A stretch of DNA of 64,000 nt. Origin: Tetraselmis striata (Eukaryota; Chlorophyta; Chlorodendrophyceae; Chlorodendrales; Chlorodendraceae). The stretch lies in contig VCJN01000454.1 of the NCBI GenBank assembly GCA_006384855.1, positions 1 to 64,000 of the forward strand. Reading direction: 5' to 3'. The notes under the pieces were generated by a model. It searched no databases and was not told where the DNA came from. It saw only the letters and a list, made by a program, of their open reading frames with translations. This document shows, piece by piece, positions 1 to 64,000 of the stretch. The translations under genes were made by a program, and so were the position numbers. The stretch's first letter is position 1, and each line of letters begins with the position of its first letter.

Positions 1-551
1 TGATATCGTTAAGCTTCCGCAAGCAGGCTGGACGAAAACGAAACGCCTTGTCAATGGCCTCGGCGTGGTTGCGAGACCGCGCGAGGTAAGTAGGGGAGAA
101 GTCTTGATTAGCAGCGGGGACGTAGGGTAGCAGCTCGTTGAGGGCCTGGAAAATAGCGGCCATCATGTGAGCCCCAAAACACGTCATCCAAATGTACTCC
201 TCATGGGCCGGCAAAAGCCGGTCATCCTGCATAGTCGTTCGTCAAGTCGGTACGCAAAGGAAAAAACAAATGCACTCGGCTGCCCGGTCGAACGTCCTCG
301 TAACCATGCTCTACGCGTTGCATTAGCTCTGGCACCGCGAGGTAGTCGTCCTCGTCACTCGCGGGTTTTGCTCCGACACGGCCGCTCTGGGCTAGCTCTA
401 GCTTAAAGTCGGGGCGCACTGCGGCTCCCTCGTTGTATGTCGGCTGTCTCGCAACGCGCCGCCTAGAGTCAGAGTCATGTGCTCCGTCTCCATCGACACC
501 GCGTTCACGAGCCGTCGACTGGGCCAACGACGATGTGAGCTCGAGCAACAA
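1..551 (-). pseudogene. Retroelement-like coding relic, partial at the window edge
   Basis: On the minus strand a protein-like reading frame runs from about 551 down to 222. It appears to continue in another frame from about 215 to position 1, where it contains a stretch reading AHEEYIWMTCFGAHMMAAIF. At least one frame change separates the two parts, so it is broken or contains an unseen intron. Composition is mixed hydrophobic/charged with no motif I can assign. A similar short stretch (FRFRPACLRKLNDI here; a related FxIRFLFAISLRMINDIS-type segment at 19,923-19,860 minus) suggests a dispersed mobile-element protein, possibly gag-like. This is inference; the gene continues outside the window. 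Confidence 0.3.
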
Positions 552-786
552 TGCAGACTTGGCCTACATGTCACTTCGCATCGATTTGAGCGTCGGTCTG
601 GCGATGGGTCTCCGTATGGCATGGTGACGCACGCACGTACGGATGAGAATTACACTCACGGATGGTGAGCCGGGTGTGGTCTACTTGAAACATGTGACCT
701 TGGCCGCAACACGTTACGGGACAGTTAATCGATGTGTGTAACATAGCGAAACAAGAAAATGGCATGCAACTGATACGGCCGCTTTT

Positions 787-3064
787 ATGTTTACTCTGTA
801 CAATATGTACGTTTTCGACGGCTCTCAACCCGGCCCCTCTGTCCGGATTCCAAGCCGTCGAGGGGTCCGCCAGGGTTGCGTCCTCGGCCTCATCATGTTC
901 GCCGCCGTCGCTGTCCGAGTGTATGCTCGCATCGCCGCGGCTGTCCCCATTCACTCGGTGTTGGCAGCCTTCTTTGACGACGCCAACCTGGTCGACACGG
1001 TGACGGAATTGCGCTTGCTACGTGGGTGGCCCCGTCCGCTTTTGCCACCGTTGGGTTAGGCGACACCATTTGCAAACGAAAAGCGTATTATCAGCTAGGC
1101 TCTTTGTCTCCGTTCGGCGCCCTTCTTTTTGGGCCTTTGTTGCATGGTGTTGCAGCCTCCTCGTCCGGAATCAAGGTATTTCGTGCCCCTGTGGGCTCGG
1201 CTACTTTCGCCCGGGACCTGTTGGACAAAACGATCGAACATTTTCACCAATTTGGCTCCCGTTTTATCGATTTTGCCGAATACTTCCACTCCCTCACCGC
1301 TACTCGTTCGTTGAAAGTTTGCGGCCGCCGTTTCGGCCACCACATGCGCTCCGCGCCTCGGGGCTTTGGTCGCTCTGAGGGGTATGGCGACACTATTACG
1401 TCCTTCCTCGAAGATGCAGACGCCGCCGCGTTTTCAACGCTCGCCGACATTTGGGGTATTTGCCCCGACCCCTTGGATACGCCCTCCATGCGCACGTAGC
1501 TGTCCCTCCCGGTCCAATTTGGCGGTCTCGGCATCGGCGATATCGTGATGATTATCGCAGACGCCTCCCACGTCGGCGCTGCGGCCATTGTGGTTGGTCA
1601 AGCTGTGACTTTCCTCCGTGCTCAACACGCCACCATGAGCAACGCCGGCGCGTTCCTTTCCGAGCCGTCAGGCGTATCCAGCCATCATAGCCTCTACCTT
1701 GTTGGGGCGTCCTCGGTTCACCATGCTTTGGCCAGCCCAGCGTTGGCGCCCGATGCCGACGCCAACGTGTCGGCGCCGATGTGGGCTGTCGAGCTTCGCG
1801 CTGCTCATACCCGTGTCGTTGACGAGTGCGGAGACGGGGTGCTCGAGGATCTAGCGGGGCCGTTGGCCTCTGCCCTAAAGCTATACCCTTCCAAGCGCTT
1901 TCCCGTTGCCCGTACCGGCTCCTCGGCCGCTGAGGCTGAGCCGGCGTATGCGATGCGCTTGGCCGCCGCCCTCCAAGCTATCCCGCATTACTCGGACTTC
2001 CCCTTGCACTCCATGCGGAAAGTCTAGGAAACCTTGAGCCACCGCATCCACACGGTCCGCTTCGCAAAGCTTGCTGCGCGTATGCCTACAAGCGGCCCTG
2101 ACAATAACCGCTTCCGGGGCCGCCTCTTACGCGCTGCGACGGCATTCTGGTGACTGAACCTCCAAGTGGGGGTCGCCTTACTTGGTGAAGTCCGTGAGCG
2201 TTCGTCCCATGAGTACTACGATGAGTATTCCATGTTCCGCGTTGCCGCCCATCTGGCTTTCCGGCGGTTCATGTCCTCTCCCTGCTCGGCGAGCCATGCC
2301 GTTGTGCTTTTTGCTCCTCGGTACAAGGCATGCTGGCCCGTTTTGAGGATGCTTGCGTGGAATTCACTCCTTTGGTTCGGCGAGATTTGGGCGGTCGCGC
2401 ACGCTGATCACGTGGCACGTTACTCCGGGGGCGACTTCAATCACGCCGCACACGAGTGGGCGGCACATGGCCTTTCCCACGTTTGCCACGCCGTTAGGTC
2501 CGCCCTAGGCGTGGGTGTTCAGATCCTCACGGACTCGTCGGTGCTTGTTTCCCTTCCAAAGGGCAGCGACGGCCGGGCGACCGATGTTGGGCTGTTTGGG
2601 TATGGTGGTATCCGCGGGAACACGGTTGCTGTCGATACCATCATTGCCCCTATCCTCGGCGTGTCAAGCTCGGACCCAACGACTGCATTGCGGGCCGCAA
2701 AGCGCCACAAAATCCAAAAGTATGACACCGGCGGTCCGAAACGGCGCCGGCATGCTTCGCTTTGTTCCTTTCGCCGTCTCCGAGTTCGGCTCGCTGGTCC
2801 CGCACGCTGAGGCCTTCTTGGTGGAGCTCGTGAAAGCTAGCCACACGCACCTACACTGGCAAGAAAATCGGCCAGCTCTTGTTTGCGTGGCGCCGCCGTT
2901 TCTCCGTGCTCATCAACATGGCACATGCAGCCAACGTTCTTGGCGGGGTGTCGGCGGCGTGCGCGGCACGTGGTGGTGCTCTTGCGCCTGCGTCGCGTCG
3001 CTCGTCAGCTTGTGTGATGGCTATGACCCGGGTCATCGGCTGCAAATGGACTCGCCGCGGCTGA
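787..3064 (+). pseudogene. Decayed non-LTR retrotransposon (reverse transcriptase plus endonuclease-like C-terminus)
   Basis: A reverse-transcriptase block is readable at 787-1059: RRGVRQGCVLG (motif B region, about 857-890) followed by FFDDANLVD (the catalytic xxDD motif C, about 970-995). The frame shifts near 1,025. It continues to an in-frame stop at about 1,498, where LPVQFGGLGIGD (thumb-like) follows at once, then runs to 2,027 and again from about 2,160. At 2,560-2,730 the pattern GRATDV...DTIIAP...AAKRHKIQKY resembles the restriction-like endonuclease region that follows RT in some LINEs. More frameshifts near 2,735 and 2,860 lead to a terminal segment ending at 3,064. Several stops and frameshifts make this a dead copy. 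The RT call is firm; the endonuclease assignment is tentative. Confidence 0.7.
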
Positions 3065-3813
3065 TAGTCTACCCCAGGGCGGTGGTCCCCATTGGTTTCA
3101 TGTTTCCCTTTCGGTCTTTCTAGTCGTTCCTTGGCTTCAATGCTTCCCTTGACCCTTGGGTTCTTTGGCAGCTGGGCGACTTCCTGGTTCCCTTGGTTCT
3201 TCCTTGGTTCTTGGCTCCCCAGCCTCCTGCTTGACTCTTGGTTTCAGGTTTATGTGTCTCTTTCGCTTGCAAGCTTTCACAGTTGCTTTTAGTTGTGTTT
3301 GTAGTGCGCACATGTTAAAAAGCAATGATGCGTGTTTTTTATGTCTACTCGTGGTGCACACGAACGGGTGCAGCGACGGGTCAACTGGTAACCCGTACCA
3401 CTTAGTTGCACATGTAGCAAGAAAAACGGTTACCAGGAAAGGAGTAAACCCCATAATAGACTAGCTTAGGTCATAATGAATCTCATGTGATAGCGATTAG
3501 CTACGTAGATATATATATTAATCGCCCTACCGTTATGCGCTGCGTTATTTGTTCTCGTTTGGGATAGACTGAGGGAAGTACTACAGCTTCTGCAGTTCTG
3601 CACCAGAGAGTAGTATATACAAGTATATATTCTCTCTGCCGGTGTGCAGATGGCCAAGCAAGTCTGATGCGTGTGCTCGTGACTGCCCACTCTGCGTCTT
3701 CTCATGTTACTGCTTCCACCCTCTAGTCGATGTAGAGGACCTTTCTGATTGCCTTTTATTTTGGTGATTTCCGATATCGCCTTCTGCTGCTAGCTCATGT
3801 AATTACAATTATA
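3065..3813. other. Non-coding tail of the LINE relic and AT-rich spacer
   Basis: 3,120-3,250 is a low-complexity stretch built from loosely repeated TTGGTTCTT / CTTCCCTTG-like words, plausibly the 3' flank of the dead LINE upstream. 3,480-3,810 is AT-rich with no convincing ORF. 3,760-3,805 carries a copy of the dispersed motif TATCGCCTTCTGCTGCTAGC followed by TCATGTA, which recurs at about 5,680 and, inverted, at 19,680. Confidence 0.4.
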
Positions 3814-3989
3814 TGGTCAGATGTAGTCATCTAGAGGTTTACAGTACTTAGCAATGTTGTACTGCGCACGATCCCCGCGGTCGGCGCACGGACTGGGGCC
3901 TGCCGGCCCGCACTAGCACCACGACCTGAGGGATCCGCCCTCGGGCACCGGCACTCTCTGCTTTGCGCTCGCCTCAACCGGCTCGCGCA
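3814..3989 (+). repeat. 176-bp direct repeat, left copy (LTR-like, TG...CA)
   Basis: Begins TGGTCAGATGTAG and ends GGCTCGCGCA. By eye it is identical over all 176 bases to 5,372-5,547. The TG start and CA end are typical of LTRs. A short hairpin (CTCGAC...GTCGAG) lies just inside at about 3,995-4,015. No matching target-site duplication was found outside the two copies, so the LTR reading is tentative. Confidence 0.6.
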
Positions 3990-4024
3990 AGCAGTCTCGA
4001 CTCTAGCAGTCGAGCAGAGTGTCA

Positions 4025-5287
4025 GCTTACTCTATGCCGACTCGGACCCGAGCCTCAGCCTCCCGAGACGCTACACCTTCCCCACCCCGCGACAGCAGGA
4101 TGCCCCCTCGTCCTGTACCGGAAGACGCCCTAGTCGACGACGCCCCGGGCGGCGCCACTGCGGCATCCATCGCGGAATTGGAGAAACGCCTGACGGCCCA
4201 AGCGGAAGCCCTGGAGAAGCGGCTGGCCGAGCAGTTCGAGGCGGCTACGGCCGCCTTACTCGCTCGACTGGCCCCTCCCGTGCTATCGCCTCCTCCCAAA
4301 GGCACCCAGCCAGCCATTCCCGCGGGCGCGCCTGCGCCCGAGGGTGGTGAGCAAGGAGCGCAAGAGCCCCTTCCTGCTGAGCTGGACGCACTCGACACCG
4401 AGCTCGAGTACGTCGACTTCGCCTACTTCGGTCAAGTCCCCCCTCCCGGTCTGGAGCCACCCCCACGCGACGGCGACGAGCCTCGCTTGTGGATTCTGAC
4501 CGACGACGACACCGAATTGGAAAAACGCCTGACGGCCCAAGCGATAGCCCTGGAGAAGCGGTTGGCCGAGCAGTTCGAGGCAGCTACGGCCGCCTTACTC
4601 GCTCGACTGGCTCCTCCCGTGCAACCGCCTCCTCCCAAAGGCACCCAGCCAGCCATTCCCGCGGGCGCGCCTGCGCCCGAGGGTGGTGAGCAAGGAGCGC
4701 AAGAGCCCCTTCCTGCTGAGCTGGACGCACTCGACACCGAGCTCGAGTACGTCGACTTCGCCTACTTCGGTCAAGTCCCCCCTTCCGGTCTGGAGCCACC
4801 CCCACGCGACGGCGACGAGCCTCGCTTGTGGATTCTGACCGACGACACCGCCGCCCGCGGCCTCGCGGAGCAGCGGGGTCTGACAGCGTACGACAAGTAC
4901 CTGTATCTTCGCTGTTATGCTAAGGCCTGCGGCCAATCCCTGGCGGTACGGCCGTCACTGCAGTACAGTGTACAGTACCTGGGCCGCCCGTCCCGCGCAC
5001 GGCGCCCGCGCCCGGGCTCTGGAGCGCCCTGGACGGTGTCGATGGCGGCCGAGCCCCACCTTCTTGCCGACCTCTCTCCGGCGCCGGCCTGCCGACCAAG
5101 TTTTGGAGCGTCTCCCCGCTGGAGCCTTCCTCCGCTTGGTCCTTTTCAGCCACTCCCACTGACTGGCTGCGGGACGCCCGCCTGGCGGCGGGCGCCCAGC
5201 CGCCCCCCAGTGTCACGTGGGCATCGCACAGGTTGCGCAAAGGCGCGGCCTCGGCAGCGAGCTGCTATGCTGCGTTTCTGCTGCTAG
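4025..5287 (+). CDS. Unrecognised protein with a 113-residue tandem duplication, between direct repeats
   Basis: An uninterrupted frame of about 420 codons starting near 4,025. The N-terminal ~45 residues are Ser/Pro/Arg-rich. Then come two tandem copies of a 113-codon unit, offset exactly 339 bp (first at about 4,175, second at 4,514). Each has an amphipathic heptad-like helix (ELEKRLTAQAEALEKRLAEQ), a Pro-rich linker, an acidic segment (ELDALDTELEYVDFAYFGQV) and RLWILTDD. The C-terminal ~140 residues are Pro/Arg-rich. The coiled-coil/acidic architecture and flanking identical 176-bp repeats suggest a gag-only (TRIM/LARD-like) element or a recently mobilised gene; no protease, integrase or RT is present. 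Frame conservation of the duplication argues that it was coding when it duplicated. Function unknown. Confidence 0.5.
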   Translation, partial: AYSMPTRTRASASRDATPSPPRDSRMPPRPVPEDALVDDAPGGATAASIAELEKRLTAQAEALEKRLAEQFEAATAALLARLAPPVLSPPPKGTQPAIPAGAPAPEGGEQGAQEPLPAELDALDTELEYVDFAYFGQVPPPGLEPPPRDGDEPRLWILTDDDTELEKRLTAQAIALEKRLAEQFEAATAALLARLAPPVQPPPPKGTQPAIPAGAPAPEGGEQGAQEPLPAELDALDTELEYVDFAYFGQVPPSGLEPPPRDGDEPRLWILTDDTAARGLAEQRGLTAYDKYLYLRCYAKACGQSLAVRPSLQYSVQYLGRPSRARRPRPGSGAPWTVSMAAEPHLLADLSPAPACRPSFGASPRWSLPPLGPFQPLPLTGCGTPAWRRAPSRPPVSRGHRTGCAKARPRQRAAMLRFCC

Positions 5288-5371
5288 CTCGTCCCCGTCC
5301 GGCCGCTACACTTCGCTACCTGTGCAAGCCTTTGGCTTTCTTCTCTGGCAAATCGTGCCTCCTTGGGTAAA

Positions 5372-5547
5372 TGGTCAGATGTAGTCATCTAGAGGTTTAC
5401 AGTACTTAGCAATGTTGTACTGCGCACGATCCCCGCGGTCGGCGCACGGACTGGGGCCTGCCGGCCCGCACTAGCACCACGACCTGAGGGATCCGCCCTC
5501 GGGCACCGGCACTCTCTGCTTTGCGCTCGCCTCAACCGGCTCGCGCA
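5372..5547 (+). repeat. 176-bp direct repeat, right copy (LTR-like)
   Basis: Apparently identical to 3,814-3,989. A second, shorter repeated block, TGGCAAATCGTGCCTCCTTG plus GGTAAAT, lies just before this copy (5,345-5,371) and again at 5,643-5,669. The right end is therefore compound: either the true LTR is about 298 bp and only partly conserved on the left, or a local duplication occurred. Confidence 0.6.
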
Positions 5548-5716
5548 CCCACCCACCCACAACCATCTTTCTGCGCTAGGAGACACCCATGCCAAGCCTG
5601 TGGTTCTCGTCTTAGCCTCCAATGTAAGCGAGCTGACATTCTTTGGCAAATCGTGCCTCCTTGGGTAAATACAGGTATATCGCCTTCTGCTGCTAGCTCA
5701 TGTAAAGTATATACAG

Positions 5717-5990
5717 GTATCGGTACAGGGTATCCGATCATCACTGGCCAGCATGCGGGCCGCCAAGCCAGCAGCATGTCCATCCCCTCAGTAACACCGC
5801 CTGCATAGGCCATCTGTTGGATATCCCCCTGTGCATCAAGGAGCATGTGGTAAGACTGCTTGGTGTTAAGAAACTCTCCCTTGTTTCCGCAGGGCATCGA
5901 GAGCTGAATGGTATCACCGGGAGCAAACGTACGCCCGTTGATTGGTGGAAGGTTATGCCGGCATTTCAGGTGGCGCTTTCTGCGCGCGGC
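5717..5990 (-). pseudogene. Capsid-like protein fragment (tentative)
   Basis: The minus strand reads open from about 5,990 to 5,720. The segment contains PINGRTFAPGDTIQLSMPCG followed by FLNTKQSYHMLL. A 'pGdTIxLxxPcG..g.fLNtkqSY' pattern is reminiscent of the N-terminal strands of jelly-roll major capsid proteins of eukaryotic dsDNA elements such as Polinton-like viruses of algae. I cannot confirm this without a profile search. There is no start codon or continuation on either side; it is at most a short fossil insertion. Family recognition is an inference. Confidence 0.25.
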
Positions 5991-6460
5991 TTGGCTGCGT
6001 ACACGAAAGAGTCAGAAAGTCCGCTCATGTTTTTAATTCAAGACCACAATTGTTTTTAGGCGCCCTTTTCGAGCGGAGACCCCCGCCCTCGTATGGATTT
6101 GTAGGCATCCTTTACAGCGCCCGCACCGGGTACCGAATATTAACAGGCAACGACAGACAAAGCATGCGGGCTGGCGGGCTGGAAGAAAGCAGCGAACGCT
6201 GCCGCCCGGCGGCGGCGAAGACGATTATTGCACCAGCCAATTTACGATGGCGCGGACAATAAGTCGCCACTGCCGGGAATATATGTATGTGGCGCCAGAT
6301 GTGTTGTCCGCTACAACTTGACTCATAAGCAAGTACCAATATATTCCCCTTCCGACGTCACAATCTTTCCACAGTTGACAGCTCAATACACCCTCACACA
6401 GTTCCTCGCTGGTCTGTGTTCTCGATTCCCCAGAGTTGCGCTATCGTGTTCTCCGACTGA

Positions 6461-6835
6461 ATGGCTTCCTCCACTACTCCGCCCGTCATCAACTTGGACG
6501 TAATCCCTCGCGTGGCGGCGCCCGAATTCAATATCGAGGAGACGAGCACCTCTGTCGAGATCTCGGGCAACCTGAAGGACGAGAAGGTGGAGAATCTGAA
6601 GCTCGGTCTGACGGAGGACCGCGTGCACACCATCGTGGGAGAGCAGAGCATCGCCGTCGAGAAGAAGGATGGGACAAAAGAAGAGAAGGTTCTGTACCAG
6701 CGAGCTGTGTCTCTGCCGCCCCACGTAGATGAGCACGGCATTTCTGCCGAGTTGACACATTTCATGAAGCTGAAGGTCGTAATGCCGAAGCGGCAAATGC
6801 AATCTGCTCCCAGCCGGGCGGTTGGTGCATACTGA
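6461..6835 (+). CDS. Small heat-shock protein, HSP20/alpha-crystallin type
   Basis: A 124-residue intronless ORF. sHSPs are ATP-independent holdases that bind unfolding proteins. Residues ~20-105 fit an alpha-crystallin domain: an early beta-strand region (EFNIEETSTSVEISGNL), a central Lys/Glu-rich loop, and the late signature LPPHVDEHGISAEL...LKVVMPK, which corresponds to the family's 'LPxxVdxdkI.A.l..GvL.v.lPK'. The usual GVL is replaced by HFMKLKVV, so the signature is divergent. The N-terminal arm is short and there is no clear C-terminal I-x-I motif. The ATG is the first in frame. An ACGT-core element (CGACGTCA) lies about 105 bp upstream, but no clear heat-shock-element array was seen. 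No targeting peptide is obvious, so it is probably cytosolic. Confidence 0.7.
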   Translation: MASSTTPPVINLDVIPRVAAPEFNIEETSTSVEISGNLKDEKVENLKLGLTEDRVHTIVGEQSIAVEKKDGTKEEKVLYQRAVSLPPHVDEHGISAELTHFMKLKVVMPKRQMQSAPSRAVGAY

Positions 6836-7556
6836 GCTTATTATATCAAACTTGGGGATATAACAAAGTTAAGATTAAACACCGCGACTGATCGCAGCTG
6901 AGCATGTCTAAATTAGAAACACGTAGAGCTGCTTCTTCTGATAAGCTGCGAGTTACCGACCTGTAACTTTCACACAATTCTTTCCTACAAGTCAGGGTAC
7001 CAACATTCCAACAGCGGCAACGAGCATGCATTCTTGTCATACATCTGGTAACAACAGTGAAATGCCAATGTGTTCGATTATGTGGATGATATCCCAGTCT
7101 GCGCTCTTGCAAGTGCTAAATCTTTTGAGAGCCTATAGTTATGATCCCATCATGCATCCATTATAGTTTCACAGCAGATACGTGATATGACGCAGTAAAA
7201 GTCCGCGCCGCTAGAGTTGGATTTGCCCCGCGTCATTGGTCAACGTCCTGTGGTCGGAGTGATGTATGGGTTGAGGCAGCTAGCGCGACACGGAAAGAAT
7301 ACCGGTAGCCGAGGAGTGAGGGGCTCGCAAGAATAACAAGGGGGAGCACTCGGGGAAAAATGTCGAGATTTGATATGTGGCATATGGAGCAGGAGCCAGC
7401 ACCGGTACAGGCATCTGTATTGCACATCTGACATTGAGCCATTGCAGTTGAGCACTTACAAAGGCAATAATTTCGTTGCGCATCCACAGAGTACCCATCA
7501 TGTCATGGCTATGAAATTGCACTCATAGCACTGCTTGCCACCGTTCCAAAGTTAAA
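6836..7556. other. Intergenic spacer between two convergent genes
   Basis: About 720 bp separating the 3' ends of the HSP20 gene (+) and the PAF-AH gene (-). No convincing ORF, RNA gene or known repeat seen. Confidence 0.5.
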
Positions 7557-10328
7557 TCAAGCTAAAGCCTCTACAACTCTAATCTCTGCTATTTCAGGGG
7601 GTAATTCGCAATCGTTGCCAGCAAGCCATTGGAACTCAAGTGGTTGTTCATCACACGCCACTCCTGGAATATGACGAGATAGAAATGCGTGACCAAGGCG
7701 ACGATTCAGATCATGCAAGAGGGCTGGCTGTGGGCCTTTCGCCATGCCCACCGCGGCGAGCAGCCGAGACAGCAGCAGTGGAAAGTCACTCTGCGACATG
7801 TGGCCTGCAGCGGCAAGCGTCACCATGGCAGAGCGCGGAAAGGCTTCCATCTTCTCGATATTTGACTTCCATTGGAACTTCTGCGAGGGGAGGGGGCGAA
7901 GTGTCTGATGAGTCAGGCATGTGCTTTGGCAGGCTGCTGCCCTCCTGAGGAAAGCTATCTCTCCCTGATTAAGTGTCCAGGGCCCCATGACTCACCTCAT
8001 TGTTGACAAAGAGAATCGGGGGGCACGCGCCGTTGCGGGCAGCGTCAAGCTCCGCAGTTGAGAAGGCATACAGCCAGGCGTCCAGCGCAATCACAGCAGC
8101 ATACTGCCCTGGCGACGCCTGGTCAACAATGGAGAATAAGCGCAGTATAGTTATTGTCCAACCCAACAAGCAGCTCAACTCTCTTAAGTATTATGTGATT
8201 GGCGCAGGTGTAGAACTATATGTTATGTAGGTACGCATTATAATATCATTTATATACATTGAATACATACATATATATACATACATACATATACATAGAG
8301 ATATAAATATATGTACAGATATGCATTTATAACATATATGTAAACCATATATGTAGGTATATGCATGTGCGTATGAGTATGTGTGTGCAGCCACCAATCA
8401 AACACCCACACATAGTGCCATCTTGCAGGTGATTGGTCACGCAAACACGCTGCGCATGCGGATGGCAGCCTTACCCGCAGCGTTGTTGCCAGAGCAGTGG
8501 CGGCCCCGAAGGAGTGGCCCATCAGTGCCGTGCGCTTGAGATCAAGGCGTCCTGCAAAGGTGGTTGCATGAGCAAACCGCGTGCCACCTGCGCCAAGCCA
8601 AGACCGCGCATGTCAGTGCCATTTGCAACATTTTTCGCCCTAGCACTAAATCATGACACTGTACACCTTCATCAAATGCTTGAAATAAACCGGAGTGTTA
8701 TCATGCAAATGGGTAAGAAACACCTCGGTGGGCACCTATGGCGCCATGATGCATCGGTAGCTGCCCGATGTAATAGGGTTCGCAGGTCCAAAGAAATCAA
8801 TTATCATTTTGCAACATCGAGTTGGAATTTTCTCGTAGATTTCGATATGTCTTCTGATAGATATAAATACTTGCCTTTTCACCAAAGATACAAACAATAG
8901 TAGTTAGCTGACACACAGCGGCAGTATGTCTGGAAAGTTAACAAGGACTCACCCTTCGTGCTGTTCAGTGGAGAGCAACACTTGACGCTCTTGCCTGCAG
9001 CTAGCGCACTAAGCACATTTCGCGCTGCCTCCACCTCCGCCACACGCTGCGCAAGTTGAGCGCGGCGGAAGGCCATGCTGCCATCCGCAGCTTCGCTCTC
9101 CTTGGTAATGGGTGTATGTGGCACCTCATCGCCGCGGTCGAAGGTTACACACGCGCTGCCGTCGCGATGCTCCACCGCCGCGACAACAAATCCCCGGCTC
9201 GCGTAGTCGGTGCACAGGCTGGAGTAGGTGGTGCGCATGCCAGCTAGCCCATGGCTGAAGATCATGACGGGGAATAGTGCGGCAGCCTCGCGTGTGGTGG
9301 CAGCGCCCCCGTCTGCTAGCGGGTTGCTAGCAGCTGCATAGCCAGCCAGCGGACGGTTAACAGCACACGGCTTGCGCGCCCAGCCTGCGCTCAGCATAAT
9401 CAAGGGCACAGACAGAACGGAGGGAAGCTTCGCGTAGTCGCCATAGCCCTTGGCGTAGCGCCATGATGGCAGCCATGACGCCTCTGTTGGTTGTGATAGC
9501 CCGGTAGGATCGCAGGGGTAGTAAAGGCGGATGATGGTGCCATTTTCCACCTCTGGCTCTAGATCTGCAATCGCCACCTGCACATGCGAAATCCCGGTGA
9601 TCAGAAGTGATCTTCAGCTCAACATCGCCCGTCCCAACAAGCAAGGCACTCGGGGTCTCATGTTGCAACACGAGCGACGTGTAGTCCAGCGCATGTTGAA
9701 AACCTTTCCATTGACAGGACCATACCTTATGCGGACCGCTGGGCTTCAAGAACTTCGTGCCAGGCACGAAATCAAGTTCCTTCGAAGCATGTGCCGGCTT
9801 CCCCGGCGACCTAGCAGTCGCAACGCTGCTATCACTGCGGGTTTGAGAGCTGTCCTGCTGCACGGGTGCAGACGCCTCAGCTCGCATCTTCGCCGCCGTC
9901 GACAACGATTGTTGACGATGTGATCGCCGCCGATACCTGCAGTCAGACCCTCCGACGCCCTGCGGTGCTCCGTGGTGGGGTATTGCGAATCGCGTGCTTT
10001 CTACTTGCAGGGGTGATAGTCCAAACGGCGAGGGTGCCGCCGCCACTGCGCTGGCTGCCGTTGCTGCGATGGCACCGGACGTAATCCCAATAGAACGCCG
10101 ATAATTCCAAACACTTGCGGAGATCGGGGCTGCTCCACGGATGATTCTTGCACAAGATTGCAGGGTGGTATTATTATGGGTTGGCAATCGCGAGCGTTCT
10201 GCCCCCGGAAGAGTGCTGCTGACGACGAAAGCGGGCACTGCTGCTGCGCACACAGGAAGCTGCTGCCGCCCGCCTTGGATCGCCGTCAGCATATGGCGGC
10301 TCGAGTCGCAAGCCGGCAGGCTTATCAC
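7557..10328 (-). CDS. Platelet-activating-factor acetylhydrolase-like phospholipase (five exons)
   Basis: PAF-AH/group VII phospholipase A2 enzymes hydrolyse the sn-2 acetyl or short/oxidised acyl chain of phospholipids using a Ser-Asp-His triad. Proposed exons (minus): 10,328-9,624; 9,577-8,953; 8,551-8,475; 8,118-7,996; 7,880-7,557. All junctions are GT-AG and in phase, giving ~617 residues. Diagnostic parts: VGTGDVAIADLEPEVENGTI then RLYYPCD; FSHGLAGMRTTYSSL (oxyanion region) with AAVEHRDGSA; the nucleophile elbow GHSFGAAT (Ser ~457); IALDAWLY (Asp ~482) with PPILFVNNE; and GHMSQSDFPLL (His ~537). Intron 1 is only 46 nt. The N-terminal ~200 residues before the catalytic fold are low-complexity and could be an organellar or secretory leader; the start codon is uncertain, and ATG near 9,887 is an alternative. 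The family call is strong. Confidence 0.85.
8230..8390. repeat. AT-rich (TACATA/TATACA)n low-complexity tract
   Basis: Irregular alternation of TACATA, CATATA and TATATG words lying inside intron 3 of the PAF-AH gene. Confidence 0.7.
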
Positions 10329-10329
10329 A

Positions 10330-11405
10330 GAACCCCTGCAGAGCAGCAGATTGCATGGTAAGCAGCTGCGTCGCCTGCACTAGAGCCTCAGGAAGAAATG
10401 GAAGGCTCGCGCCCAGAGGCGGGTGAGATGACAAAGAAGTGAAATGGATGAATTGCTGCTGGGTCAGACCAGTGGACTGTCACTGTCGCGACACGGCGCT
10501 CGAGCCGCAAGCAGCTATAGCACCTAGTATGACAGGTTGGTCTGTCAATCTTTGTTGCAGCTCGAACAGCGCGCGTTGCGGTCGAGTCCGTAAGAGCGTG
10601 TACCCTTAGTTTTGCTAGAGGGGCGTGGCAGTATGGCGATGGGTTGATTTTTCGTCGGCATCAATTCGAGCGGTGGACAACGACTGCCGCAAAGCCTGAG
10701 CAGCAAACAGGAAGGTCATACTGTATCGTCATCAGCAGCAGCATATCATGCGCAGCGCTGCAGCGGCCGCCGCCGCCTATATATGGGTTCCATCCAGCAC
10801 CGTACCAGTACCAGTACTAGTATCATCAAGTGTATTATTGCTTTTTTTTAGAGTAAAATATTAGTAGGTGGATTTGCTATTATGATCTTTTTGTATTTCA
10901 CACCAGTATATGTTAAGGATTAGCGACAATTGCTGGCGATATCTGTACTGTGAGAAAGCTGCTGGCGGCGCGCGAGCTGCGGCCGACCTGTCCTGGCCCT
11001 CGCATATTGTTCGCCATTGTCACGGGGACCATATACGAGTACGTGAGATACCCGTGCTTGTTTACTACCCAGTGCAGGTCGCGTCATACGGGTTTACATA
11101 TGTGTATGTACCCTGTATTGTATGCATTTATGTGAGTGTCTACTATGGACCCGTACATTATGTAAGTATCGACCATGTACGTGGCGGCTTCGGTACAGGT
11201 TGAACCTGTACCGCGGCGAATCGCTGTCCTGCATTATGAGCTGCTGCTGCTGTCACCGGTCCCTGCACTTGATGCCCGCATTATTTATTTATTGATGCTG
11301 GGCTGCTGCCAGCATGCGTGATGTTTCCGGCTTCTTATCATTATTTTATCGTTTCATGCTGGATGAATTACACATGAAACAGCACCAGTTTCGATGATGT
11401 GTAAA
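10330..11405. other. Upstream region of PAF-AH and spacer
   Basis: About 1.1 kb without a convincing gene. It contains a TATA-like CCTATATATGGG at about 10,775-10,790, a short GTACCAGTACCAGTACTAG repeat at about 10,800, and a run of TATGTA-like words at 11,090-11,180. No RNA gene recognised. Confidence 0.35.
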
Positions 11406-11406
11406 T

Positions 11407-11705
11407 ACTTTTTCCCGCCCCCGGGACAGGGTTGGCAACAGTGATGCAACCCTTGCAGCGTCTCTAAGATGGCCGTTTAAGCAGCGATCCAATAATGGAA
11501 AGCCCCGGGTAGGCGACGCTCCGTCACAGTCATCAAGCAAATTGCCGAGGCATTCTGCAAGACTAATTGAACGCCAACAATTTCCAACACTCTTGAATCA
11601 CCGTCTAAAACACTGCCATCAAAATACCCGGCACTGACCACGAAAGGTCTGCCCTATCCGTCTGGGCGTCGGCCCATTCGGGTAATGCGAGTTGGGGCAT
11701 ACCCC
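11407..11705 (-). mobile_element. 5'-truncated LINE copy (3'-UTR fragment)
   Basis: Matches, with many substitutions, the 3' end of the LINE at 31,989-36,765: TTTTTCCCGCCCCCGGGACA at the A-tail end, then CATCAAGCAAATTGCCG and CACCGTCTAAAACACTGCCA. It reaches the GCGAGTTGGGGCA-like region near the LINE stop codon. The orientation (poly-T first on +) matches a minus-strand insertion. Confidence 0.8.
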
Positions 11706-11709
11706 ATCC

Positions 11710-12300
11710 TGCGCAGACTGTTCCCGTATACATGCGATGACGCGGATACCGAATTACCGATTAATTAGCTCATACGCCACTTAGCAACGTCAGATATACT
11801 GGTGGGAGGCATAATGGCCAAATGCTGCCAAAATCCATAAAATAATGCAAGCGGGCCATTTTGCAATCCAGTGCGCGGTGCGTGTTGTGTCTTGTGGACG
11901 TTGGCCAAATGGAGCGACAGAAAAAAGGATCTTCAAAACCATCGTCACAAGATTGGCTTTGCTGGCCTGGATTGGAGGTGTAGCAAGCAGCGTGGCGCCG
12001 AGTTTTTGTTGTTTCCACGCCAAGGATTATGCACCTGTACATCCGTACACAATGTCGGGAGAAAATACCACAACATTTCACCGAGACGCCAATCCTGTAG
12101 GTCTATCTAGCTTCAATCTATGACATGCCGTAGAAGTGAATATGGAAAGAGATGGGCAGAGGGGGGGGGGGGAGGGGGAGCATTTAGCCCCTACTGATTT
12201 CAATTGCAATTTTTGTGTACATGTAGTCGCTGTTGTGTGGAGAGCGCCTGGGTGTGATTAGATGGCGATGCCGCAGTGTGTGGCTGCACATGCTGGGTGC
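11710..12300. other. Spacer downstream of the bS18 gene
   Basis: No recognisable gene. An open frame of ~100 codons exists on each strand around 11,790-12,120, but neither has a known motif. A G-rich run lies at about 12,160-12,178. Confidence 0.35.
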
Positions 12301-12323
12301 GCTGGACTGTGCTCAATCTCCCC

Positions 12324-13334
12324 TTAGCGGCTGCGGGAGGTGTACGGGTTCTTCTGGCGCGAGAACTGCGGCAACTTGGAAGTGGTGGGGAGCAGCGCCA
12401 TGCAGCGCGCCAGCTTGATGGCGCGCATCAGCTTGCGGTGCGTCGACTTCTTCAGCCTCGTGCGGCGCCTCGGCAGCAGCTGCCCCATGTCCGTCACGTG
12501 CGCGCTCAGGAACTCCTGGTTCTTGAAGTCGATCATCTCGCGCACCTCCGCGTCCACCGGCCGCTGGTGCTGAGCCCGCCACTCGACGCGCTGCCCATCG
12601 CTGTCGAGCTTGCGGAAAGGGTTGAGGTCCTCCGGCTCATACAGCTGGCCTGGAGGCGGAGGGGCATGGGGGGAGGGGGGGGGGGGGGGGGGGGGGGGCA
12701 GTAAGGAGACCCGTTTCGTCTTCATATGCCAGTATCAGTGATATCCAGGCACAGTCATAATGGCCAACAAGTAGTGGCTGCGGTTGGAAGTTCCCGCCAG
12801 GCATCTGGCAGATGGGGAACATTGAGAACATTGAGGAGAACATGGGGGTCCAGGGTTTGGGGGGAGGGGGAGTGAGGAGCTGCTGGGTGCCACCCGAATT
12901 CCCACAGTATTTAGGATCGTATTTAGGATACATGAACACTGGGAAAGGGCAAGACGATGCTGCAGAATCGTGTCAGCAGGTCAGGCATGCGGTACGCTCA
13001 TGCAGGTCGGCCGACCTCGCGATAGCCGCGGCATAGGTTTTGCTGTGTCCTCCACCCTATGTGTCATGCGTGGCCGTTGCCGCTGCCACAGTGCCGATAC
13101 TGCGCGCACCGCCCTCTATGCGCTGGCTACCATTCTTGACCCGTCCTTGGTGCAGGCCCACCCGGATTTAGTAGTAACTATGTTTGTGGTTGCCCCCCGG
13201 AACAGCGACCCCCATACTCCCAACCACTATTTCAAGGGAGACGGCCCGCCGCAGCAGAGTGTCCAGGCATTGCTGTGGATGGATTTGCCAGCTGCGAAGG
13301 GAAGCTAGTGCATTGTGTGTGTAACTGCGCCGAG

Positions 13335-13375
<41 letters not shown>

Positions 13376-14056
13376 CCCAGCATGCGCTCCGTGCACATTC
13401 ACATCTCATCATGGGGTGCCAAGGCTTGGGGGGCATGACTCACCGGGGTAGAACACACGGAATGGGCTGATCCGTGGCGGTGAGGATGGCATGGGCGTGG
13501 GCACCTCGCTGCCCTCTGGAACCTCCGCCTCGCCGCCCACCTCTAGCGGCGCCACTATGCCGCTGCGGCTGATCTTGCCCAGCTGGGCATAGCCCCGAAC
13601 CAAGTCAGCAAAGCCATCCTCTGTGCCCACCACCGCCGGGCCGGCATCCGCAGGCTTTGGCATCTGGCGAACCGCAGACTGGACCTCGGGCGCCTCCGCT
13701 GCTGCATTTCCGCCACCTGACGCGGCGGTGTCCTTCTCCATCTCCCCCAGCCGCGTCTCCACCCAGTTGCGCCATCGGCTGGGGGCTCCGGCCCCCGGGG
13801 CCGCCTTGTCTGCCTCCCCTTCGCCCGCCGGTGGCGTGTCCTCGCCTGGAGACGGCTTGGCCTCGTCCGAAAAGGCGGCCCGGTGCGCAGTCAGACCACC
13901 CCGGGTGCACCCTAGGCGGAACAGCGCTCCAGGCAGCGCGGAGGGGGAGGAGACGTTGGATGCCTCCAGCGCGAGCAGGTGGCGGCTGGCCATGCCCAAC
14001 CGGGCGGTCGCCAGCCCGCGGGCTGTCATCAGACTGGCGGCGACCCAAGACGCCAT
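12324..14056 (-). CDS. Organellar (mitochondrial-type) small-subunit ribosomal protein bS18
   Basis: Two exons on the minus strand, 14,056-13,444 and 12,649-12,324, joined in phase by a GT-AG intron of 794 nt and encoding ~312 residues. The C-terminal ~100 residues are a bS18 domain: FKNQEFLSAHVTDMGQLLPR followed by RRTRLKKSTHRKLMRAIKLA and RCMALLP. These correspond to the family's 'y.d...L..fi...GkIlpRr.Tgl....qr.l..aIkrAR.laLlP'. bS18 binds 16S-like rRNA at the platform with bS6. The ~200-residue N-terminal extension starts with an Arg/Ala/Ser-rich amphipathic leader (MASWVAASLMTARGLATARL), as expected for mitochondrial import; a plastid is the alternative. The intron carries a 40-nt poly-C and a poly-G run on the + strand. 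Confidence 0.85.
12673..12700 (+). repeat. Poly-G run (poly-C pyrimidine tract in the bS18 intron)
   Basis: A nearly pure G run on the + strand. Read on the coding strand it is a C-only pyrimidine tract just upstream of the exon 2 acceptor at 12,650. Confidence 0.9.
13335..13374 (+). repeat. 40-nt poly-C homopolymer
   Basis: Uninterrupted C run inside the bS18 intron, one of the longest homopolymers in the window. Confidence 0.95.
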
Positions 14057-14059
14057 AAC

Positions 14060-15040
14060 GCGGGGTGGGGATATACGAGGGTAGCGCCCGTAGTGACACC
14101 CGGTTTTGGCCCCGCGCTCCAGAGGAGGATGGGGCAGGCGGTAAAAGGAAGCGGACAGCAGTAGGTTGGGACCATCCCTAGTCCTCAGGTAGGACCGTCT
14201 GGATCCAGTATATCGTTGGCGGCCGACTGCTGGTAACGATTAATAACAGCTGCGCGCAGCCGCGCGCAGCGGCCGGCGGAGGCCCCCCCCCCCCCCCCCC
14301 CCCCCCTAGTCCCCATACGGTACCCGTAAGATGAATAGTAGTGTGCAAAAAATACAAAAATTATCCCCTATGTTTAGAGTAATATAAAGTAAGATATTGC
14401 TGGAGCTGATGTTTTGGCAATTTTGACTCGCTAACACATCGGCGATGGCAGCCAAAGGGCTTTGTTATTACAGTGCATGTTGCACCCCATATCGACGTCT
14501 ACTCGCTACATGCGTACATCAGTCAAGAATAATCATATAAATATAGCATCATCAGCAAGGGGTGCTAGGGGTTCTTGGGGTGTTGCTTGACCCTGCTCTG
14601 CTAGCATGTCGTTAGCCTCTACATCAATCAGCGCATCCTCAACCATGTTCAACACACCATTTTCGTAGTTTTACAGCAAGCGCACGTGCACATAGCAATA
14701 CTACAACTTCACCACATTCTGATGTTTGAGAGAAGCGCGGGTCTTGGTGGCCACACAGATGTGGGCGATATTCGTGCGCTCCACATTGGCAGTCATAGGG
14801 GTAGGGATTGTCAGATTGTTACACAATGCTAGAACTACAACACTTCTGCGTGCTGCTACTCGCTACTTTACTGACTATGGGCAACTATGCCTCATCTTTA
14901 CCTTTAAGCACTTTGGCCGGTGGCCCAAATATGCCTCATTTGTCCGCAGTCTACTCTCCTAAGGGGGTGGAGAATCTCCTCAGCTGGCCTCACAGCAAAA
15001 TTGCGTGACTCGACGAGTATAGAACAAGATATGGCTGCCG
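14060..15040. other. bS18 promoter side and spacer
   Basis: Upstream of the bS18 start there is GC-rich DNA, then a 24-nt poly-C run (14,283-14,306), then AT-rich DNA. No convincing coding sequence or RNA gene seen. Confidence 0.35.
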
Positions 15041-15044
15041 GTAT

Positions 15045-15800
15045 CTATTTGTCCATTGCATGATGGGAGTCATTACGGAGGCCGGTGGCCCGGTGGCCTC
15101 GTCCACGCCCGCGGCATGTTGAGGTACGGCAGGAAGGCCGCCAGAAGTGCTGCAGTTGTACTTGCTGGGTGCGGGTAATCGGGAACGATGCCACCCGCCA
15201 GGTGGGCTTCCCAATTCTTGCAGCCTCCCTCAGTCTGCGCATATTGGTCGCCGTGTCATGGGGGTGGTTCATGTACAAGTAGCGGGACAGCATGGCCGTA
15301 GTTGAGAGCGCCATTGCCGTGAACAACTTGAACCGGTCGACGAAGGCTTCTCGCTTGGGGTTCCCTAGTGTTGGGTCCTTCGCGATGCACACTTCCGAGG
15401 TGCGGTACAGCTGAGCCCACGCCGCGGCGAGCCATGTCCCGTCGACTTCGCTAAACAAGTCTCCATCAGAAACCGGGGTATCCTCCGGCGCGTCTAAGAT
15501 GAAGAACTTCCAGCCCCGGAGAGCCCCTGCCCCAACGGTGAGGATGCTCGGCCATGTTTGTTCCTTGTCGAGTGAGGTATACATGTTGGTGCCCCTCCTG
15601 CGGGTTGGAACCCAGCCCGGCACGAGATGATGGATGCACCCCCTTCCGACCACAACACTTCCCGCGGTAACATGTACGACATTTCGCGATCCGAATACGG
15701 TACGACTAATATATCCGCGCCGGGATCCGCGGGATCCGCGTCGCGCCGCCCGAAGTACCCGCCCGGCACTGCTGGCGGCGAATCATGCATCCACTAGCAC
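15045..15800 (-). pseudogene. Repetitive mobile-element protein relic (family also at 40.8 and 52.1-52.3 kb)
   Basis: Two overlapping minus-strand frames appear to be one interrupted protein. One has VVPYSDREMSYMLPREVLW (about 15,710-15,650). The other runs from 15,653 with TSLDKEQTWPSILTVGAGAL, SDGDLFSEVDGTWLAAAWAQ, RFKLFTAMALSTTAML and TNMRRLREAARIGKPTW. The first segment is shared with 52,057-52,317 (VPYSDREMSYGLPRGVL), showing that this is a dispersed element. I do not recognise the family; no RT, integrase or transposase signature is visible. A frame change makes this copy broken. Confidence 0.45.
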
Positions 15801-16099
15801 GCCCCCGTACAGCCCACCAAATCCCGCCCACCGCCCCGTAGTCCCACTTCCTGCCCCCTTCGAGGACACAAGTAAGGCGATCACGGCTGGCTCGGGGCGC
15901 GTGTATGTCCCGGGACGGTGGCCGCGAGGTCCATCCACACTCGCGACTGCCGCCCGATTGACCACCTTTATCAGGGATTCGCGGTTTGCTGACACCATAC
16001 GCCTTTAGGGCCAACACCGCTCGGATAGAAAGGCAGTTTAGTTAGAATAGAAGGCATAAATAATGTACGTTTTCCCCTAGCTGGCCCGACGGATCCAAT

Positions 16100-17362
16100 C
16101 ATCATGAATAAGGATGACGAGGACGTAACATTGGAAACTCAACTGTCCACTGACATCAATAATGAAAGCTCACATGTCCATAATAGATTCCGGTTTCCAA
16201 ATAGGCATCAACGGCTCGAAGGCTCAGATAACAATGTAAGGATCAAAAACAAAATCCGGATAAATATTAGACTCGCCACGGATCACGCAGAAGAAGCGTC
16301 ATCACAGATCACACAAAAGATCCCCCATCCCCCGACCAAATTATCTAGAGGGTGTGGCAGATGGCATCGAATGTCACATCGGCAATAATATAATGTATGT
16401 CGGGCAAGAACATATTCATATATACATGCGACATCGGCTTGAATGCACTCACATGCATGCATGTCTCAAAGATCACACAACACCATATCACTGGACAGAG
16501 GTCACCGACGCAAATACACGGCACACAATCAACATGTTGCGTGAAATGTCCCCAACTGAGATCACAGGACAGGTTCAATGGAAAATCTTTCAATACAAAA
16601 AGCAGACGGGCAGTCACATTTAATGATCCATAAGGGGACAGATTCACAAGGTACCCCTATCATGCATACATATATGTATATATATCAATGCAACGATCTT
16701 GATACCCATGTGTGAGGTTCAAAGGTTTAAAAGACCCGATTTGAAGAGGCCCAAGGTTTCACACAAAACTCAACAAAACTCAACTATCCAGCCCGATAAT
16801 AAAGATCCATATCCAGCTCGCTAAAGATTCCGAATAGGCATCAACGGATCACATGCTCAAATAAAAACTCGCGTAAATCCAGACCCTCCCAAACATGAAA
16901 GATTCAGATGAGTATTAAAGACTCATCGCGGATCACACAAAAACATTCCAAGATCTCAGAGATCATGATCAATGATAGATACTAAAGACTCACACATCGC
17001 GCAATAGATCCACAAAAGACTGTAGAACTAGCCGGATCTGACTGCTTACCCGCCCTATCAATAATTGCCGATCTAGATCAACGATAATCGATAAAGCCTC
17101 ATATTTAGATCCGAATAACTTCCTTAGTTGGAATAACTCAAAAACCCCCCAAAAAACCCCGAAACATTGCAATATCAGTGTGCTACTCATTTTTCACTGC
17201 TAAATACGAATATGCACTAATTACGCCATTGGACTCGCTGCATTTAAAACCGGCAACAAAAATGGGCAAATAATAAGATTACAAGGATCAAAAGATGAAA
17301 TAAACTACAAAGTTCAACAGATTAATATCAATAACAAAGACTCACAGATCCAAAATAAAGAC
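16100..17362. repeat. Diffuse, word-based repetitive region (GATC/AAGACTC-rich)
   Basis: An AT-rich 1.2-kb stretch in which short words recur irregularly: AAGACTCA, GGATCACAC, CAAAAGATC, AAAGATTC. One larger repeat is readable: AATAGGCATCAACGG at about 16,200 and 16,832, each followed by GCTCA and AATAA-type sequence. There is no ORF with a coding appearance and no regular period. It looks like a degenerate satellite or a relic of amplified non-coding DNA. Confidence 0.5.
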
Positions 17363-17364
17363 TG

Positions 17365-17600
17365 GGGTGTTCGGGTCGCGAGCCGGGCCGCCGTAGCCGC
17401 TGCCGGCACCCGCAAGCAGCATGCCGGCTGCCGCGTGCGTGGCGGTTCCGGCCGAAGCCGGATGTAAATAATTTATTCCGCCCGCCCACTGCCGCGCGCC
17501 TCGCTGCACACTGCCGCGCGCCCGCTCACTAGCACTGCCGTGCGTGCGCTATCGTGGATTAGGCTGGAGCGCAGCGAGCAGAGATTGTCAGGCTTCTAGA
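17365..17600. repeat. GC-rich island with imperfect tandem ACTGCCGCGCGC repeats
   Basis: An abrupt GC-rich block in AT-rich surroundings. Three imperfect units beginning ACTGCCG(C/T)GCG lie at about 17,487, 17,508 and 17,534. No coding signal recognised. Confidence 0.45.
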
Positions 17601-18020
17601 GGCAGATGCAAAAATAGTCCTACGCGGATATAGCATTGTGATGATGAGTGATATATATGCGCCTGATGCAGTTTATTACGAGTATATCACGGAATGATAC
17701 AAACGAAGCGAGTGTCATACTACTACTAAGATTACATGGTATTACATGCTTGTTATTACAATGTAATTACGAAGTGGTGCGGGGGCCTAGTGGCTCCGGC
17801 GGACAAGACAACACAACGGGGCGACACTGCAACATGCATGGATGAGTGCAGTGCACGCACGCGGGAGCGTGTCGTCCGGAAGCTATCAAGGATGTATAGG
17901 GTAGTTGCTATTGAATACTGCTACTATTCGGTATTCTATTCGCGCCAGATTCCGACCATTGTTCCAATTATTGCACATATTGCACACATCGGTCAGACGA
18001 AGATGACCCCCATGTACAAT

Positions 18021-18297
18021 TGAGGGGGGCTGTTGGAATCTGCCCGAAACCCTAGCATCGGCTGATACCCTAGCACCGGCCGGACATACACATGTCCCGC
18101 GCGCCTTGGCGCGCGCGTGCCTGTCTCCCGGCCCGCCGGGCGCTCTGCTTTCACTCCCTTCTTGTCCACAGTCCCCGTAGCTCGAGCCCGGCTCGCTGCT
18201 CCCACGTACTGTAAGATGCTCCGAGTACTTCCATCACTCACCATCACCTCCGCGATTGAGCCGTTTAAGTTGCACGCATATGATTGCATTGGTGCAG
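18021..18297 (+). mobile_element. Copia-like solo/3' LTR with polypurine tract (tentative)
   Basis: A stop codon and polypurine tract (TTGAGGGGGG, 18,020-18,029) directly precede TGTTGGAATCTGCCCG at 18,031. This is the arrangement at the 3' LTR of many plant/algal Ty1-copia elements, whose LTRs start TGTTGGAA. A CA end at about 18,297 is possible but unproven, and no second LTR copy is in the window. The ~350 bp upstream do not show a recognisable RNase H, so the internal region is lost or diverged. Confidence 0.4.
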
Positions 18298-18299
18298 AC

Positions 18300-18955
18300 T
18301 GAAAAAGTGATGCATGTGCAAGTTCTCGAATGCCCATTTGCCAGCATTGTTATGTACTGGACATGACGGACAAAAAAGTGCAGGGGTGGGAGAAAATTGG
18401 GAGGGTCATTATTCCCTTATAGAACACGACATTAAATCGGACCGGGAGTTATAGAAGACTTGAATGTTTGTCCTTTCACATACGTCTGTTAAGGTGTGTA
18501 CTTATCCTTGTACTCATCTACACAAGGACACTAGCTATCTACTCCGACCAGAAACGCGCCGGGGGCCAGGGGGAGTGTGCAGCGCTGGTACCGGTGTACC
18601 GACTTTCGGACCTAGGTGCATCCGGATAACCGGTAAGGATTACTAATGCTGTTTGTACGGGTTACGTGTTCCCATCTGCGGCGGATGATGGATGCCTGCT
18701 GTATATGATATGGGCATGCAGACGTGGCATCAGTAGCGGCATGTCGTCACGTACTGGCATGGCTTACGGCAGCATAGCGACTACATATCAGTATAAGGAT
18801 TACTTACACTCCCGGGAAAACACATAATTTTACAGCATCGGCTACAGGGTATAGCTGCAAACGGCGATCAGGAATATACCCTACCGCCTGCGGAACTACG
18901 AGTACCGGTACCAGCTAGCTACTACGAGTACCGGTAGCAGGACGGGTGGTTATTG
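18300..18955. other. Gene-poor spacer
   Basis: No gene recognised. At 18,895-18,945 the sequence ACTACGAGTACCGGTA(C/G)CAG occurs twice about 30 bp apart. This is similar in style to the GTACGA/CTACGAG words of the small retroelement at 33,540-33,909. Confidence 0.35.
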
Positions 18956-18956
18956 T

Positions 18957-19302
18957 TTTGTTTTTTCGCCCCCGGGACAGGACTGGCACCAGTGAAACCC
19001 TTGCAGCGTCTCCACGACGGCCGTTTAGGTAGCAATCCAGTTACGGAAAGCCCTGGGTAGGCGACGCTCCGTTATAGTCATCAAGCAAATTGCCGAAGCA
19101 TTCTGCAAGACTAATTGACGGCCAGTGACGGAATTTCCAACACTGTTGGATCACCGTCTAAAACACTGCCATCAAATACCCGGCACTGACCACGAAAGGT
19201 CCGCCCTACCGCCCGTTTGGGCGTCGGCCCATTCGAGTAATGCGAGTTGGGGCAAGCCCCAACCCGCGGAGCAAAGCATTTCGGGAGTGCGATACCTGTG
19301 CA
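18957..19302 (-). mobile_element. 5'-truncated LINE copy (3' end)
   Basis: Closely similar to 31,982-32,335: TTTTTTCGCCCCCGGGACAG, CTACGGAAAGCC-like region, TCATCAAGCAAATTGCCGAA, through GTTGGGGCAAGCCCCAACCC to GTGCAACAA. Flanks GGGTGGTTAT (before) and GGGCGGCTTAT (after) may be a degenerate target-site duplication. Confidence 0.85.
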
Positions 19303-19319
19303 ACAACTGGGCGGCTTAT

Positions 19320-20300
19320 CTCTGATTTATTCCTAAATTATTCATCGATGAATAATGATATGTAGTACATGAGCTAGCCGCAAAAGGCGATAAGGAAATC
19401 ACCCGAAAAGGCAATAGGAAAGAGCGTCCACTACGTACAGCAACTACTACGAGGTTGAAACAGTAGCAACAGACGAGGGTGCGGAATTGATGGACAACAA
19501 TACTTATATAACAATCTATTTATATTAATAAGAAAATACCATAACGATAGGTCGGGCTGGTGAACGAGTATTAGTCATAGTACGAGTAATTCACACGAGT
19601 ACTTGTACGAGGTAGGGCGGGCATCATACGTCTGTATCCGGGATGCTGCCCATGTACCTGAGTCGCTATAGTAATTACATGAGCTAGCAGCAGAAGGCGA
19701 TATCGGAAATCACCAAAGTATATAGAGTGGCTATAGTGCCCTGGGAGCGCACTAAACTAATCCTTACGCCCGTACTATGGTCGCTTGCTATTCTGTAGCG
19801 ACTGCTAATGGAAAGTTCCCAGTCAGTGCAGTCCCAGGCAGGAGCGGGGAAACGTTTCGAGATATCGTTAATCATCCGCAAGCTGATAGCAAATAAGAAT
19901 CGAATAGAAAACGAACACATCACAGAAACCAGTTTCTGACTAAATCCCGCGGGAAGCGAAATATTACCGTTTTAAAATTTAAAACAGGTTCTTTAACATC
20001 AATTTTTAACATATACGCACTACAAATAGAACTAAAACCAACTATTATGAAAGGTTGCCAGCAAGCAAAAGACACATGTTTTTTTATCTTTTTACATCAG
20101 TGCTTGAACATATGCGCACTACAAACAGCAGTGCACTACAAACAGCGCTTTTTTGGGGCTTGCATCAGTGCCTTCTCTTTCCCCGAAATAAGTGGTAAGG
20201 ATTACATTCTCCTTAATTGACGGTACAGAAAGGAGACACTTAGCGACTTTATGTTAATTAAAGCAAAATAAAAAGAAGGATACCGTACACTTCTTTAACC
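19320..20300. other. AT-rich spacer with dispersed short repeats
   Basis: Contains a perfect 20-bp palindrome, ATTATTCATCGATGAATAAT, at about 19,337-19,356. It also holds two inverted copies of the dispersed TAGCTCATGTA/AAGGCGAT motif (19,368-19,420 and 19,678-19,715). Local repeats of GCGCACTACAAACAG occur at 20,010-20,150. A 79-codon minus ORF at 19,923-19,684 resembles the relic at positions 1-60. Confidence 0.4.
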
Positions 20301-20303
20301 TTT

Positions 20304-20942
20304 TTGCCCGAGTTAAGCAGTACCCAGGTAGCGCAGCCCTACGAGGTACTGCAGCAGCAGCGAGGTTTAATACCAGTATACTCGTACAGTATTATCTGGT
20401 TCCTATATCGCCGCCGGATTCGCCGGTGCTTCTGCCGCTTCGTACTAATCGCTGTATGTACACGCACTCCTTGTGGTAGTTGCCTAGTCAGCACGGAGTC
20501 TGGGCGAGCCCCCCCCACCGTAGGGAATGAACATATTAGTAGTGGCAGCCTACCGCATGGCAGCATACCATTGAGGCGCTCACACAACGCAGCCGACCTC
20601 ATCACACTGGCGCCTCAGCTTCGCGTGTCCTGCTACCTGTTTCTCAACCCCTCAAGTGCGCCCTCTTTTGAGCCTCGCGGTCCTCCTCAACGAATACACG
20701 GACAGCTGAAGCGGCGTAGTGCACCATCCAATAGCGCATATCTGCTTCGAGGCACACCGGAAACTACTATTTGTTCCGCCCCTGGCCCTCGGACTGTCCT
20801 TCCGTCCACCTCGCATACCCCTTCCCCGTATCACCGTGTCCCGGATAGCATTTCCTCCACCTACCTACACCTTATTCCTAATTGCCCGAGTGCGGGCGCT
20901 CGGGTTTGTGCACTTCCCGAAAAACGGGGAGCCAAGCTGTGA
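20304..20942 (+). CDS. Open reading frame of 212 codons, no recognisable family
   Basis: An uninterrupted frame rich in Pro, Ser and Arg with no domain, signal peptide or membrane segment I can support. There is no overlap with a known repeat, and no splice structure or homologous motif backs it. The opposite strand also carries ORFs, so it may be chance. Confidence 0.15.
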   Translation: MPELSSTQVAQPYEVLQQQRGLIPVYSYSIIWFLYRRRIRRCFCRFVLIAVCTRTPCGSCLVSTESGRAPPTVGNEHISSGSLPHGSIPLRRSHNAADLITLAPQLRVSCYLFLNPSSAPSFEPRGPPQRIHGQLKRRSAPSNSAYLLRGTPETTICSAPGPRTVLPSTSHTPSPYHRVPDSISSTYLHLIPNCPSAGARVCALPEKRGAKL

Positions 20943-21508
20943 ACCTGCTGGCCGCCGCATAATAAATTCCGGAATGACGTCACATCAGAAATTCGTCGTG
21001 AGTGATTCTACCATAAATCAATAACAAACGTTCTCTAGCTAATCGTTTATTGCATCTAGCTAATGCTTTAATGCAGCACATGAGCCAGCAACACCTGGCC
21101 ACAGTAATGGGGGGTCGGAGAGGCGCTGTGGACGATGGGCTCGTGCGTGCCTGGTTGTTTGCAGCGATAAACGCGCGCCGCCACCCCTAACGACAGCGCG
21201 GCGATAGCCCGCCTCATGCCACCGCAGGGACAGTGTATGGTCAGCATGGCTAAGGGTTACCGACCGTGGCTAGCCCGGCAACGCTCGCGGTGACGCAGGG
21301 TCTGAGCGTGGCCGCTGTCCGCGAGTCGACGGACGCGCCTTGCGGGCTTTCGCACCCCGACACCGCTGCGACCGCCCGGCGCGGTGTTGAGCCCGGCCGA
21401 TGGTTGTTGGCGAGAGGCCGGAGGTCGAGCACGTGCACTGACGTGCTGCTTGCACCGCGAACAGGGAGGTGCGCATTTCTCGACCCGTCGCCGGAGCGCC
21501 TCGTCGCA

Positions 21509-23778
21509 ATGGATCGCGCCGTCGCCGAGCAGCCGCAGGAGCTGAACTCCCAGCGAGAGCAGGAACAAATGCAGCACGAGCAGGAACCTCCGGCAAGCAG
21601 CGCTGCCATGCACGACGCCATGCACGGGCCGCTGCTTGCCGCCACGCTGGCTTTCCTCGACCTCGATGCCCTTGCGAGCGCGGCGCTGTGTTGCCGGGAC
21701 TGGTACAGGTACGGCGGCGCACCTCTCGCCACGCACCGCCCCACCGTACCGAACCCTGTCCCGTTGCGACCCTATCTTAAATTTGTTGGGTTGCTACAGC
21801 CGGCCAATGCGCGCTATCGCTGGTAATCCGTGTTGGCTGCTGACCTGCAGGGCGATTCATCGAGACGACACAATGTGGAAGATGTTGGCCGAGGTCACCT
21901 GGCCGCCAGAGCTGCTACACGTGGCACCTCCCGGGCTGGACACTAGCATCGACGCGATGTCGATCGACGAGGCGCAGGCGGATGACATGGAGGAGATGGA
22001 TGGTGAGGAGGACAAGCCATACGCCAGCTACCGGCAGCTGGTGCTTGATCGGAACGCGCGCTTTGCCGTGCCCTGCATCCCGCTGGATGTCAAGCTGGCG
22101 CACGCGCGGCGCAGCATGGCCAGCCCGCGCCGGCGGCAGTACTGGTGCCACCTGCAGCAGCTCATCTGGGACCGCCGTGCGGGGGAGCTTCGGATGGCCT
22201 TTGAGGTGGAAGGGGACGCGGGCAAGGTGCGCATGCCGGTCACGACCTTCCTGTTTCGGCGCATCCTCGACGAGAGCGGCAACAAGTATGATGACATCAA
22301 CGTGGCGCCGCTCTCCCGGACGGACTATGTCGGAGAGTCTGGCAAGTACAGGTGGGGACGCTGCTCACCTGTATTGTGGCTTGCCATAGGCACGGTTTGG
22401 GTTGGCTCTGTATTATTGTTCCCTTTCGTGAGGAAGGAAAGCACTAATCTTATGCTGACACGCATCATAATGCACCTCGAATTTAGCAACGACTTCCCGA
22501 CTCTTCGATGCGACGTAATTCATTGCTTGATCATATTTTGGTGACCCGCAAACTCAATGAAGTCCTGCTGGTAGCTGCATGCCACCGACTGGGAAAACTG
22601 AAGGATGGTTGGCATGTTATCATGTCTCATTTGCTGAGCATGCGGCGTGCGCTGCGGCTGCGTGCAGGGGCGTGATTGCCTGGAAGGCAGAGGACATCTT
22701 CGCCGCCAACGCGTCGCTGAACGAGCGCTGTGAGCACTCCCAACTGATCGCCAAGGTGCCCTCGGAGCGCGTGAGCGGCGTGCGGCTGTCGCTGTGCTTC
22801 GGGCTGCCGTGCCAGGGGCCCGTGGCGGTGGTGGGCACCATGATGGACCAGGGCGACCCCAGCAGGTGCGCCCACAGTGAGACACTCTCCATCCATATGA
22901 CGGCGCCCATTGTGGCACCTTGCCGCAACCATGCTATACATTTGCGATATGCCTGTTTAGTTTCGAAGCCCTCTCAAGGAAGGGGGAGCAATGGTCATCT
23001 GCTGAAAACTATAGACGCCAACGCGGTTATCAAAACACTTGTGCATAAGGACCCATCCTGCCTGCCTGAGGTCAAATGTAGACTAATGTTATAGCGGACC
23101 TATGACGAATGCTGTGACAGGTTGTATGCAGGCACAGCTTACATAATCGGCACTTGGGCGCACTTTTTATGCTTACATGCGCAAGTGTCCGAAATCGATA
23201 CGAACTGCCCCTACACAAAACGGGAAGACTAAACCTGGAAAATTGAAACCGCGAACGATGTCGTAAACGGCGTATTTGGACTGAACGTGGTAATATCTGT
23301 AATCCCGCAAGTCTGTACAACTCATTTCTATTTTCCTAACATGCGAGAATGCTCCCTGGATGTTTCACGGACATAGATTTGAAATGTACGCCCATCTGCC
23401 CGGCACGCACGCTGTGGGCCCAATCTGAGGCGTGTAGTAAGGGCCCTTGTGCGTGTGCCAGCATCCGCATCACGATACACCAGGATTATAGCGCAGAATC
23501 CCAGGGTCGGGGTTGAAGATGGGTCACTATAGGTCACTATTTTCCGACCCGCAAAAAGCTGATTCATTGTCTGTTACATGTATGGGTGGCTCATTGATGA
23601 AGACGCCTGTGAGCTCCGCGCCGTCCCTGACCGCCCGCCTCTGTCTGCCCTGGCCCCACTCCCCAGGCCGCTGGACATCGTGACGGGCGCGCAAGACGTG
23701 AAGACCCTCGACGCCGTGTTCCTCAGCCGCTTTGACGACGGCATCTCGTACCGCGCGCACGGCGCCTCGGACCTGTGA
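21509..23778 (+). CDS. F-box protein (four exons)
   Basis: Exons 21,509-21,708; 21,851-22,351; 22,668-22,865; 23,667-23,778. Every junction is GT-AG and every intron is phase 2, giving 336 residues. The N-terminus is Gln/Glu-rich. Residues ~38-82 form an F-box-like helix set (LLAATLAFLDLDALASAALC, CRDWYR, then DDTMWKMLAE across the first junction), matching 'L..il.yLd...l......vcr.W......d..lWk.l'. F-box proteins bridge SKP1-CUL1 ligases to substrates; the rest should be the substrate-binding part. It has an acidic stretch (~120-140), a conserved-looking core (YASYRQLVLDRNARF) and C-terminal beta-rich sequence ending DDGISYRAHGASDL. No LRR, WD40 or Kelch repeats are seen. The substrate cannot be predicted. 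Intron 3 carries MITE-like insertions. Confidence 0.7.
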
Positions 23779-23779
23779 G

Positions 23780-25730
23780 GCGTCAGCCAAGCCGACTTTG
23801 ATCTTCCCTTTGTTCTTCCCCTTGCCGTACTATCTCCGTTTATATGCGCTTCTCCCCTTCTTCCCGGTATCCGTCCCCCTCCTCACCTTTCACCACAGTT
23901 GGTGCCCACTATCCGCCCCCGCTAGCTGCCTCTTCGGCGCTCTCACTGCCAGCCGCCACAGCTGCCGGAGGCAGAGTCGCCCCAGGGAAGGGTACGCTCG
24001 TGCCGAGCAGCTCCATCTTACGATCAACGCGTTGAGACAAGGCCAACAGGGCCCAGCCGCCCCTGCTCCACCGCCTCCCCGGGGGCGACCGGGCGATAGC
24101 AGCCTCACAATGGTTTTAACAATAAAACTGCCACGTACCACCACTCACAGCTGAGGGCTCCATGTGGAGGGGCGTACTGACCTCCCTCGCCAAGGAGGCA
24201 GCGCATCGATGTCACGATGTCATCGATGTCACGGCCCCCATGACACGAGTGCACATAAAGCTTTGACTCTTTCAGGGGCGTTTTGGCTCGCCCAAAAGTG
24301 GACGCCCTCGCACTTGTCATACCCTGCTACGTCATGGCCCCCCTCTCCCTATCCCGCTTGCCTCCCCTTTTCCCTGAAATACGCGCCCCAATAGTAAACA
24401 CAACGGGGAGCATCCCCAAATAGGCAAACAGCAGCGTCGGGAGAATCCCCCCCCCCCCCCCCCCCCCTACCTCCCCTGCCTTCCCCTGGCGCGAGGTTTC
24501 TGCTGCCCGGAACACCAAAGGGCTGCAGGTGGTTTCTTTTTCCGCCCCTGGGATTGAAATCGCGCACCCTACCCGTAATCACGCAAGACATGCACATGCA
24601 GTGGGCAGCCGCCAGCCAGGCATCCAGTAGGCCGCATCTCAGGGCTGCATGAAAATGAGCGGTAACCCCGCCACGAGCTGAAACAGGACGGGTATTAATA
24701 CTCGCCAAGGCAAACGACTCACCAAGGCAAACGACTCATGCGCACATACCGGGCAGATAGACGTTCTTTTCAAATCCATGTCCGTGATACACCCATGGTA
24801 CATCTATATAGTATTCGTGCATGTTAGGAAAATAGAAATCATTCCGCAAACATGTAGAACTATAGGTATTGAGTTCAAATCCGATAACAACATCGTTCGC
24901 CCATTCAATTTCCAGGTTCATCAGGCCCTTTCCGTTTTGCATAGGGGCAGTGCGTATTCGGTTACTTGGGTCTGTAAGCATGGAAAGTGATATAACGTAC
25001 CCTGTGCAGGGTCCCGGACTGATCTCAAAATGGTGACCCAACGGATATCGTCAGCCTCGCGCGCTCACCACAGCTGGTACAACCGGGCTGCGGTTGACAC
25101 ATTACACATTAGTATGCAGCCAGATAGGCCAAATCCGCCCTACACATGGACTGGATCCGCCTGCAAAGCTATGATGGCCAGATATGTCGATACTTGCCAG
25201 CAGTTTGCGTGCCTTCTGGGATTACTCCACGCGGGGGTTCTGCATTTGATTTGGCGCTGGGGGTAGATGGATCAATATGTAGCAACTATGTAACCCTTAT
25301 GTACTACATTTCTCAATCCTTGGCAGCCCGTACTCTTGTCAAGGGCACCCCTAACCGTGCCCATCAGAATAAATCAGCATTAGTACAGTAATCGATTGAT
25401 AATCGCAACAATACTGGTGCCGCATATATTAGCATGTTCGATGTCATGCAAAGGCTGCTACGGAGTGAACACACGGATCCTTGCCCAAGGCAACGTTGAC
25501 ATTACGGCCGTTAAGATGTTTCTATCTCTCGTCACAGGTGACAGCCCCCCCTGAGGCTGATGAAATTCAGTAAAGCACTGAAGCTGCCCGCAATTTATGC
25601 TTCCAGGTCGCTTCCAAATCCCCGAAAACCTACAGTGTAATGGATGAGTCTCTGGTCCCTTGGGGGCAAAACGGATGCCAGCAGAAGGCATCACGCAACG
25701 TGACTAATGTACGGGGGAGGTAATGACAGT
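23780..25730. other. Intergenic region, mostly unassigned
   Basis: Contains a 21-nt poly-C run (24,447-24,467), a CATCGATGTCACGATGT local repeat at about 24,205-24,230, and GC-rich DNA immediately after the F-box gene. A low-GC minus ORF of 101 codons (25,041-24,736) is listed separately. No RNA genes seen. Confidence 0.35.
24736..25041 (-). CDS. Low-GC ORF of 101 codons, unrecognised
   Basis: The frame reads plausibly protein-like (LEIEWANDVVIGFELN, YYIDVPWVYHGHGFEKN), with balanced hydrophobic and charged residues and lower GC than the host exons. I do not recognise a family. It may be an exon of a foreign or viral-type gene, or chance. No upstream or downstream exon could be tied to it. 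Confidence 0.2.
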   Translation of the reverse strand: MGHHFEISPGPCTGYVISLSMLTDPSNRIRTAPMQNGKGLMNLEIEWANDVVIGFELNTYSSTCLRNDFYFPNMHEYYIDVPWVYHGHGFEKNVYLPGMCA

Positions 25731-25734
25731 ATGA

Positions 25735-25924
25735 CCCAATACCGTTGGAAATTCCGTCACTGGTCTGTAATTAGTCTTGCGGAATTCTTCGGCAATTTGC
25801 TTGATGACTAATACGGAGCATCGCCTACGCATTTCCGTAACTGGATCGGTGCCTAAACGGCCGTCGTAGAGACGCTGCCAGGGTTTCACCGTTGCCAGCC
25901 CTGTCCCGGGGCGAAAAAAAAGTA
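25735..25924 (+). mobile_element. 5'-truncated LINE copy, plus orientation, with poly-A tail
   Basis: Reverse-oriented relative to the other copies. It runs from TTGGAAATTCCGTCACTGG through CTTCGGCAATTTGCTTGATG and ends CCTGTCCCGGGGCGAAAAAA, i.e. the element's 3' terminus plus A-tail. Confidence 0.85.
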
Positions 25925-26218
25925 CGCATATCCGCCCGTTAGGCACTAACTAAGTGTGGCTTTTATGAAGTCCTGGCGGCTTCATGGAGTTTTATCTATA
26001 GGGGACTTGATACACTAACTACAAGGTGGTCATAAGGTGTTTTGAGCACCAAGCAGGCCACTGTTTTACCCGAGCTTCCAGACAGTCGGGGTTTGATGCC
26101 CAGATTGCCACATTTCGGGCAATTTGGGGGGTACAGTTACCGACCGCCGTCCAATTAAACCGGCGACTTGGGATACTGTCCGGTTGCTGATAGACGGACA
26201 GGGCGCCAACAGTACCAT

Positions 26219-26374
26219 TTTGTTTTTTCGCCCCCGGGACAGGACTGGCACCAGTGAAACCCTTGCAGCGTCTCTACGACGGCCGTTTAGGCAGCAATCC
26301 AGTTACGGAAAGCCCTGGGTAGGCGACGCTCCGTTATAGTCATCAAGCAAATTGCCGAAGCATTTCGCAAGACT
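26219..26374 (-). mobile_element. Very short 5'-truncated LINE insertion with target-site duplication
   Basis: A 156-bp insertion beginning TTTTGTTTTTTCGCCCCCGG (the A-tail read from the other strand) and ending CATTTCGCAAGACT. It is flanked by an 11-bp direct repeat, AACAGTACCAT, at 26,208-26,218 and 26,375-26,385, which marks a genuine target-primed insertion. Confidence 0.9.
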
Positions 26375-26657
26375 AACAGTACCATGTTTCTCAAAGAGAC
26401 CTAGCTTGCTGAACCAAGTGGCCCATCGCGCCTCGTGAACCTGTTAAACATGTTGCGGGCATGTTACGACTATGAACACATACAACGGCGGCACGTGATG
26501 CCACATCGGCGTTTCACCACCTGCCCATCGCTGAGGAGGACCGGCCCACGGCTGCTTCCCGGGACACCGGGCGACGTCGATTCACGGCCACATGGCGCCA
26601 TGCACGTCCCAACGCGGCCGGCTCCCCGGTGGTGGTCGCCTGTATGTACACGGGCCG

Positions 26658-27599
26658 CTACGCCTCCGAGATCTTTAGCTCCACCAGGCCCTCCTGGTGC
26701 TGTATCAGCGAGCTGCTGGAGGCGATCTCCTTGGAGTCGCTGTCCGGGTCCAGCTCCTCCACTACCGCCCCCGTGCGGCCGCCGGCCGAGTCGGGCACGG
26801 TGTCCATCGGCTCCGCCTCCTCGCCGCAGCGCAGCACCGCCATGTCGGCCAAGTCCTGCGAGGGGTTGACGCCCCCAAAGACCACCATCTCCTGCGTGCC
26901 CGGGCCCCAATGAATCTCAGAGCTTGCCACATGACAACGCTTGGCAAAGAAGATGGATTCGGAGGGGTGAGACAAGGGGGGGAGGAGGGGAAAAAGGGGG
27001 GGGAGGGGTACCACGGAGGGCGCTGCGCCTGGCACAGGCACGCAAGTAGCGGAGTGCGCGAACCGGGGGACGGGCACGCGGCTGGTGGGCGGGTCGGACG
27101 GCCGGGGCCCGCGCCGCACAATCTCCACCTCGGAGGTGTCTGCCATGCGCAACACGTTGGAAAGGTAAGGAAGGAAGGGGGGGTTAACGCCGGAGTCGTT
27201 GTCAGCTTGTATCAATCCACGGCTGCCATCATCGCACGGTCGCTCAAATGTGAAAAAGACGTCACAGTGGCGTGTTGTATATCAAGGAAGAAACAACAGT
27301 AAAAGGAAAATAGTAAATCAACATTGAATCATTCTTGTACAATGAACAGTCAATTAATTAATCAGTAAATTGTTTGTTATTAAGTATGAGCGTAGCAATC
27401 ATTATTAAGCACAGTATAACTCCGGGTTGTGCGTCAGTCCATTCGGAGCCGACTTAGCTTAATTGTGCCCACTTTAGCTAGGTTCCGGTCAACGTGATGG
27501 CAGTACCTTTCCGTTTTACCTTAGGCCGGGGTTAACTTACGTGTACTCAGGGCAGCTCACATCAACTTTTGCAGGTTCCCTGATATTCATGACATATAA

Positions 27600-27650
<51 letters not shown>

Positions 27651-30600
27651 TATAGTAAATATACACAAATTAATACCACTACGTTTCTATGCCGGACTTG
27701 ACTTCAATTGGCATGCTTCCAGTGCAGTGTTCAGTCAGGGGGTGGGGGAATCTCGCTGAATTTGGTATAGAAAAGTGACCTAGACGTCCCCCTCTCGTGG
27801 ATTCTGAGGGTCACCTCGCGTTGCTTTACTGAACGGAGTCGGCTCAATTTAGTCGAACAAGTTACGATTACTTTCGCACGCCCCTAGGTATATTCGCATG
27901 CTTGAAAAGCCCCGCGTACCCGGGTCAATGTAGAAGACGTCGCCCTGCACGGCCTCGCCGCTAAAGCCGCCGTAGATGACGACCAGCGGCGTGGGCGACC
28001 CGCCCGCGTCTGCGCCCAGCACGTCGGCGCGCGGCATCGCGGCCGCCGAGTGTGCGCAGCGCGAGAAGGGCGTCGGCTCCACGGAGCGCCAGCTGCAGGC
28101 GGCCATGTCCAGGATGGCGGCGTCGTCCAGCACCCTGGCGGCGGCCGGAAGGTCGCGGTGTGAGTGGTTGCGAGGGGCCCAGGGTGTCCACAAGCCAGGC
28201 GGGACATATGTGTACGCAGGCAGCCATATCCAGCATACTCGATTATTTAAGAGTGATTTCGACGAAATGTTACGTATATGTACATACATGAAAGCCTACC
28301 ATGGATACATGGTAGTACCTACTAGCAAATAAAAACCTCTTAGAAAAAGACGGACCCATGGTAAAACTCCAAGCAGCGATTAGAAAACAATGAGGATTCT
28401 CCAGTTTTATGAATTTCGATCTTGAATGAATTGGAAGTCTGATAAGATATTAACACCCCTATTACCCCTCCAGGTGGACGTGCGTTTTTTTTCCATTCGG
28501 GTCGAAGCCCTCCTGAGCAAATACATTACCTAGTCATCCCTTCTTGCATTCCCTGGCCAAGGAATTCCACGATTTTGCTTGGTTTATAAGGATAGTTTAC
28601 ACATGTTTATTGATTTCTTTATATCAATCAACCCAATAGGGAAATCACTCTCCATTCCATCCTACACGCTGACACCATACCTCCTGCCAAACTGCCGTCA
28701 GCGAGGACCGCCCCAGTGATCCATTGCATACCATTGAACCCAACACCGCATGCGGAGATCAGCCACGTAATCAAGCCACACAGACTGTATCATTTGATCG
28801 GGTTTGCGGGTCAGAAGAATAATGAATCCTCCCGCGTCATTGCGGCGAAAGATCCGTGTGATATTCGTGTTGTATTCTGATACACTTCAAGATAAATATG
28901 GCAGCTCTCTCCGTAAGAGCGTCAAAACCGCTATTTTGCCGTGACCCAAAGCGTGGTTGCGTCGATGCACAGACGAAACATCCATTTCTGTGTACGGGCG
29001 CAGACGCGCCGCTGAGAGCCCCTCACATAAGCCTCAGATCGGGGTTGCATGCAGCCAATAGGAAGATTTGCTGGATTCAGCACACGTTCCGTCTGCATCT
29101 GGCCTCTGACGGGCAGGGTAGATACTCCCCCGCGGTGTTATCATAACCGGTTCGGCACCAAAAAGGCGCTACTATGATCGATACATAAAGTGTGGATTAA
29201 AAGATATATGAATCAGACGGATCAAGATTGCATTATGATACGTGATCTTTAGGCATCCCATCAAATGCGGCGTGATGCATCACGAATCGGATGTCAGAAC
29301 CAACAGCGCGATGTTCGGCGGCCATCTTGCCAGCATGAATCGACGGCCCCGACCCACATAAAAAGTGCATATCCGATGGTGAAAAGGTTGGCACATCGGA
29401 ATCAAGCCCCCCCCACCACACCCCCCCCTCTCTTCCACCTGCTCGCGCCATCACTAGTGCGCAGAAGTGAGAACCATACTTGCCCTAAACCACCTGATGC
29501 ACCAATCCATGCACCCGATTGATCGTGAAGCGTGATGTTTAGTCCGCCAGCCTGGATGCGGACCCTCATTTGGCACCCGAGCTAACACTGCCATGCCACG
29601 CAACATCCCGGCGCTCCCAGGCCGATGTCATTGGGAGTGATATATGGGCCTGACCCCCCCCTTTTTGCGACCTCACGGGCGTTCTCCACCAGGAAGGTAA
29701 TAAGATGCCATGGGAAGCGAGGCAGCGCCCCCCGCACCTGCCCGCAGCGTCGCGGCCGCCGTAGACAAGCATGGTGGTGGCGTCCAGCATGGTCCCGGAG
29801 TGCATCTCCCGCGCGCGCGGCTTGGCGGCGCCCACGCTGGGCGCAGTCCACCCCGCCTGCGCGGTGTTGAACACCCACACGTCGTCCAGGTGCCCGCCCT
29901 CGCCCACGCCGCCAAACACCAGCTGCGCGCGCAAACCCGCCAACCACCTCAGAGGGATCCCAGCCCGCCGCTGCTGAAATGCCCCCCCTCCCCGCTATGG
30001 TGGGACTCGCCGCATGCTGCGGATGGTGGCCACATTCCATCAATCAATGCGAGCCCATTGATGCGACGCACGGGGGCAGAGAGGCGGCGGGAGCCCCCAC
30101 GATGGAGTTGTCCGCCAGCTTGCCCGCGCAGTGGGAATGACGCGGCGGCGGCTGCTTGCCTCCCGCCAGCTACAGAGTCGCCCCAGGGCGGAGAAGGGGG
30201 GAGGGGGGGGGGGGGGGGGGTCGGAGGGGGTTCAGACTCGAGGTGGAGTGGAATGTCTGCCTGGCGCCGGTGAGGCGATGCGGTGGGGCGCGCGCACCTC
30301 CACGCGCGACCAGCGCCAGCTGAGCGTGTCCAGCACCAGCATCTCCTTGTGACACATCCCCGTAGCGATGTCCTGCCGATCATGTGAGTTTGAGGGGAAG
30401 GGGGTTGTAGGCACATAGTTGTTTTAGCCTTGGGCATGGCGTGGCGGATGCTGAGGTAGTCGGCGAGAAGGGGAGGAGGGAGAGGGGGAGGGGGACGAGG
30501 CACTGCCCCTCACCTGCCCGCCGTATAGGTACAGCTTGTCGCCGATGGTGGTGAGGGTGGCGCCGCTGCGTGGGTGTACGATGAGCCTGGTGGAAAAAGC

Positions 30601-31514
30601 AATCAATCGGGGGGATGAAAAGGGGGGTGGATACTTGACTGCAGTCGCTTTTTTGGAAGGTAGACGAGTGTTCTGTGGAGCCAGCCTCCCCCCGCCGCCC
30701 CCCTCCCCCCCCCCCCCCCCCAACCTCCCACCGGCCGGTGGGGTTTGACAGCATGCTCTGCGTCAGTGACGAAACTCACAGTATCTCGTATCGGTACCAT
30801 GGGAGCGGGTGCGCCCCGTCCCTTCCACTCCCATTAGAATACCCGTGCGCAGGTGGGCTAATCTGGCAAGTTGGGGCACAAGTTGGCCCATGGACGGCGC
30901 TCGAGACACTCATGAAGCGTCCCAACCCGGGTGAATAGGCTGGGGGAGTATTGTGTCAAAGTTGTGTTGCTGACTGCGGGAAGGTTGTCCGTAGTTAACC
31001 CTCCCCCTCCCCCCCCCACACACACACACTTAGGTCGCTCACCCCTCCTCAGTCTCGGCTGTGATTCGCATCCACTCGTGCGCGCCCCCGCCTGCAGGCG
31101 ACAACCCAATCGGCGCCCCCTCAGGCCAGTCACGCAGCAGCATGGCCGGCACCCAGCGTCTGTTTGCCCTTCCAACTTTCGTATGTGCCACCCGCCAGCT
31201 GATCCCGCTGGCCCGCCCACCTGTCTCCAGCGCCCAGATGTCGCTGTACGCCTGCGTGGCGCGGTCCGCCCCGCCAAAAAACACCACCTTGCTGCCCACG
31301 GCCGCGCAGGCGCAGCCGCCCCGCGCCGGCGGCGCGGCGCCCTTGGCCTGCACGGCCAGGGAGGAAGGAGATCAGGGAGGCGCGTTGTAGCGCGCTGCGG
31401 GGGAAGTTCGCTGCCGGGCTGCGTGGCGACGCGGCGCCCGGCGGGGGGGGGAGGGGGGGGGGTTACTGAACGACGGGTGCCGCGCCGCACCTCCGGGAAC
31501 AGCCAGTACACCAT
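26658..31514 (-). CDS. Kelch-repeat (beta-propeller) protein, nine exons
   Basis: Exons (minus): 31,514-31,491; 31,347-31,221; 31,091-31,043; 30,586-30,514; 30,372-30,298; 29,922-29,738; 28,134-27,920; 27,139-27,042; 26,915-26,658. All junctions are GT-AG and phases agree throughout, giving ~367 residues. About six Kelch blades are visible: GSKVVFFGGADRATQAYSDI; SGATLTTIGDKLYLYGGQ; LVFGGVGEGGHLDDVWVFNT; HSGTMLDATTMLVYGGRDAA; LVVIYGGFSGEAVQGDVFYI; and RFAHSATC...EMVVFGGVNPSQDLADM. Kelch propellers are protein-interaction scaffolds. No BTB, BACK, F-box or phosphatase domain accompanies them, so the role is unspecified. The C-terminal tail is acidic/Ser-rich. The exact start is uncertain: the first exon encodes only eight residues. 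Introns contain long poly-G/C runs and one of 1.6 kb holds MITE-like repeats. Confidence 0.8.
27602..27648 (+). repeat. (CA)n microsatellite
   Basis: About 23 uninterrupted CA units, downstream of the Kelch exon at 27,920 and inside its next intron. Confidence 0.95.
28815..28965 (+). repeat. Dispersed repeat family B, copy 1
   Basis: Shares with 42,425-42,585 and 58,520-58,665 an ordered set of blocks: a GCGGCA/GCGGCG start, a TATTCGTGTTGTATTCTGATA-like block, an AT-rich middle, and ACCCAAAGCGTGGTTGC at the end. It sits in a Kelch intron; the other two also sit in introns. Confidence 0.55.
28990..29165 (+). repeat. MITE-like family A, copy in a Kelch intron
   Basis: Contains the family words GTTGCATGCAGCCAATAGGA and GGCCTCTGACGGGCAGGGTA, and ends near GGTTCGGCACC, in the order seen in the copies at 39.6, 56.7 and 57.4-57.8 kb. 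Confidence 0.55.
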
Positions 31515-32809
31515 CGTGCAGCTGCGTGTTGTGCGCCCGTCGTTGCTACTTCCCCACCTGCACCCGGCACACCAGGACGATTAGCGACAGGGACCACGGA
31601 TAATCGTGAACACTGGCGATCGTGCAGCCAGCCCGGACGCAGCGGGGCTGGGCCGCCCGAGCGCGGGCGCGTGATGGGTCGCTGATGAGGTTGTGGGCGC
31701 AGCTAACAGATGCGGCATGCAGCGCATTACCGCGTAACACGTCGCGGAGGAGTGTGCTGTGGCGCTGTCTGCTGGCACGAAGACGGCCGCGGGCTGTCGC
31801 TGGCTCAGACACACTGCGACGTCAGGAGGTGTGCCGCCCGGACTGGCTGTTTCCTATTTGATACGTACGTGATTGGCAGAGGCCTCCCACTCGTCCTCGT
31901 GTGCGTGATGACGACAGAGAATGCCGCCGGCATGCTTGCCGCGAGCGAGCGAGCTCGCGTGCCGGCGGGCTGCTTGCGACAATATGTTTTTTTCCCCGCC
32001 CCGGGACAGGACTGGCACCAGTGAAACCCTTGCAGCGTCTCTACGACGGCCGTTTGGGCAGCAATCCAGTTACGGAAAGCCCTGGGTAGGCGACACTCTG
32101 TTATAGTCATCAAGCAAAATGCCGGAGCATTCTGCAAGGCTAATTGAAGGACAGTGACGCAATTTCCAACACTGTTGGATCACCGTCTAAAACACTGCCA
32201 TCAAAATACCCGGCACTGACCACGAACAGTCCGCCCTACCCGTTTGGGCGTCGGCCCATTCGAGTATATAATGCGAGTTGGGGCAAGCCCCAACCCGCGG
32301 AGCAAAGCATTTCGGGAGTGCAATACATGTGCAACAAAAAAGGCAATGTGAGGGAGGGGCCGACGCCATAGATGGAAAAATTTCCCATTCCCAGTAAAAT
32401 CCAGGGCGCCGTGAAGGGAGGGGGGGGGGGGGGGGGGGGCCAAAATAAAGGCAATTAAGTCCTCATGCGTTGACGCAATAACCTGACTACTAATAAAATC
32501 CCTGAACTCCGGAACTAACAACCCAAACGTATGACGGTGATACCCCCACCGCGGGCACTCCACCAACATATGTTCGATAGTCTCAGATTCACCTCCGCCA
32601 CATGCATGGCAGTGTTCCAGGAACCGCTCAGGCATGGCATGAATCCGAGCCAATCGGCGGGCAGTGGGAAATACTCGGGTGCGTAATTGTATCACAATGT
32701 GCAACCCGGCCACAACGCCCGCGGGGACACCCACACCGTACTGTGGCAACGGGTTTGACGCATAAGATGCATGGACATATATACCCCAGGTTTTATTGCG
32801 TGCTAACGA

Positions 32810-32955
32810 TGCCGACCACCGCGCAGCCCCACACCGATGCGCCACACCGACTTGTCCACACCGCCACGCCGCCCCACACCGCCACGCCGATCTTCTCGGC
32901 GCCACGCCACCCCACACGCCACGCCACCCCACACCGCCACGCCGATCTACTAAAT
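32810..32955 (-). repeat. In-frame minisatellite in the LINE ORF2
   Basis: Imperfect tandem copies of CCACACCGCCACGCC-type units (about 15-24 bp) lie between the RT-connection region and the zinc knuckle. The minus-strand frame stays open through it as a Gly/Trp/Arg/Cys-rich insert. Confidence 0.7.
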
Positions 32956-33539
32956 GGGTTATACATGTGTTCAAGTCGGATGCTTTAAGGCACGCCCGAG
33001 CCCGTGCCGCAGCGGCCGTAGCCTCTATGGGCGCAATATCCAATTCCCGCATCATCGGTGCAGTGGCCACCCCAGGGGAGTTTTTACCTACCCCAATGAG
33101 GCACCGCAAGCACTAATTGAGTACGGTCTGTAATTTATTTGCGCCGCTAGTTCTATCCATGCCCCATACTTCACACCCATAAGTTAAAACCGGCAGTACA
33201 CAGGTTTTAAAGACCGAGACACGCACATTAATAGGTATTATGTCCCGTCCACCGACTAATACCGAATCGAGCGCCTCAATGGCGCGTTTACCCTTCTTAA
33301 CCCGGTCGTCTACTATGTGTTGCATACCTAAATCCGACTTAATGACCGTACCCAAGTACCTATATTCATTTACAACCGGTGCCCGTTCCCCCCCAAGCTG
33401 CCATCGGGCAGCTTGTTTGCGTAACGCGGTCTTCTCGGAATATCGGCCTAATGCCATCACCCCACACTTAAGTACCCCAAACATCATAAAATGGTCCTCC
33501 GCCTACTGTGAGAAGTGGACGAACATGGCATGCAGGTTA

Positions 33540-33909
33540 TGTGACAATTATACGAGTACGATATACTACGAGTTAGTACCTGTGTGTACTAGTACAATGT
33601 GTACCTGGGACTACGAGTATATGTACTGTATAATGCTGCCGTGTGGTAAGCGTTGTGAAGCGTTGTGCTTCGGAGCCGGATTGATACCGCCTCAAATGTT
33701 ACAAGGCGCCAGCATCCTGATGTAAGGTTCACCAGTTCGAACCCCGCTGATGTCGAGAATTGAATTCTCGCAGGGGGGGGGCGGAATGTAGTGTGACAAT
33801 TATACGAGTACGATATACTACGAGTTAGTACCTGTGTGTACTAGTACAATGTGTACCTGGGACTACGAGTATATGTAATGTATAATGCTGCCGTGTGGTA
33901 AGCGTTGTG
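33540..33909 (+). mobile_element. 370-bp TRIM-like element nested in the LINE
   Basis: Two 118-bp direct repeats (33,540-33,657 and 33,792-33,909; one mismatch seen) start TGTGACAATTATACGAGTAC. They flank a 134-bp core that ends in a G-rich purine tract (CAGGGGGGGGGCGGAATG) directly before the second repeat. Terminal repeats starting TG, a purine tract before the 3' repeat and no coding capacity fit a terminal-repeat retrotransposon in miniature. LINE coding sequence resumes on both sides. A clear target duplication was not resolved. Confidence 0.65.
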
Positions 33910-36282
33910 TTAAACCAATAATTGTTGTGTTCTACAAACACTGTAGCCTCTCGCCTTTGCACCACCACGGCACACCACCTTTGTTTGTCCTTGCAGTCTC
34001 TATCCGGCTGAGACTGCCGCAGTTATCGAACGAGCATATGATATCAACAGCGTCGTCCGCGTATAACTGACATGGCACCCGTAGTAAGTGGTTGCCTTGC
34101 CGCTAATGTGTCGGTGCACCCTGGTACATCACACCCTAGATGTTCTACCCCATCGAATATATCGTTAATAAACATCAATGTCAAATAGGACGGGGGAAGC
34201 GGGGCATCCCTGTCGGAGGCCACGCTCTATGCGTATGGGGTCTGATATTGTTCCCGGGGCCACCCATGTCTTGACCCGTGCCATACTATCCATGTATAAG
34301 GTTTTAATGAAGGTAAGCATATGACCCGTACCTCCTCTAGCTTGTAATTTTAGGAATAAAAGCTCATGAGGTACGGTGTCATATGCCTTCCTAAAGTCAA
34401 TAAAACCCGCGCACGTGGGTAGACCTGCCGCTCGGCGACAAGCCGCGATATCGAACAAGCTGGCGACTTGCATGGGGCCTCCTCATTTCGCATAAAACCC
34501 GCTTGCCAACGGCGGATTATCCCTTTGGCTTGGCAGACGTCTTGCAAGCGTTGGGTAATGACGGTCATAAGGAGTTTCATAGCGGCACCCATAATCGAAA
34601 TACCCCTATAATTGTCCATAACGGCCGCGTCGCCTTTCTTGGGCACCGATACTATGGCCGAGCTACGCCACTGCTGGGGGATGTATTTCTTAGTCCATAT
34701 CCCGTTAATGAAAGCCAGCAATGCCTTGCCAAAATGGCTATTTGGGGCGTTTATCGCCAATTTTAAAGCCTCCGCAGTGATCCCATCCTGCCCCTGGGCC
34801 TTATTATTTTTTAAATGCCTAAGAGCCTTGACTAGTTCTTCCCAGGTTATTATTATTATATGCCCATTAATCCCGTTTAGTGCGGGGGCAATGGGTGGCG
34901 ATGTACCGTGGCGGTGTTCCCACGCCGCACGGTATATCGCAGCCCGTTGTGCTAGGGGGTGGGGGTCACGTAGCAGCCCCCGATAGTGCCGCGCCCGGCA
35001 CGCATTGATTTCGCCCGGCTCGGTATGAAGTACCCCCGATACCGGATCGCGTACTGGCTGGTCGTTCGCGCCCTCGAATGAACCCTGCCCCCTACAGAGA
35101 GAGCGCGCCCACTTCCAGAACTCCCGTCTCCCACCACCCTTCTTAAAATCCTGAACCGCTTTAGGCACGGCCCGCTCCCTCTGGCGGCGGCGGTTATAAC
35201 GTACTAGTATCCGGACCCTATGCTGTGCAGCCGCATGTGCCGACGCTAGAGCGGCATCCCGAGGGCCCCTAGTCCCCCGGCACGCCATAAAGGCCATGCG
35301 CCGGCGATTAATCGCACCTAGGATAGACCGTTGCAGCGGCGGCCCTAGGCCACGACGCCCGGGCTTGGTAACAGCCCCTACCCCACGCGCCGCCGACCAT
35401 ATTGCATGGATAAAGTGGCCGGCGCCGGTGTCTAGGGATTCCCCACCCTCCCGAGGGCCCGCCGTCTACATGTGGGTCATCTAGAGGGGTGAGCACCGCG
35501 AACGGATTAGCGGTGACAAAATCGTGGAACGGCTTGGGCCATTCAGAGGGAGAGTCACCGTGGGCCGGTTTGGGAATGGACCTTGCAGAGAGGCGTCCAT
35601 GCAGGGGAGGTGGACAGGTATCCTCACGGATGGCTCCCACGGGGAAAGAAGACATGACAGGGAGGTGTCCCAAGAGTAGTCCACCCATGCCGAGGGCGAG
35701 AGAGGGGGGGGGGAAGGCCTATGATGGGAGGCCATGCGATGAAGTGGTCCAGAACGCGGCAGCTGCCCCTCCGGCAAGTACCCCGTTCGCGCGCCGATGC
35801 ATCCCGCGGCCACATGGGCTTACCGCCAGGAAGGCACCTCCAACGCCTGAGTAGAGCCGTCGACTCCCTTTCATCCATGTTCCAATCCCCCCCCACCACG
35901 ATCATATCCCTCGGATAACTCGTACTAAGCCGCGCCAACTCCTCGCGTAAGCGGTGCCGATACATTTCCCCCTGTGAGCCGGTGGGCAAATAGGCCGAGA
36001 TAAATATAGTGGCCGCGGAGTCACTGCAACCTCCCCCCACCCGGACACAGGTCCAACATGGGTGGGGCGCGCCGACTGCCCGCGCCTGATACGGCGACCG
36101 GACTAACACACAACACCCACGTTCCGATGCAACGCGGTCCCCGAACGAATAGTAGTCAGAGTACCCATTAAAACGCACTCGCATATCGGTCGCCCTAACC
36201 GTGGTCTCCTGAACGAGCAGAACATCTACAAATCGCTCGATTAGCAGCGCGCCAACATTCTCCACCTTAGAAGACAACCCAT

Positions 36283-36702
36283 TCACATTAAACGTTGCAA
36301 CGCACAGGTGGGCGGGCATGGGAGGGAAGGGAAAAGGCAAGGGGTGGGAGGGCGGGCGGCGTGGCGATCCCAGTACGAGCGGTGTTCCCGTAAGTACCAC
36401 CCCCACCGGCCCGCAAAACGTTGTAAACGCTCGCGGACATACGCACCCTGCCCTTGGGTATAATACACATCAAAGCGCACTAGCCCATCCCGCTGCAACA
36501 CACGATCGATCTTCGGAATGGCCGAGGGCCGGCCATTAAACGCCCGACCGACGCGGCTCCAAAAGGCAGGTAGTGGCGACGGGTCCCCCCAACAACACAC
36601 ACGACGCAGGGACGCCCCAGTGCCCTCATCCAGATGCCCAACCGTCCAAGGGCGAACCCCTGTCACTATGACGGCTGCACCCGGTGGCGTGCGGTTGCCC
36701 AT
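36283..36702 (-). CDS. LINE ORF1 (139 codons, unrecognised)
   Basis: First ORF of the LINE, with an in-frame stop upstream of its ATG, so the start is credible. It contains FNGRPSAIPKIDRVLQRDGL and RFDVYYTQGQGAYVRERLQR, a segment resembling an RRM-like/short nucleic-acid-binding fold in other LINE ORF1s, but I cannot assign it firmly. Its last codons overlap the start of ORF2 (ATG at 36,319) in another frame. Confidence 0.55.
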   Translation of the reverse strand: MGNRTPPGAAVIVTGVRPWTVGHLDEGTGASLRRVCCWGDPSPLPAFWSRVGRAFNGRPSAIPKIDRVLQRDGLVRFDVYYTQGQGAYVRERLQRFAGRWGWYLREHRSYWDRHAARPPTPCLFPSLPCPPTCALQRLM

Positions 36703-36779
36703 ATCGGGGCCAACCCTACCGGAGCTACGGTTATGTTATACGAGGCGGGAAAACTCGGTAATGCGGCGACAATATGTTG

Positions 36780-38190
36780 TGATCATCAGCAGCGGGCAGC
36801 GCGGCAGCAGCGCGCCGTGTGGTCCGAAAAGCCCACGTCCTTATCCTGCCACGTCTGACGTATACTGCGATGCTGCGAAAAATAAGAGGTCATAAAGTGC
36901 GTACTGTATTCGCTGACAAAGAATAGCACTGGCACCTGAACGAACGATGGACTACGTGTACGTGCTCGCGCGACGAGGGTTCGCGGTTCCCTTCAATGTA
37001 CAATACCACTGCTCCTGTACACAACGGAAGTACAGATACAGATAAATAGTCAGTCTATCCGCGGCGCACGTCGCACCGAGCTCGGTTAATATATGAAATT
37101 ATTAAAGGTATAATTTTGAATCGCGCGACGCGTCGTCGCGCCAGCCGAGCAGAGGATTTGTCGCTCAAGGGTTCGTAAAAGTAGAAGTCACTAGAGTAGG
37201 GTTCGTCCTACCCGTATGGGTGAGTGATCCTTACGTGACAATAGCGCGCGCGACGACGCAGAAGAGGAGAACATCGCTACTGCTGACCGACCCATATGAT
37301 GCCGATGACGCACCAGACGCCGGACAAGGAGGAGGAGGACTCTACCCCGTGTAATCAAACCCCTCATAAGGACAAGGACGCTCGTTGCGCCGCGGACAGC
37401 GTTCCGAACGAGCACGACCGCGAAGAGCGCCGCACGCGCAGGCCTTGCCGGCAGAGGACACATCACGTCTCTACGGTGACACATCATCACCGCCAGGCGC
37501 TTCAGGTGGAGCTTTCATCTCTCTCACCTCCAACACCACCGCCATCACCGCGCTGCCAGTAGAAACTTCATCCCCCGCTTCCCGCAGGTGGGGTCGTTGC
37601 TGAGCCTGTCGGAAGCGGATTTGCTATATGTGCAGGTGCTACGCTGACCTGAGCTGCTGTTTGAAGTTTACGGAGGGTGAGAGGGGGCTGCTAGGGAGGG
37701 GGTTCTAAGCCTCCAGGAGAGCGCACAATATCGCGTCAAATGCAGCACGCGCATGCTCTAGACAGTATACGCAGGTGGTGCGCATCCGGAAAATGCAGCA
37801 CGCGCATGCTCTAGACAGCATATGCAGGGGGTGCGCATCCGGGGTCAGATTGTTGCTCGACAACTAGATGGTTTCGGAGCTTATGGGCATTACACGTGCG
37901 TGCTAAGGGGTGTGTGTGTGTGTGTGTGTGGGGGGGGGGGGGGGTGCTCATAGGAGCAGCCATTCAGCGACCGAGTGGTTGTGCGTGAGCGGCGCGCGTT
38001 GGTGGGCGCATTCGTGGGCTGGTACAATGGCGCCGAGGACGGGGATTCGGCGGGCGAGCAGGGGGACTGGCTGGGTTGCTGGATGTCAGCGGCCTTATTG
38101 TACCTTATGGTATCGCTCTGCCATGCGCACTGAGCAGGACGTACCAAGGTCGCCGCCTTGGCAACCCCTGCAGGCGCCAGTCGCTGCCGT
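36780..38190. other. Spacer upstream of FANCE-like gene
   Basis: Contains a two-unit tandem repeat of ~54 bp (about 37,739-37,792 and 37,793-37,846; GCAGCACGCGCATGCTCTAG in each), a (TG)n run (37,910-37,928) followed by a 14-nt G run, and possible upstream exon sequence just before 38,173 (acceptor-like CCCCTGCAG). No other gene recognised. Confidence 0.4.
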
Positions 38191-38195
38191 TCCGC

Positions 38196-39854
38196 ATGCC
38201 CTGGGCGCTGCCCACCGCTTCCCGTCCACGGCAACCCCCACCTGGCGCCGGCCCGCACCTGGCGGCCGAGCGTGCCGCCTTCTCGGGCCTGCTGCTGGCG
38301 CTCCTGCGGCCCGACCGCCCGCTGGCCGCGGGCGTGGCATGGCTGCGCGACTGGCGGCCGCCGCCGCCGCGTGTGGCCCTGTTCGAGGTCCTGCTCCAGC
38401 GGGAGGTGCCGGCCCTCGCAGGCGTACGCGGCGTCGGCAGCGCCGACGAGTCAGACGACGGTCGCGCCCCCCACGGCGCGCCCATCTACTTGGCCACGCT
38501 GCCTTTCCGGCTGCAGGTCAACCTGTTGCTGCTGTTGCTGGAGCAGGCGCGCTACTTCCCGCGCTCGGCGCTCGTCGGGTTCGCGCGCAACGCACTCGCC
38601 GCAGTGCTGCCCTCCAGCTGGACCGCGGCGCTGCTGGCGGACCTGCTGCGGGAGCTGGGGGTGCGGCCGAGCCCGCTCGCGTATCTGGCACCCGCTCCCC
38701 GCCCACAGGGGCGCCAACCTCTCCATTGCGACCAGCAGATTTTTCCGGCTATATATACATATGAATACTACAAATGCCGACGCACCAATGAATACCCCTA
38801 TTATAAACCTGAAACCTATGTTAACTGATAGTAAGAGATTGCTGGGGGTGCCTGGCGGCACTTTCTTAGATTCGCACCATGTTTGCTGCACATTCGTTTG
38901 GTTATAGGATGGCAAAAGGCGGGCGCTTTCTTCGAAATGCTGTTTAATAAGTGCGTCACCATTCGTACTTTGTGACCACCACACTGATGCAGAACAGCTA
39001 TCAGCCCCCCCCCCCCCCCCCCCTCTTGTGAAAGCGGCCAATGACTCCACAGGTATACTGCCTGCTGAGTATACTGTGGTATGGGTGGCGGCCGGCAGGA
39101 GGCTGTTCCACCAGCGCAGCAAAGCGGCGGCAGCACACAGCCCACCGAAGCGCCGTCGCCGGCCCTGAGCTTGCGGCAGGAGCACGACAACCTGTCGCAG
39201 CCGCACCCGCCCGCAGAGGCGCCGGCGGCGGGGGGTGAGGGGCAGCTTGCAGGCGCGGGGGCAGTGCCGGCCGCCAAACGGCAGCGCTCTGCGGGTGGCG
39301 AAGAGCGTGGCGGCATGGGGCCGCACGCTGAGCTGCTGGCCAGCGTTCATCGGGGGCTGCGGCAGCTGGAGGTGTGCCTGCAGGGGGCTCCTCATTTCGC
39401 CAATCCTCGAAGCAAGCACACACCAACGCGCGTTCCATGTTGGCGCAGCATGACACTGAGCACTCAATGCCAATCCGGCGGACTTAACAATCTCTCTCTC
39501 TCTCTCTCTCTATGTATATATATGTGTGTATATGTACATATATATTATACATATATTACATAAAATACAGATGGCGACTCACCTGTAAGAACCCTTATGA
39601 TAAGTCTCTCATTTGGCTTGCATGCAGCCTATAAAAACATATGATATACTTTCGTCTATATCTGACCTCTGGCAGGCAGGGCAGGTTCTCATTCAATGCG
39701 TCCGTATTACAGCATCGGCACTCGTACAGGCCTCCCTAGGGTTATAGCCACGTATCCATTTGGGACCGAGTAATGTCCTGTATCCACCCTTGGGCACCAA
39801 TGACGGGCGGGTTAGACCATACCACACCACACAATACCATGCATTTCACTGCAA

Positions 39855-39917
<63 letters not shown>

Positions 39918-42900
39918 TACGGTATATATACATACACACACATATACACATTCAAACATACATGCATGGGGGGAAAAAGATTATCTGGCTTATTCAATGA
40001 GGCCCCTCATCACTCTCTCCCTTTCTCTCTGGCACATAGAAGAATGTTAGCGCTGCAAAACATCCCGGCATCCGGTAAGCAGGCATGGGCCAACAGGCAG
40101 GCGTCAGCTGCCACCAAGTGCCGCCCGGCCTGACCCGGACGCTGTCCACTGCGCAGCAGCAGCGGGATGGCGGCGCGGAGGGCGTCGCGCTACCGTCGGA
40201 TCTACGGGAGCAGCTGGACGGCGTGATGGCGGCGGTGGCGGCAGGGGAGCCGGGCCTGGTGGCGAGGCTGGGCGCTGCGGAGGCGTCTGACGACGTCTTC
40301 TACCAGCTGTGCCAACACGTGCGTACCGATCCTTTTTCCCCGCCACCGCCACCATCTCCCCCACCACACAATACCCACTCGCGTGATGGCTTTCATGGTA
40401 ACCGCTGTGCATTTCTGCTATGATCCTGCCAATACCGGTCCCGGCGCGGTAATAGGAACCTACGTTTAACGTGGAGTCAGAAAATGTCAACCAAAATATT
40501 TTTGACTCAGAAACCGTTCATGTGAAGACGATCCTGCACCGCTTGCGAGAGGTGAAATGTGAAACAAAACTATACCGTAATTGCGGCGAATGTCCGTACA
40601 GGCTGCTAGCAAAGCCAACTTGAGGCGTGTAAGCAGGGCTCGTGTAGCTGCGTCGGCACCTGCAGCAAGAATAAGGATGTCCGTTGGCGCTCTGCCTTTC
40701 AAATCACCATATGCAGACCCCTGTCTCACACGTGGGTTTTATCACGATGTTCCGCGCCGCCCGGAGGCCCAATTGCGGTCGTAAATCTGGCATAGCCATG
40801 AGACCATTGCCTCATTCGAACCCCGAAGGGCCAATGCATCAATAAAGTAAGCCCGGGACCATCGAACCGGGAACCTGCCGTACAAGAGACCTCCGCTCTA
40901 CCGATCGGACAGACAATGAGGCCGCTGCATACCCAAATTAGTATCGCGCCGGCACCTACCTCTTTGCATACCAGCATGCGGATGTTTGTGAGAGTAGCGC
41001 TCATTGATGTGATGGCTTCAAGTGTGGGCCTGTGTAAAAGTTTCCTGTGCCAACAAACGACTGCTTTCGCAAACATAACACGCTTATCAAAGATCTGCCG
41101 CACCCAGATGTAGTGCCGCTCATGTATGGGCAGCATCAAGACTGTGTAGAACCACCCTAGCGTCATGCAGATATCAATTATATATACCACAGGCACAATA
41201 TCAGTACATGACAAGGGTGGTTCTTTCCTAAAATTGGGGTTTTACTCCTCGAAAATGTGGGCAGGTCCCGTTGTGTTGACGGGCGGACAGAGTTTGAGTA
41301 TGGCCCCAGTCTCCCCGGCAAGGCTGCGCATCCTCTGAGCAGCTGGCGGGCGCCACGCCCATGCAGGTGCTCCGCCGCGACGGGAGCACCATTGGTGCGG
41401 CCGCGTGGGTGGCGGGCGCCATCGCTCCCAGGCTCCAGGCCCTGCAGGCCGCAGCGTCCGCGCCGCTGTTGGACGCCCTCTTGGACGCCGGTACGCGATT
41501 GACACTCCTACGATGATGAACCCCCCCCCCCCCCCTTCCCCCCCCGCAGCGACTCATGACTTTCTCCAGCACACACAGACACAGAAACACACACAGACAC
41601 AGACACAGACACACACCGCACTATTAAATCGCGTTCGCATGTCAAAACAACGTTGAATTGTTATGCGCCATCGAGTCTGGATATGCGCGCATTGCATGTG
41701 GTGTTTTCCTATTTTTCAGGGCAAAACAGTTTTGCCTCAACTCCCGCCGGGGGGGGGGGGGGGGGGGGGGGGGTGTCGAGAAAAATCATAAACATTACAT
41801 ATCAACTTCACCCGAAGTGTGGTTATGGGCCGTTCATTATGTAGCCTTATAAACAACGATGTATATGCCATAAATGAATATCTCCGACCTTTCGCCCTTC
41901 AGCCCGGGGGCGGGCGGTGCGCAGGGGGTGACTATGTGCCAGTAGAGCTGCATGTTTACTGCGATGCGGGATATTCTGAGCGCGCTCTGGACGCATTCAT
42001 CATGCTTGATCACCTACCGAATAAACTGATACGGACCTCCGAACTCAGGTAAAGGTCCGAGGCCCTGGTTATTCGTGGCGTAGTGTATGTGGGCGTGTAC
42101 TGCCACATAGCGGACTGACAGTATACATCAGATTAACCACCTGCCTAACTAAAAACACTAACCAGCATTAAACGTACATGATTTGCGCCCCCCGCTCCCC
42201 CCCCCCCCCCAGAATTACTTATTATCAGTATTACTGGAATGGCCGCTGCTTGATATAAAAAATGCAACTAAGGTATACTGCCTGAAAGTATAGTCCAAGA
42301 CATATTTTCGCGCTTCATTATCAAAATTTTAAAGATTGTCGCCCAGCGCGCCATCAAAAACGGTGCTGCCTCTGGTACGGAAAGCACAGCACTGGGGCAC
42401 CTTCACTTTTGATTGGGTTTGGGGGCCAAAACAGCAGTGAGTTGTTTCGCGGCAATGAATCGGAAGATCCCTGTGGTATTCGTTGTGTATTCTGATATAT
42501 TCTCATATTAAAAAGGGTTTTCTCACTTCGCAGGAAACGGCCATATCCCACGATCCCAAAGCATGGTTACGGTGTCCTCTGATTGCCCGCCTTTCTTTTG
42601 GTTCTCCAAGCAAAGCGCGGTTGCAAACGCGCACGTGAGGATCCATCCTGACCCCCATGGGCGACTCCCCTCCCGCTTCCCATGGCGACCCGCGCGGCCC
42701 ACCGCCAGGCCGCAACCACCCGCAGCCGCTGGTGCAGGAGGGGCTGGTGGGCGTGGCTGCGTGCCCCAGCCTGAACGCGCCGCAGTGCGAGGCGCTGCTC
42801 CGGTGAGGACACCCCCTCCTCCTTTCCCCCTCCCCCCCCGGCCCCCTTGGTCTCCCCCTCCCCCACAACCGACCCACCTCCGAGACAATAGCGCAAACAG

Positions 42901-44997
42901 CCCCAGCAACGCATATCCTTACAGTCTCCTCGACACCATCGACACCCACACACCTCAGGCTCCGACGCCGTCTCCAGGCACCTGCCTCCCCTTGCCGCTT
43001 GGCTGCCGCCCTCTGCCCCCCTCTCTTCCGGGATCCGTCCTGCTGTGCTGGGAAAGATGCCGCGATTGTCGTATTTTTTTCCGGTGACGGCAAGCGCAGA
43101 GTGCGGATGATAGTGTGCTCAGTGTGCGGATGATGGCCGGCAGGGTGGCGCGGGGGGCGCTGCCGCCGGCGCACCGCGGCGCGCTGCTGGCGGGGGCGCT
43201 GCTCGCGATGGAAACCTGGGCCGAGCCGCGCGCCGGCGAGCACAGCGTGGTGCTGCTGCAGGTAGCCGCCAGCCACTGCCCTTCTTTGGCGTTTACATCG
43301 CCGCGCTTGGCGGTAACCAATTCGCCCGTACTCAGGCGCATCAGCAAGCTGGGCGCCGGCACAGTAGGCTGCGATAGCTGGGTACAGGGCGAAAGTGCCA
43401 CGGGGCTGCCAGGCAAGGGGGGTGATAGACCCCAGAAAGTGCTGCAAGATGTGGGGTGATGCGCGCCTTACACAGACTCATTTTAGCCAGCGAGTAGGGG
43501 ACGAGGATGGCGAGAGCCGCGCGCAACTGGGTGGTGCTTACATCGCCGCGCTTGGCGGTGACCAATTCGCCCGTACTCAGGCGCATCAGCAAGCTGGGCG
43601 CCGGCACAGTAGGCTGCGATAGGTGCAGGGTGAAAGTGCCACGGTTCTGCCAGGCAAGGGGGGTGATAGACCGCAGAAAGTGTTGTGGGTTGTGGGGTGA
43701 TGCGCGCCTTACACGGACTCATTGTAGCCAGCGAGTAGGGGACAAGGATGGCGAGATCCGCGCGCAGCTGGGTGGTGTTTACAGGGACCGAGGAGCCACA
43801 TCTAGTGGATCCTGGCGCTATGGTGGCGTCCTGTGGTGTGAACGCTTCAGGACGCGTCATCACTGTCGTTTTTGACTCCGTTTTTTTCCGAAATGGGACG
43901 TTTGGTTTACTTTCTTTGATGACGGAGAGTGAGACAGACTCCACCTTGTAGACACAAAGACGCACGTGGTGTGCAGTGGTGGTGAAGAGGCGATATGCTT
44001 CAGTGTTTTCAGAATTAAAACTGTTATGACAGATCGCCACCACCCGATTCTGTAAATATTATTGCTATCGTCGGCACTGGCCATCAGGCCGGGTCGTCCT
44101 CTAGCAGCACGCCGATTGCCAAGGGCGTCGCCGTGGAGAGTCAGACAGAAGCCAAAACGTCAGCCTCGTCATTGTAAGGCAATACATAATATATGCCGCA
44201 TACTGTCAATTACGAACAACGATAAGTATCGAGCACACATATTTATATAATAGTAACTACGGTCCCTAACGGCGCTAGGATATAGTAATTAATATCCGAG
44301 CAGGCACCCGTACGCGTACTAGTACCGCACTGAGGTACGCCTGTACCTACGAGTACTACTATCTCATTCGCGCGGCGTTCGCGCGCCTTCGCCGTACCCG
44401 GTGTATGCCCGTATAGAATAGGACAGAATTCTTCGGTCCCGCGATACTCATACAATATCATGCCATCTTACACACTAGAAGAACTGTCACAGAGAGGGCC
44501 ACGTGTGTTCTCTCATGCTTAAGAAACAAAAGGCATGTGTCACCTTCACGCTCCGATATAACAAATATCGACGTCTACTCGAGCAGGCCGGGCATGCCAA
44601 AACCAGTCAATGATGCGCCCATGCGGACCCAATTTTGTAGGGCAGGTTATATTTGCGCATGGTGCGAGACGGCGAGTATATTTGCATGTCCACTCAGTGC
44701 GGCTGACCGCGCTGCAGTTGCTGAGCGCGGCGGCTGTGTCGGGCCATGCAGGGCCTGCTGGGCGACAAGCCCCCGCCGGTGTTGGGCGAGGAGGGCGCCG
44801 CGGCGCTGGCGCACTTCTTCCTGCGCGAGGCAGCCGGTGGCCTGGGGCGGTCGCCCAAGTTCGTCAAGTGCCTGTCCACGGCGGTGGTGGCGCTGGGCGG
44901 GGCGCTGCGGCCACACAAGGCGGCGCTGCGCCGCGCGGCAGAGGCCACCGCCACCTTCCTCACCAAGGGAGCGCTTCAGAAGATAGACAAGCTTTGA
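38196..44997 (+). CDS. FANCE: Fanconi anaemia core-complex subunit E-like protein (seven exons)
   Basis: FANCE links the Fanconi core ubiquitin ligase to FANCD2 in interstrand-crosslink repair in the nucleus. Proposed exons: 38,196-38,660; 39,099-39,371; 40,157-40,318; 41,343-41,490; 42,709-42,802; 43,144-43,261; 44,752-44,997. GT-AG junctions agree in phase throughout and give ~501 residues; human FANCE is 536. The N-terminal helical block (LPFRLQVNLLLLLLEQARYF, then SSWTAALLADLLRELG) parallels the human N-terminal region in position and pattern. A basic patch (AAKRQRS) lies in a low-complexity linker. The C-terminal ARM/HEAT-like domain runs from LPSDLREQLDGVMA through AAWVAGAIAPRLQAL and PSLNAPQCEALLR to the terminal RRAAEATATFLTKGALQKID, matching the family's characteristic 'NTTFLrKsLkaALkhL' end. 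The first exon may be preceded by another. The assignment is from remembered patterns. Confidence 0.75.
39006..39023 (+). repeat. Poly-C run in FANCE intron 1
   Basis: A pure C run about 75 bp upstream of the exon 2 acceptor. Confidence 0.9.
39571..39727 (-). repeat. MITE-like family A, copy in FANCE intron 2
   Basis: Order GCGACTCACCTGTAAGAACC, TTGGCTTGCATGCAGCCTAT, CTGACCTCTGGCAGGCAGGG, CAGCATCGGCACTCGT. It is collinear with the copies in the FTO introns. Confidence 0.65.
39858..39914 (+). repeat. (TC)n microsatellite
   Basis: Almost uninterrupted CT/TC dinucleotides in FANCE intron 2; a shorter (TC)n lies at 39,490-39,511. Confidence 0.95.
40780..40862 (-). pseudogene. Fragment of the 15-kb/52-kb mobile-element protein family
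   Basis: On the minus strand, ALALRGSNEAMVSWLCQIYD-like sequence matches 52,216-52,300 (DALALRGSDEAMVYGLCQTY). DNA identity is visible over GACCATTGCCTCAT(C/T)CGAAC and CCCCGAAGGGC(T/C)AATGCATC. It lies in FANCE intron 3. Confidence 0.6.
41749..41773 (+). repeat. Poly-G run in FANCE intron 4
   Basis: A 25-nt G run. A 15-nt poly-C run lies in the same intron at about 41,521-41,535 just after the donor, giving potentially complementary C and G tracts in one intron. Confidence 0.9.
42425..42585 (+). repeat. Dispersed repeat family B, copy 2 (FANCE intron)
   Basis: Shares CGCGGCAATGAATCGGAAGA, TATTCGTTGTGTATTCTGAT and CCCAAAGCATGGTTACGGTG with the 28.8-kb and 58.5-kb copies, in the same order. 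Confidence 0.6.
43291..43780 (+). repeat. Two-unit tandem repeat (~241-245 bp) in FANCE intron 6
   Basis: Unit 1 at about 43,291-43,535 and unit 2 at 43,536-43,776, followed by the beginning of a third (GGTGTTTACA). Landmarks repeated: CATCGCCGCGCTTGGCGGT, CGTACTCAGGCGCATCAGCA, GGCACAGTAGGCTGCGATAG. On the minus strand the units keep long open frames (for example APSLLMRLSTGELVTAKRGD), so they may derive from a coding sequence or simply be GC-rich by chance. Confidence 0.8.
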
Positions 44998-44999
44998 CC

Positions 45000-45900
45000 T
45001 GCTGGGTGCCTCGTGCCTCTGTGCATGCTCTGCACTCAAGGGAAGCGCGCACCGCACCGCACCTGCTTGGATTGGCGGTGGCCGGGCGCTGTGAGCTGTA
45101 CACACAGTCCTACACGCGAGTCTTTGCGTCCACGTGGGGTTCCGCACGCTGATCGATGACGAAATTTCGAACATTCGAAATACACCTCATTGAAAATATA
45201 GCGCAATGGTGGCCTAAGGGTGTGCGGGAGATTGAAGGAGGAGGGGTGCTTCATGTGCCACTATACCTGCCGCACACCCACCCTAATGTGACTCACCTGA
45301 TATAATGTAGTATAATGTGGTTTAGGTCACAGTTTCACTGAGAATTGGATGGGGGTCTTTATGTACGTCAAATACTTGACATAGTGCTTAGCGCTCTGTA
45401 CATGCCATTGGCCACTATATGGTGCCAATTGTCACTGTCAGAATCCCTACCCACGAAGTTGTCACGGGAAACCAATCAGCGGTGCACCTCTTGCCTCTAA
45501 ATTAGCGCGCGTCAGGAAGTTCCACCTGCGTCATCGCCGTTGGACGGGAGCATCAGCCCCTCAGAAAGCGCTGGAGAGGTGGAATCGGTGCACTAAATCG
45601 GATCAGTAAGTCCCACTATTCAATGCTGCGCAACCTGCTCCACGGCGCCCTTTCGTAAATATGCAAGGCACTCCCACATTCATTGATTGGCGCATGCGTG
45701 GGAGCGTGAGTGCATTCACAGTGTATAAGGAGACTGCGAGCGCGAGAGCGAAGGAATAGATGAGAAGCGCATTCGTATCACAATTGCTGTATTCAAATGG
45801 ACAATACTTACAGCGCGGAGCCAACAGCCGCAACATTGGGGATACCTACTGATGGCAATAACTCGGCAGGGCGTATATGTGTGGCGATAATATCCACTGT
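45000..45900. other. Spacer 3' of FANCE
   Basis: About 0.9 kb without a supportable gene. It includes a local repeat TATAATGTAGTATAATGTGG at about 45,302. Confidence 0.35.
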
Positions 45901-46099
45901 GCTAGTTTATAATTGTCGCGACTGGCTTTCATACTGTCTTATGAGCCTCTCACTCAACTACGCCCAGCTCCTCTAGCAGCGCCACATGCTCCTCGCTCAG
46001 ATATTATTGCCCTCTGTGGCTGCCCGTTGCGTGCCGACCCAATCCCACCCCCATCTCGTAGGTTTTCCGCATGTCGCATGGGCACCCGGCACTTGCCCT

Positions 46100-47065
46100 G
46101 CTCATGTCGATGGTATGCCACCACCGGCGCGTACTTGTCATGTCAGCTGGCCTCATGCATGTTGGGCGCTGCAAGTATTGCAGTTATTAAGAGTGTCCAG
46201 AAGGACCCGCGTTGGACCTTGTATACAGAGCTGCTACTTGCCACAGTGATGCCTCAATACGTCGATGCGCTATCAGAGCCGGACCTTGTTTACATAGTTG
46301 CTACTTGCCACAGTAGCGGTGCGGTATATACGTCGGTGCGCTATCAGAGCTGGAGCGAGGCGAGGGCTTTAGGGTTTCCTGGCTTCCTGGCTATCCGTCT
46401 GTTGGGGGTAATAGTACAGCTTGCGCACCCGGCGGGTGTGACGACGGGTGATCCGTTTGTGAACAAGTTCGTCCTGTTTGTGGCGTGGCTGCGGTTCCAG
46501 GGGGCTTAAAGCCACTGCCGCAACGTCGGGCTACAGGTCCTGCAGAGCCTGCGCCACAAAGCTGACCGGGTGGACTCCCGCCTGGATGTGTCAGACAGCT
46601 TGCTCTTCAGTCGGCCAGAATTCCGGGTGGCGTTTGAGTCCTGGGAGGGAAATCGAACGAACGAATTGGATCCCCGGCGCGTTGGGAGTGGTGATCACGG
46701 TGAGAGCCACAGCGGTTCTGCGGACGCGATAATAATTGGCGCTACGTGTCACGAGTATTTTGGACCATTTGGCCCAATATATCCGGTGCACTTGTGCGAA
46801 TATTGCATCTATGACCACTGCTGTGGAAATCCTCCTGCATGAAGGAGGCATTTGCCCACCGCTATGCCAGGGCTTGAGGCGGCGAGTATAGCCACGTGGT
46901 TGGAGTTGGGCTGAAACTGTGCGCGTGTGTGGTGCGTATGTGTGCGTGTGCGTGCATGCGTGTGTGTGCGTGTGGGTGCGCGTGTGGGAGTGGGTGTGGC
47001 TGTGGCTGTGGCTGTGGCTGTGGCTGTGGCTGTGGCTGTGGCTGTGGCTGTGGCTGTGGCTGTGG

Positions 47066-47106
<41 letters not shown>

Positions 47107-47680
47107 CGTGCTTGTGTTGCTCCTCGGCAGTTTGACATGGTTGTGAAGATGGCGCGGTGGATGGAGATCTGCCCATGGGAGATGCGGCTGTTTCAGATCA
47201 TATTTGCGGCTGCACAGCTCGGCCGGTGCATGCCGATAACACGCTGCCGCCTCTCAGCCACTCGCCGTGCATGGCGCGACATTGGGCTCGTGCAGGCTGG
47301 CCTTTTGGCGCTCCGTGGTGCAGCTGCTCCACGGGAACAAATGCTGGCATGGCTTCATTCCATACAGTGGGCAGCACTTCGCTGGCTGGCATGCTGACCA
47401 TGCTGAGTTCGCTACTTTCCGCGTTTGCATACATTGCTCATCCGGTGAAGATAGCGCTTTCCAAACTGCATCACAGCCTCGCAGCATTTGGATTTATGGC
47501 AGTAATGATTACGGCACAGCTACATCAGACCGGCATGACAGTGATCGAGTACTAGCACTCGCTGCGCGAGGTTGTGATATGCATGCTGTGTGCGGCTGTG
47601 GTCATGCAGCTGGGATGCACCGGGAGGCATGTTGCTGCAAAGTACGACATGACGCGCTTCCAAATATCCATGAGCCACCA
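46100..47680 (+). pseudogene. Possible remnant of a multi-pass membrane protein
   Basis: Several hydrophobic, protein-like pieces lie in successive frames: FLAIRLLGVIVQLAHPAGVT and FVNKFVLFVAWLRF (46,380-46,505), DSLLFSRPEFRVAFESW (46,600-46,650), ARWMEICPWEMRLFQIIFAA (47,150-47,215), MLTMLSSLLSAFAYIAHPVK (47,390-47,450) and REVVICMLCAAVVMQLGCTG (47,560-47,620). Stops fall between them (46,507; 47,393; 47,553), and a hexanucleotide array separates parts. It could be exons of a spliced gene or a pseudogene; I could not join them in phase. No family assigned. Confidence 0.3.
46990..47069 (+). repeat. (GTGGCT)n hexanucleotide array
   Basis: About 13 near-perfect GTGGCT units followed directly by a (TG)n run to about 47,102. 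Read as protein, one + frame is a Val-Ala dipeptide repeat, another Cys-Gly and another Trp-Leu. Confidence 0.95.
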
Positions 47681-47699
47681 GGCATGAGGGTATCTGCCG

Positions 47700-49150
47700 T
47701 CATGGACCATGGCTGGCACGATGTGGCAGCCTCTGCTATATCCGTGGCCGCTCTGCGGACCGCAATACATCGCGTCACACACAGTCGGGCATGGAAGTAG
47801 CAGATGACCGTGGCCATGGACCTTTTTTTTTATACCCTACATATACTTGTCTTGCTTAGCCTCAAGATGACGACAAGCTACTGGCCCAGCGGGCCCTGCG
47901 CGGTGTCATCAGGTGGGGCAGTAAACCAGCTAGCTTGCGGCATAGCCCACAAGGAACAAGTTGAAAAACGTGTTGGTTCGGATACAGCTCCTCGCACCTC
48001 ATGCAGCCATTACACCAGTCGGGCGGCATCGAGTGGCGATGAGGCCGACGCCAATGCCTGTGTGACCGGGCGTCCTTGCAGGCATATTCGTTTCCAACAA
48101 GGAGATCATCGCTCTCACGGAATAAACCCCTGTCCGCCCAAGGCCGCGCCGCCCTCTGCCTGTGAAATCGTGCTGCCCACTTTGCCCTTGGATAGCGTGG
48201 ATGGCACGGTTAATGTGACCCCGGCTCAGACGGTCAGCGCGCCTGCCTCTCAGTGCATGAAATTCATCGGGTTTAGCGCGGTGTCCAGGCCGCTTGGAGT
48301 TAGGCTGCTGGGAATTCGACCCAGTGCAACTTTTTGTATAAATGTATATAGAGATGTCAGAATCGCAGCTCTCCCGTATATTCTGCTGTCTCCCGCCGCA
48401 AACGTTTCATGCCAAGGCCATGTGATTCTATCCCTGCACTAACAAACCCAGAAACGCAGCGATGGGTTACAATAGAAATGATGGTACTTGAAATGCAAAA
48501 TCTTGGCAAGTGTGGGTGCGCTACCGCCGCCGGAGGTGCTGCACCCATGGCGAGCTGGGCGACATTGTGCAAGTACACCTTATATTGTAGGCGATGTACT
48601 TCTTGAAATGCATTGTAGTTCATCCCAATGTAATGGGCAGGGGGTCGCAAAGGTACCAGTGGTACACGCCGATCAAGCGCAAGTAAGCTCGGTCGTACGT
48701 TGATGGTAACGGCGCTGCCAGGGCGGCGATTGTGACCCGGTAAGGTGTGCCTCGACGATGACTGGAGGGCAGCCTGCTGTGAGTAGGATCGAGCAGGTGA
48801 GAGGCGGAGAGTGGGATTTAAGAGTGGGATGGCAGACGGCGCATGTCGGGGCTGATGTCCCCATCAAGTAATATGGACGGGCTGATGGCGCAATCGGGGT
48901 ATGCAGCTGTATCGATACACCCTATCGGGGCCTGATTGTAATTTCCGGACGCCGAGTAAAGTAAATACTACCAACATGCACGCCCTTTTTTATTTTTGAT
49001 TCATCAGGAAACAAAGGCAAGCTTCTCTGTGCTGAGCGCAAATGTGAAACGAACAGCTTCATGCAATGCAGCAAACAATATAACAATATCAAACAAAAAA
49101 CCACGAGCAGTTAGGCAAATTATATGGGGTCTTTTCAGAGGGCACGGGAC
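47700..49150. other. Unassigned region
   Basis: Contains a 212-codon + frame (47,804-48,442) of unremarkable composition and no known motif. No repeat or RNA gene recognised. I would not call a gene here. Confidence 0.3.
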
Positions 49151-49189
49151 ACGTCGCCGAGGCATTGATTACAATGCACATGACTTTGC

Positions 49190-49590
49190 TGACGCAGGGC
49201 ACAGCGGCGCTGCTTTGTTGCGCCATGCAGGGCGTGTTGAGGGACAAGATCCCATCGGTGCCGGCGGGCGAGGACGGCGCCGCTGCACTGGCGCACTTCT
49301 TCCTGAGGCGGCCAGTGACCTGGACAGTCGTCCAAGTTTGCCAAATGCTTGTCCTCGGCGGTGGTGTTGCAGGGCGGGGCGACGCTACGCCCACACAAGG
49401 TGCAGCGCCACCGCGCCGCGGAGTCCACCGCCACCTTCCTGACCAAGATCGTGCCCGCTCCAGAGGGTAGACACGATGTGACTTCCTGGATGCTTCCAGC
49501 AGCAAAATGGGGCGGCGTGCGTTCCTCGGGGTTGCCCCTGTGCATGCATCATACTCAAGGGAAGCGCTCATGGGCCCGAGCTTTGCGAAG
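49190..49590 (+). pseudogene. Degenerate duplicate of the last FANCE exon and flanks
   Basis: Homologous to 44,725-45,060. It retains the intron end and splice acceptor (GCGCCATGCAGGG), then an exon reading MQGVLRDKIPSVPAGEDGAA followed by ALAHFFLR, which matches GLLGDKPPPVLGEEGAAALA plus HFFLR of the intact exon. After that the frame is lost through indels. The final CACCGCCACCTTCCTGACCA and downstream non-coding words (CTGTGCATGC, CTCAAGGGAAGCGC) are also retained. The presence of intron and 3' flank means a DNA-level segmental duplication, not a retrocopy. No other FANCE exons accompany it. Confidence 0.8.
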
Positions 49591-49599
49591 AGCATGCGC

Positions 49600-50700
49600 C
49601 GCGAGCCATGAGATGGACGCAGACTGTTGCCATACCGTGAGCAATCTGAAAGAGCGAGCGGTGTTTTCACTAGGATCGGTAAATGTGAACGGTTGCTTGT
49701 AGACTAGGTTTGCATTCGGGATGGCGATCCTTGGAAATTAACTAACATACAGTTGGATATATATCGTAGTAGTTGGCCTTGCTAGCGCGGTCTTATAATG
49801 AGGGTGGCGGCGTCCAGAATAATCATTAGGCGGCGCATGTAAAAACAGACGTACAGTTCTCGCCCCCCGCCCCCCCCCCTCTCACACAGCCCAAAGGTAC
49901 CTGCTTGCCTAGCCAATGGTGTCTGTGCTTGAGGTTAGTTGATATGCGTCAATATGTAGTCGCTGACTATTTTGCTCTCTTTTCCCTGACACTTTTTCGC
50001 TCACAGTTTAGCTGACTACTGATGATGGTAGGATTGCAATCCTTTCTGGCAAACTCCGGTTACAAGTATTACCGCGACGACCCGTGGTGAGAGTTACGTT
50101 TAGTTAGTTCACTGATTGGTTTACATCCTGGAGGGTTGCCGTAGACATGGTTCGGAAGAAATGGTACCCGTATGGTAGTAGTCGAAGCCGCATTTAATAA
50201 TCCGATACAGTCGCTATGGCTGCGTCATCAAGCAAGTTGCCGAAGCATTTTATTTTTAATATTTCCTCCGGATTCCACGTCCAATGCAATTGTACTTGTA
50301 GTAGTAAGGCCATTCCGACAAAGTGACCTGGTTTAGGTCAGTATCATCCGTGGAAACGGACGGGGGGAGGGGTTGTTTTGTAAATTGCGATTTTTTGTAA
50401 TTAGTACTTTAAGCAGTATCCAGCCTTCCAGCGCACCCTGTGCTCCTCCCGTCTGTCCTTATCATGCGCCGCCGCCGCTGCTGCCACCGTGCTCGCCCGC
50501 ATGCAAACCTAGCTACCTTTCAACTGCATGTTACCGATTGACGACCGCTCCTCATCACACTACCCGCGCCCGCCACCAACCTCTATATATGGTGGCCGCT
50601 AACTCTCACATACTCGCGCCTGCGCGCCACAATGGCGTCATCGTCAGGACCAGTTCTTATGCACATGCTCTACGCCCTTGCCTGAGGATCCCCCCTTTCG
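49600..50700. other. Unassigned region upstream of the 50.7-kb gene
   Basis: A short LINE-tail scrap (GTCATCAAGCAAGTTGCCGA, about 50,225-50,250) is recognisable. The rest shows no supportable gene. CTCTATATATGG at about 50,581 is TATA-like and lies ~150 bp before the next ORF. Confidence 0.35.
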
Positions 50701-50728
50701 CGACACCTTTGTTTGTGATGATGCCTCG

Positions 50729-51204
50729 ACATGCGAGTCCGAGTGGAGTGGGAGTACTACATCGCCAACCAAAAGAAGTCGGTGGCGTGGTTCACCAGGA
50801 CATGTGCGTGCACTGTGATGGACAACTTGGAGCCGGACGGCGCCACAAAGACATGCATGACGTCTATCACGTCGTGCTGCCCATCCGCGAGGTAGGTACA
50901 GCCTGCCCTTCTTGTTCCCGCTGGCTGCAACTGTATTGTGTGTCACTGACAAATGTTGTCTTACATCGCGCAGGCATGCGGACTCAAGGCAGATGGGCTG
51001 AAGCACATCGTACGCAGGATCAAGCCCAACGGCCAGAAAAAGCTCAAAAACCTGGACAAGCAGCTAGCCAAGCAAGCATTGGAGCGCATGCGAGGGGGGC
51101 ACCCGCAACAGGGAGCGACAGCCCCAACGGCGTCAGCGTCGGCGTCGGCGGCATCAGCCGCCACCGCGGCTGCGACTGCGGAGGCGGCCACTGAAGGCGC
51201 TTAG
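50729..51204 (+). CDS. Unrecognised spliced gene, 3' exons
   Basis: The last exon (50,974-51,204) reads ACGLKADGLKHIVRRIKPNG, then QKKLKNLDKQLAKQALERMR and an Ala/Thr/Ser-rich tail, ending at a TAG. It joins in phase through a GT-AG intron (50,892-50,973) to an exon ending HDVYHVVLPIRE. Upstream, VEWEYYIANQKKSVAWFTRT and MDNLEPDGATK look coding by third-position GC but lie in a different frame. This needs either a ~47-nt intron (donor near 50,797, acceptor near 50,844) or a 1-nt error. The helical Lys-rich C-terminus could bind nucleic acid or protein, but I do not recognise the family. Further 5' exons were not found. Confidence 0.45.
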
Positions 51205-51559
51205 TACTATTGTATCGTTTGCCAATGCCAGCCGTAGACATTGTAGCACATGTAAAGGGCAGGACAGGGCTGGGGACCATGCACTCTGCTGGTGCAAACC
51301 AGTGTGCACAATGTTCACTCAAGGCTGCCATGTGATACACTTGCAACATTTTCATGAACATCACCATCATTGTTTGGCTACTGCATTGCACACAAGATGC
51401 ATGTTTATCATATTGTGGTCTCTCAATCTCCGCGCCACCGCCACCGCGCTACCGGATTCACTTGCCAATGCGGTTTGTGGAAAGAACGGCCCGGATTTAT
51501 TAGCGAACTACTATACTGGTAAGAGTAATAGGCATGTTTTGATGTCTTGCCGCCGGCCT

Positions 51560-52062
51560 TCTGCTGCTCCGAAACCAATTATAGCACTGAAATCGCACGG
51601 CAACGCCAAGACGCTGCCCAATATGGTGGCTCTTCCAGCTCAAATCATGATGGCATAGTGGACTATATATAGCCAGCACATGGTATGGTTTGCAGCTCGA
51701 AACGTGGCGATTGCTACCCGAGTATATATTTGCTGCCGCTCCGTACAGCACAGTGTTTACCGCACAATATGGCAGTGTATGTATACCACCAACCCTCAAG
51801 TGCGCATAATCTGTTCTCGCGCTGGGGATCGCTAGACTATGTATATGACTACATATCAGCACATACAAACAGTTGGGGGGGGGGGGGGGGGGGGAGGAGG
51901 AGGGGGGGAGGTAGGGACCCCCACACACGGAATGCTCGCCGGGAACAACGCAGCTCCAAATAATGCTCCGGAACCGGTGCTGAAACCGTCGCCGCAACGC
52001 CCGGATGCTGCTCAATATGGTGGCTATTCCAGCTCAAATCATGATGGCATAGTGGACTACAT
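51560..52062 (+). repeat. Direct repeat pair of ~100 bp
   Basis: 51,560-51,664 and 51,955-52,062 share GCTCCG(A/G)AACC, GCAACGCC, GCTGC(C/T)CAATATGGTGGCT and CCAGCTCAAATCATGATGGC followed by ATAGTGGACTA. A poly-G run (51,876-51,893) lies between them. Confidence 0.75.
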
Positions 52063-52317
52063 ACACAACACTCCCCGCGGTAACCCGTACGACATTTCGC
52101 GATCCGAATACGGTACGAATAATCTGTCCGACGGGATCATTTTGTCGGAATGGCCTAACGTAAAGTAAGGTAAAGTTCGCCCCGGGACATCGGCCGAAGC
52201 CGCCTCAGCACTTAACCTCTTACGCCAACAGCAGTCGTAGGTCTGGCATAGCCCGTAGACCATTGCCTCATCCGAACCCCGAAGGGCTAATGCATCAACC
52301 GGGGAAACCCAGGACAC
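52057..52317 (-). pseudogene. Fragment of the 15-kb mobile-element protein family
   Basis: An 86-codon frame containing DALALRGSDEAMVYGLCQTY and VPYSDREMSYGLPRGVL. The latter matches 15,710-15,655 (VPYSDREMSYMLPREVL) and the former matches 40,780-40,862. It shows that the two motifs belong to one protein, in this order. Function not recognised. Confidence 0.55.
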
Positions 52318-52319
52318 GC

Positions 52320-54240
52320 CGGGACCTGTACCTGTAGTAGTGTTTATATTTTTCTTGGGTTTTAATCAATTACATCTGATACCGGGCAGTCCGACAGGAC
52401 CGGTGTCTATTTAGCGACTGATACCCGCGTGTTGCGGCTAGCTCATGTAGTAACTTAATTAATATTATACCGGCACTGCGGCCATATATACGGCCAAGAC
52501 CCTACGGACGGGCAGTATGCAGTCACTTGCCGCAAGTCCTGGTCCGGGCGGGGCGGGGCGGGAAAATCGATATGGTCTGCCCGTATCGTATCCGCACCGG
52601 GGCGGATAGCGACTACAGTCTTTGCACGTGTTCTTCGCGAAGAACCTCCGACAGTACCTAGACCCAGTCGGCCCAATTAGGGCCCGGCGGTGTACTGTCG
52701 CAGGGCCCGGCGGACGACACCACGCGCGCTCCGCCGGCCTGCTGGTACCCGGTACCCGTACTTCGAGTCTGTCGTGCCTTACCCCCCGCCGCGCCCCGCT
52801 GCGGCCCTGCGGCCCTGCCTGCCGCCCGTACTACACCCCTGCACATAAGTTTGGGGTCCCTTTTCGGCAGTCTCAAGACTTCAGAAGTCTACCTGAACGT
52901 AGGCTACCTGAACGTAGGGTATATTAGGTGAAACCCTGGAATCTTAGAGGGCTTTATAAAACCTGCATGGCGGGTGGCTCAAACCGAAGCTTAAAGACCT
53001 TTGACTAGGGTGTCACGCTGCACTTGGTGCGTGCGTGGATGGGCGTCGCCTGTAACTGCACCAAAACCAAGGTCGGTATCACGCACACGCCGACGCCGTG
53101 AATAGACAACCAAACGGCGGGATGGCCATGCATAAACGCGTGAAGAAACACATTGGCGAGGGGCTCGGGTGCATTTGGTTGGGGTGCAGCCGTGTGGGCG
53201 GCGGCTAGTACATGTCGCGTTGCGATAATGGCATGGCATCCGTGTCGGCCACGCTCAGCAACACCCCCTTGGCTTTAAAACGCTATCACTTCTCAGGGTT
53301 TGCTCAGAAAAAATGTTTTGAAAATACCACGCAATTGCTCGTTTAAACCTGCGTCGATAGCAATCTTCCAAAATATAAAATTCGATTTTTGGAGGCCCTG
53401 GAAAAATCCCCAAAGATGATTATCCAGGTTTCCCCTCACTTCCTCATGTGCCCAGCCACCCATGACGGGCGCGTGGCTTTGCGCCAAGTGCGTGTCTAAG
53501 CCCTATACTCGGCTGTGCGAAAGCGTTATGTGTGTGGATGACCACCGACCACCAACACTTGGCATGTGCCGCCTCCCAGCGATACACACATCTATAAGTC
53601 AAAATGCAATTTTCGACAGCATTTTTCAAGGAATTTCATATTAATTGGAGTCCACGCCCCTATCGCGCCACCCCGCCCACGAACTGGTGCAACTGGCATT
53701 CCACCACGCGCCCCCATAGTAGAGCATCGCCCCACGCCAAGGGGGCCATCGAGCGCCTCTCCTACGTGCGTTCGCCACAGAAACAACAGCATTTCACCCC
53801 AAAAATGCCCCCCCACAGTGGCCAACTTGTCGTTGGGGTGTCACGTCGTGCCTATAGCGACATGCTTTCAATCTGTGACCTACACGCACGGTGTGCGCAA
53901 CTTATGCCAAGGGCCGTATTCACCGAGTTTGGTACGACGAGTGCCGCTATTTCCATAGGTTTGGACGGTTGGCGCAACCCACAATTTTCTAGCGCCAACG
54001 CATCATGCACTGATTTCTCGTTTTTTAAAGGGCGCCCACAAATGGCCGTGTTGTCGCGCGGGTGGGTATAAAGCGCACAATAGGCGTTTGCCCGAACTAT
54101 TCCCACTGTAGTTAGCATCTATGCACATGCAGCCGGCGTTATCCTCGCCCATGCATGCGCTTTGCAATCGAAAATACAAAACGGACAATACAATACAATA
54201 CACCCGGACTTATGTGGAAGGGTGTAGTAGTAATTACTTT
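52320..54240. other. Repeat-rich region with possible transposon relic
   Basis: Includes a 16-bp perfect palindrome GTTCTTCGCGAAGAAC (about 52,629-52,644) and a direct repeat CTACCTGAACGTAGG (52,889-52,916). Protein-like segments occur on both strands between 52,990 and 54,070, such as the minus-strand SNFIFWKIAIDAGLNEQLRG (about 53,385) and the plus-strand SIGLDGWRNPQF (about 53,948). The latter weakly resembles the DGW motif of hAT-type transposases. No intact gene. Confidence 0.3.
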
Positions 54241-54773
54241 GCCCTCGCCCGATGACCCTACTCGTCTATCTACGCCACCCCGTCTTTCCACACCAGCACA
54301 CCTTCATTAATAATAGCCCTCGACCCTCTCCGAGCTTCATCATAGTAGTTACATATGAACTATCTGCAAAAGGCGATCAGGAAACCTCCCGAAAAGGCAA
54401 TAGAAAACGTCCACTGCAGCAATTGCGCGGTGGAAGACCTGTACGCCTATCAATACATAAGTCGCGCGCATCAGTCGCGGTGTCGCCTCCGGCTCACTGA
54501 TGGGGGCGGCTGCGCCGCGCAGCATCCTGCGCTGGTTACTGCGGCGGGGCCGGCCTGGGGCTGAAGAAGACGCGCATCCAGGCCCCGCACCTGGTTGACG
54601 ACGGAGACTTCTCATCGATACCATCATTATTCCTCCCCTGCTACCTTCGAGCTTTGTACTCTTTGCAAAGATACGGGCGCACCAGCGCATAGTCTGCGTG
54701 GCATCCTTGCATCCGACCCCGTCGCCACTCCCCCCCCTTCCAGGCCTACGGAGCGAAGACCGACCAGGAAGTG

Positions 54774-56544
54774 ATGCCGCCGGCGCCGAGCTCCAACTGG
54801 GCGGCGCTGCGGCAACGGCTCAGAGGAGGTGGGCCAGCCGTGGCGGGTGCTGGTGGCGAGACTGTGGCTGATGGTGCCGGCGGCAGGAAGAAAAAGGTGA
54901 AGTCGAAGCCAACGCGGGGCAAGGCCGATGCGGGCAGGGCAGGGCGGAATACGCAGCTGAAGGGGCACACCGGCCGCGAGGCGCACCCGGGCGCGGTGGG
55001 CGGCAGCCGGCCTGCCGGTGGCAGCTTGGCGCAGCGTCCGACCCTGAAGAAGCCATGCACTGTTGGTAGAAAGGTGAGGGGCGCCGTGCCGCGTCGTGTT
55101 GCATGTGGGGCGTCGAGTCGGCAACTCATCCGCGAAGTGGAGCACGCGTGAGCCGATGCCTCGCGAAAAAAAAAACACGTGCCTGGTTGCTACTTGAGTC
55201 GCCACCGCTGCAGCAACCAAGTGGCGGTGCTCCTCTCCCTGGGCGCGGGGGGGGAGGGGGGGGGGGAGAGGGCACCCACTGAGCTACCCGTGCTGAATCG
55301 ACGCAGGCGGGAGACGGCGGCAGCGCAGGGACGGTGGAGGGCGACCGGCCAGGCTTTCGGCCAGGGGGAGCCGGCCGGAAGCGCCGTCAGGCGGCGGATG
55401 GCGAGAATGTGGGTCGCGTTGCTCGTTGCCCCCGTTCTTGTTAGGGACTCCTCCCTCCCCCACGCCATTCCACTTCCCTGCCCCAACACCAACGCAGACG
55501 AGGCTGCTGGCACATAGCGCACCACACCCATCTCCCAGACAAGTGCCGAGGCACATAGAGGCATGCCAGTGGGGCCGTTCGCACCTGCTTCCACACCTCC
55601 CCCTCCAGTCGTCACTGCCCTGGCCGCGCCTCTTCCTCGCCGCCTGACCCCATGCACCATTTCACCTTTCCATTCGTAGGAGGCCGGCAGCAGGTCGGTG
55701 CCAGCCGTGGCAGGAGAGGGCAAGCGCAGCAAGAAGAAGCGGAAGCTGCGGGTGCTGGAGGGGGGCAGAGGCGGGGTTGGGGAGGGGCGCAGGCCGCCGG
55801 CTGAAGGCACAGGCGGTACAGGGGGGCAGGGGCAGGGGCAGGGCAAGACTGCCCCGCCGCAGGGCTTCCCAGCGGGCCCGCCAGGGCGGTCCGCCTCGGG
55901 TCCACCGGCGCCCTTCCCGCACCCGACCCGCATGGCGGTGCTCACGCCCGCCTCGCCAGCCTTTGCCGCCGCGCGCGCTGCCTGCTACGCCGGTTTTGAG
56001 CACGACGGGGCGGACGCTTTCCCGGAGGCGCTGCATGCGGAGACAGAGCGCGCGCTGGCGGCGATGTCTGCGGCCGGGCTGTTCCACTACGACATTGTGT
56101 CCGCCGGCAAGGCCGTGTCCTCCACCTTTTGCGAGCGCACACTGCTTGGCAACGCCGGCATGACGTACCACTACCAGCGGCTCCGCATCTTCGCCTACCC
56201 CTGGGGTGCGGGACAGCCCCCCTCTCCCCACCTATCCTTATCATCACCCCCATCCTCTGCCACTTCCAGCGGAGGGGAGGCGTGGAAGGATCAACGAGGT
56301 TTGCCAATGCCAACCCCGATGCTGATGCTTCTGGTAATCCCAATGCCCTCCCCGACTCCATGCAGAGGACAAGCACACTGAGCCCGGAAGCCCCTTCCGC
56401 GCCCTGCGCCGCCTGAACGAGGCGATGGTGGTGCGGACCAATACGCTGCTCGACCAGCAGAGCGGGCTCATCCACCGGTGCGCTGACGCCGAGCACAAAC
56501 ATGCACGGCACAGGCAGATAGAAGGAGAGAGAGAGAGCGCATGA

Positions 56545-56587
<43 letters not shown>

Positions 56588-59300
56588 TTCAAAGCCAAGG
56601 GCGCCACCGCACCTCTAACCACTCGTTAGAGTGGTGTAAGCCTCGAATGTGGCTTGCACGCAACCTATAAGAGCATCCGCTATACTTTCGCGTTGGTGTT
56701 GCCTTCGCATGACCTCTGGCAGCGTGGGCAGGTTCTCATCTGTAGCGTTCTTATTACCGCATCAGCACCCGGATCGAGAGATACCTTGCTGCTCTTTGTT
56801 CCTCGGGAACCTTACCAAGAGCATTGCTGACTTTGCTGTTATTACGAGATGCATTGCGATATGATGCTGGAGCAGTCATTTTTCTCAGTGAATGCGCTCC
56901 ATTTGGCCACTGTAGTGAGTGAGAGGGGGCTAGCTCTCATTGTATACAGCCATTGCCCCAGTTTTGGGACTGTCTGTGCATAATGCGAGGTACATTCGCC
57001 GGCTTTGAAGTATCCCTCTGCAATTCCGTACTTCCTTGGACACGTGTATCAGGGACAGACTGTGCTTCGATCCTTTTCTTTGAGTGCTTCATTGTGCAAT
57101 TATGTTGTGCCCACTGACACCCTCCTGGCGGATGGGGCGCGACAGGGGGCGCGCAGACTACAACATCACGCTCATCAACAAGATGGCCGCCCCCGCAGAC
57201 TGCGCCGTGCCGCTAAAGGATGAGGCGCTGTACGGCATGGGCCCCACCAGCGTGTCGTGGCATGCCGACTCGAGCCTGGAGGACTGGAGCAGCATTGCTG
57301 TGTGGCAGACCACGGATAATGCCCCCGACGCCACAGACTGGTACGGGGAATGCGAATGCCCCATGGCCTTCCCCATTTGGACAGTCCTCACCTCCCTCCG
57401 TCTCTGGGGTCTGGACATGTGCGTGTACATCAGTACGGGTGCCGACACGGTAATAAGAACACTGCGAATAGGAACCCGCCCTAACTGCCGGAGATCAAAT
57501 GCAGAAAACACTGATACAGAGGGCTGAAAACACGACTGAAACGAGTGTTGTTAATTGGTTGCATGCAAGCCCAGTTTGAAGCTTATAGTAAATAAGGGTT
57601 CTTATAGTTGGGGTGGCACCCGTAAATACAAATCAATACGGGTGCCAACGCGGAACTCGGAACACTGCGAATAAGAACCTGCCCCACCTGTCAGAGAACA
57701 AATGTAGACTAAACCATAGAGGAATTGCAGCAAATGTTCTTATTGGTTGCATGCAAGCCAAATTCGAGGCTTATAATGAGGCCTCTTCTAGGTGAGTCGG
57801 CACCTGTACTTAGACTCGCAGTGTTATTATGCCATGATCATTTGAGTGCGGGCAGTCAACACGATATCAATGAGGAGTGCGTCACTGTTGTCCACGAAGC
57901 TCCGGTGTGATATCAAGCCCCGATTCTGGTATTTGCTTGTAGTCATCTGCAAGCCAGCAGTGTCGCACATCTGCCGGTGCATATGTTGCTCATCTTTTGC
58001 ATACTGTGTGTGTGTGTGTGTTTTGGGGGGAGGGGGCATTTATCATCAAGGCAAGAATGCATTCTGAGGCTAAGGGGGCCGACATCTTATTAACAACACT
58101 GCAAATAAGAACCCTCCCTGTCTGCCAGAGGTCAAAGTGGACGAAATTTTAGCGGAACTGCGGCGAATGTTCTTGTCGGTCCGAATTCGAGGTTTATAAG
58201 ACGGGTACCTATGGCTGCGTCGGCGCCGGTGTGCGGCATCTTCACAACACAACTGAGTGCATTATTATCGCAGGTGCGTCCAGAGATGCATGTAAGCCTC
58301 CCGTGCTGCGCCACGCGAGGTTGAGCTGATACTGCTGTATACACGTGTGGGCACGATCGGCTACCGCATGCCCACCGTTGCTCACCTTATATGGCATACC
58401 ACTGGCATAAGTAAGTGTTATTTCACGACACAAAACTCCGGTGGATGTGCCCTCTGACTTGGCGCCCACTATATGTTCGTGTGCCCCGCACCATATTGAT
58501 TTCTGCCTGCGGGCCCAAACCGTAATGACATGAACCGCGGCATCAGATTTCCGTTCATCGGCTTTTGTGGCATATTCTAATACATATCCATACGATTATA
58601 TACCTCCTCTTTTCCCTATGGGGTCGAACACATTACTCCCCAAACCCAAAGCGTGGTGACAGTAGCCGTGGTGTGCATCGCCAGCGTTGACATTGAGATA
58701 TTTGGCAGATAGGGGGGGGGGGGGGGGATTATTGGCAACATAGACAAAGGGTATATGACCGAATCCCATGGCGCATGCTGTGTGCCGGCATCAGCGCTGC
58801 ATGTTTCACGTCTGACTTGCATCGACTGTTCGCTCCTTGTGCATGCCCTCCGTCTGCCCTACCCAGGCACGTGGCGGTGCGGGTGGCACATGACGAGGCA
58901 ACCCCCGCGCTGCGCGTGCCGCTGCGAACGCGCGAGACGTACTACATGCTGGGCGACTTCAACCACCACCACCACCACGCGGTGCTGGCGGGCGCGTCAG
59001 ACCGCTACAGCAGCACGCACCGCGTGGCCGTGACGGGCCGGGACACGTGGGGCTACATCAAGGCGCGCTGCCAGGCCGCGCTGGGCGTGGTGGCGGCTGC
59101 GGGCGGGCCGGTGGTGGCCGCGGACGGGTTGCGGGCGGTGGGGGAGGCGCTGCTGGAGGTGGAGCTGCAGTGGCTGCGCATGTTCTGGATGCAGGGCGCG
59201 CGCCACGCGGACTCGCACGACGCCTTCTGGCTGCCGCGCATGCACAAGCTGCGGCGGTGGTGGGGCCAGCTGGAGGACAGCCGCCAGCGCTCTCTGCAGG
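54774..59300 (+). CDS. FTO: FTO-like 2-oxoglutarate/Fe(II) RNA/DNA demethylase, left palindrome arm
   Basis: FTO oxidatively demethylates N6-methyladenine-type bases. Exons: 54,774-55,073; 55,680-56,205; 56,366-56,477; 57,146-57,340; 58,867-~59,300, all in phase with GT-AG junctions. After a Lys/Arg/Gly-rich N-terminus (~200 residues, including RSKKKRKLRV) come GLFHYDIVSAGKAVSS, LLGNAGMTYHYQRLRIFAYP, ALRRLNEAMVVRTNTLL, ADYNITLINKM, VSWHAD (Fe ligands ~H352/D354), DWHVAVRVAHDEATPALRVP, and HHAVLAGASDRYSSTHRV (Fe ligand ~H415; 2OG Arg ~R424; R430), with the 9- and 6-residue spacings of human H307/R316/R322. The FTO-specific C-terminal helices follow (VELQWLRMFWMQGARH, LRRWWGQLEDSRQRSL). The frame then runs into a poly-C tract, and ~70-80 residues of the C-terminal domain are not found. 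An in-frame extension upstream (54,744) suggests a further 5' exon. Confidence 0.85.
56549..56585 (+). repeat. (GT)n microsatellite in FTO intron 3
   Basis: About 18 GT units, mirrored as (CA)n at 62,366-62,402 in the right arm. Confidence 0.95.
56630..56780 (-). repeat. MITE-like family A in FTO intron 3
   Basis: GCCTCGAATGTGGCTTGCAC, GCATGACCTCTGGCAGCGTG, GCAGGTTCTCATCTGTAGCG, ATCAGCACCCGG: collinear with other copies. Mirrored at about 62,171-62,321. Confidence 0.65.
57435..57623 (+). mobile_element. MITE-like family A, copy with terminal inverted repeats
   Basis: 189 bp, starting ACGGGTGCC and ending GGCACCCGT (perfect 9-bp terminal inverted repeats), in FTO intron 4. Internal words: GGTAATAAGAACACTGCGAA, TAATTGGTTGCATGCAAGCC. 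No coding capacity; a flanking duplication was not resolved. Mirrored at about 61,327-61,515. Confidence 0.7.
57638..57807 (+). mobile_element. MITE-like family A, second copy with terminal inverted repeats
   Basis: 170 bp, starting ACGGGTGCC and ending GGCACCTGT (one mismatch between ends). It follows the previous copy after 14 bp. Words GCGAATAAGAACCTGCCCCA and TTATTGGTTGCATGCAAGCC match the family. Mirrored at about 61,142-61,311. Confidence 0.7.
58070..58245 (+). repeat. MITE-like family A, third copy in FTO intron 4
   Basis: Begins GGCCGACATCTTATTAACAA and includes AATAAGAACCCTCCCTGTCT, CCAGAGGTCAAAGTGGAC and ATTCGAGGTTTATAAGACGG, ending GCGTCGGCGCC. The ends are diverged relative to the TIR copies. 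Confidence 0.6.
58520..58665 (+). repeat. Dispersed repeat family B, copy 3 (FTO intron 4)
   Basis: GGCATATTCTAATACATATC, CCTCTTTTCCCTATGGGG and ACCCAAAGCGTGGTGACAGT match the order of the 28.8- and 42.5-kb copies. Mirrored at about 60,284-60,429. Confidence 0.55.
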
Positions 59301-59316
59301 CACCCGCCCCCGCCCC

Positions 59317-59634
59317 CCCCCCCCCCCCCCCCCCCCGGCCCACCCCCCCGGTATATACAGTCGGCTGATGTATATTTGCCCTACATTTGTCAACTCTCAC
59401 AGCTTCGGCTATCCAGCTTCTTCCAGCGCTTCGGGTAGCGTTTCTGGGTAGTGACGGTATGTCCCTTGTAGCAATGTGCTAGCAATGTTTAAAATTACGA
59501 TCATTCACGAACCCACTATATCATGAAAACCAATATTCAACAAAAATATCAAGAATCCAAATTGAGTAGGCATGCACATGGTGTGCCAGTAGGTAGGTGG
59601 GCACCGGGAAAACAAAATAGGGGGGAGGGGGGGG
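59317..59634. other. Spacer (loop) of the inverted repeat
   Basis: About 320 bp of unique sequence between the arms, bordered by the poly-C run (59,316-59,336) and the G-rich run (59,621-59,640). No ORF continuing the FTO C-terminal domain was found on either side. Confidence 0.8.
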
Positions 59635-62363
59635 GGGCGGGGGCGGTGCCTGCAGAGAGCGCTGGCGGCTGTCCTCCAGCTGGCCCCACCACCGCCGCAG
59701 CTTGTGCATGCGCGGCAGCCAGAAGGCGTCGTGCGAGTCCGCGTGGCGCGCGCCCTGCATCCAGAACATGCGCAGCCACTGCAGCTCCACCTCCAGCAGC
59801 GCCTCCCCCACCGCCCGCAACCCGTCCGCGGCCACCACCGGCCCGCCCGCAGCCGCCACCACGCCCAGCGCGGCCTGGCAGCGCGCCTTGATGTAGCCCC
59901 ACGTGTCCCGGCCCGTCACGGCCACGCGGTGCGTGCTGCTGTAGCGGTCTGACGCGCCCGCCAGCACCGCGTGGTGGTGGTGGTGGTTGAAGTCGCCCAG
60001 CATGTAGTACGTCTCGCGCGTTCGCAGCGGCACGCGCAGCGCGGGGGTTGCCTCGTCATGTGCCACCCGCACCGCCACGTGCCTGGGTAGGGCAGACGGA
60101 GGGCATGCACAAGGAGCGAACAGTCGATGCAAGTCAGACGTGAAACATGCAGCGCTGATGCCGGCACACAGCATGCGCCATGGGATTCGGTCATATACCC
60201 TTTGTCTATGTTGCCAATAATCCCCCCCCCCCCCCCCTATCTGCCAAATATCTCAATGTCAACGCTGGCGATGCACACCACGGCTACTGTCACCACGCTT
60301 TGGGTTTGGGGAGTAATGTGTTCGACCCCATAGGGAAAAGAGGAGGTATATAATCGTATGGATATGTATTAGAATATGCCACAAAAGCCGATGAACGGAA
60401 ATCTGATGCCGCGGTTCATGTCATTACGGTTTGGGCCCGCAGGCAGAAATCAATATGGTGCGGGGCACACGAACATATAGTGGGCGCCAAGTCAGAGGGC
60501 ACATCCACCGGAGTTTTGTGTCGTGAAATAACACTTACTTATGCCAGTGGTATGCCATATAAGGTGAGCAACGGTGGGCATGCGGTAGCCGATCGTGCCC
60601 ACACGTGTATACAGCAGTATCAGCTCAACCTCGCGTGGCGCAGCACGGGAGGCTTACATGCATCTCTGGACGCACCTGCGATAATAATGCACTCAGTTGT
60701 GTTGTGAAGATGCCGCACACCGGCGCCGACGCAGCCATAGGTACCCGTCTTATAAACCTCGAATTCGGACCGACAAGAACATTCGCCGCAGTTCCGCTAA
60801 AATTTCGTCCACTTTGACCTCTGGCAGACAGGGAGGGTTCTTATTTGCAGTGTTGTTAATAAGATGTCGGCCCCCTTAGCCTCAGAATGCATTCTTGCCT
60901 TGATGATAAATGCCCCCTCCCCCCAAAACACACACACACACACAGTATGCAAAAGATGAGCAACATATGCACCGGCAGATGTGCGACACTGCTGGCTTGC
61001 AGATGACTACAAGCAAATACCAGAATCGGGGCTTGATATCACACCGGAGCTTCGTGGACAACAGTGACGCACTCCTCATTGATATCGTGTTGACTGCCCG
61101 CACTCAAATGATCATGGCATAATAACACTGCGAGTCTAAGTACAGGTGCCGACTCACCTAGAAGAGGCCTCATTATAAGCCTCGAATTTGGCTTGCATGC
61201 AACCAATAAGAACATTTGCTGCAATTCCTCTATGGTTTAGTCTACATTTGTTCTCTGACAGGTGGGGCAGGTTCTTATTCGCAGTGTTCCGAGTTCCGCG
61301 TTGGCACCCGTATTGATTTGTATTTACGGGTGCCACCCCAACTATAAGAACCCTTATTTACTATAAGCTTCAAACTGGGCTTGCATGCAACCAATTAACA
61401 ACACTCGTTTCAGTCGTGTTTTTCAGCCCTCTGTATCAGTGTTTTCTGCATTTGATCTCCGGCAGTTAGGGCGGGTTCCTATTCGCAGTGTTCTTATTAC
61501 CGTGTCGGCACCCGTACTGATGTACACGCACATGTCCAGACCCCAGAGACGGAGGGAGGTGAGGACTGTCCAAATGGGGAAGGCCATGGGGCATTCGCAT
61601 TCCCCGTACCAGTCTGTGGCGTCGGGGGCATTATCCGTGGTCTGCCACACAGCAATGCTGCTCCAGTCCTCCAGGCTCGAGTCGGCATGCCACGACACGC
61701 TGGTGGGGCCCATGCCGTACAGCGCCTCATCCTTTAGCGGCACGGCGCAGTCTGCGGGGGCGGCCATCTTGTTGATGAGCGTGATGTTGTAGTCTGCGCG
61801 CCCCCTGTCGCGCCCCATCCGCCAGGAGGGTGTCAGTGGGCACAACATAATTGCACAATGAAGCACTCAAAGAAAAGGATCGAAGCACAGTCTGTCCCTG
61901 ATACACGTGTCCAAGGAAGTACGGAATTGCAGAGGGATACTTCAAAGCCGGCGAATGTACCTCGCATTATGCACAGACAGTCCCAAAACTGGGGGCAATG
62001 GCTGTATACAATGAGAGCTAGCCCCCTCTCACTCACTACAGTGGCCAAATGGAGCGCATTCACTGAGAAAAATGACTGCTCCAGCATCATATCGCAATGC
62101 ATCTCGTAATAACAGCAAAGTCAGCAATGCTCTTGGTAAGGTTCCCGAGGAACAAAGAGCAGCAAGGTATCTCTCGATCCGGGTGCTGATGCGGTAATAA
62201 GAACGCTACAGATGAGAACCTGCCCACGCTGCCAGAGGTCATGCGAAGGCAACACCAACGCGAAAGTATAGCGGATGCTCTTATAGGTTGCGTGCAAGCC
62301 ACATTCGAGGCTTACACCACTCTAACGAGTGGTTAGAGGTGCGGTGGCGCCCTTGGCTTTGAA

Positions 62364-62406
<43 letters not shown>

Positions 62407-64000
62407 TCATGCGCTCTCTCTCTCTCCTTCTATCTGCCTGTGCCGTGCATGTTTGTGCTCGGCGTCAGCGCACCGGTGGATGAGCCCGCTCTGCTGGTCG
62501 AGCAGCGTATTGGTCCGCACCACCATCGCCTCGTTCAGGCGGCGCAGGGCGCGGAAGGGGCTTCCGGGCTCAGTGTGCTGTCCTCTGCATGGAGTCGGGG
62601 AGGGCATTGGGATTACCAGAAGCATCAGCATCGGGGTTGGCATTGGCAAACCTCGTTGATCCTTCCACGCCTCCCCTCCGCTGGAAGTGGCAGAGGATGG
62701 GGGTGATGATAAGGATAGGTGGGGAGAGGGGGGCTGTCCCGCACCCCAGGGGTAGGCGAAGATGCGGAGCCGCTGGTAGTGGTACGTCATGCCGGCGTTG
62801 CCAAGCAGTGTGCGCTCGCAAAAGGTGGAGGACACGGCCTTGCCGGCGGACACAATGTCGTAGTGGAACAGCCCGGCCGCAGACATCGCCGCCAGCGCGC
62901 GCTCTGTCTCCGCATGCAGCGCCTCCGGGAAAGCGTCCGCCCCGTCGTGCTCAAAACCGGCGTAGCAGGCAGCGCGCGCGGCGGCAAAGGCTGGCGAGGC
63001 GGGCGTGAGCACCGCCATGCGGGTCGGGTGCGGGAAGGGCGCCGGTGGACCCGAGGCGGACCGCCCTGGCGGGCCCGCTGGGAAGCCCTGCGGCGGGGCA
63101 GTCTTGCCCTGCCCCTGCCCCTGCCCCCCTGTACCGCCTGTGCCTTCAGCCGGCGGCCTGCGCCCCTCCCCAACCCCGCCTCTGCCCCCCTCCAGCACCC
63201 GCAGCTTCCGCTTCTTCTTGCTGCGCTTGCCCTCTCCTGCCACGGCTGGCACCGACCTGCTGCCGGCCTCCTACGAATGGAAAGGTGAAATGGTGCATGG
63301 GGTCAGGCGGCGAGGAAGAGGCGCGGCCAGGGCAGTGACGACTGGAGGGGGAGGTGTGGAAGCAGGTGCGAACGGCCCCACTGGCATGCCTCTATGTGCC
63401 TCGGCACTTGTCTGGGAGATGGGTGTGGTGCGCTATGTGCCAGCAGCCTCGTCTGCGTTGGTGTTGGGGCAGGGAAGTGGAATGGCGTGGGGGAGGGAGG
63501 AGTCCCTAACAAGAACGGGGGCAACGAGCAACGCGACCCACATTCTCGCCATCCGCCGCCTGACGGCGCTTCCGGCCGGCTCCCCCTGGCCGAAAGCCTG
63601 GCCGGTCGCCCTCCACCGTCCCTGCGCTGCCGCCGTCTCCCGCCTGCGTCGATTCAGCACGGGTAGCTCAGTGGGTGCCCTCTCCCCCCCCCCCTCCCCC
63701 CCCCGCGCCCAGGGAGAGGAGCACCGCCACTTGGTTGCTGCAGCGGTGGCGACTCAAGTAGCAACCAGGCACGTGTTTTTTTTTTCGCGAGGCATCGGCT
63801 CACGCGTGCTCCACTTCGCGGATGAGTTGCCGACTCGACGCCCCACATGCAACACGACGCGGCACGGCGCCCCTCACCTTTCTACCAACAGTGCATGGCT
63901 TCTTCAGGGTCGGACGCTGCGCCAAGCTGCCACCGGCAGGCCGGCTGCCGCCCACCGCGCCCGGGTGCGCCTCGCGGCCGGTGTGCCCCTTCAGCTGCGT
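59635..64000 (-). repeat. Right arm of the inverted repeat (continues beyond window)
   Basis: Reverse complement of 54,951-59,316. It has at least one single-base deletion relative to the left arm (at about 62,578, in FTO exon 3), at least two single-base insertions (an extra G at about 61,990; an extra T at about 61,422), and length differences in G/C runs. Confidence 0.97.
59649..64000 (-). pseudogene. FTO: FTO-like gene, right arm; exon 3 carries a 1-nt deletion; 5' end outside window
   Basis: Mirror of the left-arm gene. Exons (minus): 63,878 to beyond 64,000; 63,270-62,745; 62,584-62,474; 61,804-61,610; 60,082-~59,649. Splice sites and catalytic motifs are the same as in the left copy. 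Exon 3 is 111 nt instead of 112 because one A is missing (GAGGACAGCACAC versus GAGGACAAGCACAC). Joined with the same splice sites the frame shifts before the catalytic HxD exon, so this copy would not give a functional enzyme unless the difference is a sequencing error. The C-terminal end fuses into different loop sequence after the homopolymer. Confidence 0.75.

Follow-up and report, generated by a model that had tools for sequence, protein, structure and literature searches.

An inverted repeat with FTO-like gene pieces at the end of a Tetraselmis striata contig: most likely a fold-back artefact seeded by a poly-C/poly-G pair

Introduction

FTO occurs in vertebrates and in marine algae. A genome that seems to carry two mirrored copies of an FTO-like gene raises the question whether the duplication belongs to the alga or to the assembly. 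Such a configuration occurs at the right-hand side of the stretch of DNA analysed here (the window), which comprises the first 64,000 bases of a single contig (VCJN01000454.1; C357 in the following) of the 224-Mb, 2,903-contig assembly of Tetraselmis striata. An initial annotation of the window interpreted the structure either as a palindromic duplication or as a fold-back artefact, leaning slightly towards biology. In what follows, we trace the two arms of the palindrome, its loop and its junction to a second, unmirrored version of the same locus, and weigh the possible origins of the structure against each other.

Results and discussion

The inverted repeat extends to the last base of its contig

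Within the window, positions 54,951-59,330 align with the minus strand of positions 64,000-59,620 over 4,383 columns at 99.863% identity, with one mismatch and five gap openings. The near-perfect inverted repeat of more than 4.3 kb described initially is, indeed, present in the sequence, yet it is larger than noted, as the window edge clips it. On the complete contig, BLAST aligns 52,137-59,330 with 66,821-59,620 (7,210 columns, 99.626% identity, three mismatches and 24 gap openings), i.e. 7.2 kb per arm, and this match is too long and too identical to be due to chance. Position 66,821 is the last base of C357; the right arm runs to exactly that base and has no far flank. The spacer between the arms measures 290 nt, instead of the approximately 320 bp originally given for the loop. 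When a segment of the arm (55,000-56,000) was used as a query, the only matches in the genome were the two arms and one other contig, C682. The parts of the structure are as follows.

52137..59330, plus strand: left arm, contiguous with the 52 kb of unique sequence in C357 and, from about 54,346 on, collinear with C682 119,561-124,543
59313..59336, plus strand: junction, a run of 24 C in which the poly-C of the arm merges with the reverse complement of a poly-G located 290 bp further along
59331..59619, minus strand: spacer ('loop'), the reverse complement of the next chromosome stretch, within C682 approximately 124,544-124,856
59620..64000 in the window and on to C357:66,821, minus strand: right arm, an inverted copy of the left arm, with all seven indel deviations refereed by C682

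A second contig carries the same locus without the mirror

C682 is 201,079 bp long and contains the same locus in an unmirrored form. Within the part of this contig that was fetched, C357 16,954-59,331 is collinear with C682 81,000-124,543, that is for more than 40 kb. Identity is about 91-98% across the principal blocks and 96.2% in the segment 54,346-59,331, while a pair of short blocks reaches 86% and 72%. We infer that C357 and C682 represent two haplotypes of one locus. Further to the right the direction of the match is reversed, with C357 59,307-64,605 running backwards on C682 from 124,856 to 119,561. The spacer, searched as a query, corresponds to C682 124,511-124,856 on the minus strand with 99% identity; it is hence the continuation of C682 in reverse, and the loop, far from being new DNA, corresponds to the approximately 290 bp of chromosome that follow. 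No inverted repeat was found in C682 121,001-131,000, the 10 kb around the site (L006).

The two contigs differ in other places, too. Approximately 4 kb of C357 (window 50305-54346) is mostly absent from C682, with only 52,327-52,829 aligning, at 72%; this segment is likely an insertion polymorphism between the haplotypes. A comparison of window 39782-46964 with C682 103990-112546 revealed an extra tandem duplication of about 6 kb in C682, apparent as two matches approximately 6.2 kb apart.

The FTO-like gene of C357 is probably one truncated piece seen twice

Pfam searches identified, above the cut-off, the FTO_NTD domain in three pieces of reading frame from the left arm (4.3e-24, 1.7e-19 and 1.2e-22) together with the FTO_CTD domain (1.1e-18, profile positions 1-94 of 170), and phmmer matched two of these three pieces to FTO chains in PDB. 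The FTO-like gene content noted initially is thus borne out, and so is the arrangement claimed for it: the copies point at each other across the spacer, and each ends at a C/G tract. The pieces are located as follows.

55962..56207, plus strand: FTO_NTD piece of the left copy (profile 3-84 of 275), in the frame 55,680-56,378; Pfam
57144..57383, plus strand: FTO_NTD piece of the left copy (profile 144-221 of 275), in the frame 57,084-57,524; Pfam and PDB match
58868..59299, plus strand: end of FTO_NTD (221-274) and start of FTO_CTD (1-94 of 170) of the left copy; Pfam and PDB match
59651..62989, minus strand: inverted counterparts of the three FTO pieces, with coordinates derived from the arm alignment and the scan of the left arm

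The part of the FTO_NTD profile between positions 84 and 144 was not located among the frames listed, all of which are at least 120 aa long. A further FTO_CTD piece, covering profile positions 99-147 of 170, was found in C682 only (E 9.8e-6; 26.0 bits, i.e. slightly below the cut-off of 27). It belongs to the frame L006:3933-4238, with the match at approximately C682 124,990-125,136, and so lies past the break; by its position, there is room for it in neither of the C357 copies, both of which look incomplete. Because this further piece sits past the break and was found in C682 only, the 'two copies' are two views of one truncated piece. A second copy of the FTO gene probably does not exist. 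An annotator would call a convergent two-copy FTO palindrome here, whereas C357 contains, on this evidence, one truncated gene seen twice.

At the junction, poly-C meets the complement of a poly-G run further downstream

In C682, a poly-C tract occurs at the position of the arm end and is followed by a poly-G run of 32 that starts at 124,827, with 290 bp between the two runs. A short inverted repeat capable of forming a hairpin is thus present at the site, and when the C682 region is folded as a single strand, the poly-C pairs with the poly-G (under DNA or, possibly, RNA energy parameters). In C357, both tracts are merged as a single C-run of 24. One snap-back between the C and G tracts suffices to explain the arm, the spacer and the junction all at once. 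The unique loop and the distinct junction sequence had been taken as favouring biology somewhat, but this argument fails: the loop is reversed chromosome continuation, the junction is the poly-C plus the complement of the downstream poly-G, and any snap-back between the two tracts yields this very loop.

Long G/C homopolymers of 10-40 bases are very frequent across the window (e.g. at 12675-12698, 13335-13374 and 41521-41773) as well as in C682. Runs of at least ten G or C number 59 in the 119,330 bp of C357 and C682, i.e. about one per 2 kb. Such runs are enriched at contig ends, as judged from 60 ends of 40 contigs: five ends have one within 30 bp (0.86 expected, binomial p 0.0017), six within 60 bp (1.69 expected, p 0.007), seven within 100 bp (2.81 expected, p 0.02) and 12 within 160 bp (4.48 expected, p 0.0014), the expectations being rough since the control consists of the overlapping C357 and C682 alone. 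This enrichment indicates that the assembly tends to break at G/C tracts.

Opposite C and G tracts no more than 500 bp apart were encountered 12 times in 137,330 bp, some of these cases being two versions of one place, and none of the 12 pairs was folded back, the C682 copy of the junction pair among them. A terminal palindrome was seen at none of eight other contig starts (a small sample of 6 kb each; with starts only, centres within about 6 kb are detectable), so no general flaw of the assembly is shown. Both observations are points against an artefact. Once the seven arm and junction loci had been set aside, 26 loci with a length of 3.9 kb or more remained, and none of them showed an inverted repeat that reached both 300 bp and 98% identity.

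Several other repeats and one further domain came to light along the way. One of the eight contigs whose starts were sampled, C1316 (L055), contains at 4664-5457, about 4.7 kb from the contig start, an interior palindrome of approximately 0.8 kb that is 95% self-complementary and possibly represents a fold-back element. A repeat of about 1.34 kb was found on many contigs, among them C164 (L051, C164:1-6000), C704, C1257, C211 and C1788, with 98-100% identity among the 45 matches listed, and its matched unit of 1,336 bp recurs every 2.68 kb in several arrays. Two dispersed repeats are young and present in high copy number, one of 2 kb (L054:2001-4000, on C884) matching at least 39 other places at 91-99% identity and one of 0.84 kb (L101:1162-2001, on C682) matching at least 38 places at 99%. 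Finally, a frame on the minus strand of the window (35627-36469) bears an Exo_endo_phos domain (3.3e-10) and possibly encodes a retroelement endonuclease or a host protein.

Differences between the arms are concentrated on one side

The differences between the arms had been described as single-base and confined to homopolymers. Nearly all of them are, indeed, single-base indels, but the restriction to homopolymers does not hold, as many, not all, lie in short homopolymers. In the portion of the left arm that can be aligned with C682 (54,346-59,330), all seven single-base indels have the same polarity: each time it is the left arm that matches C682, and the departure is in the right arm (two-sided p = 0.016 against a fair coin). 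A difference at 59,324 was left out of this count, for it falls within the fused C-tract and its alignment is arbitrary; on reading the sequences, it is the right arm that retains the T-interrupted tract of C682 there, whereas automated scoring gave the left arm as C682-like. The outer arm (52,137-54,345) was likewise left out of the three-way counts, C682 not being reliably alignable in this region, and the figures obtained from it are mixed (11 indel columns in which the left arm is like C682, six in which the right arm is, and six substitutions in which neither is).

The differences are also unevenly distributed along the arm. Counted in 1-kb bins from the outer arm end inwards, the 30 aligned differences fall as 19, 3, 2, 1, 2, 1, 0 and 2; the outermost kilobase, which adjoins the contig end, thus accounts for 19 of the 30, six of these 19 being substitutions beside indels and partly alignment effects. 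Judging from the error pattern, the mirror arm carries the excess of consensus errors, as an arm backed by few reads would. The same pattern, albeit weaker, would be expected of a genuine palindrome that exceeds the read length.

The origin of the palindrome

Taken together, the findings identify the structure as a fold-back that started from the opposite poly-C/poly-G pair and most likely, with a probability of roughly 0.85, an artefact that arose in vitro or at the level of reads at the contig end. The fold-back part of the initial interpretation stands, given the source of the loop in C682 and the C/G junction, while its lean towards biology does not; an artefact is favoured by the confinement of the refereed indels to one arm and by the fact that the repeat runs up to the contig's final base. 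The arms, the origin of the spacer, the C/G junction, the contig-end position and the one-sidedness of the indels can be read directly from the sequences, and the course of events that we would propose for them is a reconstruction with respect to its in-vitro setting and the step at which the fold-back occurred. The chromosome provides a natural short inverted repeat, a poly-C followed by a long poly-G 290 bp downstream. At some stage of library preparation, amplification or sequencing, the poly-G end of a strand may have paired with the upstream poly-C and been extended backwards; alternatively, the complementary strand may have been read on after the first strand. The product would be a molecule or read composed of the arm, the C-tract, the spacer, the G-tract and the inverted arm, and the assembler would then have prolonged the haplotype contig C357 along this fold-back read and stopped at the read end. 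Should unamplified PacBio HiFi data turn out to be the source of the assembly, the odds of an artefact would be lower.

The same anatomy could, in principle, have arisen in the living cell, in one haplotype of the sequenced culture, through a break near the poly-G, snapping of the resected end onto the upstream poly-C, copying of the arm and loss of the distal DNA. A real fold-back inversion of this kind is unlikely in our view, although the succession of a short inverted repeat, a loop and an inverted copy is what the model of single-stranded DNA hairpins predicts (PMC7467729). The fate of the DNA beyond the break may be adduced as well: a counterpart from the C357 haplotype was found for none of the four usable C682 stretches (by a best-candidate search that once missed the query's own locus), and one of these four, C682 124,860-127,860, matched nothing else in the assembly apart from short repeats. 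The same outcome is expected if one haplotype had truly lost its distal DNA, but collapse of the haplotypes into C682 past the point where C357 stops explains it equally well. Against an event in vivo stand the seven refereed indels, all of them in the right arm, the rise of differences towards the contig end, the absence of a far flank in a palindrome that ends with its contig, and the fact that C682 is intact and collinear. The spacer of 290 nt is also long compared with the 3-44 nt of the yeast tel1 and sae2 loops, among those listed (PMC7467729). On the other hand, if a real palindrome were longer than the reads, the contig could equally stop partway into the mirror arm and leave the outer arm poorly polished. 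The more far-reaching proposal, namely that poly-C/poly-G snap-back operates in vivo in a genome crowded with long G/C homopolymers, many of them in opposite pairs, and that C357 captures a fresh foldback inversion with terminal loss at FTO in one haplotype, strikes us as quite unlikely.

Palindromes homogenised by gene conversion occur elsewhere, and the high identity of the arms would accord with a palindromic duplication of the FTO-like gene that is older and fixed and whose arms are kept alike in this manner. Such a duplication is nevertheless highly improbable, considering that C682 is devoid of the palindrome, that the query from the arm matches nothing but the two arms and C682, that the last FTO_CTD piece found sits past the break, and that the differences are nearly all single-base indels, with the seven refereed ones all on one side. 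The existence of two diverged versions of the locus might also suggest that the assembler mis-joined two haplotypes, the right arm being the other allele in inverted orientation. We reject this possibility as barely credible: the right arm shares 99.6-99.9% identity with the left one and only about 96% with C682, so both arms come from one haplotype, and the right arm also copies DNA from within the region 50.3-54.3 kb, which is mostly missing from C682. The in-vitro or read-level fold-back remains the favoured reading, and it would illustrate how, where a genome is rich in homopolymers, a C-run and an opposite G-run may give rise to a spurious palindrome at the end of a contig.

Comparison with known fold-back systems

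The foldback inversions of yeast (PMC7467729) share with the C357 structure a short inverted repeat, a hairpin, its extension and an inverted duplication beside a deletion. They were, however, selected and sequenced, and acquired stable ends through secondary rearrangements, whereas the C357 structure is known from a contig and has no far flank.

Palindromes produced by whole-genome amplification, the subject of Pacasus (PMC6218980), are alike in that a polymerase turns back on its own product and in that the resulting inverted repeats harm long-read assemblies. That paper gives a proportion of 40-50% fold-back reads for Arabidopsis PacBio reads after whole-genome amplification, and of 11.8% for an amplified gorilla set versus 0.5% for the unamplified control. 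In our case, a palindrome was seen at none of the eight other contig starts sampled.

Another parallel is offered by the well-documented fold-back artefacts of long-read sequencing. According to the Breakinator paper (PMC12870357), fold-back reads make up about 0.55-0.6% of ONT genomic reads, and none were systematic in three PacBio samples. By the definition quoted there, the inversion in C357 would fall outside the default of 200 bp, its offset being 290 bp; the top repeats of the Breakinator reads are A-runs and AC, in contrast to C/G in C357, and our evidence comes from a contig, not a read. Yet in the K562 samples of that paper, homopolymers and simple repeats are enriched between the two alignments of a fold-back read, and such reads, like the structure described here, join both strands of one locus in what is a single molecule.
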